DNA of 36,719 nucleotides, from the IMG/VR virus record IMGVR_UViG_3300050343_000009, positions 1-36,719 of that record; one strand, given 5' to 3'. Made by a program: the position numbers and the translations under genes. The stretch's first letter is position 1. Each line of letters starts with the position of its first letter. The notes beneath the pieces were generated by a model. The model was given only the letters and a program-made list of their open reading frames with translations, ran no database searches and had not been told where the DNA came from. Origin of the DNA: a virus. This document shows positions 1 through 36,719 of the stretch, one piece after another.

Positions 1-216
1 CTTCTGAAGGAAGCTGAACATGGTAAGACAAGTTCAGTTGCTGACAGAATAACAGATGAAGCAATGCCATTCTGGCAAGGATGTATAGAACGATTAACTT
101 CTGGACATAACATAAAACCATATGTTGTACACAGATTGTTAAGAGAAGAATATGGTATTAAAATATCAGAATCAGCTATACGTAATCACTTTATGAAAGT
201 AGTAAACAATGAGTAA
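1..216 (+). CDS. HTH-like protein, C-terminal part (5' end outside the window)
   Basis: Frame 1 is open from the first base and stops at TAA 214-216, giving 71 residues of a protein whose start lies outside the window. The last 40 residues look like a helix-turn-helix or winged-helix arm: a segment reading VVHRLLREEYGIKISESAI is followed by RNHF, with basic residues and a conserved-looking hydrophobic pattern. The family is not recognised with certainty. Its stop overlaps the ATG of the downstream metallophosphoesterase by 8 nt, so the two genes are probably translationally coupled in one plus-strand operon. A DNA-binding role is an inference. Confidence 0.6.
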   Translation, partial: LLKEAEHGKTSSVADRITDEAMPFWQGCIERLTSGHNIKPYVVHRLLREEYGIKISESAIRNHFMKVVNNE

Positions 217-1264
217 AGACGTTGATAAACTAATAGCCGAAGCTGAATCACTAAAAATTCAGGAATTAAAAGCTGATAATCTTAAATTACTTAAGCAATT
301 AGATAGAGCTAAAAACAAAAAAGCTGATTTAATTGAAGCTATGTATGATGCTGTGCGAATGAATGTATCTACATGGGCTAAACCTAATGTTCCTAAACCA
401 ACGTTAAGTAAAGCTAATAAGAATGAAGAAGTTGCAGTAGCTATATTATCAGATATACAGTTAGCTAAAATAACACCAGATTATGACACAGCAATAGCAG
501 AAAAACGTGTTGTTGCATATGCACATAAGATAGTAGAACTAGCTAATCTTCAAAGAAATGCACATCCTGTTAACAAATGCGCAGTATTAGTTGCGGGTGA
601 CATTGTAGAAGGAGAGCTTATATTCCCAGGACAATCACACTTGATAGACGCAAGTCTTTATAGTCAGGTAACAATAGATGGCCCTAGAATATTGACACAG
701 TTCTTTGATGTGTTGTTAGCTAACTTCAAAGAAGTAGAAGTTACATGGGTTATAGGTAATCACGGTAGTCTTGGTGGTAGAGCTAGAAAAGATTATCACC
801 CAGACAGCAACAGTGACCGTATGCTAGGAAAGATAATGTCAATGATATATGATAAAGATAAAAGAATATCATTTCATGTACCAGACAGTACAACAGAAGA
901 CCATTGGTTTGGTATAGCAGACCTTGGTAAAGACTGTAAATTCTTTGTATGGCATGGAGATAATGTACGAGGACATAGCGGATTCCCTTGGTATGGTTTC
1001 GGTAAGAAATTACTAGGTTGGAAAGCATTAGCATCAAGAAATCTAATGCCTGACTTTGACTATGCAATAGCTGGACACTTCCATACGCCTACAACAATGT
1101 ATGTAAATGATGTACGTTTATGGGTCAATGGAAGCACAGAAAGCTACAACAGTTATGCTATGGAGCAGCTTGCAAGCATGGGTAGACCATGTCAATGGCT
1201 GTTATTCTGTAAACCAGGACATGGAGTAACTGCTGAATACCTTGTAAAACTGGATAAAGTATAG
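209..1264 (+). CDS. Calcineurin-like metallophosphoesterase
   Basis: A 351-residue protein with the ordered metal-binding motifs of the calcineurin-like phosphoesterase fold: SDIQ near residue 81, GDIVEG near 129, GNHGS near 181, a HGD around 248 and GHFHTP near 290. In the first motif Gln replaces the usual His of DxH; Asp is kept. The N-terminal 55 residues are rich in Lys and Glu and probably form a coiled coil. Family knowledge: phage members are often nucleases or phosphodiesterases related to SbcD/Mre11. The Rad52-like gene downstream suggests a DNA repair or recombination job, but the substrate is not shown by the sequence. It starts 8 nt inside the preceding gene. Confidence 0.8.
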   Translation: MSKDVDKLIAEAESLKIQELKADNLKLLKQLDRAKNKKADLIEAMYDAVRMNVSTWAKPNVPKPTLSKANKNEEVAVAILSDIQLAKITPDYDTAIAEKRVVAYAHKIVELANLQRNAHPVNKCAVLVAGDIVEGELIFPGQSHLIDASLYSQVTIDGPRILTQFFDVLLANFKEVEVTWVIGNHGSLGGRARKDYHPDSNSDRMLGKIMSMIYDKDKRISFHVPDSTTEDHWFGIADLGKDCKFFVWHGDNVRGHSGFPWYGFGKKLLGWKALASRNLMPDFDYAIAGHFHTPTTMYVNDVRLWVNGSTESYNSYAMEQLASMGRPCQWLLFCKPGHGVTAEYLVKLDKV

Positions 1265-1280
1265 GTATACTACATATAGT

Positions 1281-1436
1281 ATGTCAAATACAGTAAATGA
1301 GTCTGTTAAGAGAGTCTCTATTGAGTATGCAGGGTATGGTTCGCAACCATATTTTGTAGTTAATACCGATAATGGTACTAAATTTATACCAATAGAACAT
1401 GGAGTGACTAGACTTACAGACATAGTAAATAAATAA
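1281..1436 (+). CDS. Small hypothetical protein (51 aa)
   Basis: An ATG at 1281 opens a 51-codon frame ending in TAA at 1434-1436. The protein reads like a small beta-rich domain (central segment YFVVNTDNGTKFIPIEHG). No family is recognised. It lies between the phosphoesterase and the hairpin that precedes the Rad52-like gene, on the same strand and with similar codon use, which supports it being a real gene. No strong Shine-Dalgarno sequence is visible. Confidence 0.55.
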   Translation: MSNTVNESVKRVSIEYAGYGSQPYFVVNTDNGTKFIPIEHGVTRLTDIVNK

Positions 1437-1437
1437 C

Positions 1438-1479
1438 TTTATTTATTAGCCGTTTTTTCGGAACGGCATAATAAATAAA
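1438..1479 (+). terminator. Long stem-loop between two operon genes (attenuator or processing hairpin)
   Basis: A GC core, GCCGTT (1449-1454) with AACGGC (1462-1467) around a 7-nt loop, is extended by an 11-bp AT arm, 1438-1448 with 1469-1479, with A1468 bulged. The total is about 17 bp. No clear U-tract follows the stem, so a classical intrinsic terminator is not certain. It sits just upstream of the Shine-Dalgarno of the Rad52-like gene and could protect or set the level of the downstream message. Confidence 0.55.
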
Positions 1480-1495
1480 CAAAGAAAGGAATGTT

Positions 1496-2047
1496 ATGAC
1501 TAATAACAACAAACTGTTGTCCCCATTTCCACAGGAACTTGTAAAAAAAGCACCTGCTGGAAAGTTCGGAGACTACGTACCACACGCTAATTATGTAGAA
1601 AGACTACGTGATAGTGGTGTGACATACTCTTGGTCATGTGAACCTGTATATGGTACACATAACGGAGAGCAAAGAATAGTCGGTGCTAAAGGTACTATAA
1701 CCATAGAAGGTATGGGTAGTTACGATGGCTTCGGTGACGTTGATACCTTTAAGCTTGGCAATGCTAAGTTTAATGATGGTAACAACCTTAAAGATGCTGA
1801 GTCTGATGCATTCAAACGTGCATGTATGAGGTTCGGTCTGGGTGTAGAGTTATGGTCTGGTAGTAAGCAGACTGAAGAAGAAGCTACATCCTATGCACCT
1901 GATGGTTACACTCAGGAACAAGCAGACAAAGATGCTATGGTAGAAGTTACCAAAGTAGACATGCGTAAAAAAGAAAATAAGATGTCTAAAGAAGATAAAG
2001 CTGCAGCTGCAGCAATCATGGACAGTATCTTAGGTACAGAAGCATGA
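1496..2047 (+). CDS. Rad52/Sak-like single-strand annealing protein
   Basis: A 183-residue protein. Residues about 26-125 resemble the Rad52/22-type annealing domain of phage recombinases: a tract with ANYVERLRDSGVTYSW, a beta section with TITIEGMGSYDGFGD, and the signature DAESDAFKRACMRFGLGVEL, typical of the helix preceding the ssDNA-binding groove. The C-terminal 50 residues are charged and rich in Lys, Glu and Ala and probably disordered. It would anneal complementary single strands in phage recombination. The start is supported by AAAGGAA 8 nt upstream. It overlaps the next gene by 4 nt (ATGA). Confidence 0.82.
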   Translation: MTNNNKLLSPFPQELVKKAPAGKFGDYVPHANYVERLRDSGVTYSWSCEPVYGTHNGEQRIVGAKGTITIEGMGSYDGFGDVDTFKLGNAKFNDGNNLKDAESDAFKRACMRFGLGVELWSGSKQTEEEATSYAPDGYTQEQADKDAMVEVTKVDMRKKENKMSKEDKAAAAAIMDSILGTEA

Positions 2048-2640
2048 GTCAGGATGTACAATTTATAGCTGAAACAGTACAAGGTATTTGCACGAACGTA
2101 GAATCACAAGAAACATTACACAAAATTTTAGGTTCTGCAAATCAATACGTACAGTTAAAGAAGTTTGATACAGATAAAACAAGGTGGACAGATGAACAGC
2201 TTGATATGTATTTTGCTTATATAGAAAAGTTAGTAAGTATGCCAACAGTCGTTACACAAGAATCTTTTGATACAATGTCAATAGAAGAAAAGTTAAACGC
2301 TGTAGGTTTAGAAGTACAAGAAGTTACTAACAATGTGCAACCTGCTGGAGATATGTTGGGAGGCATAGTAAATAAAATGGAACAACAAAATAAATACAGA
2401 GATGACCTTAAGTGTCCTTTCTGTCAACAAATGGTATATGACAATAGAAACAATAAAAAGTCAGACAAAAGTCCAGACTTTGTATGTAGTACTAATGACC
2501 CTGTTACCTGTGGTGGTCACAGTGGTAAGTGGCGTAAGTCCTGGTGGGTAGACAACAGTGATATACCTGTAGAGTGGAACTTAGATGGAGAAGTCAAGAC
2601 AGCACCCAACGATGCTGGTGAAGACTTGTCACCGTTCTAA
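2044..2640 (+). CDS. Zinc-ribbon protein, probable recombination partner
   Basis: A 198-residue protein with a helical N-terminal half and a C-terminal zinc-ribbon-like cluster of cysteines at about 124, 127, 148 and 156 (CPFC, then FVC, then TCGG). The acidic tail ends in EDLSPF, reminiscent of the acidic tips of ssDNA-binding and accessory replication proteins, but that comparison is only suggestive. The start codon overlaps the stop of the Rad52-like gene in an ATGA arrangement, so the two are probably made in fixed ratio and may act together on single-stranded DNA. The family is not recognised. Confidence 0.6.
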   Translation: MSQDVQFIAETVQGICTNVESQETLHKILGSANQYVQLKKFDTDKTRWTDEQLDMYFAYIEKLVSMPTVVTQESFDTMSIEEKLNAVGLEVQEVTNNVQPAGDMLGGIVNKMEQQNKYRDDLKCPFCQQMVYDNRNNKKSDKSPDFVCSTNDPVTCGGHSGKWRKSWWVDNSDIPVEWNLDGEVKTAPNDAGEDLSPF

Positions 2641-2741
2641 TGAATAGATTACAGCGCAGGGCTGCTAAATCTAAAAAGAAAAGAAGATACCAGGGACTCA
2701 GTAAGACGCAGGTTTTACGTCCTGATGTTATCGATAGATAG
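2640..2741 (+). CDS. Very basic 33-aa peptide
   Basis: A TAATG overlap with the preceding gene opens a 33-codon frame ending in TAG at 2739-2741. The peptide is strongly basic (a run reading RRAAKSKKKRRYQG). It is followed closely by the Shine-Dalgarno of the next gene. It could be a nucleic-acid binding or nucleoid-like peptide. The overlap signature and the lack of other coding content support translation, but no family is recognised. Confidence 0.5.
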   Translation: MNRLQRRAAKSKKKRRYQGLSKTQVLRPDVIDR

Positions 2742-2752
2742 AAAGGAAAGCT

Positions 2753-3019
2753 ATGATACCTAGTGCATTTAGAGGGGTAAACGTACCCGTATATGTAAAA
2801 AGTAAAACACAGTTAGTAGCATGGGCGTTAGAGGAGTTTATGGACTCTGAACCTATAACTAACTGGGAGTTTGTAAGAGAGTTATATTGCCATAGATTTG
2901 GTGGGATACTCTTTAACTTAAGAGCAGAAGGTTATGAAATAACTACGCTTAAAACTAAGACTAAGGGACTTGTCAGTTATTACTGCACTAAAGTACCTAC
3001 TAGAACTACCATTAGCTAA
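2753..3019 (+). CDS. Helix-turn-helix (HTH_39-like) protein
   Basis: An 88-residue protein. Residues about 25-65 match the pattern of the small phage HTH_39 type: a helix ending in a statement such as PITNWEFVRELYCHRFGG, followed by ILFNLRAEGYEI, where the final helix and the GYEI turn lead into a short beta wing. It would bind DNA as a small regulator or accessory factor. A strong Shine-Dalgarno (GAAAGGAAAG) lies 3 nt before the ATG. Its TAA overlaps the ATG of the lysozyme gene (TAATG). Confidence 0.6.
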   Translation: MIPSAFRGVNVPVYVKSKTQLVAWALEEFMDSEPITNWEFVRELYCHRFGGILFNLRAEGYEITTLKTKTKGLVSYYCTKVPTRTTIS

Positions 3020-3453
3020 TGTTAGAGATAATAGTCGGGTGTTTGTTTCCAATGTTTCTAACACCTGACTTATTATCAGAGTACATAGAATGTAGAGAAG
3101 TAAAAGCTCAGGTTCAATACGTAGAACAATGGCACGGTTTAATCTCTACATACTTTAAACCAGAAGATGTTATACAAGGAATGACTATTGTTTATTGCGA
3201 AAGCAGAGGTAAAGAAACAGCAGTAGGTCGTAATACAAATGGGACAGATGACGTAGGTCTTTGGCAATTTAATGACAAAACTTGGGCTTGGTTAAAACCT
3301 AAGCTTGATATAATAAGTAATAGAAAGAACCCTATAATATCGACAAAAGTAGCAGCTTGGTTAGTGTACAACGATGGTTGGCATCATTGGAATAGTAGCA
3401 AGCACTGTTGGAAAGGACACGATAATGCATTATTATCAATCAACACACAATGA
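3019..3453 (+). CDS. Endolysin, lysozyme/transglycosylase-like
   Basis: A 144-residue protein with a lysozyme-like (SLT/goose-type) core. The motif YCESRG places the likely catalytic Glu at residue 61; it is followed by VGLWQFNDKTWAWL about 20 residues on, the usual substrate-groove segment, and by a C-terminal block rich in Trp and His (GWHHWNSSKHCW). The N-terminus is hydrophobic (LEIIVGCLFPMFL) and may be a signal or anchor, so export without a holin is possible. Family knowledge: such enzymes cut the glycan strand of peptidoglycan at lysis. Similar small lysozymes occur in actinobacterial phages. The holin-like gene lies on the opposite strand at 5530-5718. Confidence 0.75.
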   Translation: MLEIIVGCLFPMFLTPDLLSEYIECREVKAQVQYVEQWHGLISTYFKPEDVIQGMTIVYCESRGKETAVGRNTNGTDDVGLWQFNDKTWAWLKPKLDIISNRKNPIISTKVAAWLVYNDGWHHWNSSKHCWKGHDNALLSINTQ

Positions 3454-3599
3454 AAACACAAATTGAAGACATATACAATATGGTATGTATTGTATGTAAC
3501 ATTACATGTTATTTAACAATCTATCCAGACAATAAAGTTTGTGATTCTTGTGCAGAGTTTATCTTAAATGATATAGAGGAGCAGAAAAAATATGAATAA
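3450..3599 (+). CDS. Small cysteine-rich (zinc-finger-like) protein, 49 aa
   Basis: An ATGA overlap with the endolysin opens 49 codons ending in TAA at 3597-3599. Cysteines at 13, 16, 31 and 34 form two CxxC pairs separated by 14 residues, with an extra Cys at 20; this is a typical zinc-knuckle spacing. The C-terminus is acidic. The role is unknown; binding of a nucleic acid or a protein partner is possible. It overlaps the next ORF by 8 nt. Confidence 0.6.
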   Translation: MKTQIEDIYNMVCIVCNITCYLTIYPDNKVCDSCAEFILNDIEEQKKYE

Positions 3600-3798
3600 A
3601 AATAAAACATTAAGCATTGTTAATACAAATATATTTACAAACCCACAATACATGAAGACATGGGGTAAACAATTTGTAGAAGCATGTGGTAGTACAGAAA
3701 TGAACATTCCACCTGATATGGGTAAGTTACGTTGGCTTATGGAAAAGTTTGTTAAAGATTACAACGTACAATTAGGAGAGTTAGGAGAGGAAGAATGA
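3592..3798 (+). CDS. Hypothetical protein (68 aa)
   Basis: A 68-residue acidic protein with no recognised domain. The middle part, with PPDMGKLRWLMEKFVKDYN, is probably helical and the C-terminus ends in GEEE. A Shine-Dalgarno (GAGGAG) lies about 11 nt before the ATG, inside the upstream small ORF. It overlaps both neighbours, typical of this operon. Confidence 0.6.
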   Translation: MNKNKTLSIVNTNIFTNPQYMKTWGKQFVEACGSTEMNIPPDMGKLRWLMEKFVKDYNVQLGELGEEE

Positions 3799-3965
3799 GT
3801 GATATATCAGTATCAGAAGCAGATGGCGTAGTTCTTATTAACGAATTAGAAAAACGTTTTGGATTTATGCCGATAATTGTTAAGAATGAAAGTGGTAAAG
3901 AAGAAGTCAAATGTTTAGTACCTAAGTTTACTGTAACAATTGACCCTATAAATGAGGAGGAATAA
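3795..3965 (+). CDS. Hypothetical protein (56 aa)
   Basis: A frame of 56 codons opened by an ATGA overlap with the preceding gene and closed by a TAATG overlap with the next. The sequence suggests a helix (DGVVLINELEKRFGF) followed by two beta strands, and an acidic tail. A good Shine-Dalgarno (AGGAGAGGAAG) precedes the ATG. No family is recognised, but overlap at both ends makes it very likely to be translated. Confidence 0.55.
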   Translation: MSDISVSEADGVVLINELEKRFGFMPIIVKNESGKEEVKCLVPKFTVTIDPINEEE

Positions 3966-4531
3966 TGACTATGAATACAAGATTTGCTAAGTCAAAAGAC
4001 ATTAATATTATTACACCTTTAGAATCTAAAAAAGATTGGCATGCTAAGTTAGAAACTTGGAAAGATAATGCAAATAAAAAAGAAGTCTTTGGTGGTAAAA
4101 GATTCTTAGGTCTTAATAAAAACGGTAGTGAAGTATGGATTTCTTACGAGCTTAGAAAAGATAACAAGCAATTAACTATCTCTAGTACACATAACTTAAG
4201 TGCATTAGAAAATGATGGAGCTAAGTTAGCACCTAGACGTGTAACTGTTGGTTTAAACAAAACAGCACCAGTTGATTTAATGCGACCTACAACACAAAAA
4301 GATATGGGACAAATAACACCTAATACATTACGTTATATAAATAAATTGAGAGATATGGCAGACATGGGAATAGGTAAAGTAAATGGTCAATGTTCATCTC
4401 AATTGTTTATGTTAATATCTAATACAATTTATGAAGGTGATTCAGATGTAAACAATGGTGACTGTAGATGGAACGATATACTAGAAACATGGGACTTACC
4501 ACCAGGAAAGTACCTAACAGTATATGGATAA
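3965..4531 (+). CDS. Hypothetical protein (188 aa)
   Basis: A 188-residue protein of unknown family, with mixed charged N-terminal region, a strand-rich middle (GSEVWISYELRKDNKQLTIS) and a helical C-terminal part. Two starts are possible, ATG 3965 and ATG 3971; the first overlaps the preceding stop (TAATG) and follows GAGGAGG, so it is preferred. It overlaps the start of the SET gene by 8 nt. It may be an early or host-takeover protein by position, which is only an inference. Confidence 0.6.
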   Translation: MTMNTRFAKSKDINIITPLESKKDWHAKLETWKDNANKKEVFGGKRFLGLNKNGSEVWISYELRKDNKQLTISSTHNLSALENDGAKLAPRRVTVGLNKTAPVDLMRPTTQKDMGQITPNTLRYINKLRDMADMGIGKVNGQCSSQLFMLISNTIYEGDSDVNNGDCRWNDILETWDLPPGKYLTVYG

Positions 4532-4841
4532 AGAAGATACATATAGACCTTTACCTACATACATGACTATACAACCTAGTAAAATAGAAGGTCTAGGTTT
4601 GTTTACACTTAAAGCAATAAAAGACTTAGAGACTTCTTTAGGTGTAACACATGTATGGTACGAAGAAGTTGGCAGTGTATTTCGTACACCTTTAGGAGGT
4701 TTTATTAATCATAGTGAAACACCTAACTGTGAAATTAAAAGATTTGATGGCACAATAGTTAGTCATTTGTTCCCTATTAAACCTATAAAAGCAGGAGAAG
4801 AAATTACACTTAAATATACTATGTACTCTGTTGATGGATAA
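4524..4841 (+). CDS. SET-domain protein
   Basis: A 105-residue single-domain protein. Two SET signatures are clear: FINHSETPNCE at about residues 60-70 (NHS and the PN that bind the cofactor) and IKAGEEITLKY at about 88-98, whose final Tyr is the usual catalytic residue. The N-terminal GLGLFTLKAIK matches the opening strands of SET proteins. Family knowledge: SET proteins transfer methyl groups from S-adenosylmethionine to lysine side chains. The pre- and post-SET cysteine regions are missing, as usual in phage and bacterial forms. The target protein is unknown. Confidence 0.78.
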   Translation: MDKEDTYRPLPTYMTIQPSKIEGLGLFTLKAIKDLETSLGVTHVWYEEVGSVFRTPLGGFINHSETPNCEIKRFDGTIVSHLFPIKPIKAGEEITLKYTMYSVDG

Positions 4842-5109
4842 CATTGCACAGATAAGAGAACAGGCCTTTATACGGGCTGGAAACGTCTGTGAGTGGGCAA
4901 ATTGTGACAGTGGTAAATGGTTAGAGCTAGCACACCTTAAAGATATAGGTATGGGTGGCAACAAAGCACGCAAATATAATGTAGATAATACAGCTGTACT
5001 ATGTAAATGGCATCATGATATATACGATGGACGACAGTCTATGGGTACAAAAGTAGCGTATAGAGAACTGTTAGAAGGATATTTAGATAGACACTCAGGT
5101 GTTACTTAG
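4834..5109 (+). CDS. HNH endonuclease
   Basis: A 91-residue protein (the TTG at 4831 directly before the ATG is less likely as start). It has a CEWANC pair, LELAHLKD containing the first HNH histidine, a central Asn, and VLCKWHHDIYDG, giving the C-C/H-N-H pattern of a small zinc-stabilised HNH nuclease. Small HNH proteins are common beside phage terminases and lysis genes; here it is the last plus-strand gene and overlaps the SET gene by 8 nt. It could assist packaging or be a homing-type nuclease. Its final 8 nt overlap the convergent minus-strand gene. Confidence 0.78.
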   Translation: MDNIAQIREQAFIRAGNVCEWANCDSGKWLELAHLKDIGMGGNKARKYNVDNTAVLCKWHHDIYDGRQSMGTKVAYRELLEGYLDRHSGVT

Positions 5110-5347
5110 AATATCTACTAGCCCTATAACTTTGTTGGTAAGATTTTTTTTCTGCGCTTTTAGATTTAAAACTGTATTGATTAGCTAATGATGTATTACC
5201 TAATTGAAATTGTGTAGAAGCTTTATCTTTGTACATTGTAGCTCTTGCAGCTGATACATTAGATTTACTTTGTTCTTGATTAGCACGCATAAGTTTTTCA
5301 CGTTCACCCATGCCTTTCATATTAGGATTAGTAACAGTTAGTTTCAT
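5102..5347 (-). CDS. Basic hypothetical protein (81 aa)
   Basis: An 81-residue protein rich in Lys, Arg, Ser and Gln, with no recognised domain and a probably helical middle. It is the last gene of the minus-strand operon and its 3' end overlaps the convergent HNH gene by 8 nt. Its ATG overlaps the TAA of the upstream (frameshifted) gene in a TAATG arrangement. It ends in a Tyr/Arg/Lys tail (YRASRYSK). Possibly a minor virion protein, by analogy with other small basic late genes. Confidence 0.55.
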   Translation of the reverse strand: MKLTVTNPNMKGMGEREKLMRANQEQSKSNVSAARATMYKDKASTQFQLGNTSLANQYSFKSKSAEKKSYQQSYRASRYSK

Positions 5348-5530
5348 TAGTAATCTACACCATATTTGCCAGGTTTTTTAACTGATAAATTAGGTAAATA
5401 ATTACTTTTATATGATTTTTTATCTATTGGTATTCCTCGCATAGATTTATATTTTCTTATAGCTAATATTGTGTTTAATCTATATTCTTCACCGTATGGC
5501 TTTTTTTTTGTTTGAAACTCTTTTAGCCAT
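5347..5530 (-). pseudogene. Small basic protein interrupted by a +1 frame break in an A9 run
   Basis: ATG at 5530-5528 overlaps the holin stop (TAATG) and reads 10 codons into a run of nine A on the minus strand, then stops at TGA 4 codons later. With eight A the frame continues to TAA at 5349-5347, which overlaps the next ATG (again TAATG), giving a 60-residue basic protein starting MAKRVSNKKKPYGEEYR and ending KPGKYGVDY. The 184-nt length is exactly one base over a codon multiple. Both ends have the coupling signature of intact genes, so this is either a sequencing error or a slippage-dependent gene. Confidence 0.65.
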
Positions 5531-5718
5531 TACTTACCTAATTTTTTTTTAGCAAATTCTTTTACAACAACTAGAGCAGCTGATGCACCAGATAGTGCAG
5601 CTAACTGTAATGCGTTAGCGTCTACACCTACTAGAGGAGCAACTGCTAAAGCACCTATAAATGCTTCTACAAAAGTCCAGCCAGTTTTTTCTAATATTGA
5701 TTTATATTCTTCACTCAT
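5530..5718 (-). CDS. Holin-like membrane protein
   Basis: A 62-residue protein with two hydrophobic segments, about residues 13-32 (WTFVEAFIGALAVAPLVG) and 38-54 (rich in Ala, Leu and Val), a short loop with charged residues between them, and a basic C-terminus (KEFAKKKLGK). This resembles r1t-type holins, small two-helix proteins that open the membrane so that the endolysin reaches the cell wall. A Shine-Dalgarno (AAGGGAT) precedes the ATG. The endolysin lies on the opposite strand about 2 kb away, so timing of lysis may be set separately for each. Confidence 0.72.
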   Translation of the reverse strand: MSEEYKSILEKTGWTFVEAFIGALAVAPLVGVDANALQLAALSGASAALVVVKEFAKKKLGK

Positions 5719-6375
5719 TTAATATCCCTTGTATATTTTATTACTTGATACTGTACCGTATATGTTAGCATCTTTTTTCTTTTTTTTCGGTTGTGACATA
5801 GCCCATTTGTTTACATCATAAACGTCTTTAACTATCATAGCAGCTCCTATACCAGGTATTAACTTTGATGCACTTTTAGCTGCAACTTTTACTATAGCTT
5901 TACCTTTAGTTGCTTTAGATATAATTTTATTAATTTCACTACTAGGAGTAAATTTAGTTACACCTGTTGTTGGATTAGTTACATTAACACCTGTATATGT
6001 TTGTGATACACCTGGAGTACCTGTATAAACAGGTGAATAAATATTTTTTGGTTTAGGACTTATAGTTCCACTTACACCTGCACCTTTTAAACCTTTTGTA
6101 CCTTTAGCAGTAATAGTTTGGTCAGCCATTGTAACTATTTTACCTTGATTTGGAGTAAATTTTTTTTTCATATAAGTTCCATCAGCCATAGCAGGACCTT
6201 TTAATTTTGTAGTTACAACTTTATTACGCCCTTTACGTTTAGCATAATCAGCACCATATTTTTTAGACCATGCTTTAGTTGCACGTGCTGTTCTAGCTTT
6301 TTTACGTTCAGCAGCTTCTCTAGCAAATCTAGAGTTTTCATATTCTTCTACTAATCTATAATCTGGTAAAGGCAT
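5719..6375 (-). CDS. Basic repeat-poor late protein (218 aa), possible virion or lysis accessory
   Basis: A 218-residue very basic protein. The N-terminal 80 residues are charged and probably helical or disordered; a central Gly, Thr and Pro rich part looks flexible; then a hydrophobic segment (ASKLIPGIGAAMIVKDVYDV, about residues 168-187) could cross or associate with a membrane, followed by a run of lysines and a C-terminus ending KIYKGY. No family is recognised. It starts in a TAATG overlap with the DUF5675 gene and abuts the holin gene, so it belongs to the late lysis or virion group. Confidence 0.6.
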   Translation of the reverse strand: MPLPDYRLVEEYENSRFAREAAERKKARTARATKAWSKKYGADYAKRKGRNKVVTTKLKGPAMADGTYMKKKFTPNQGKIVTMADQTITAKGTKGLKGAGVSGTISPKPKNIYSPVYTGTPGVSQTYTGVNVTNPTTGVTKFTPSSEINKIISKATKGKAIVKVAAKSASKLIPGIGAAMIVKDVYDVNKWAMSQPKKKKKDANIYGTVSSNKIYKGY

Positions 6376-6974
6376 TAATCTATCTTTCTGCCATCTAGTT
6401 TAGCAGAAACAACTTGAAGTTCGCCACTTATCTCTTGTAGTTTATCCATTACTCCTTGTGGCTGTATCATATTAGGTGCTGCTTTGTTACTAAGTTCTAT
6501 ATCTCCATCGTAATCTATGTATGTAACTTCTACATCTTGTCCTGATACTATAGCTTCAGCTACACGAGGGTATACAAGTTTATATGCATCTCTACTTGAC
6601 CCAATAAATCCATCTTTTTTCACTAAGTTGCTTTCTTGTGAATTACCAAGCAACAAACAACCAGCAGTATTTTCATCTGTATTACCTGAATGCCATAATA
6701 TCCACTTAAAATTAGGTACATCTTGTACCCATATCATACCTTTGTGCCAATCTGCACCGTATCTAGCTAGGTATTTGTTATGAAATCCACCTTCTTCACG
6801 TAGTTTAAGCTTGTATGTACCAGCAGGAATACGTGTTTCACCATATACTTTAACGTCACGTTGTTCATCTTCTAAGGTATAACAAAGAAATGTTTTTTTT
6901 CCATTAGAACTATCAAGTAATATGCCTGATGTTGAATCTTTTCCAGAACTAAATCTTAATACTTCTAATTTCAT
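6375..6974 (-). CDS. DUF5675-family protein
   Basis: A 199-residue protein. Residues 1-150 match the DUF5675 pattern: TLEDEQRDVK at about 33-42, GETRIPAGTYKL near 45-56, and the hallmark ILWHSGNTDENTAGCLLLG near 92-110, where the His, the Asn-Thr and the Cys form a conserved cluster recalling L,D-transpeptidase-like folds. The C-terminal 45 residues (GELQVVSAKLDGRKID at the end) look helical. Family members are common in phages near lysis genes; a cell-wall related role is plausible but not proven. Its ATG overlaps the preceding stop by 4 nt. Confidence 0.75.
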   Translation of the reverse strand: MKLEVLRFSSGKDSTSGILLDSSNGKKTFLCYTLEDEQRDVKVYGETRIPAGTYKLKLREEGGFHNKYLARYGADWHKGMIWVQDVPNFKWILWHSGNTDENTAGCLLLGNSQESNLVKKDGFIGSSRDAYKLVYPRVAEAIVSGQDVEVTYIDYDGDIELSNKAAPNMIQPQGVMDKLQEISGELQVVSAKLDGRKID

Positions 6975-7096
6975 TTCTTTTTAATTTTTTTAATCTTGCC
7001 ATTTTCTGTACGAGCAAACTTATGTGTCTTAGTTTCTCTAATAAGAGTACCATAATAACGTTTACCACCCCACAACCAACTAACTTTTTTAGACAT
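6971..7096 (-). CDS. Small basic protein (41 aa)
   Basis: A 41-codon frame from ATG 7096 to TGA 6973-6971, overlapping the DUF5675 gene by 4 nt and the iron-sulfur-like gene by 8 nt. The peptide begins with MSKKVSWLWGGKRYYG, looks like a small beta-hairpin domain, and ends in a lysine-rich tail. No family is recognised. Overlap with both neighbours is the main support. Confidence 0.5.
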   Translation of the reverse strand: MSKKVSWLWGGKRYYGTLIRETKTHKFARTENGKIKKIKKK

Positions 7097-7271
7097 TGAC
7101 TACTCCTTTATATTTTTTACACCAAGCAAACTCTTGTACTACTGCATTCCATACTGTGCAGTTACCTGAAGGTTGATAAGCATAACAGTTACTACATTGT
7201 TGTTTACCTTTAGGATACAACTGATATGCAGCAGGTAAATTGTTTATATCTTCGTTTTTATTAATTACCAT
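7089..7271 (-). CDS. High-potential iron-sulfur protein (HiPIP)-like protein
   Basis: A 60-residue protein with Cys at 26, 29, 38 and 51 (CSNC, GNC, AWC). The surrounding pattern, Y near 16 and 19, YPKGKQQCSNC, then QPSGNC and FAWCKKYK, is that of HiPIPs, where four Cys hold a buried 4Fe-4S cluster and the last Cys follows a Trp. It lacks a signal peptide and the CxxC to C spacing is short, so it would be a reduced phage form. An alternative is a structural zinc-binding protein. It lies among the late structural and lysis genes; redox or structural function is unknown. Confidence 0.6.
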   Translation of the reverse strand: MVINKNEDINNLPAAYQLYPKGKQQCSNCYAYQPSGNCTVWNAVVQEFAWCKKYKGVVNV

Positions 7272-7555
7272 TTAGTTTTATTCGCCCAATAAGCAGCTGA
7301 CATTTTACCTTTTTTAATATTTTTAGCGTGACGAGCTTTAAAAGATTTTTTTCTAGCTTTATCTTTAGCTGACTTAGGATTTTTACCTGCACCTGACACG
7401 CCTTGTTGACCAAATCTAATTAGTTTAAGATTGTGACCTTCTTGTGCAAGAACCATATGAGATTTTGTTGCATGACCTGGAGTACGTTTAGGTTTATTAA
7501 CACCTTTAAGATTGTGTTTTTTTATTAACGAAGCTTTACGAGATGCATGTGACAT
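7265..7555 (-). CDS. Conserved basic phage protein (96 aa)
   Basis: A 96-residue basic protein. Its second half contains LIRFGQQGVSGAGKNPKS, followed by a KSFKARHAKNI tract and a final SAAYWANKTKW. This block recurs in many marine and T7-like phages and, from memory, is usually annotated only as hypothetical or structural. The pattern is very distinctive, so the family assignment is reasonable, but the function is unknown. It overlaps the iron-sulfur-like gene by 7 nt. Confidence 0.7.
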   Translation of the reverse strand: MSHASRKASLIKKHNLKGVNKPKRTPGHATKSHMVLAQEGHNLKLIRFGQQGVSGAGKNPKSAKDKARKKSFKARHAKNIKKGKMSAAYWANKTKW

Positions 7556-7558
7556 ATA

Positions 7559-7618
7559 CTAGTACTTATAAGTTTTCTTAGGCTTATTCTTCTTCGCAGG
7601 CTTTTTCTTTTTTTGCAT
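7559..7618 (-). CDS. Lysine-rich micropeptide (19 aa)
   Basis: A 19-codon frame from ATG 7618 to TAG 7561-7559, directly upstream of the 96-aa gene. The ATG is preceded by a strong Shine-Dalgarno (AGGAGAAGTT), the best of this part of the window, which argues that it is translated. The peptide is almost entirely Lys and Pro/Thr and ends in TYKY. It might instead act as a leader that sets translation of the next gene. Confidence 0.4.
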   Translation of the reverse strand: MQKKKKPAKKNKPKKTYKY

Positions 7619-7727
7619 AACTTCTCCTAATTATTTTATTGTAATCTATACATCCTATATTACCACAGTACTTAACTTTATTGCGAATAATAGGTTCTCT
7701 ATTACATTGATTACATTGAATTACCAA
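7584..7727 (-). CDS. Small Cys4 protein (47 aa), TTG start
   Basis: A 47-codon frame with cysteines at 5, 8, 21 and 26 (CNQC, then YCGNIGC), a zinc-ribbon spacing. The only start is TTG 7727, 2 nt after the stop of the upstream gene, without a clear Shine-Dalgarno; translation would rely on coupling. It overlaps the 19-aa micropeptide frame. The Cys pattern makes it more likely real than chance. Confidence 0.42.
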   Translation of the reverse strand: MVIQCNQCNREPIIRNKVKYCGNIGCIDYNKIIRRSYAKKEKACEEE

Positions 7728-7729
7728 AT

Positions 7730-8243
7730 TTAATGTCCATGACCAGCTGCTTCTAAGTAAGCTAATCTAGATTTTAAATCGTTAAGCTCCCACATATTAT
7801 TGTTAACACTTTGTATTTGTGTTTCTACTCTAGTTAACGAATCATTAAGGTCTTGATACTCCCACTTTTCTAGTAAGTAATATCTATCTAAATCAAACCC
7901 ACCATCTCTAACCTGTTGCTCTAAGTTATATAAGTTAGCTTGTAATGTAGCCATTTCTTCAGTAAACCTACCAACATTCTGTGCAGCCATCTCTAATGAT
8001 TGTATCTTCTCATACAATACAGCTATATCATTCTGTACATAAGTAGATTCTTTAAGGGTTACGAACTCATACTCAATGTTATTCATCCTGTCATCAATTC
8101 CTGTAAGAGTTATAAGTACAGCGTTAAGAGATTGTATACCAGCACCAACAGAACTCATAAGAGCTATACCAGTTACTATTAAACCTAAATTATCTTTTAC
8201 TTTTTTTAACACTAAGCCACATTACTATTAGAAATTCAATCAT
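7730..8243 (-). CDS. Membrane-anchored coiled-coil protein, frame break near its 5' end
   Basis: The open frame from GTG 8212 gives 160 residues: one hydrophobic segment (GLIVTGIALMSSVGAGI, residues 9-25), then a long heptad-rich coiled coil, ending in GHGH. GTG 8212 has no Shine-Dalgarno. A better start is ATG 8243, which overlaps the upstream stop (TAATG) and begins MIEFLIVMWLSVKK. It falls out of frame at a run of seven A (about 8201-8207) and rejoins the long frame if the run is six A, giving 170 residues. The architecture suits an envelope-associated late protein such as a spanin-like or lysis regulator; function unproven. Confidence 0.6.
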
Positions 8244-8457
8244 TATCCACCAATTTTCCAGATAATTTCTGTAATCTCTGAATCAATATTTTGTATAATG
8301 TTTAATACATCACTAAGTTTGTTGTTTGAATTTATAATTTCTACTTGTAAGTGCTGTAACTTCTTGTTGTAAATCATTAACTGTTTTAAATAACCAACCT
8401 ACAAGTGCAGCTAAACCACCTTGTAGTATTTGATTTAAGATTTATTTTTGCTTCCAT
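8243..8457 (-). pseudogene. Small membrane/coiled-coil protein interrupted by two 1-nt frame breaks
   Basis: ATG 8457 overlaps the upstream stop (TAATG). The frame ends after 23 codons, but two single-base removals (near 8439 and about 8360) give a continuous 70-residue protein: an N-terminal Leu/Gly hydrophobic stretch (LQGGLAALVGWLF) followed by a coiled coil, ending KIGG and TAA at 8245-8243, which overlaps the next ATG. The 215-nt length is exactly two over a codon multiple. Both junctions have the coupling signature, so the gene is real but the sequence or gene is damaged. Confidence 0.55.
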
Positions 8458-8624
8458 TACATACTTAAGCTACCAACAATTAATATAACTGTGGCAACTA
8501 ATCCTAATACTTTATAAAATTCTGATTTATCTAACTTCTCATCTAGCTTTTTATCTATGTCATCTAACTTATCAAATATCATTTGATTCAGTTCTTTCTG
8601 TGTAAAGCCATTAGAAGTTGTCAT
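8457..8624 (-). CDS. Small protein with charged helix and C-terminal membrane segment (55 aa)
   Basis: A 55-codon frame from ATG 8624 to TAA 8459-8457. It has a heptad-like charged N-terminal helix (residues about 7-37, rich in Asp, Lys and Leu) and one C-terminal membrane helix (VLGLVATVILIVGSLSM). It starts and ends in TAATG overlaps. The layout resembles small phage lysis or membrane proteins next to holins. No family is recognised. Confidence 0.6.
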   Translation of the reverse strand: MTTSNGFTQKELNQMIFDKLDDIDKKLDEKLDKSEFYKVLGLVATVILIVGSLSM

Positions 8625-8770
8625 TATGGAAGGTCATCTTGTGTTAAGAAATCCCAGTCTTCATCAAAATCGTGGGCAAGAATTAAAGTTTCAGCCGTTG
8701 CAAGATACTTAATTAACTTGTACATTTCTTTGCAACAATAGCCGACAATAAATCCTATTAAATAATCCAT
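8624..8770 (-). CDS. Small acidic membrane-associated protein (48 aa)
   Basis: A 48-codon frame from ATG 8770 to TAA 8626-8624, joined by TAATG to the next gene. The N-terminus is hydrophobic (MDYLIGFIVGYCCKEMY) and the C-terminus acidic (DFDEDWDFLTQDDLP). There is no Shine-Dalgarno; a TATAAT box lies 7 nt before the ATG, so it may be read from a leaderless message. Function unknown. Confidence 0.52.
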   Translation of the reverse strand: MDYLIGFIVGYCCKEMYKLIKYLATAETLILAHDFDEDWDFLTQDDLP

Positions 8771-8777
8771 AAATTGG

Positions 8778-8783
8778 ATTATA
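8778..8783 (-). promoter_or_regulatory. Candidate -10 box for a leaderless transcript
   Basis: The minus strand carries TATAAT at 8783-8778, and the ATG of the 48-aa gene follows after 7 nt. A transcription start at or beside the A of the ATG would make the message leaderless, which fits the missing Shine-Dalgarno. No clear -35 is seen at 15-19 nt. It lies in the only gap of this part of the operon, between 8771 and 8792. Confidence 0.4.
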
Positions 8784-8792
8784 ACATATTAT

Positions 8793-9095
8793 TTATGCAG
8801 GTTTAGGATTATCTGATTTAACTTGTGCAATGTGGTCAGCCCAAAGAGTTGTGCTATTTACACTATCCCAGTACTGCATATCTAGTTGGTCTTGTACAGA
8901 ACCATAAGCTTCTTGCCTTGCTTGTACATAACCGAACTGTTGTGTATCCCACTTACTGTTAGCCAAGTCTATGATAGCTTGGTCGTAATCAGCAGAGCTA
9001 AACTCTAATCTTTCGTTATTAACTTGTTTGTATAAAGGTTTAGCAGCTTCTATCTCTGCTGTTGCCTCTACTGTTAGTTCTTCTAATGTTGCCAT
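8793..9095 (-). CDS. Tail fibre assembly-like protein
   Basis: A 100-residue acidic helical protein. The C-terminal half has the pattern RQEAYGSVQDQLDMQYWD, then WADHIAQVKSDNPKP, which recurs in small phage proteins next to tail fibre genes (XkdW/tail-fibre-assembly type in some annotations). It lies just downstream of the receptor-binding-like array, the expected place for a fibre chaperone. A strong Shine-Dalgarno (AGGAGAG) precedes the ATG. Whether it is a chaperone or a virion protein is unproven. Confidence 0.62.
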   Translation of the reverse strand: MATLEELTVEATAEIEAAKPLYKQVNNERLEFSSADYDQAIIDLANSKWDTQQFGYVQARQEAYGSVQDQLDMQYWDSVNSTTLWADHIAQVKSDNPKPA

Positions 9096-9118
9096 ATCTC
9101 TCCTATCTTAACATACTT

Positions 9119-9643
9119 TTACTTCTTAAGTCCATATAAACTGAATGTTCCACTTGCAGTATTTTGTCCATCTACATAAATCTGAACACCATCACAAGTT
9201 TGTGCAACTGTATGAACAATTCCACCTATTGTTTGTGCTACATCATTAATTGTACTTGCATAAAAACTAGCACCCTCAATAGTCATAAATGAATATTCAC
9301 TTGCATTGTTAAAGTTAAAAAGATATACAATTCCATTTGATGTTTCTGAACTTGTTGCACTAATAACTGTTCCTGTTAAAAATCCTACTGTTAGATTTGG
9401 AAAAGCTAGATTATCAAAAGTTGTATCTGCTCTAAATCTTTTTCCTGCAACATCATAATTTGCACTTGTATCTGGTGTTCCAGAAGTTGTTACTCTTATT
9501 CTTCCACCACCCTCTGCTGAGCCAACCCAGTTATTATACTTAACCATATACACATCATAAGTGCTATCAATTCCTGTTAAAGTAACACTTGCTACTGCTG
9601 ATGTAACTATTTCTTCATCTATTTTTATTAAGCTACCTGCCAT
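9119..9643 (-). CDS. Receptor-binding-like paralogue, type A (second copy)
   Basis: A 174-residue beta-rich protein. It opens with SLIKIDEEIV, then LTGIDSTYDVYMV, a YLFNFNNASEYSF strand near residues 107-119, IGGIVHTVA near 139, and a final GTFSLYGLKK. These landmarks recur in the gene at 10806-11315 (for example VTGID, LYNFNNPNEYS, VGGNTHTVS), so the two are paired paralogues; the other four genes of the array share the fold more loosely (YDVY-type strand and a final LYG). Jelly-roll-like tip or adhesin modules are a reasonable inference, not a demonstrated function. The ATG overlaps the preceding stop (TAATG). Confidence 0.65.
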   Translation of the reverse strand: MAGSLIKIDEEIVTSAVASVTLTGIDSTYDVYMVKYNNWVGSAEGGGRIRVTTSGTPDTSANYDVAGKRFRADTTFDNLAFPNLTVGFLTGTVISATSSETSNGIVYLFNFNNASEYSFMTIEGASFYASTINDVAQTIGGIVHTVAQTCDGVQIYVDGQNTASGTFSLYGLKK

Positions 9644-10164
9644 TATTTAACTCCATATACACTTGCTCTAAAAAAATCTATATTACTTGCTGTCATATAA
9701 AATTTTATTCCTGTAACATCACTTGTAGATTTTTGTACACCTATCATTTTATAACCTTGTAGTCCATCTCCACTATTTGTAAAAGAACTTTGACTTTTTA
9801 CAAAAGTATAAGAGCTTGTATCTGTTGGATTAAAAACATATAAAGCACATCCCATATTTGCATAAGTAGTTCTTTGGTCTTGTCCACCTATTCCTCTAAA
9901 TTGGGTTGCACCTGTATTTCTTACCTCTGCAAAAGAATAACTAGCCATTATCTGTTGATAGGCATAATCATAATTTGTTGTTATTGAGCTACCACCACTA
10001 TCAATAAATCTTACTTGTCCAAAATTACCAGAGCCATCTGTACTCCAATCACTTATAACAATTTTATATACATCATAATTATCAGTAAAACAATCAGTTA
10101 TTTGAACTGTTGAACTTGCAGTTTGTACATTCACATTTTTTATAAATTGAAGTTTAGTAGCCAT
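9643..10164 (-). CDS. Receptor-binding-like paralogue, type B (second copy)
   Basis: A 173-residue beta-rich protein. It shares FIKNVNV, TDNYDVYKIVISD, QVRFIDSGGSSI, NYDYAYQ, SFAEVRNTG and ALYVFNPTDTSS with the gene at 11315-11827 (where the matching strings are LIKEIPI, TDDFKVFKITMSD, QFRFVNSSGSIV, NYDRANE, SFAEYRGTS and MYVYNPTDSS). The similarity extends over the whole length with only small gaps. It ends RASVYGVK, the array's common C-terminal strand. TAATG overlaps link it to both neighbours. Confidence 0.65.
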   Translation of the reverse strand: MATKLQFIKNVNVQTASSTVQITDCFTDNYDVYKIVISDWSTDGSGNFGQVRFIDSGGSSITTNYDYAYQQIMASYSFAEVRNTGATQFRGIGGQDQRTTYANMGCALYVFNPTDTSSYTFVKSQSSFTNSGDGLQGYKMIGVQKSTSDVTGIKFYMTASNIDFFRASVYGVK

Positions 10165-10805
10165 TATGAGTACCTTATTCCATATAGGGATACTTCAAGT
10201 GTTGCAATATTTCCTAAACCACCTGTTAATCTTATTGCATTATGAGTTTCAGCAGTTGTTTTGACTGCACTAAAAAATCTAAATTCTGCTTCTGGTATGT
10301 TATTCCAAGCAATTTGATGTGATGTCATAAAACTGTATTTGGAACTGTCTAATAAATTATAAAAATAAGCATAACTTCCTGAATGTTCATTACTTCCTGT
10401 TCCTGATTTTCCTAAAACTGCTAATGAAGAACCTGATGTATTTTTACTTTCAGCAAAATTACCATTACTATCCCCAACTTGTCCTGCATATTGATAACCA
10501 CTTGTTATAAATGAAGCACCACCATTATTTGAAAGAGTAGGAACTAATACTTCTGCATCTTGTGTTGAACTAAAATTATTGCTAGTTAAAAAATGAACAT
10601 TATAATTACCTAAATTTGTAAAATCAACAGCAGAAGTAGAACTTGTAACAGTTTGAGTTTCAATTAATTCTAATTGTCCATAGTTAGTCCACTTGTTATC
10701 TGCAATAAGATTGTTTATATCTGCAGGGTCAAACACACCTGTGTTATTTCCAAAGCTCTGCTCTGGTCCTGTGTCTGCTACATAGCCGTATTTGTTACTA
10801 CTCAT
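10164..10805 (-). CDS. Receptor-binding-like paralogue, type C (second copy)
   Basis: A 213-residue protein, longer than types A and B by an N-terminal arm of about 45 residues with a Tyr/Gly/Pro opening (KYGYVADTG, then NTGVFDPADINNL). The arm has a counterpart in the gene at 11829-12437 (GYLGQTPNQ, then NSGVFSVGDAKAL). After it comes LELIETQTVTSS, matching LELIASQTVTGV of the other copy, then AYFYNLLDSSKYSF and a final VSLYGIRYS. The arm may attach the triplet to the tail. It is separated from the type A gene upstream by a TAA directly followed by ATG. Confidence 0.65.
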   Translation of the reverse strand: MSSNKYGYVADTGPEQSFGNNTGVFDPADINNLIADNKWTNYGQLELIETQTVTSSTSAVDFTNLGNYNVHFLTSNNFSSTQDAEVLVPTLSNNGGASFITSGYQYAGQVGDSNGNFAESKNTSGSSLAVLGKSGTGSNEHSGSYAYFYNLLDSSKYSFMTSHQIAWNNIPEAEFRFFSAVKTTAETHNAIRLTGGLGNIATLEVSLYGIRYS

Positions 10806-11315
10806 TTAAACTACTTCCTTATATAAAATTAGTGTACCTGTTGCTAAATTTGTAGTTCCAAAATTTGCATAAATTGAAAAGCCATTTGAAGCACTACTAA
10901 CAGTATGTGTATTTCCACCAACTTGTCCATATAATGATGTTCCACTTATAAGCTGATGTGTTTTTTGCTGAATAGTGCTATATTCATTTGGATTGTTAAA
11001 GTTATATAAAGCAAGCACACCATTTAATCCTCTGTTATCTTCTGCACCAACAGTACCAAAAGCCACTTTGCTACCATTGTTAAAGTATGTATCTGAAAAA
11101 GAGCCATATGCTTTTAAATTCTTAAAAGCATAATCCATATTTGCTGAACTATCTTGTGTACCACCCTTTAACACCCTGCCGTACATTCCTTGTGTTACTG
11201 TAGGTTTTATATTTTCCATAACAATAAAATAAGTATCATCTGTATCAATACCTGTCACATTTAATTGTTGTGAAGTATTGTCTGCAACTGCTTTGTTAAC
11301 TTGTATTAATTTCAT
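10806..11315 (-). CDS. Receptor-binding-like paralogue, type A (first copy)
   Basis: A 169-residue protein. An ATG at 11339 is also in frame, but ATG 11315 is chosen because it overlaps the upstream stop (TAATG) and opens with MKLIQVNKAV, matching the start of the sister gene. It carries NVTGIDTDDTYFIVM, ALYNFNNPNEYS and VGGNTHTVSSASNGFSIY, close to those of the gene at 9119-9643. The C-terminus ends GTLILYKEVV and lacks the usual LYG motif. Beta-rich throughout, without Cys. Confidence 0.65.
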   Translation of the reverse strand: MKLIQVNKAVADNTSQQLNVTGIDTDDTYFIVMENIKPTVTQGMYGRVLKGGTQDSSANMDYAFKNLKAYGSFSDTYFNNGSKVAFGTVGAEDNRGLNGVLALYNFNNPNEYSTIQQKTHQLISGTSLYGQVGGNTHTVSSASNGFSIYANFGTTNLATGTLILYKEVV

Positions 11316-11827
11316 TAATCTATCCTTATCCCATAACATCTAAGCACACCTGTTTGAAATGTTTGTGTGCTATTAGGGTGTAAATGAATACCTGTTATTG
11401 AACTTGTTTCCCTTAAATTACCTATACCATCATTACCTCTAATTAGGTTAGCTGTGTAAGCAGTTGATTGATATGAAGCTTGTGTATGAAATGAACTGTC
11501 TGTTGGATTATATACATACATTTCTGCATTGAAACCCTCTGGACTTGCATTAGTACTCTCAAAACCAAAATAAGTTTGTGATGTTCCCCTGTATTCTGCA
11601 AAACTTCCTGTATCTCTAAAATTTTCATTAGCTCTGTCATAATTTGAAACAACAATACTTCCTGAACTATTAACAAATCTAAATTGAATAACCATAGATG
11701 TATTTGCAGTTATATCTGACATAGTAATTTTAAAAACCTTGAAATCATCTGTGAATATATCATCAGCAGTAAAACCATTAACTCCTGCAATAATTGGAAT
11801 TTCTTTTATAAGTCTTAGGTTACTCAT
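11315..11827 (-). CDS. Receptor-binding-like paralogue, type B (first copy)
   Basis: A 170-residue beta-rich protein paired with the gene at 9643-10164; shared motifs are given there. It opens LRLIKEIPIIAGV and closes VLRCYGIRID. Position in the array: it follows the first type C gene and precedes the first type A gene in transcription order. Nucleotide identity with its sister is visibly low, so the duplication is old or has been under diversifying selection. Its stop overlaps the next ATG. Confidence 0.65.
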   Translation of the reverse strand: MSNLRLIKEIPIIAGVNGFTADDIFTDDFKVFKITMSDITANTSMVIQFRFVNSSGSIVVSNYDRANENFRDTGSFAEYRGTSQTYFGFESTNASPEGFNAEMYVYNPTDSSFHTQASYQSTAYTANLIRGNDGIGNLRETSSITGIHLHPNSTQTFQTGVLRCYGIRID

Positions 11828-11828
11828 A

Positions 11829-12437
11829 CTAAATCTGTTTTATCCCATACAAAGTTGCAGTTACATTGTCATAAGTGACACCACTATATAATCTTATTCC
11901 ATCTACTTTGCTTGCTTGTGGCAAAATTCCAGTTCCAAATTCATCTCTCCAGTTTGCACCAATTTGATTATTGCTATGTTTGTAGCTCATACTGTATCTA
12001 CTTGCATTACCTAAATTATAAAAATACATCTGCCCACCACTTGCATCAGTTGAGTTATATGTTTCTGTTATTGTTCCAATTTGTGAATTAGCAGTACTTT
12101 GTATATCAGTAGCTCCTTGTCCTGCTCTCCTAAATGCATATTTATAAACACTTGCACTCTCTAAAACACCATTTTCATATAATCTAACTGATGTTCCAGT
12201 TGAACTAGCATTATTACCACCTGTTGCAGAAACTTTTATAAGGTGTACATCATATTTATCTTCTTTAATCTCTAAAAAATCTATTACTGAAACACCTGTA
12301 ACAGTCTGACTTGCAATAAGTTCTAATGAGCCACCTAATTGACCAACATCAGTTAACGCTTTAGCATCTCCAACAGAGAATACTCCAGAGTTTTTTACTT
12401 GTTGGTTTGGTGTTTGACCAAGGTAACCATAAGGCAT
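11829..12437 (-). CDS. Receptor-binding-like paralogue, type C (first copy)
   Basis: A 202-residue protein, the first gene of the array in transcription order, with a good Shine-Dalgarno (AAGGAG) 5-6 nt before the ATG. It has the N-terminal arm typical of type C (GYLGQTPNQQVKNSGVF), then GSLELIASQTV, a KYDVHLIKV strand, QMYFYNLGNASRYSM near residue 130, and a final TATLYGIKQI. Its sister lies at 10164-10805. Tail-tip adhesin is the likely role by position and paralogy. Confidence 0.65.
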   Translation of the reverse strand: MPYGYLGQTPNQQVKNSGVFSVGDAKALTDVGQLGGSLELIASQTVTGVSVIDFLEIKEDKYDVHLIKVSATGGNNASSTGTSVRLYENGVLESASVYKYAFRRAGQGATDIQSTANSQIGTITETYNSTDASGGQMYFYNLGNASRYSMSYKHSNNQIGANWRDEFGTGILPQASKVDGIRLYSGVTYDNVTATLYGIKQI

Positions 12438-12447
12438 TGTAACTCCT

Positions 12448-12774
12448 TTAGGTTATTTGTAATACCGATATAAATGCTTCCAAATCGCTTGCTGCATTAG
12501 CTTGGAGTTTAAGTATATCTCCAGCTTCCATTACTATTTTAGAAGTACCTGCTAATTCAATAGATGAATCTGCTGGTACAGTCATAGTGTGTGCTAACTT
12601 AGCATCACCAGATGAAGCATCTACTACTTGTGCAGTTATGTTTGCATCTGCAGCTCCATCTACATTAGTAATCCTAAGTGTTAGAACTATTGATGTAGTA
12701 GAACCAGGTGTTGTATAAGCTGCTGCAAGAGATGTTGTTACATCGTAGTACGCATTTTTAAATGTATTTGCCAT
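12448..12774 (-). CDS. Small virion-type protein (108 aa)
   Basis: A 108-residue beta-rich protein with the pattern of small phage structural proteins: ending strands contain TMTVPADSSIELAG, then KIVMEAGDILKLQA, and a C-terminal SVLQIT. Such proteins, with the VPA and EAGD signatures, are frequent beside fibre genes in marine phages and are usually annotated as structural. Its TAA lies just before the next gene's Shine-Dalgarno. Role at the tail tip or as a fibre accessory is likely but unproven. Confidence 0.6.
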   Translation of the reverse strand: MANTFKNAYYDVTTSLAAAYTTPGSTTSIVLTLRITNVDGAADANITAQVVDASSGDAKLAHTMTVPADSSIELAGTSKIVMEAGDILKLQANAASDLEAFISVLQIT

Positions 12775-12775
12775 A

Positions 12776-12910
12776 TTATCCTAACGCTATTACCAATCCG
12801 ATGTCAACAGCTCCAGCTATTGCACCATCCTTGATTAAGACTCCTTCTATTGTAACACCAGAACCAGATGTTTTTTCATTTATTGTATCTACTTTTACTT
12901 CACTAGACAT
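12776..12910 (-). CDS. Small tail-fibre-type peptide with VDTI...EKTSGSGVTI motif (44 aa)
   Basis: A 44-codon frame from ATG 12910 to TAA 12778-12776. It contains VDTINEKTSGSGVTIEGV followed by LIKDG, a block that occurs in many marine phage tail fibres, often as an internal or C-terminal module. Here it stands alone as a small gene between two conserved virion genes. The short C-terminal tail is hydrophobic. No good Shine-Dalgarno is visible. Confidence 0.6.
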   Translation of the reverse strand: MSSEVKVDTINEKTSGSGVTIEGVLIKDGAIAGAVDIGLVIALG

Positions 12911-12914
12911 AAAA

Positions 12915-13304
12915 CTATTCTACCACTTCTTCCCACGCACCTGTATTGTCATTCCAAATATATTCTTTACCATCATCTGGCATAGGTGTTGGGGCTTCCC
13001 AAGTCCAAGTACTTTCATTAAGTAGCCACTTGCTATACGGTTTAGGTGCTATAAAGACATCATTAGTTGCATCATAAGTATATCCTATACCTGCATAGTT
13101 ACCTCTAAAAGGAGTTCCATCTCCACTATGTGCATTAGCACTGGTGTTATAGGAAGTTCTTTTACAAGTCTGTCCTCTAAAATCTCCATACCACGCTTCC
13201 CAGTCAGCAAAGCCATCTGGTAAAGTTTCTGTATTGTCCTCATTAATACCAACAATGACTTCTGTCACTATGTTGTTATCGTTTATAAATGCGTAATGTG
13301 CCAT
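12915..13304 (-). CDS. Conserved phage virion-associated protein (129 aa)
   Basis: A 129-residue protein. It shows MAHYAFINDNNIVTEVIVG at the start, then CKRTSYNT, RGNYAGIGYTYDATNDVF, PKPYSKWLLNE and a Trp-rich end. This ordered pattern (GY-YD, PKPY-SW) is a widespread phage family in cyanophages and pelagiphages, placed near fibre genes; the function is not known. Strong Shine-Dalgarno (AGGAGAG) 3-5 nt before the ATG. Single Cys, not conserved in role. Confidence 0.72.
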   Translation of the reverse strand: MAHYAFINDNNIVTEVIVGINEDNTETLPDGFADWEAWYGDFRGQTCKRTSYNTSANAHSGDGTPFRGNYAGIGYTYDATNDVFIAPKPYSKWLLNESTWTWEAPTPMPDDGKEYIWNDNTGAWEEVVE

Positions 13305-13319
13305 ATCTCTCCTATTATA

Positions 13320-13358
13320 TCAGCTAAAACTGATTGTACCTGTGTTAATTCTTTTCAT
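13320..13358 (-). CDS. 12-aa frame, probable remnant of a fibre C-terminus
   Basis: A TAATG overlap with the glycine-rich fibre opens 12 codons reading MKRINTGTISFS, then TGA 13322-13320. The final residues resemble the last residues of the other glycine-rich fibre (GTGTITFS), so this looks like the tail end of a third fibre copy left after recombination. It may or may not be translated. It is followed by the Shine-Dalgarno of the next gene. Confidence 0.4.
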   Translation of the reverse strand: MKRINTGTISFS

Positions 13359-14452
13359 TATGCCCAACTTACTGACCCTGTTCCTGCTGTAATTATCAAT
13401 ACAGTATCTTCCTCAATACTATCTGTGGTAGCTGTTAAGCCAGTTGTTGATGCTGTATATGTATTTGGGTATCTTAGTATTACTACACCACTACCACCAG
13501 CAGAACCTGCTTGACTATTTAATCTAGCTCCTCCACCACCTCCACCTGTGTTAGCTGTGCCTGTATTATCACTTAAATTTTTTCCATTACCACCACCACC
13601 AAGTCCACCAGCAGCACCATTCCTCTCTCTTTCATCAGCACCACCACCTCCACCACCAGAAAAATAAACATTTCCACTATCTACTTCTCCAACAGAACGA
13701 GATGTTGCAATAGCACTTGTAATTATTGTTGTTGTTAAGCCATCTCCACCTACTTGCAATCCATTACCAGCACTACCATCAGCTCCTACTTCTGATGCTC
13801 CACCACCACCACCACCTACAGAACCATTGTTATTAAAACGACCATTACCACCATTAAAACCTTCTCCAGCATTTCCAGAACCAGGGCTACCCTGTGTGTT
13901 TCCAGCATCTCCACCTGCTTCTCCACCTCCAGAGCCACCATTTCTTCCAGACCTTTGTGTTGCATTAGAAACACCACCACCTGCACCACCACCACCACCA
14001 CCATCAGAAGTATATAAATGAAAAATACTATTGCTACCATCACTACCTCTTGCTTCATTAGTTGCACCACCACTTCCACTAGCACCTACAGTTACTGAAT
14101 AATTAGTGCTAGTTTGTAAAAGAAAACCTGTGTTAGTATCACTACTATTATTATCTAAACTTGTTTTAAGTCCACCAGCACCACCACCACCAGACCTATC
14201 AAATCCACTACCACCACCACCTGCTACAATTAGAAAATCAACAGTCAAACTAGGTGCTGGAGCAAAATTTGTCCAAGCAGAGCCATTATAAAATTGTGGT
14301 TTACTGTCAGTTGTATTGTAAATCATATCACCAGCAACAGAAGTTAAAGCATTCCTAGCAGTTGTAGTGTATGACTTTAATCCAAGTGCATTATCTATTG
14401 CTACATTGTTCTGGTCATTTGTTGAAATCTTATTTGTTTTTAATTCACTCAT
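13358..14452 (-). CDS. Glycine-rich tail fibre/adhesin
   Basis: A 364-residue protein in three parts. Residues 1-68 form a module with NNVAIDNALGLKSYTTTARN and GDMIYNTTDSKPQFYNGSAW, shared with two neighbours. Residues about 75-330 are low complexity, rich in Gly, Ser, Asn and Ala (repeated GGGG and GGAG blocks), starting FLIVAGGGGSG and ending GGSGVVILRYP. The final 30 residues form a beta strand pair ending GTGSVSWA. Glycine-rich domains of this kind occur in phage adhesins, where they bind cell-surface sugars or proteins. It likely acts as a fibre tip. Shine-Dalgarno AGGAC lies 6-7 nt before the ATG. Confidence 0.72.
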   Translation of the reverse strand: MSELKTNKISTNDQNNVAIDNALGLKSYTTTARNALTSVAGDMIYNTTDSKPQFYNGSAWTNFAPAPSLTVDFLIVAGGGGSGFDRSGGGGAGGLKTSLDNNSSDTNTGFLLQTSTNYSVTVGASGSGGATNEARGSDGSNSIFHLYTSDGGGGGGAGGGVSNATQRSGRNGGSGGGEAGGDAGNTQGSPGSGNAGEGFNGGNGRFNNNGSVGGGGGGASEVGADGSAGNGLQVGGDGLTTTIITSAIATSRSVGEVDSGNVYFSGGGGGGADERERNGAAGGLGGGGNGKNLSDNTGTANTGGGGGGARLNSQAGSAGGSGVVILRYPNTYTASTTGLTATTDSIEEDTVLIITAGTGSVSWA

Positions 14453-14458
14453 TATGTC

Positions 14459-15565
14459 CTAACTAAAAGTTATTGTTCCTGTTCCTGCTGTAATTTGTAA
14501 AATTGTATCTGTACCACTTGTACTTGATGCTATTGTTAAACCTGTTTGTGAGTAAGAAGCTACATCTGCTGTTAAGTATCTAAGTATAACTACTCCAGAA
14601 CCTCCATTACCACCAGAGTAAGAAGCATCATCTCCAGAAGCTCCACCTCCACCACCACCTGTGTTAGCTGTTCCTGCATTACCATTACTATTAGCAGAGC
14701 CACCAGCACCACCACCAGCAGAAGCTGTACCTGGTGCACCTGAACCAGTATCACTTCTGATTCCACCACCACCTCCACCACTTCTTAAAACAGCAGAACC
14801 TGTAATTGATGAACTTAAACCTGTACCACCATTACCTCCATCAGAATTAGCATTTCCTAAAGTTTCTCCATTACCACCAACTGAACCTGCACCACCTCCA
14901 CCACCACTTGGACCTCTGTTTATATTATCACTTGTTCCACCTAAACCACCTCTAAAACCTTGTCTTAAAACCCCAACACCAGGTCGTCTTAATGGATTAA
15001 CAAGGTTTGTACTTCCATACAATCCACCAGCACCAGAGCCACCATCTCTATATCCAGCATTTCCTGCGTTTCCATCTCCAGAAGTACCACCACCAACAGC
15101 AATAATATTTTGAAAATAGCTATCTTCACCACCAGGACCACCCGAACCAGAACCAGGAGCACCAGCACCTATTGATACATCATAAGATTTACTTTTAGAA
15201 GCATAAAAATCTGTGTCTGTTGTGTCTAAATTACCACCAGTTTTTTCTCCAGATACATTACAAACATAACCACCAGCTCCACCACCACCACCACCATTAG
15301 CTGTTGCGTAACCTGCTATACCTGCACCACCACCTGCAATCACAAGGTATTCTAAAGCAAAGGCATCTAATCCACCTAAATCTTCCCAAGCTGAACCTGT
15401 ATATACTTGTACTTTATTGTCATCAGAGTTGTATATCGTGTCACCAGCAACTGATGTAAGTCCATTTCTAGCACTTGTGCTGTATGACTTTAAATTTAAA
15501 GCATCATCAATTTTTACATTGTCACCAGAGTATTTACCTATAGCGTTAGTTTCAAGAGTTGACAT
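14459..15565 (-). CDS. Glycine-rich tail fibre/adhesin, paralogue
   Basis: A 368-residue paralogue of the previous gene with the same three parts: an N-terminal module (DNVKIDDALNLKSYSTSARN, then TIYNSDDNKVQVYTGSAW), a long glycine-rich stretch from about residue 75 to 330 (GGGGGG and GGAGG blocks) closed by GGSGVVILRYL, and a C-terminal beta segment ending ITAGTGTITFS. The glycine-rich centres differ in order and spacing, while the two end modules are well kept. Its ATG overlaps the stop of the truncated copy (TAATG). Confidence 0.72.
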   Translation of the reverse strand: MSTLETNAIGKYSGDNVKIDDALNLKSYSTSARNGLTSVAGDTIYNSDDNKVQVYTGSAWEDLGGLDAFALEYLVIAGGGAGIAGYATANGGGGGGAGGYVCNVSGEKTGGNLDTTDTDFYASKSKSYDVSIGAGAPGSGSGGPGGEDSYFQNIIAVGGGTSGDGNAGNAGYRDGGSGAGGLYGSTNLVNPLRRPGVGVLRQGFRGGLGGTSDNINRGPSGGGGGAGSVGGNGETLGNANSDGGNGGTGLSSSITGSAVLRSGGGGGGIRSDTGSGAPGTASAGGGAGGSANSNGNAGTANTGGGGGGASGDDASYSGGNGGSGVVILRYLTADVASYSQTGLTIASSTSGTDTILQITAGTGTITFS

Positions 15566-15756
15566 TATAAATCACTCCAAGCAGAGCCATTGTAAAACTG
15601 TACTTTGCTATCTGTTGTGTTATAGATTATATCTCCAGCAGCACTTGTTAGTGCATTACGCTGTGTAGTTGTATAAGACTTTAAATTTAAAGAGTTTTGC
15701 ATAGCAATGTTATTGCCAGATGCTTTAGATATTGTGTTTACTTTGACAGTTACCAT
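15565..15756 (-). CDS. Stand-alone fibre N-terminal module (63 aa)
   Basis: A 63-residue protein consisting only of the module found at the N-termini of the two glycine-rich fibres: NNIAMQNSLNLKSYTTTQRN, then GDIIYNTTDSKVQFYNGSAW, and a stop after SDL. It is either a truncated fibre copy or a free adaptor to which other fibres attach. It begins and ends in TAATG overlaps, so expression looks normal. It lies directly after the long repeat fibre. Confidence 0.65.
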   Translation of the reverse strand: MVTVKVNTISKASGNNIAMQNSLNLKSYTTTQRNALTSAAGDIIYNTTDSKVQFYNGSAWSDL

Positions 15757-17756
15757 TAGATAACTACCAGTGTACCATTATTCGTTACTGTGCCTGTGAT
15801 TGTAATAGGTCCAGCCATAACTGAACCTGTGTTTGCTGGTACTGTGTATGTAGCAGCTTGTACTTGATTGTGTTGGAAGATACCACCAGCTGTAGATAGA
15901 ACTACACCAGCTTGATTCCAGTCAGCCATATCTGTATTGTCTAACTCGTAGTGTATTCCATTAGCAATACCATCTGTAAGTGTAAAGTCTGAATCTCCAT
16001 CTGATAATGCAGATGCTGAACCTGATGCTATTTGATTAGGATTTATTTTATATACAGTTCCATCTGTAACATCTTCCATAATTAAGAAGTCATTTGCTGT
16101 ATCTGCTGTTATACCTGTACCATCAGCTAAGTTAGATGGGTCTACAGTTAACGATACTGCTCCAGATGTTGCACCTCCAGCTAAACCAGAGTTAGCTGCT
16201 GTATTTACTTCTGTTATATCTCCTGCAGAAACTATATCTGATATTAAAGCTTTTTTTGTACTGTTGTCTGTTACATCTTCTATAAGAATATAATCTGATG
16301 TAGTAGCTGTAACAACACTAGCTGCATTTACATCAACATTCAATGTTACTGTACCAGTTACTCCTCCGCCATCTAGAGCTGTACCAGCAGTAACACCTGT
16401 TATATCTCCAGTTGTTGCTGTTGCCCATTCTACAATACCACCAGATGATACTTGTAAAGTCTGCCCTGATGAACCTATACTTAATTTTGCAAGTGTATTG
16501 CTACCAGAAGCATAAAGAATATCCCCAGTAGTATAACTTGTAAGTCCAGTACCACCATCTGTTTCATCAAGTGTTCCTGTTATTGAACTAGCTGCTAAAT
16601 CTACGGCTAATTCTGTAGATTCTATTACAAGTCCACCATTTGATTTAAGGTCAGTACTAAATGTTGTACCAGTTAAATCTAAACCATCACCAGCTGTGTA
16701 TTCTGTGTTGGTATCTGTAGCTGCAATTGTAATAGCACCCGAACCATTAGTTATAGTTACATTAGTTCCTGCAGTTAATGTAGCTTTAGATAGTGTATTA
16801 CCTGTAGTTTTACCTATAAGTAATTGACCATCTGTGTAAGATGTTTGTCCTGTACCACCTGTAGCAACTGATAATGTTGCTGATAATCCTGAAGCTGTAC
16901 CAGATACATTGCCTGTTACGTTTCCAGTTAAATTTCCAGTTACATCTCCAGTAACATCACCAGTTACATTACCTGTTAGGTTTCCAGTTACGTTTCCTGT
17001 AACTGCACCTGTAACATTACCAGTAACGTTACCAGTTACATTACCTGTTAAATCACCTGTAACGTCTCCTGTAACATCTCCAGTTAAATTACCTGTAACA
17101 TTTCCTGTAACATTACCTGTTAAATTACCTGTTACGTTAACTGTAATAGAACTTGGTAGTCCAACTGTAAATGCTTGTCCTGTTAATCCTACAGTTGCTT
17201 CATTAGCTGTACCTTGTATAGTTAATGCTTGACTATCTAAGTCAACAGCACTTGTAGTAGAACCATCTGTTATATCTAAATCTTGTGCAGTTACGTTACT
17301 ATCTACATAAGCTTTAACAGATTGTTGTGTAACACCTTTAGTTGCGGAGTTTGATGCCATGTTATCTTCATCTAAAAATAATGTTGTATTAACTGCTGTA
17401 CCAGCTTCGTTAATTATTGTATCTACTCTGTCATGTACATCATCAAACATTTCTGCCATAGCAACAAATCTAACTTTAGCTCCAATAGAATGAGCATTTA
17501 ATCCACCACCGTAAGTATCTATGTTTCTAGTAGTTGTTAAGTTAACACCAGATTTTGCTGATACGTAAACATACTCTCTAGTAGAGTCGCTATCTGGGTC
17601 AATTACTAAATAAAATCCTGATGTTCCTGATGAAAAATCACCAATACTTGCTGGGGAAGCTGCAACTGAGACTGTTTGGTCTGACGAGCTTGCAGACAAT
17701 GCAGATATTAATGTTGTTTCGTATGCGTTTTGTAACTGTGTTTCTCTTGCTACCAT
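15756..17756 (-). CDS. Long tail fibre with NVTG-type tandem repeats
   Basis: A 666-residue protein. Residues 1-115 form a globular head-proximal domain (GFYLVIDPDSDSTREYVYVSA, then AHSIGAKVRFVAM) of a type found at phage fibre N-termini. Residues about 207-286 are 20 tandem copies of a four-residue unit (N, D or A)(V or L)(T or S)G, rich in N-x-T/S, likely a stiff beta shaft. Then come GTGQTSYTDGQLLIGKTTGN and similar fibre blocks, and a C-terminal strand region ending TVTNNGTLVVI. It is probably a trimeric fibre; in related podoviruses such a protein is attached to the tail by its N-terminus. TAATG overlaps at both ends. Confidence 0.78.
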   Translation of the reverse strand: MVARETQLQNAYETTLISALSASSSDQTVSVAASPASIGDFSSGTSGFYLVIDPDSDSTREYVYVSAKSGVNLTTTRNIDTYGGGLNAHSIGAKVRFVAMAEMFDDVHDRVDTIINEAGTAVNTTLFLDEDNMASNSATKGVTQQSVKAYVDSNVTAQDLDITDGSTTSAVDLDSQALTIQGTANEATVGLTGQAFTVGLPSSITVNVTGNLTGNVTGNVTGNLTGDVTGDVTGDLTGNVTGNVTGNVTGAVTGNVTGNLTGNVTGDVTGDVTGNLTGNVTGNVSGTASGLSATLSVATGGTGQTSYTDGQLLIGKTTGNTLSKATLTAGTNVTITNGSGAITIAATDTNTEYTAGDGLDLTGTTFSTDLKSNGGLVIESTELAVDLAASSITGTLDETDGGTGLTSYTTGDILYASGSNTLAKLSIGSSGQTLQVSSGGIVEWATATTGDITGVTAGTALDGGGVTGTVTLNVDVNAASVVTATTSDYILIEDVTDNSTKKALISDIVSAGDITEVNTAANSGLAGGATSGAVSLTVDPSNLADGTGITADTANDFLIMEDVTDGTVYKINPNQIASGSASALSDGDSDFTLTDGIANGIHYELDNTDMADWNQAGVVLSTAGGIFQHNQVQAATYTVPANTGSVMAGPITITGTVTNNGTLVVI
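16901..17138 (-). repeat. 12-nt tandem repeat coding for a fibre shaft
   Basis: About 20 in-frame copies of a 12-nt unit code for a four-residue repeat, mainly NVTG, DVTG or NLTG. The copies differ at synonymous and a few replacement positions, so they have aged rather than been copied recently, but the unit length is kept exactly. Copy number could change by slippage and alter the shaft length. Low complexity, in-frame and without spacers, so not a CRISPR array. Confidence 0.85.
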
Positions 17757-17986
17757 TAATTATAACCTTTGTAACTATTTTTTGGCAGAGTTTTTTTAGT
17801 TGGTTTAAATTGATTACCTAATTTATTGATACTTTTATCTAATTTTTTTAATTTATAAATTGATTTTGCTGTACCAATAACTCCAAATGTTTGTGCTTTA
17901 TTTTGTATATTACTTTTTAAAGCTTTATGTATATTATTTTTAAGATGTTTCTGTTGATTATATCTTTTTACAATTTCGTTATTCAT
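17756..17986 (-). CDS. Basic hypothetical protein (76 aa)
   Basis: A 76-residue very basic, Asn- and Lys-rich protein with no Cys, probably helical, ending NSYKGYN. The ending resembles that of the 218-aa protein at 5719-6375 (KIYKGY). No family is recognised. It sits between the beta-propeller-like tail protein and the long fibre, with its stop overlapping the fibre ATG (TAATG), so a virion or assembly role is likely. Confidence 0.55.
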   Translation of the reverse strand: MNNEIVKRYNQQKHLKNNIHKALKSNIQNKAQTFGVIGTAKSIYKLKKLDKSINKLGNQFKPTKKTLPKNSYKGYN

Positions 17987-17987
17987 A

Positions 17988-19976
17988 TTATCCTAAATTA
18001 GTTACAGCTAATGTACCAACACCTAGTAATCTAGATATAGATGTAGTAGTACTTTCAGCTCTAACACCTCTTACACGTATCATGCAATACTGAGTAACAG
18101 AACCTAATTTTCCATCTTCAATAATTGGATACTCAACAGATTCTACCACACCTCTTATGGTTTCACTAGGTTCATACAAAATTAATGTAACAGCATCTCC
18201 TTCTTTATTTTTTAAAGTTTGATAAATAGTTTCACCTAAACCTGTTACACGTAATCTTTTTCTATTTGGTCTTTCTATTTGGTCAGATAAATTTATTGGT
18301 ATTGTTACAACTACAAGTTCTGGTCTAGGCAAAGCTCTAATAGCTACAGACCTAAACTCAGGAGAAGATGTAAATGTTGTATTAGGTTTTATTACTATCT
18401 TCGAGTTAACGTATCTAGCTGTTCTGTTTAATTCATACTCGACACCACCAGTACCAGCAACTGATTGTCCTACTAATTCCCAGTTAGCACTATCTGCATT
18501 ATCTATAGTGTCATATGTAGTAGATATAAAAACATCTACTTGTCTACCTTCAGATAATTCGTTATGTTCTACTTCTATACCTACCCATTGTTTAGATTCT
18601 GATGTAAAAAAGTCTGCATTTGGTAATATTAAATAACCTTCTTGCACAAATATTGTTGCACTTTCTTTATATATATCTTTTCCAGCACCAACAATAATAA
18701 ACTTACCATTACTTTGAGTAATACCTGTAATAAAAGAACCTGTTCCTATTTCTAAATCTCTAGCCAATCCTGCAGTTGGTAAATAGTATCTCCATAAATA
18801 TGCTTCAGTATTAGATTCTTTTACACCCATATAAATACTGTCTCTTGTCGCAAACATATGTTTTGGTGAAGCATCTATATTAGATATAATCCATTCTTTT
18901 ATTAACTGTCTATCAGCTAACACATATAAATCATCAGCAACAGTTAATTGCGAACGATACAATCTACCAGTATTTGTAGAAACTTCTTTTGTACCAAAAA
19001 ATACAATACCTTCTGTAGCAGAAATACTATGCACTTCTTCAAAAGGTACATTTGTTTGCCCTTTAAGAGTCATAGTTCCAGCTACATCTTTAATAGAATA
19101 AATATTTCCATCTGTACTAGAAACAAGTACGACTGCACCTGCATCTACTACACCTGTAATATCGTGTGTATTTTCTGAAACTATAATTGCATCAGCAACT
19201 TGTAAGTCTGAACCAGACCAAGTTTTATCAAAAGGACTTACAGCCCACAAATATTCTGCTGTACTTTTTTTACCACTAATAAATAACTGTCCTTTAGAAA
19301 ACCATATACCTGTTAGTCCACCATTAGAACTCATATGAGTAGTTTCTTCAGTCCATGTAGATGTACCATCAAATTTTATTAACTCTGAATTACTTGTACC
19401 ATCTGCAGTAGTAGCAAACAATCCATTACCAAAAGCAACAATACCTGTAAAGTTGTAATTTATTGTTAAACCAGTTGTTACTGCTCCCCATGTAGCACCA
19501 TTATCTGTTGACACATAGATGCTAGTATTATCAGTAAGATACAAATTACCATTAGTTGTTTGTGCTAGATAGTTATTACTACCCTGTAAATCATTACTAC
19601 CACCACGTACGTTTATTTCATCAGTAGCTTTTAATAGATGTATCTTATAACTTCCTTCTTCATCTCCATGAAAAACATCTATACCTTTAGAATCAAAAAA
19701 TTTACTTACATCATCTTCTTCACCATTTCTTTGATGTGCTGTGTCTAATCCCTCACCACCACTAAAGTTACTTCTAGAAAAAATCTGTCCTACGTTTGTA
19801 GTAATATCTTCAGGATTGACTGCAAGGTTTATACTTTGTTGCGGAAACTCTGCTGATTGTACAGTTAAAACTCTATTAGGACCTGTAGCTGTACGCATAA
19901 GTAAATCGTCTAATTGTAAACTATACCCGTGTCTTTTAGGATTTGTTATCTCAGATGCAAGAGGTACTCTTACCAT
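17988..19976 (-). CDS. Tail protein, beta-propeller-like with Asp-box
   Basis: A 662-residue protein. The first 115 residues contain a conserved-looking domain (VPLASEITNPKRHGYSLQLDD). The middle (about 130-450) is strand-rich and has the Asp-box signature YVSTDNGATW near residue 160, found in sialidase- and BNR-type propellers. The C-terminal 200 residues form a distinct beta-rich domain (a strand RPNRKRLRVTGLG, then SRLLGVGTLAV at the end). By position (after the connector, before the fibre) it is a tail-tube, spike or nozzle component; T7 tail tubular protein B occupies the same place. Its ATG overlaps the preceding stop. Confidence 0.65.
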   Translation of the reverse strand: MVRVPLASEITNPKRHGYSLQLDDLLMRTATGPNRVLTVQSAEFPQQSINLAVNPEDITTNVGQIFSRSNFSGGEGLDTAHQRNGEEDDVSKFFDSKGIDVFHGDEEGSYKIHLLKATDEINVRGGSNDLQGSNNYLAQTTNGNLYLTDNTSIYVSTDNGATWGAVTTGLTINYNFTGIVAFGNGLFATTADGTSNSELIKFDGTSTWTEETTHMSSNGGLTGIWFSKGQLFISGKKSTAEYLWAVSPFDKTWSGSDLQVADAIIVSENTHDITGVVDAGAVVLVSSTDGNIYSIKDVAGTMTLKGQTNVPFEEVHSISATEGIVFFGTKEVSTNTGRLYRSQLTVADDLYVLADRQLIKEWIISNIDASPKHMFATRDSIYMGVKESNTEAYLWRYYLPTAGLARDLEIGTGSFITGITQSNGKFIIVGAGKDIYKESATIFVQEGYLILPNADFFTSESKQWVGIEVEHNELSEGRQVDVFISTTYDTIDNADSANWELVGQSVAGTGGVEYELNRTARYVNSKIVIKPNTTFTSSPEFRSVAIRALPRPELVVVTIPINLSDQIERPNRKRLRVTGLGETIYQTLKNKEGDAVTLILYEPSETIRGVVESVEYPIIEDGKLGSVTQYCMIRVRGVRAESTTTSISRLLGVGTLAVTNLG

Positions 19977-20992
19977 TATATACCTGGATTATGTGTGCCG
20001 TTTATTGATACGGATTCAGGATACCTTGCTCTTAAGTTTTTTCTAGCTTGTTGTATAAGTATTTGTTGATATTGTAATAATGAATTTCTAATACTTGTTG
20101 ATGAACCTACAGGATATACAGCAGCTTGTAAAGATTCAGTTATATAATTTTGTGTTGCCATAGGTATATCTCTACCTGACATTATTTGTGCAGCTACTCC
20201 TGCCATAACTATTGGTTCATATTCTGATTCTAAACCTATAGAAGCTAATGTTGTTGCTTCATTAGCAGGTGCAATAAATTTCTTTTTAAAAGTAACATAT
20301 GCTGAATTACCAGAAGCAATACTATAAAACTGTAATGCATTAACTACTGACGGTCCATCAGTATATGTTTTAGTTCTTTCAGTACCTGAATCATCTGTAT
20401 AAACAAATGGATTAGGTAATTGTATTAACTGTACAGATACAGGTGCAAACATACTACCTGTTGAATCTGAATTACTTGCAAAATCTGTGTACTGTGATAT
20501 AGCTTTTATAGGGTTTACTAAATAATTATATGTATCTGCATCTGAACCATGTGTACCTAATATAACATAACCTGTACTTGCAGTAGCAGTTATTGTTTCA
20601 ACAGCAAATAGGGTAGGGTAAAGGTTTTCTACTTGGTCTGATATAGCATCAAAGACTACTTTACGAGTGAATGGAGGATTAATTTTTAATAAATCACCTG
20701 TAGTATGTGCAGCAATTGTTGTACCACGTGCAGCTCTAACAACAGTTATTTGTTGTGATGAAGTATTTAATGAAGCAACTAGCATTAGTTCTTCTCCTAC
20801 TTCGATGTAAGCACCAGTTCCTAATGCATCTTCTTCTTCAGATGTTAGATACGTATTATCATAATCAATTATTGTATCTGTAGAGGAATCAGTCATACCA
20901 TCTTTTAAAACTGTAAAAGACGATACGTCATCGTTAGGTTCTAGATACTCTCTAAAAACCCTGTCTATAAGGTGTCCTATGTTTAAACTCAT
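19976..20992 (-). CDS. Head-to-tail connector/adaptor-type protein
   Basis: A 338-residue protein with a beta-domain near residues 55-105 (a strand AYIEVGEELMLVASL, then RAARGTTIAAHTTGD), followed by a mainly helical domain (TRKVVFDAISDQVENLYP), a beta domain from about 200 to 260, and a helical C-terminus rich in Gln and Arg (QQARKNLRARYPES). The region at 55-105 recalls the EYVYVS and AH-G-KV pattern in the N-terminus of the long fibre, which may reflect a shared virion domain. By its position between capsid and tail genes it probably joins head and tail. Confidence 0.58.
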   Translation of the reverse strand: MSLNIGHLIDRVFREYLEPNDDVSSFTVLKDGMTDSSTDTIIDYDNTYLTSEEEDALGTGAYIEVGEELMLVASLNTSSQQITVVRAARGTTIAAHTTGDLLKINPPFTRKVVFDAISDQVENLYPTLFAVETITATASTGYVILGTHGSDADTYNYLVNPIKAISQYTDFASNSDSTGSMFAPVSVQLIQLPNPFVYTDDSGTERTKTYTDGPSVVNALQFYSIASGNSAYVTFKKKFIAPANEATTLASIGLESEYEPIVMAGVAAQIMSGRDIPMATQNYITESLQAAVYPVGSSTSIRNSLLQYQQILIQQARKNLRARYPESVSINGTHNPGI

Positions 20993-21000
20993 AGTAACTC

Positions 21001-21336
21001 CTAGACGCTAACGAATACTAAATCTATTTGTCTTTCAGCAGCTTCAGAACTAGCAGAAACTACTTTAATGTATCCGCCTTTTACTAATGCAAATGTATAC
21101 GGGTCAACTGCACACCAACCGTTTAAGGCTTTTGTGAATGTTATTGCTGCACCTGCAGCATTATTTACTGTATTCATATTAGCTGTTCCATCTAAACTAT
21201 ATTGTATTGTTACAGTAGCTCCTGTAAAAGCTGCGGGAAATCTTACTCCTGCTAAAGCCATACCTTTAGTATCTATAACGTCACTTGCAGTTTCACCAGA
21301 TGCTATTGTTGCTGTTTTTGCGTATGTATTACTCAT
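21001..21336 (-). CDS. Small virion-type protein (111 aa)
   Basis: A 111-residue protein with beta-rich sequence: TIASGETASDVIDTKGMALA, then VRFPAAFTGATVTIQYSLDG, which are typical of small phage head or tail decoration proteins. It lies directly after the major capsid gene and a hairpin. It might be a head decoration, stabilising or neck protein; the sequence does not decide which. One Cys (residue 74) and no membrane segment. Confidence 0.6.
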   Translation of the reverse strand: MSNTYAKTATIASGETASDVIDTKGMALAGVRFPAAFTGATVTIQYSLDGTANMNTVNNAAGAAITFTKALNGWCAVDPYTFALVKGGYIKVVSASSEAAERQIDLVFVSV

Positions 21337-21353
21337 ATTTTCCTAACTATAGC

Positions 21354-21392
21354 AGAACTTTCGAGAGGTATTGCTACAACCCGAAAGTTTCT
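21354..21392 (-). other. Hairpin after the major capsid gene
   Basis: An inverted repeat of AGAACTTTCG (21354-21363) with CGAAAGTTTCT (21382-21392), one bulged base, encloses an 18-nt loop on the minus-strand message 18 nt after the capsid stop and before the next ATG. There is no T-tract on its 3' side. It could act as a weak terminator, a barrier to 3' exonuclease or an RNase target that makes capsid mRNA more abundant than downstream messages. Confidence 0.5.
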
Positions 21393-21409
21393 ACTAAATT
21401 TTTTGCTAT

Positions 21410-22537
21410 CTAAGCAACATCATTAATCATACAGTGGTATGAAGGAGGACCGAAGTCGTATCCCATTTCCATGTAGATTGCTTTTGCTACTCTTGCGTAA
21501 TCATCTTGGTCAATGTCACGTACGAATACTGTACCAAATCCTGGGATGTTGGTAAATACTGGTTGTACGAATGCAAAGTCTACAATAAATGCTTTGTTTG
21601 CAGTAATGATATTAGGGTCAATGACCATCATACCAATTGAACCAAATGGTGTTACAACTGTATCAATGTCGATACCAGCGATATTTCTATCTCTTGGTAA
21701 AACAGCAGCTGTTAATGCACCAGATATAGCACCATCAACTGTTAGCTCTTTGTTAAGGTCTAACAATTGTTGTGGGCTTACACACAAAACAGGATTAAGC
21801 ATTGGTGCAGAAGCATCATAAAGCCTCTTTAATGCACCAGCGATTGTATCCCAGTGTAGTTTTTGGTCTGTTCCAGAGCCATCTCCAGCTGTATCGTTAT
21901 AGTAAATGTTACCATTGATACCACCAGCGGCTACTGAGTTATTAGCATTAGCGTTAAGAGCTAAGTATTCTGCAAGTCCACGCATTTCTCTTGTACCTGC
22001 ACCTGGTGTTGTATTAGCACCATCTGCAAATGTACCGTTGAATGCGAACCATTCTACTTCTCTTGCTACTTTTTCCATTGCTAGAGACATTTGCTCTGCA
22101 AATTCGTCAACAATTGGATTTCCACCAGCAAGCGCTAGCTTATCTCCAGCTGTAAGTGTTCCATCACCATCAGAACTGTTTGCAATATTTGCAGACAAGT
22201 CAAATGGATTTTGGTTTCCGTATGATGCCATTGCTGTGTAAGTCATCTTTACACCTTTATGGAATACCTGCGTTACACCTGTGAATGCTACTCTATCGCG
22301 ACCTAAATATTCTGTAGGTTGCGCACCTTCTTGACCTTTAGTAGGTTCAGAAGATACAGTTGCATTGTCAGCTGCTTGGATTTGCCAGAATGTAGATTGT
22401 AAAACCTTACCTCCGTTTAATCCTCCAGTTGCAGATAAGAAAGGTGTTCTTTGACCACCGACACGGAATAGCTCGCCAGAAAAGTTATTAATTTTCTGTG
22501 CGTAAATTGAATTATTGGTAAGCGAAATAGCTCCCAT
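21410..22537 (-). CDS. Major capsid protein (HK97-fold, SU10/DUF5309-like)
   Basis: A 375-residue protein. It begins with LTNNSIYAQKI and TPFLSATGGLNGG at about 30-43, has an ELFRVGGQ strand, a QMSLAMEKVAREVEWFAFNG spine-helix region near 150-170, a beta-rich C-terminal part (IDTVVTPFGSIGMMVIDPN) and an end with YARVAKAIYMEMGYD. The order fits HK97-type capsid proteins of the SU10/DUF5309 type. It follows the scaffold gene, as expected. A strong Shine-Dalgarno (GGAGG) 8 nt before the ATG fits a highly expressed gene. The only sure Cys residues are in the C-terminal third. Confidence 0.8.
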   Translation of the reverse strand: MGAISLTNNSIYAQKINNFSGELFRVGGQRTPFLSATGGLNGGKVLQSTFWQIQAADNATVSSEPTKGQEGAQPTEYLGRDRVAFTGVTQVFHKGVKMTYTAMASYGNQNPFDLSANIANSSDGDGTLTAGDKLALAGGNPIVDEFAEQMSLAMEKVAREVEWFAFNGTFADGANTTPGAGTREMRGLAEYLALNANANNSVAAGGINGNIYYNDTAGDGSGTDQKLHWDTIAGALKRLYDASAPMLNPVLCVSPQQLLDLNKELTVDGAISGALTAAVLPRDRNIAGIDIDTVVTPFGSIGMMVIDPNIITANKAFIVDFAFVQPVFTNIPGFGTVFVRDIDQDDYARVAKAIYMEMGYDFGPPSYHCMINDVA

Positions 22538-22570
22538 AATTTACCTCCGTTATTATCTTGTATTAAACTG

Positions 22571-23035
22571 TTACTTTTTTTCTTCTTGGTCGAGTAATGC
22601 CAATCTAGCTCTAATACTTGCTTTAGTATCACCTGTAGCAACTATTTGGTCTAGTTGACTCATTACGTCTAACGGTACATCTGAACGTGAATTTGCGTCA
22701 AGTGCAGCTACTCTAGCACGAGCATCATCTTGGGCTACTGGTACGTCTTCAGTTTGTGGTTGTTCTGTGACAGTTCCACTAGCTTCAAAACCATATTCGT
22801 CTTTAGCAAACTGTGCAATAGATTCTGTATCAACAGGTCCATTGTACACTTGTTTTAATGCCTTACCGAAACCTTTGTCTGTTTGTAATCCCAACTTACC
22901 AAAAACATTATCTAGCTCTTTATCTTTAAAAGATGCCAGTTCAGCTTCTAGTTTCTTAAGTTGTTCGTCTTTACGTTCAACTGTTTCGCGTAATTGTTTT
23001 ACACCATGTTCTTGCGGTGCATCAAATTCTTCCAT
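22571..23035 (-). CDS. Capsid scaffolding protein
   Basis: A 154-residue acidic, mostly helical protein: a coiled-coil N-terminus (residues about 10-45, rich in Glu, Lys and Leu), a small motif DKGFGKALKQVYNG followed by EYGF, then an acidic disordered part and a C-terminal helix. It lies just before the capsid gene. The F-GK-YNG-EYGF element resembles that seen in scaffolds of actinobacterial phages, from memory. Strong Shine-Dalgarno (GGAGGT). It should guide prohead assembly and leave or be cut before packaging. Upstream is a long structured leader. Confidence 0.68.
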   Translation of the reverse strand: MEEFDAPQEHGVKQLRETVERKDEQLKKLEAELASFKDKELDNVFGKLGLQTDKGFGKALKQVYNGPVDTESIAQFAKDEYGFEASGTVTEQPQTEDVPVAQDDARARVAALDANSRSDVPLDVMSQLDQIVATGDTKASIRARLALLDQEEKK

Positions 23036-23239
23036 CTTGTACCTCCACTATGTGTTAACCTATCAGACAAGACCATAGGCATCTTGCCGTGGTGCTACCT
23101 TACCACTTGACTTGCATCTCTGGTAGCTATAAGCTACAAGTCCATTACTCTACGTATTTAATACAAGCTTTCAACGTAGGCCTGAAAGCCGATTTGCAGG
23201 TCTATTAGCGGACCACGCAACGCATAAACTTATTATACA
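23036..23239 (-). ncRNA. Structured, GC-richer leader of the scaffold/capsid operon
   Basis: A 204-nt gap without an ORF and visibly richer in G and C than its surroundings. On the minus-strand RNA at least five hairpins line up: GGTC/GACC (23199-23214), a 7-bp stem of GCTTTCA with TGAAAGC (23167-23189), GACTTG/CAAGTC (23109-23142) containing TAGCT/AGCTA, GTGGT/ACCAC (23089-23106), and GGCAAGA/TCTTGTC with one GU pair (23066-23088). The last three abut almost without gaps. It ends at a strong Shine-Dalgarno. It may be an RNA regulating capsid synthesis, a processing element or a packaging-related RNA; it is not a canonical tRNA. Confidence 0.55.
23232..23237 (-). promoter_or_regulatory. Candidate -10 box upstream of the scaffold leader
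   Basis: A perfect TATAAT lies on the minus strand at 23237-23232, right after the stop of the preceding gene (TAG at 23242-23240). The -35 region at 16-18 nt is not a good match to TTGACA. Transcription would start about 23225 and include the whole structured leader. Expression of capsid genes from an own promoter is common in podoviruses. Confidence 0.42.
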
Positions 23240-24256
23240 CTAACTTGTTGTAAGTCCAGTAATTCTGTCACCTTTTTTTCTAGAACCAGTTATAAAAGAA
23301 CTTTCAGACATAGCTTCTCTAGCAGATTTTTCTATTTGTTGTTTAGATTCTATATCTCCAATAGCAGCTTGTTCTAGTGTTTCTATATCTAATGTTCTAC
23401 CAACACCTTTAGCTGATTGCATTATATCTCCAGCTGATTCATATAAAGAAGATGCACTTTGTTGTGTTAAACCAAGTTTTCTTAATTCATCAAACCTACT
23501 AAACGTAGTACTAAAACCTCTAGACGATGCTTCTGCTTGTAACTGTAAAGTTTGTATATCTCCTGTAAGTACTTTGTCTTGTATATCAGGATTAATTAAT
23601 GCACCAAATATTGTAGGTTGGTCTAATGTAATACCGTATTTATCTCTAAATAGTTTTTCTACTTCAGGTATTTGATTAACTACACCTGAATAAACTGTAT
23701 CAATTCGTTGTTGGAACTCTAATCCAGATACTTCTGTTGATATTAATTGTTCAAATTGTTTTTCAAATTCTTTAAAATCTGTAATACCTACTTCAGCTAA
23801 TGTGCTTTTATATGTAGCTTTAGTTGCTAATGCATCTATTTCGCTCATAATTAATGTACCATCTGCTCTTTGTAAATAACCAAACTCTTGTTTCCAAACA
23901 GAAGATTTACGTACTGAACCCATAGCTATATTCGCATCTCCATACTTTGCCCAGCTTTGTGCAAATGTATCTAGTAATGCTGGTGGTAAAAATGAATACA
24001 AAGCATTAGCTTTTTCTAAACCTTTTTGATAACCACTTGTACTTGTACCACTACTTGATTCAGCATAAGCATCTGCTGTGTCTGTACCTGTGTATATTGA
24101 ACCTCCAGGGGCTGACCTTCCTGCATCTGCATCATTAGGATTAGTTGAATAACCTGCAGCTTCTAGTTCTAAAGCACGTTCAGGTGATACTTCATAATAG
24201 TTTTGACCGTCTGTACCTTGTCCAAAACCTAAGTCACTACGATATACTCTAACCAT
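23240..24256 (-). CDS. Internal virion-type helical protein (338 aa)
   Basis: A 338-residue, mainly helical, acidic and Ser-rich protein with an N-terminal part reading NYYEVSPERALELEAAGYSTN and a long helical body with LEQAAIGDIESKQQIEKS near the C-terminus. Similar short helical stretches and charge occur in the two proteins upstream. No family is recognised with certainty; from its place after the giant gene and before the capsid genes it is a candidate internal (ejection) protein. It starts in a TAATG overlap. Confidence 0.55.
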   Translation of the reverse strand: MVRVYRSDLGFGQGTDGQNYYEVSPERALELEAAGYSTNPNDADAGRSAPGGSIYTGTDTADAYAESSSGTSTSGYQKGLEKANALYSFLPPALLDTFAQSWAKYGDANIAMGSVRKSSVWKQEFGYLQRADGTLIMSEIDALATKATYKSTLAEVGITDFKEFEKQFEQLISTEVSGLEFQQRIDTVYSGVVNQIPEVEKLFRDKYGITLDQPTIFGALINPDIQDKVLTGDIQTLQLQAEASSRGFSTTFSRFDELRKLGLTQQSASSLYESAGDIMQSAKGVGRTLDIETLEQAAIGDIESKQQIEKSAREAMSESSFITGSRKKGDRITGLTTS

Positions 24257-25494
24257 TATCTACCTTCCACGTATTGTTGAGATTCTATAATACCAGTACC
24301 TAACTGTGACATCATAGCTGTATTAAGTTCTGATACAACTTTAGGTATATTTCTATTAAGACCTTCTTGTCTAAGATAACCATTTTCTTTTGCTGTATCA
24401 TTCATTCTTATAATTGTATCTAATACATCATCATTTACAGATATATCTACACCCCATATATTTTTAATTGCTTGTTTTTTTGCAATTAATATATTTTCCC
24501 AAGGAATGTTTTCATCATACATTTGATACGTAGCAAATCTTTTAGCTTTCAAATCAGAAATAAACTGTGCTTGATAGTTACCAATGTTACGTAATTTACC
24601 ACCTTCTTCTTGTATGTTTATTGTACCGTGTTGACTAGATGGTAAATATTTATCCATTAACTGTTGTGCTAAATCTTCACCTGTTGTAATTTTAGTAACT
24701 GATTTACCTTCTAATACACCAAGTAATCCTGTATCTATATTGTAAGGTGAGTAATCATCAGTAGCTGCATTAATTTGATTTACTACTTTTGTTTGTGTCC
24801 ATACACCATTAGCCCATTGTCTAGCCATGTATTGTGCAGCTTCTTCTGGTATTTCAGCACCATTTTTTAATAATGTTGCATTAACTACATCTAAATAATT
24901 TAAATAATTACGTTCATATTGTATAGGGTCAGTACGTTTAGTATCATAAGAATTAATCATTGATTTTGTATATCCCATACCAGATATAAGTTGTCCGTAC
25001 TCATCACTATTTTTAAAGTTTTGATAACCAAGTGATACATTACCATCAGCTAATAAAACATATTTATTTAAAGTATCTACATAATTTGCGTTGTTCCACC
25101 AAGGTGCATCACTTTTTAAACTAGCTACTGCTTCGTCAAATCCAACTAATACATCTACAGCATCAGCATCTATAAAAGATTCTATGTTGCTTATATTTCT
25201 AGGAACACTTACTAATTTATCATCTTTGTAAAAACCACTAAGAAATGCTTCGTTAGTTGTAGTTATAAGAATACCTTGACTTTGCATGTCTTTACGTGCA
25301 TCTTTTTCTGATTGTGTTACACGATTGTTGTCTCCTGTAAAAGTTTGATAAGAAGATAAATCAGATAACTTAGCATTATCTGGTGTATCAAATACATAAA
25401 TTGCATCACCTTTATCTACAATAATTTTGTATTCTTTAGTATCTTCTATGTATATAATTCCTGAACCATCAGGGCCTTTTACTTCATATGACAT
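24256..25494 (-). CDS. Virion-type hypothetical protein (412 aa)
   Basis: A 412-residue mixed helical protein with an N-terminal beta region (EVKGPDGSGIIYIEDTKEYK), a large helical body and a Gln-rich end. No domain is recognised. Its position between the ejection-type proteins and the capsid genes, and TAATG overlaps on both sides, suggest a minor virion protein, perhaps an internal core or ejection component as with T7 gp14-gp16. Methionine and Asn content is high. Confidence 0.52.
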   Translation of the reverse strand: MSYEVKGPDGSGIIYIEDTKEYKIIVDKGDAIYVFDTPDNAKLSDLSSYQTFTGDNNRVTQSEKDARKDMQSQGILITTTNEAFLSGFYKDDKLVSVPRNISNIESFIDADAVDVLVGFDEAVASLKSDAPWWNNANYVDTLNKYVLLADGNVSLGYQNFKNSDEYGQLISGMGYTKSMINSYDTKRTDPIQYERNYLNYLDVVNATLLKNGAEIPEEAAQYMARQWANGVWTQTKVVNQINAATDDYSPYNIDTGLLGVLEGKSVTKITTGEDLAQQLMDKYLPSSQHGTINIQEEGGKLRNIGNYQAQFISDLKAKRFATYQMYDENIPWENILIAKKQAIKNIWGVDISVNDDVLDTIIRMNDTAKENGYLRQEGLNRNIPKVVSELNTAMMSQLGTGIIESQQYVEGR

Positions 25495-25616
25495 TAATAA
25501 CTTCCTAACATAAATTTAATGCCTGCATATGATTTTTGTAACAAATTTTGATACATAATTTTTTCAGTATCTTCAACTTGTTCAACTTCTTCTTTAACAA
25601 CTTCTTTTTCTTCCAT
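25494..25616 (-). CDS. Small acidic protein (40 aa)
   Basis: A 40-codon frame from ATG 25616 to TAA 25496-25494, joined by TAATG overlaps to the genes on both sides. The first half is Glu/Lys/Val-rich (MEEKEVVKEEVEQVEDTEK) and helical, the rest amphipathic (KSYAGIKFMLGSY). It fills a gap between two large virion genes. Function unknown; a small core peptide or assembly factor is possible. Confidence 0.55.
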   Translation of the reverse strand: MEEKEVVKEEVEQVEDTEKIMYQNLLQKSYAGIKFMLGSY

Positions 25617-26800
25617 TAAGAACCTCCAAACATAACACTAAGTAATTGATTTTGATAATCTTTTTTACGTTGACCTGCTTCAAATACATCTATTTCTTTT
25701 TGCATTTGTGATTCAAAGTCTTCTTCAAATATTTCTTGTTGTGTTTGTGTAGAAAATCTTGATAAATCAGGCCCTGTAGCTGTACTTATAGTATCAGTAC
25801 TAGACATTTTATCTTGTACAAATTTTGCATCATCAAATGCTCTACTTGCTGCTATTGATTGTGCATATTCTGTAGAATAACTACTAGCTAAATTTGTAGC
25901 CCATACATCTAATTCTTCTGATGTAGGTTTTCTACCAATTTTTGCATAGAAATATGCTTCGGTATAATCTTCTAATTCGTTTTCACTAGGAGGTATATAC
26001 CTTTGTGCCATTTCTTTTTCTTGTAAACCACGTTGAAAGTCTTCTTCAGCTTGTCCAGTTCTAATAAATTCTTTTAAACCGTAATTAAATAAATTACGTT
26101 CAAAACTAGCATCTTGTTCTCTTTGTTGTACAGATGTAAAATAAACAGGTTTTTCTTTTCTTATTGCATCTCTTACTTCTGCATTAGTAACAATATTATT
26201 ATCTATGTAATTCATAACTTCAGTTATTTTATTTTGTAACTTTTCACTTTGTTGACCTTCTGTGCCAGCAAAATAACCTTGTTCAACAATTCCTGAATCG
26301 TATAAGTATTTCTGAAAAGCTGTTATTTCATTAGGTGTAGCGTACAAGTTTATAATTTCATCCCATGCAACGTTTTCAAAAAAAGATTCTTGTCTAACTT
26401 CTTCACCAGATTCTGTAAATCTTAAAGGTGAATCTGAATCTGATTGTGCGTTTGCTATATCTTTTAACTGTTCTACAGTAAACATTTGTCCAGTTACATC
26501 TGATATAGTCTGTGCTGCTTGTACTAAGTTATTACCTGCACCTTGTCCTGTTAACTGTGCATTTTTAATATCAATAGCACTTTTTAATAAGACTTTAAAT
26601 GTATCTATATTTTTAGTGTTATATGCATCTTTAATTGCATTTAATGTATTTTCATCTTCAAAATAAACATTGTCTGATAATGATGCTAAAACACTAGCAA
26701 CATTAAAACTTTCTCCTTCTATACCTAATAATGACGCGTATTCTTTTAACGCATCTTCAAATTCGGTAAGAGTTCCTTTTTCTTTTATATATTCAACCAT
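25616..26800 (-). CDS. Helical internal/ejection-type protein (394 aa)
   Basis: A 394-residue strongly helical, Gln- and Glu-rich protein, without Cys and with few Trp, e.g. RAFDDAKFVQDKMSS and NEITAFQKYLYD. Such composition fits internal virion proteins of podoviruses. It follows the giant gene and precedes two other virion-type genes. A transglycosylase motif is not seen. Its stop overlaps the ATG of the 40-aa gene (TAATG). The ATG lies 1 nt after the stop of the upstream ORF. Confidence 0.55.
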   Translation of the reverse strand: MVEYIKEKGTLTEFEDALKEYASLLGIEGESFNVASVLASLSDNVYFEDENTLNAIKDAYNTKNIDTFKVLLKSAIDIKNAQLTGQGAGNNLVQAAQTISDVTGQMFTVEQLKDIANAQSDSDSPLRFTESGEEVRQESFFENVAWDEIINLYATPNEITAFQKYLYDSGIVEQGYFAGTEGQQSEKLQNKITEVMNYIDNNIVTNAEVRDAIRKEKPVYFTSVQQREQDASFERNLFNYGLKEFIRTGQAEEDFQRGLQEKEMAQRYIPPSENELEDYTEAYFYAKIGRKPTSEELDVWATNLASSYSTEYAQSIAASRAFDDAKFVQDKMSSTDTISTATGPDLSRFSTQTQQEIFEEDFESQMQKEIDVFEAGQRKKDYQNQLLSVMFGGS

Positions 26801-26801
26801 A

Positions 26802-27128
26802 TTAACTTTCTGGTAAGTAATCTAAATATTCTTGGTCGTCTCTATATAACTTTAACATAACTCCAGTCCACACACCCCAAAACTCAGGATATTCTGCTAT
26901 AATCTGTTGTGCTTTATTATACATCCATATACGCATAGTTCTAGCTTTAACATCTTCAGAACTTAACCACCAATCAGGATTTCTTGAAGGACTAAAATCT
27001 TTAGATATATTTTCCATTTCTTCCCAAAAAGGTAACATTTCAGCAAAGCCTTTAGCAGCATCTTGATTACTTAAACTTTCTGTTGGTATATACCCTGTAT
27101 CTGTTTTAGTAACCCATTTGTCTTTCAT
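26802..27128 (-). CDS. C-terminal segment of the giant virion protein, separated by a frame break
   Basis: An ATG at 27128 gives 108 residues, but the same frame is open upstream to 27297 (about 56 more codons) without any ATG, GTG or TTG. The extra codons read as normal protein (for example RYKTYSEKVERLDASNEQKV, then RFYRNALIDELPGF). Removing one T from the T6 run at 27303-27298 joins this frame to the giant gene, giving 1911 residues (5736 nt from 32538 to 26802). Trp- and Tyr-rich, ending YLDYLPES. So this is most likely the missing C-terminus, not a separate gene. Confidence 0.6.
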   Translation of the reverse strand: MKDKWVTKTDTGYIPTESLSNQDAAKGFAEMLPFWEEMENISKDFSPSRNPDWWLSSEDVKARTMRIWMYNKAQQIIAEYPEFWGVWTGVMLKLYRDDQEYLDYLPES

Positions 27129-27288
27129 TTCTATATATTTAGTTATAGATGATGTTTGTGCTACTACGCCTTCTTCATCTGTTTGAAAACCAGGTAGTTC
27201 GTCAATAAGTGCATTTCTATAAAAACGTTTTAGTAAGACTTTTTGTTCATTAGACGCATCTAATCTTTCTACTTTTTCGCTGTATGTT

Positions 27289-30200
27289 TTATAACGTAAA
27301 AAACCCTATTGTGTCATTTACATTACGTCTATATAAATCAGGAGACATTTGTTGTCTATTTACATTAAGTTCAGTAAAACTTCTTTCATCATATGGATTA
27401 TCAAGATTTAAATAATTAGCAGTGCCTTTAGGTAACATATCGTATATTTCTTTATTTTCTTGTTTCCATCTAGCAGCTGCAGCAGTATAGGGTTCTTTAG
27501 GACCTGTTGTTTGTGACCTTGGACTTGTTACCCACGGATGTTCAAAACCATATAACTCTAAAAACTCATTATGTGTTGCTAAATAGTCATTGTTATTTTT
27601 ATTACGTATACGTACATATTCCTCATAAAGAACAGCATTACCCCATTGATTACCATTTTTATCATCAATTACGTATTCTGGTTTCATTCCAGTAGGCCCA
27701 AAGAATTGCAACATAAATTGAAACATAAACAAATCGCCTGATGCATATTTTGAATATTCTAAGTATGCTTCACTAATTTGTTTTTTGCTTATAGTATCTT
27801 CTGACCAACCATCAGGATTTAATTTATCAAGATGTTTGTTTAATTTTCCGTCATCATACAATTGATTGTGTACACCTGCAGCCATACCATATCTAAATAT
27901 ATCTATAGTTGCATTAGCACGCATTTTTTCTGTTTCACTAGAACTATCATTAATAACTTCAAAAGATTCAGGGTCTTTCATCCATGCAATAAACTTTTTA
28001 TATGATGCAGATATTAATTTATCAGGTCTTAAAGCGTCAGTAAGTTTTTCTGGAGGTGTAAATACACCAAACATTCTTTCTCTAACTTCATCAGCCCAAG
28101 CTGTTTCTGGTAATACTTTATTAATTGCAAAAGAAACCATTGGGTTAGGTCCAGGAACAAAACCTTGTCCTAATAAGTTTATACCTGCTACATAACCTTT
28201 AGGAGAAATACCCACGCCTTCGGTATCTTTTCCAAAAATAACATCGGTCATAAAACCACCCCAAGGATAAACAAACATTTCTTCATCACTGTTACCTGGT
28301 GCAGGTGTAAAGAATCCATTATCTGAACTAGCACCTAAAGCATCAGCGCCACCAAATCCCCTAGTAGTAACTTGTGCTTTACGTAAAACTGTAGGATTTT
28401 CTGCTAATAACTTACCCCATGTTTGAAATACTTCAAACCAAACTTCAGCAAATGGAAATATGTTTGTAAATTTATCTGCTAATGCATGCTTTTGTGTTGT
28501 ATCATATAATAATTGTTTAGTCATAGATAATCCAAAAGCTTTAGATTGATTATTCATTGTATAATAATCATCTATAGCACCAGAAGGATATAGTTTTTTT
28601 AAACCTTTTAATTCATCTACAACAGATTTAGGTACAGCAGAATCTATTGCTTCTTTTATATATTTATTACGTAATCCATCACTCATATATTGAAATTTAT
28701 TACCAACGTAAAGCCATCTGTTTTGTTTAAAAACAATTGACCTATTTAAATAACCAATAGGTTTAGTCATTAAATTTTCGAATACAGCATTGGTAGCATT
28801 ATCTAAACCATCTAGTAAATCTTGTACACCTGGTTTACTACCATCATCTATTTTTTGTGATAACTTAACATCACCTATGTCAAGATTTAATCCTTCATCT
28901 GTAAAAAATGGTTCTAACCTGTCTAATACTTTTTGTTTCTTAAAATATTTTATTGTTTTTTCAGGATTTTCGCTAAAGTCTAAATAGTCTTTTCTTGTAG
29001 CTGTAGCAGCATTTTTTAAATCAAAACTAGAATCAAACAATTTACCTTCTGCTATTGCATAACGTAACTTATCATCACCAACATCACCTGAAGTTAAACT
29101 GTATCTATACTTTCTTGTATTGTTTACTTTACGATAATCGACACCTTTTTTTACAATACCACCAGTTTTAACACGTATACGTGCTTCAATAGATTGTACG
29201 TATTGGTCTATAAAATCTTTATCAGCAAGCATAGGTTTTAAATCATTACCGCCCCAATCGTATAGTTTTTTTCTAGCAGCAAATCCTGCTTCACTATATA
29301 ACCAATCATTTAATTCTTTACTACCATATCTATATCTAGCTACTTGTCTAGATATTTCATCATCTCTTAATTGAATTAACTCGTTAAAAGCACCTAATGT
29401 ATAATCTTTTACATTAGAACTATCAACTTTAGATTTAGTAATATACTCTAAACCTTTAACATCTCTGTTGTATTTAGCTGTTGAAAGAAAATCTGAACTT
29501 AAAAATGTTTTTTGTGCTGCTTCTCTAGCTTGTGATGAAGCTAAAAGCTCTACACCATCTGCATTTGCTGCAGTTATTCCTGGTAACTTAGCCCATTTAG
29601 AATCCTCTACACCACTAGATAACCATTGTATGTATCTAAAAGGATGATTAAAAAAACCATCCATTCCAGATACAGCTATACGTGCTTGTTCTTCAATAAA
29701 CACACGAGTAAAAAAAGCAGCTCTTAATAGTACTAAAGGTTTAAAAACATTACGTGTATAGTATTCTGCTAACATTGTTGCAGCATCATCATTTAATTTT
29801 TTAGTATTAATTAATCCACCTTTAAATGGATTAGTTGTTCTATCACTAAATGGAGATGCAAATTTTACAAATTCTTTAGAATCGTATGCAAACCCTCTTA
29901 CACCAGTAATTGCTTCTCCACCAGGTTGCGCTCTAAATACTTTACCCATAGCTCTATTGACTATTCTGTAATCTAAAAGAGGTACAACATTATCTGACAT
30001 TTCAGAAAACAAGTGTGCAGTAACATGTTCTACATTTTTAGGTTTACCATCTTTAGGGTCAGTTAATCTAATAACTTCATTTCTAGAACCAGGATTGGGT
30101 AATGTTTCACCATCTCTACCAGTAGCATATATTTTAGATTTTTGAATACCATTAAATTGTTCTTCTACAATTTGTGCAACTATTTCATCATTACCACCAC

Positions 30201-32538
30201 GTTTTTTAATTAATGCAACATCTGCTTGCATTTGGTCATATGCAAATTTTCTAATTTTTGGTTTATCATTAAAATCTAAATTTCTAAATTTACGCAATTG
30301 TTGTGATGCTTCTTCTATTGTGTAACCTGTCACTTGTAAATGACTAGCTAATTGTTTATAACCTGTTGCAAAGTTGTTTAATGGAATACCTAAATAAGGT
30401 ACTACTCCTAGTAGTTTTCTATAATAAGGATTAAATGACGAATTATATGATGAACTAAATCCCATATATTTTTCAAACTCTAATTTTCCATATGTAGGGT
30501 CAAGCTCATCAACAATTTTTTGTTTTTTAATCATTTCGCCAGCAGCTTGTGTAGTATCTAAAATTGTTTCATTTTTATTTACTGGTTTTAATTGTGTAAG
30601 TTTTCTGCCAGGAAATAAATCTCTTACTTTTCTACCTTGTTCTCCAACAAAAGAACCTAAGTTTCTGTATGCTGCGTTTTCATTACCAACAGTAGAAGCA
30701 ACTCTACCTAATGCTCTTTTTGCAGGATTGCTTTTTGTTTGTAATCGTGTACCTGTTTGTGCAAGATTCTGAGATATTTTATTTAAAGTAAAAGAACCTT
30801 TAACAGGTAATAACCCATCAGATATTGTATCTAATGTTTGTATATAATCTTGTGTTAATCCTGTTTCTGGTGTAGCTTTAACTACATATCCTTGGTCTAC
30901 CATATCACCAAACATTTTTTTAATTACAGAAGGATTAGATTCTTCTAATATTTCTGATATTACTTCAGGATGTAGTTCTTTTAATATAGGATTTGTAGCT
31001 ACTGCATGTTCAACTGTTTGGTCAGTTTTTGCTAAAGCATTAAAAAAGTTATCCATTAATGGTTGATTAAGTACCTCATCTTTTGTTGTTTGAAAAAATC
31101 TAGGTACTCTACCAAATACTGTGTATTCTTTTTTTAATTTCTTAGCAGCAGCTCGTACTTGTTTACGATTAGCCACAACATCGTCAGAATATTTTGTTAA
31201 TGTATTACTGTTAAAATTAACAAATTTATCAAAGTTACCTTTACCAGTAACAGCATCAACTTCATCTGCTACAGTTTCAATAATATCGTCTGCTATTGCA
31301 TTAGGAGATATTTTAATTGTTTTACCAGTTTGTTTTACTAAACCAAGTTCAGTAGCTTCCATAGCTTTGTTTATACCTCTAAAACCTTTTTTAACATTAC
31401 GTATACCTTTTAATCCTTTACCAGCAAGTATTTCAGGAACTATTTGATAAGTAGCATCTAATGTACCTGACAAAGTATTAAAAGCTGTAGAGCCAGGTTG
31501 TACAATTTCTGAAGATATAACTCTCCCTGGTGAGTATTCCATAAGAATATTTTTATCTGACCATTGAGGTTTGTAAAAATCTTGTGCAGTTTGTCCTGAC
31601 CACATGTATCTTTGTTTACTTCTACCAGCATAAAAATTAATTTTGTTAGGATTTTCTGCGGATGTATAATGTATTTCACCATCTTCATCAAATTGTTTAA
31701 TAGGCTCACCAATATTACTGTAAATAAACTTTTTAGCTTCTTCTTCTGAATAACCGTATTGTGTAGTTAAATCATGAAACATAGGTGTTTTTGTTGCATC
31801 TATTGATTCAAGTGTAGCTTTTGTACCTCTATCAAAGTTTACTGGTTTACCATTTAAAACTTGTCTCATCATATTAGCTAATAAAGGTTCTCCACCTAGT
31901 TTATGAGCTTCTTGTATCATATCTATATGTTTTTTAATATCACCAACAATATTTGTATCCTTACCAATATCTTCTATTTCAGTCCAACTAACATCAGTTT
32001 GTAACATTCCTTGTGCTTCTGTAGGTGTATAACCATCTTGCAACAATTTGTCGTAATAACGTATATCACGTAAATATGCTTGTGACCTACCTACTTGCAT
32101 AACTTGTCCAGGAACTAAAGCATTAGCACCAGAAGCTAAAAGAGACCATTTACCTGAAGGTCCAAATGTTTGAAATAAAGCATCTAATCCTGCAAATGCC
32201 CATACACCGTACTGAACATCACCTGGTTTAGTACCACCTGGAGCAAAACCTCCTGTTAATAAATCACCAACAGTCATTTTCATGTTTTTTTCCATATCTT
32301 CAGGTTGATATTTTTCATAAAGTTCAGTCCATAAGTCAGCTTCTTTTTTAACTTTTAAATTTACAACTTCATCTTCAATATCGCCTAGTGATGAATAATC
32401 AGGATTAACTCCATTTATTGCTAGTGCAACTACAACGTCAGTTGGTAAAGCACTGTACTGGTCACTTATTTTTTGTATATTATTAAATACTTCACTTTGA
32501 GGTTGTCTATATCCTCCACCTCTACGATTCTTTGCCAT
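27289..32538 (-). CDS. Giant internal/ejection virion protein (1749 aa, probably 1911)
   Basis: A 1749-residue protein, the largest gene of the window. It opens with a Gly/Arg-rich segment (AKNRRGGGYRQPQ), has a Trp- and Gly-rich stretch near residues 110-150 (GVWAFAGLDALFQTFG), a long helical centre, and a C-terminal part rich in Tyr, Asn and Trp. It has no protease or lysozyme signature that I can place. Such giant proteins near portal and capsid genes serve as ejection proteins forming a channel into the host. It starts in a TAATG overlap; its stop follows a frame break. I cannot tell if it is cut after synthesis. Confidence 0.65.
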   Translation of the reverse strand: MAKNRRGGGYRQPQSEVFNNIQKISDQYSALPTDVVVALAINGVNPDYSSLGDIEDEVVNLKVKKEADLWTELYEKYQPEDMEKNMKMTVGDLLTGGFAPGGTKPGDVQYGVWAFAGLDALFQTFGPSGKWSLLASGANALVPGQVMQVGRSQAYLRDIRYYDKLLQDGYTPTEAQGMLQTDVSWTEIEDIGKDTNIVGDIKKHIDMIQEAHKLGGEPLLANMMRQVLNGKPVNFDRGTKATLESIDATKTPMFHDLTTQYGYSEEEAKKFIYSNIGEPIKQFDEDGEIHYTSAENPNKINFYAGRSKQRYMWSGQTAQDFYKPQWSDKNILMEYSPGRVISSEIVQPGSTAFNTLSGTLDATYQIVPEILAGKGLKGIRNVKKGFRGINKAMEATELGLVKQTGKTIKISPNAIADDIIETVADEVDAVTGKGNFDKFVNFNSNTLTKYSDDVVANRKQVRAAAKKLKKEYTVFGRVPRFFQTTKDEVLNQPLMDNFFNALAKTDQTVEHAVATNPILKELHPEVISEILEESNPSVIKKMFGDMVDQGYVVKATPETGLTQDYIQTLDTISDGLLPVKGSFTLNKISQNLAQTGTRLQTKSNPAKRALGRVASTVGNENAAYRNLGSFVGEQGRKVRDLFPGRKLTQLKPVNKNETILDTTQAAGEMIKKQKIVDELDPTYGKLEFEKYMGFSSSYNSSFNPYYRKLLGVVPYLGIPLNNFATGYKQLASHLQVTGYTIEEASQQLRKFRNLDFNDKPKIRKFAYDQMQADVALIKKRGGNDEIVAQIVEEQFNGIQKSKIYATGRDGETLPNPGSRNEVIRLTDPKDGKPKNVEHVTAHLFSEMSDNVVPLLDYRIVNRAMGKVFRAQPGGEAITGVRGFAYDSKEFVKFASPFSDRTTNPFKGGLINTKKLNDDAATMLAEYYTRNVFKPLVLLRAAFFTRVFIEEQARIAVSGMDGFFNHPFRYIQWLSSGVEDSKWAKLPGITAANADGVELLASSQAREAAQKTFLSSDFLSTAKYNRDVKGLEYITKSKVDSSNVKDYTLGAFNELIQLRDDEISRQVARYRYGSKELNDWLYSEAGFAARKKLYDWGGNDLKPMLADKDFIDQYVQSIEARIRVKTGGIVKKGVDYRKVNNTRKYRYSLTSGDVGDDKLRYAIAEGKLFDSSFDLKNAATATRKDYLDFSENPEKTIKYFKKQKVLDRLEPFFTDEGLNLDIGDVKLSQKIDDGSKPGVQDLLDGLDNATNAVFENLMTKPIGYLNRSIVFKQNRWLYVGNKFQYMSDGLRNKYIKEAIDSAVPKSVVDELKGLKKLYPSGAIDDYYTMNNQSKAFGLSMTKQLLYDTTQKHALADKFTNIFPFAEVWFEVFQTWGKLLAENPTVLRKAQVTTRGFGGADALGASSDNGFFTPAPGNSDEEMFVYPWGGFMTDVIFGKDTEGVGISPKGYVAGINLLGQGFVPGPNPMVSFAINKVLPETAWADEVRERMFGVFTPPEKLTDALRPDKLISASYKKFIAWMKDPESFEVINDSSSETEKMRANATIDIFRYGMAAGVHNQLYDDGKLNKHLDKLNPDGWSEDTISKKQISEAYLEYSKYASGDLFMFQFMLQFFGPTGMKPEYVIDDKNGNQWGNAVLYEEYVRIRNKNNNDYLATHNEFLELYGFEHPWVTSPRSQTTGPKEPYTAAAARWKQENKEIYDMLPKGTANYLNLDNPYDERSFTELNVNRQQMSPDLYRRNVNDTIGFFTL

Positions 32539-32689
32539 TATAAAAATCCTTTGTTATTAAAATTAATTATACCTTCAGCTGTATATTTATAATTTGTGTA
32601 CATTTTCTGATAATATGTCTAATTCATCTTTACACCGTATTCTTGGTATATCTAATGTCCCAAAACTCTGTTTCTAAAAATTCATCCAT
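32538..32689 (-). pseudogene. Small late protein with frame breaks
   Basis: ATG 32689 opens MDEFLETEFWDIRYTKNTV and then meets a stop; a second frame reads KDELDILSENVH and a third NYKYTAEGIINFNNKGFL, ending in TAA 32540-32538, which overlaps the ATG of the giant gene. Read together they give an acidic protein of about 50 residues. The 152-nt length is one short of a codon multiple. The three segments are in the right order and share composition, so this is one gene with two frame breaks, most likely in the sequence. Confidence 0.5.
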
Positions 32690-32690
32690 T

Positions 32691-34469
32691 TTACATACCA
32701 AATGCTTGTGCCATTGTTGGTAGGTCCACCTTGTCCACCCATCTGTTGTGCTACATTTGTTGTTGTATCATTGCTTCTTGTTCTGGAGACATCTGTGGTT
32801 CTTCAGGAGTATAAAATTGTTTCATTATATCAGTTATAGCAGATGGATATTCATATATAGCTATAGCTGCCATTGTTGCTTGTGCGTCTCCTTGTGCTGA
32901 CCTAGCTAATATTGAATCAAACAATACACCTTCTGCTTTATTTTTTCTAATACGTTCTTGTACTTTAGCTATATTTTCTAAACCATCAATGTTATCTTGT
33001 AATGTTTCTACGTCTATAACACCAGCTTGTAGTAATTGCAAACCAGTTACAATTTTTTGTGGTTCATCAAATCCAGCCATAACACCATAGATACGTCTTG
33101 TTCTAAAGTCTCCACCTATATCTGCTAATGGAGAATAGTTTTCAGCAAAAGCTGAACCGTTAAATAACCTGCCATAGGTTTTTTAGAAATTTCTTGTGAG
33201 TAAGATATTACTACGTCCATTTCTAATCGTTTAGCATCCATTTCAACAATAGCGTGTTTTAATATTTCTCTGTATTCGTTAATCATTAATGACATAGCGC
33301 CATTAAGTTCTTGTAATCCAGCACCAGTAACAAAAGAGTTAGGTGACTGTGCATCATCAGTAACTGGATAACCACCAACTAATCTAAGCTGTCGTTCTAA
33401 TCTATCTATTTGTTGGAACAACTGATACGGAATGTTGTTCATTGGTTTAGAAACCTGCGTACCTGGAGCTAGATAATTTACTGCAAATCTACCTTTTCTG
33501 TATTGTCCAGATTCTATCTCTCCTGATATGTTGGTTTCTGTAAATACGCTATCTTCCATAGCGATTGCTGACATAATGTTAATCTTTGCCATCATTGCCA
33601 TCAAACCTATTACGTGGTCATATTGACCTTTAAGTTGGTCAAAAGAAAATTTTTCATAAACACAAACGGTGGTGTAGATAATACGTTTGGTATAAAATCT
33701 AAAATCATATTACGTTCTGGGAATACTACGTAAGTACCACCTTGGTCATAATATTCAATAATTCTTACACCAGAGTATGTGTTATCTTCCCAACCTTGTT
33801 CTCTGTTGTTTTCATAAGACATAAACGGAGTAGCTGTATCTGATTGTGAATCTGTATCATCATCATCTTCTTTAAAATTTCTTTAGAAAACTCTGGATAG
33901 ATTTGTGCAAGTTTATATCTAGGCACACGTCTAATAACAGCCATTTCTCTTGGTTGTTGGTCAGGTCCAAAGTTTCCTGGGAATGTATCATAAGGGTCTC
34001 TTAGTTCTGCTGATGGATAAAGAAACCATTTTTATCTCTTTTGTTGTTATTACCCAAGCACAATAACCATAACCTGGTAACCACCTAGATGCTTGTGCTA
34101 ATTGTAAAGTTAAGTTTTGTTTTTCATCATAGTTAGTAACAATACGTTCTAATTTTTCTGCACGTACTTTACTTCTGTGAATCATTTTCATTAGGTACAT
34201 CTACTCGTACTTGAGGTATACCTGAAATCTTTTGTGCAAGTCGGTCTATACCTGACTGCAACATGTTAGGAGCTGGTAATAAATCAGCATCAGAGGTTTC
34301 CATTGTGTTACCTAGTAAAGCTTTAATACCATCAGCACCACCATTAAGGATTGCTTTTATTCTAGCTTTCTGTACTTGACGTTCTTGTACTAATTTACCT
34401 GATGTAAGTTCAGCAGCATTTTTAACAATCTCTTGATATGTTTTTAATGTCTAGGTTTTCTATCCCCAT
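32691..34469 (-). CDS. Portal protein, broken by several frame breaks
   Basis: The portal is read in at least three frames between ATG 34469 and TAA 32693-32691. Segments in order are a start (MGIENLDIK, then TYQEIVKNAAELTSGKL), APNMLQSGIDRLAQKISGIP, a helix EKLERIVTNYDEKQNL, a YPSAELRDPYDTFPGNFGP tract, a middle part (GVRIIEYYDQGGTYVVFPE), the large piece with NISGEIESGQYRKGRFAVNY and a final helical end of about 110 residues (EEPQMSPEQEAMIQQQM). Each piece is long and consistent, so the protein (about 590 residues) is present. It is the dodecameric DNA gate at the vertex. The breaks are near 34435, 34185, 34035, 33885, 33650, 33160 and 32755. Confidence 0.72.
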
Positions 34470-36213
34470 GGTGCTTCATTTATATCTGTCATTTTATAAT
34501 CTCCATAACTTGGATTATAGTCTAATCCTATGTCAGCAGCATGTTCTTTTTGCATACGCCTAAAAACTTTCATCGGAAACCAACTAGCCATAACTATATC
34601 AGTTTTCTCTTTGTTTCTTTTGGAAACAGGTTTTCCATCAAAGTATAACAGTTGTTGTCGATATTTCTGTACTTTAGCACTACTTTCCCCATCACCAGTA
34701 GGTAGATGTATTTTTTTAGCTTCAAACAAATCAGCCATAGCACCTACACCATATAGTGGGTCGTGTTTGTTTTTACCTGTTAAGTGTCCTTGTACTGTTA
34801 TACCACTACGTAGTGTAAATTCTTTTATTGCAGCATCTTGACGTATAGCTGTTTGGAAACCGTTTTCTTCTACTATCCAATGTCTACAATCGTACTTATG
34901 TGTCCAATCAGCCATTTGGTCTAGTGCAGCTCTAATACCTCCACCTCTTCTGTTTTCTAGGTCAACTAGATATAACTCACCACGGTATTGGTCTATACCC
35001 CATAGCACTGATGCTTGATACCCTGATGATGCAGGGTCAAGTCCAGCTACTAAATATAAGTTTTTATATACTTGTCCTAGTACTAAGTCAGGTCGCATAC
35101 ATTGGTCAACTACATTCATAGTAAATATTTGTGTACCTTCTACATATGCTTGATTGTAAGTACACCATCTCAAATGTTTGCCTACCACCTGTTGATTCAG
35201 CAGAATGTAATCTAGACATTAACCATTTAAAAGAACGTTTGCTTGACCATAACATACAATCTATATGTTCTTCTTGTAAGTGTTCAGGTATTCACAATCT
35301 AAATTGTGTGCAGTTTCTACAATGCTTGTAAAGTTATCTGATTCTAAAAGATGGTTATATAAATCATCAGGATGTTGTCTTGAACCAATAACAACAACAG
35401 CAGTGTGTTCCTCTTTACGACTTGATAATGTTGTTGTCCACCATTGTCTAGTACTTTCTCTTGCACCAGGTTGCATAGTAGTTTGGTGGTCTTCAATGTC
35501 ATCAGCAATAATTATGTCACAGTCACGTGATAGAATCTTTCCACCTTTACCTACAGCTACCATTGTTGGTGATTTAATACCTGCAACAGTTCGTGTACCT
35601 ACAGTAAATTGATTCTGTGACCAGTTCTTACCAGACCTATTATCTGGTTTAAAAGATGTACCTGGTGGACAATATGCTTCTCGTAGTTCTTCGTTAGTGT
35701 CAACACGTCTAGGACTGCGCTAAGTGCATTCTTAGCTATATCTTCGTTTCCACCTACCCACATGATACGTAGTGTTTGGATTCTTGCATATCTGATACAC
35801 AGCAAAATGTATTAACAGTTCTGTCTTTCCATGTCTAGGGGGGCTTAAGTATTAATAACTCTTTACCGTTTTCTATACTATCTATAATGTTATTTATCCA
35901 GTTAGTATGAAAGTCTGCTGTTTCATACTGCTTACCTAGTTCGGTTCGGAAATATTTTTACGGAAGTTAGCAAAATTTTCTAATGCTCCTTTGCGTCATC
36001 TGATAGTTCCCAATCTTCTCAGCTGCAGAGTTCGTTGCGTACGTCAATCTTGTAGGCAGCAAGCATACGAGACACAGTAGCTGAGGTGCAACCAAGGAGG
36101 GAAGCAGCGTGTGCTACCGTCATCTCGCCTGTTGCAACTGTTTCAGCTATTCCTTCGCTTACGAAAGCTCGGTAATACTGTCCTCGTCTAACAGCTTGCG
36201 TGGTCGCCATCAT
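34460..36213 (-). CDS. terL: Large terminase with N-terminal HTH, broken by frame breaks
   Basis: Packaging motor, readable in pieces. Residues 1-60 carry an HTH (TVAHAASLLGCTSATVSRML) that can supply small-terminase DNA binding. Then ELGKQYETADFHTNWI, the Walker A LLILKPPRHGKTEL (a C6 run, 35843-35838 on the minus strand, breaks it after PP), IMWVGGNEDIAKNALSAVLD, Walker B CDIIIADDIEDH, a tract with TTLSSRKEEHTAVVVIGSRQ, and the nuclease part (VAGLDPASSGYQ, then HWIVEENGFQ), ending APWG. About 585 residues in all. Other breaks lie near 36030, 35995, 35950, 35785, 35707, 35290 and 35150. The HTH-ATPase-nuclease order resembles actinobacterial phage terminases. Start ATG 36213 or 36210. Confidence 0.85.
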
Positions 36214-36258
36214 CAGAGCTTCGTTCAGCGTTTAATGGGTTTTACATCAACTTTCTTA

Positions 36259-36387
36259 TTATGTCGCTTTATCTCTAGCAAACTGTCTCTTTTGGCAGGT
36301 AGGGGAGTGAAATTTACGCTGTTTACCCTTTAATTTCTTCCTACAACCCTCGGCTATACAGATGACATTACGTGTAGTATCGACCAT
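36259..36387 (-). CDS. Small Cys/His zinc-finger-like protein (42 aa)
   Basis: A 42-codon frame from ATG 36387 to TAA 36261-36259. Cys10, Cys15, His27 and Cys31 (CIAEGC, then FHSPTC) resemble a small zinc finger with a basic centre and a QKRQFARDKAT tail. It is the first late gene, directly before the terminase, a place where small DNA-binding or HNH-like accessory factors are common. Shine-Dalgarno GGAAAGAT lies about 7 nt upstream. Confidence 0.55.
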   Translation of the reverse strand: MVDTTRNVICIAEGCRKKLKGKQRKFHSPTCQKRQFARDKAT

Positions 36388-36719
36388 AAAAAACTATCTT
36401 TCCTGTAGATGTTTGCGTAGTGCTAATTATATGGTAACATACTTCAGTTAATTACAAACATTAAACACAAGTAATTTGTTACAGGTGAAGGTGCAATCGG
36501 GATGCGGAAAGCTGCTGACTGGCAAGACAGTACACTAGAAAGACAAAGGCAGTACCCAAGGACACTTAGAAAGCTTTAATCAAACTAACCAGTACTAATG
36601 CCCGCTAGTGCCCTCAAAGACTATAGACACAGGGGTTTACAGTACAAAAGATTACCAGCATATATTTTTATACATACGTATATACTAGAGAAAGGCTACA
36701 TTAACATCGGTAGGTCAAA
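36388..36719. other. Non-coding right end, likely divergent promoter region
   Basis: A 332-nt stretch without a convincing gene. It contains a minus-strand TATAAT (36431-36426) before the late genes, and near the right end a plus-strand TATACT at about 36682-36687 followed by GAGAAAGG, a possible early promoter and Shine-Dalgarno pointing out of the window. A 25-codon plus-strand frame, 36502-36579 (MRKAADWQDSTLERQRQYPR and five more), has no clear Shine-Dalgarno and may be chance. The centre, 36480-36620, is slightly richer in G and C than the flanks. Confidence 0.4.
36426..36431 (-). promoter_or_regulatory. Candidate -10 box of the late operon
   Basis: The minus strand reads TATAAT at 36431-36426, 38 nt upstream of the ATG of the 42-aa zinc protein. 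No good -35 is present at 16-18 nt (only TAATTA and similar), so either a relaxed host promoter or a phage-specific one is involved. It is the first candidate before the long minus-strand series. Confidence 0.4.

Follow-up and report, generated by a model that had tools for sequence, protein, structure and literature searches.

Phage adhesins are nearly always regarded as homo-oligomers. The closest described parallel to the locus analyzed here comes from the virophage DSLV2, whose three consecutive paralogous tail proteins (196, 205, and 247 amino acids) are reported as a 1:1:1 heterotrimer with a receptor-binding region (PMC12724248, 2025). In DSLV2 and other members of Aquatic Virophage 1, the three genes share one orientation and fall into position-specific clades that are conserved across viruses (PMC12724248). 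The DSLV2 proteins carry the collar domain PF07484 and a gp37-tip-like needle, and the accessible text mentions neither an arm confined to a single subunit nor a second set of genes (PMC12724248).

The window studied here is the complete virus record of 36,719 bases, in which two cassettes of three genes, termed C, B, and A, follow one another (Table 1). Like the DSLV2 trio, each cassette consists of three consecutive paralogs that form position-specific clades, judging from the tree and the gene order. With E values up to 10 allowed, PF07484 matched none of the six proteins, and at 0.001 it matched none of 71 C members, which places the window cassette outside the DSLV2 family; if the heterotrimer model presented below is right, the two would nevertheless share a principle. 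The initial annotation's remark that it knew of no described heteromeric triplet of this kind is out of date: with the DSLV2 1:1:1 heterotrimer published, albeit from an unrelated collar-domain family, a heteromer of three paralogs is not a wholly new concept. What would be new is the other fold, the occurrence in tailed phages, the dedicated anchored subunit, the exchangeable docking arm, and the paired second set.

Several further proteins resemble parts of the cassette. Pelagibacter phage HTVC035P (MW273923) encodes, among its tail-region genes, gp39, which has a homologous domain (profile A, E 9e-10) and an N-terminal extension; it is a distant lone homolog, a single gene without partners of the other types. 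Adhesins of the Gly_rich_2 family (PF21722) are single polypeptides with a receptor domain unrelated to C, B, and A, and several of them, located beside or between cassettes, carry a C-type arm. Lectin-like proteins in BFVD (e.g., A0A516KYE9 and A0A6J5T8W1) have the same fold, the lowest E value being 6e-23; A2 and A0A516KYE9 share 44% identity, and A0A516KYD7, A0A516KYE7, and A0A516KYE9 may constitute another such triple. At E ≤0.001, the phrog_14820 profile matches 41 of 71 A members and 20 of 71 C members; A2 and C2 of the window fall short of this threshold. These phrog_14820 and BFVD relatives are unnamed, unannotated, or parts of longer fibers, and we found no description of an obligate three-paralog cassette for them. 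In marine phages, the genes for host recognition, lectin-like and C1q-like genes among them, are known to rank with the most variable (PMC3909814).

The six-gene array and its spread among viral contigs

The initial annotation had described a C-B-A-C-B-A array of six adjoining open reading frames on the minus strand at 9119-12437, falling into three distantly related pairs, and each of these elements was recovered. The products are 169-213 residues long; for A1, the start at 11315 was preferred over the upstream ATG because it agrees better with the B1 overlap. BLASTP gave C1-C2 (E 1e-12, 32%), B1-B2 (5e-21, 32%), and A1-A2 (4e-19, 33%) as mutual best matches, and shuffle Z-scores agree with this pairing (15.7, 25, and 24, respectively, vs 3-13 for pairs across types). 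The two next genes, taken as controls, showed no similarity to the six (shuffle |Z| <1.5). Profile comparison links the types to one another (A-C, E 3e-34; A-B, E 5e-32), and we regard the derivation of A, B, and C from a common origin, as one superfamily, as certain for practical purposes. Pfam gave no family for any of the six, and no PHROG matched them at E ≤0.001. A relative of C1 in another contig (L007) shares 89% identity with it.

Table 1. Features of the window discussed in the text
Feature	Coordinates	Strand	Description
C1	11829..12437	-	202 aa; putative anchored subunit of cassette 1; arm and lectin-like sandwich; mutual best match with C2
C1 arm	about residues 1-36	-	motif YLGQTPNQ-V-NSGVFSV
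B1	11315..11827	-	170 aa; cassette-1 subunit without arm; within the cassette-1 B clade
A1	10806..11315	-	169 aa (177 from ATG at 11339); cassette-1 subunit without arm
C2	10164..10805	-	213 aa; putative anchored subunit of cassette 2, with arm
C2 arm	10674..10805	-	about first 43-44 residues; EQSFGNNTGVFDPADINNL...KWTNYG; module also on glycine-rich adhesins
B2	9643..10164	-	173 aa; cassette-2 subunit without arm; start overlaps C2 stop by 1 base
A2	9119..9643	-	174 aa; cassette-2 subunit without arm; start overlaps B2 stop by 1 base
100-aa conserved gene	8793..9095	-	phrog_9114; directly after the cassettes
Glycine-rich adhesin genes	13358-14452, 14459-15565	-	two adjoining genes (phrog_2295, Gly_rich_2); upstream of the cassettes

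Relatives were collected from IMG/VR with B2, C1, A2, B1, an A-family alignment, and an arm alignment as queries; since the searches with B, C, and the arm do not depend on A, the outcome is no artifact of A-only searching. After contained copies were removed, 140 contigs holding the family remained, mostly from IMG/VR. All complete arrays read either C-B-A (n = 53) or C-B-A-C-B-A (n = 50), extending the proposed gene order beyond the window; no violation of the order, third set, or extra A or B was found among these 103 arrays or in the 140 contigs. Thirty-five of the 36 incomplete arrays lie at or almost at a contig end, and the sole exception (L069), which has an unrelated opposite-strand open reading frame just upstream, looks like a faulty assembly join. 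Junctions overlap or are at most 4 bases apart in 100% (C-B) and 96% (B-A) of cases, the overlaps being of 1 or 4 bases and the remainder gaps of a few bases, a spacing that fits translational coupling of C, B, and A. Fused A-B, B-C, or C-B-A proteins, sought as a sign of contact, were absent from the loci. Between sets, the only insertions are arm-bearing glycine-rich genes, in two contigs (L090 and L198); at 1687-2903 of L198, between two C-B-A sets, such a gene is accompanied by a homolog of window 12915-13304.

The structural genes that neighbor the cassettes match those of the window in some contigs and not in others, so that the module appears to be mobile between phage lineages. Its carriers are apparently many uncultured, marine bacterial viruses. 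Among cultured phages, neither B2 in tblastn nor the entire region in blastn gave a match, and we found none with the cassette, the search with A2 yielding HTVC035P only. One complete C-B-A-C-B-A array, together with the downstream 100-aa gene, occupies 6842-10173 of a contig (L199) filed under the Candidatus Actinomarina assembly AG-919-G14, which has a single-cell style name and is titled a MAG. Candidatus Actinomarina is thus a possible host of one lineage; an error of binning or capture is also conceivable.

In a tree of 313 sequences, single branches set off A (support 99) and C (support 96) from the rest, and for B the separation takes just one extra change. The cassette-1 B clade (support 99) has 36 rows, 33 from cassette 1 (33/34) and three from cassette 2, and the B proteins of single-cassette phages are of the cassette-2 type, split from cassette-1 B at 99% support. 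The duplication consequently predates this genome, and a recent local duplication was ruled out by the age of this split. The A and C trees show the same tendency of cassette 1 vs cassette 2 and single sets, with more mixing than for B. One old duplication, followed by exchange, would explain these trees; the duplication of a whole three-gene unit, as initially annotated, is thereby supported, as an event that is old and common to dozens of phages, not local. Distance matrices of A, B, and C are correlated in cassette 1 (r 0.45-0.60), barely so in cassette 2 (r 0.13-0.16), and to an uneven degree in single sets (0.04-0.32). We read the cassette-2 values as a sign that single genes may be freely exchanged there while their type is kept, with uneven sampling depth as a possible contributor.

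Fold, N-terminal arm, and subunit-specific residues

AlphaFold2 monomer models of C2 (pLDDT 87 overall, mostly >90 in the sandwich and low in the arm) and A2 (pLDDT 92.5) are beta sandwiches, and the homology of B to A implies the same fold for B. The C2 model matched the GH32 C-terminal domain (Z 8.7), galectin (Z 6.7), and concanavalin A (Z 6.6), and A2 matched GH32 C-terminal, galectin, and legume-lectin sandwiches at Z 7.6 and 6.7; these are middling values, and those below 8 may reflect no more than a common arrangement. We take the range of Z 6-9 to suggest a lectin-like arrangement, with no family assignment. Solved structures held no credible sequence match to the window proteins, and no viral lectin of known function was prominent in the structure searches, an absence that carries no weight. 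The fold search with C2 and A2 found this domain frequently in predicted viral proteins, either stand-alone or inside longer fibers.

Across the loci, an N-terminal extension is present on C only, and never on A or B. This arm has three main forms, each conserved while the sandwich varies: a short arm (MPLGAARFGLLGGVADLG) occurs in most single-cassette phages, and of the long arms, one form is found in cassette 1 and a different one in cassette 2. Residues 1-42 of the C2 arm recur with 100% identity at the N-terminus of a glycine-rich adhesin of 326 residues in contig L053, and arms related to those of C also open glycine-rich adhesins in L012, L075, L090, and L198. Versions of the short arm are found on glycine-rich adhesins in L064 and L067, with weak E-values and a clear motif. 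Because the arm recurs, within one tail region, on receptor domains that are unrelated to each other, it is best read as an address; by this comparison of sequences, it looks like a docking address for the tail.

Base and tip poles of the sandwich were derived from the alternation of strands and not from model coordinates. Provided that successive strands run in opposite directions, the pole with both termini is the conserved one in each of A, B, and C, and the far pole is hypervariable, with loops that differ accordingly. The within-strand gradient of conservation gave sign-flip p-values of 0.0007 (A), 0.0002 (B), and 0.0005 (C), which are somewhat optimistic, as the pole directions were picked after loop conservation was known. 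Residues that define the type lie close to the termini. At position 116 of the common alignment (A2 numbering), one of the sites that differ between types and are nearly invariant within each, Glu is found in 128/130 A sequences, Ser in 104/117 B, and Lys in 91/100 C. The two cassettes are told apart by residues that, in each of the three subunits, are concentrated toward the conserved pole (mean height 0.17-0.26 vs 0.48). Position 10 changes in concert across the subunits: most cassette-1 sets have E/E/T for C/B/A, and T/S/E prevails in cassette 2 and in single sets, cassette 1 of the window being an exception with S/E/K. Such patterns agree with a hetero-assembly that follows a cassette-specific code, although, as correlations spanning two old clades, they are uncontrolled for ancestry. 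Inter-subunit mutual information, with shuffles made within states, gave almost nothing above the null beyond the cassette-class signatures. No pair was robust; B3-C4 passed with the full set, B3-C173 did so marginally with one subset, and column B3 adjoins an alignment gap.

Proposed assembly and competing explanations

We propose that C, B, and A are paralogous lectin-like sandwich subunits of one receptor-binding head of the tail, forming a pseudo-threefold heterotrimer, probably 1:1:1. C alone would plug the head into the tail through its N-terminal arm; B and A, which have no anchor, would join C through the conserved, type-specific base near their termini. At the opposite pole, the hypervariable loops of all three would touch the host surface, probably its glycans. 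We infer the stoichiometry, the docking partner, and the binding of glycans, as we do the assembly itself; a heteromeric C:B:A tail head anchored by C is the likeliest arrangement, and we hold it with moderate confidence. The fixed gene order, the tight junctions, the arm on C only, its sharing with glycine-rich adhesins, the lectin-like fold, position 116, the conservation gradient from base to tip, the clustering of cassette-specific residues at the base, and the concerted change at position 10 were counted in its favor. The near absence of inter-subunit coupling, the middling fold matches, and the derivation of the poles from strand alternation count against it. The receptor-binding role given to these genes by the initial annotation gains support that is indirect, from the lectin-like fold, the hypervariable pole, the arm shared with adhesins, and the location after tail-fiber genes.

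The same observations can be ordered differently. Most phage adhesins are homotrimers, and C might likewise form an anchored homotrimer, with homotrimers of B and A stacked on C or on each other as consecutive discs of a single fiber tip. HTVC035P gp39 would suit such units, since it is single-copy, is extended at its N-terminus, and lacks partners of types A, B, and C. The exchange of single genes in cassette 2 would suit them too; the near-uncorrelated distances there fit free subunit exchange and are not expected under tight co-adaptation, and the constant gene order could mirror the order of assembly. However, opposite or different residues at one homologous position are most easily explained by mutual contact of homologous faces, and A, B, and C are equally small, with A and B anchorless; we consider stacked homo-oligomers the main rival but rather unlikely. 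That the three are separate adhesins of distinct specificity, attached individually and held together by the operon only, would agree with the hypervariable pole that each type has of its own and with the several adhesins that phages commonly carry. This is improbable, since A and B lack the attachment segment, and strictly one of each type is found in the 103 complete arrays, with an extra A or B in no contig. Small sandwich domains are also found as capsid decoration, and the small gene just upstream (12448-12774) resembles by eye gp45 of HTVC035P, a putative virion structural protein; yet the C arm is shared with glycine-rich adhesins and the site follows tail-fiber-like genes, so that decoration of the head, or another place in the virion outside the tail, seems very improbable.

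If the C:B:A head is correct, the window phage would have two of them, differing in arms and identity residues; given these differences of arm and base, the two cassettes probably dock at different sites and do not mix. That the two sets serve two receptors is speculation. More tentatively still, and as a suggestion that may well not hold in full, there could be a widespread class of phages with two orthogonal C:B:A lectin heads, each having its own docking address and base code, in which tips are swapped independently to give a combinatorial host range. A trio of paralogs kept in fixed order, with a single anchored member, common in uncultured phages and often doubled, would imply that receptor-binding heads can be asymmetric and combinatorial. 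The cassette family offers a search profile for proteins now labeled hypothetical, and the shared docking arm a sequence handle for spotting adhesins in uncultured phages.

Neighboring genes in the window

The window encodes a major capsid protein of the SU10 type. Family searches recognized no terminase or portal in the window; within 23240-26800, the genes at 25616-26800 and 24256-25494 are candidates for these by position only. For the 1749-residue protein encoded at 27289-32538, neither Pfam nor PHROG gave a match at the thresholds applied. A tail protein, encoded at 15756-17756, is a candidate docking partner of the C arm. Homologs of the 100-aa gene that follows the cassettes are present in 121 loci, with 45-91% identity among those listed; its product is possibly an assembly helper, which is a guess. 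The two glycine-rich adhesin genes upstream probably belong to the same late operon as the cassettes, and the N-termini of their products are alike and different from the C arms.
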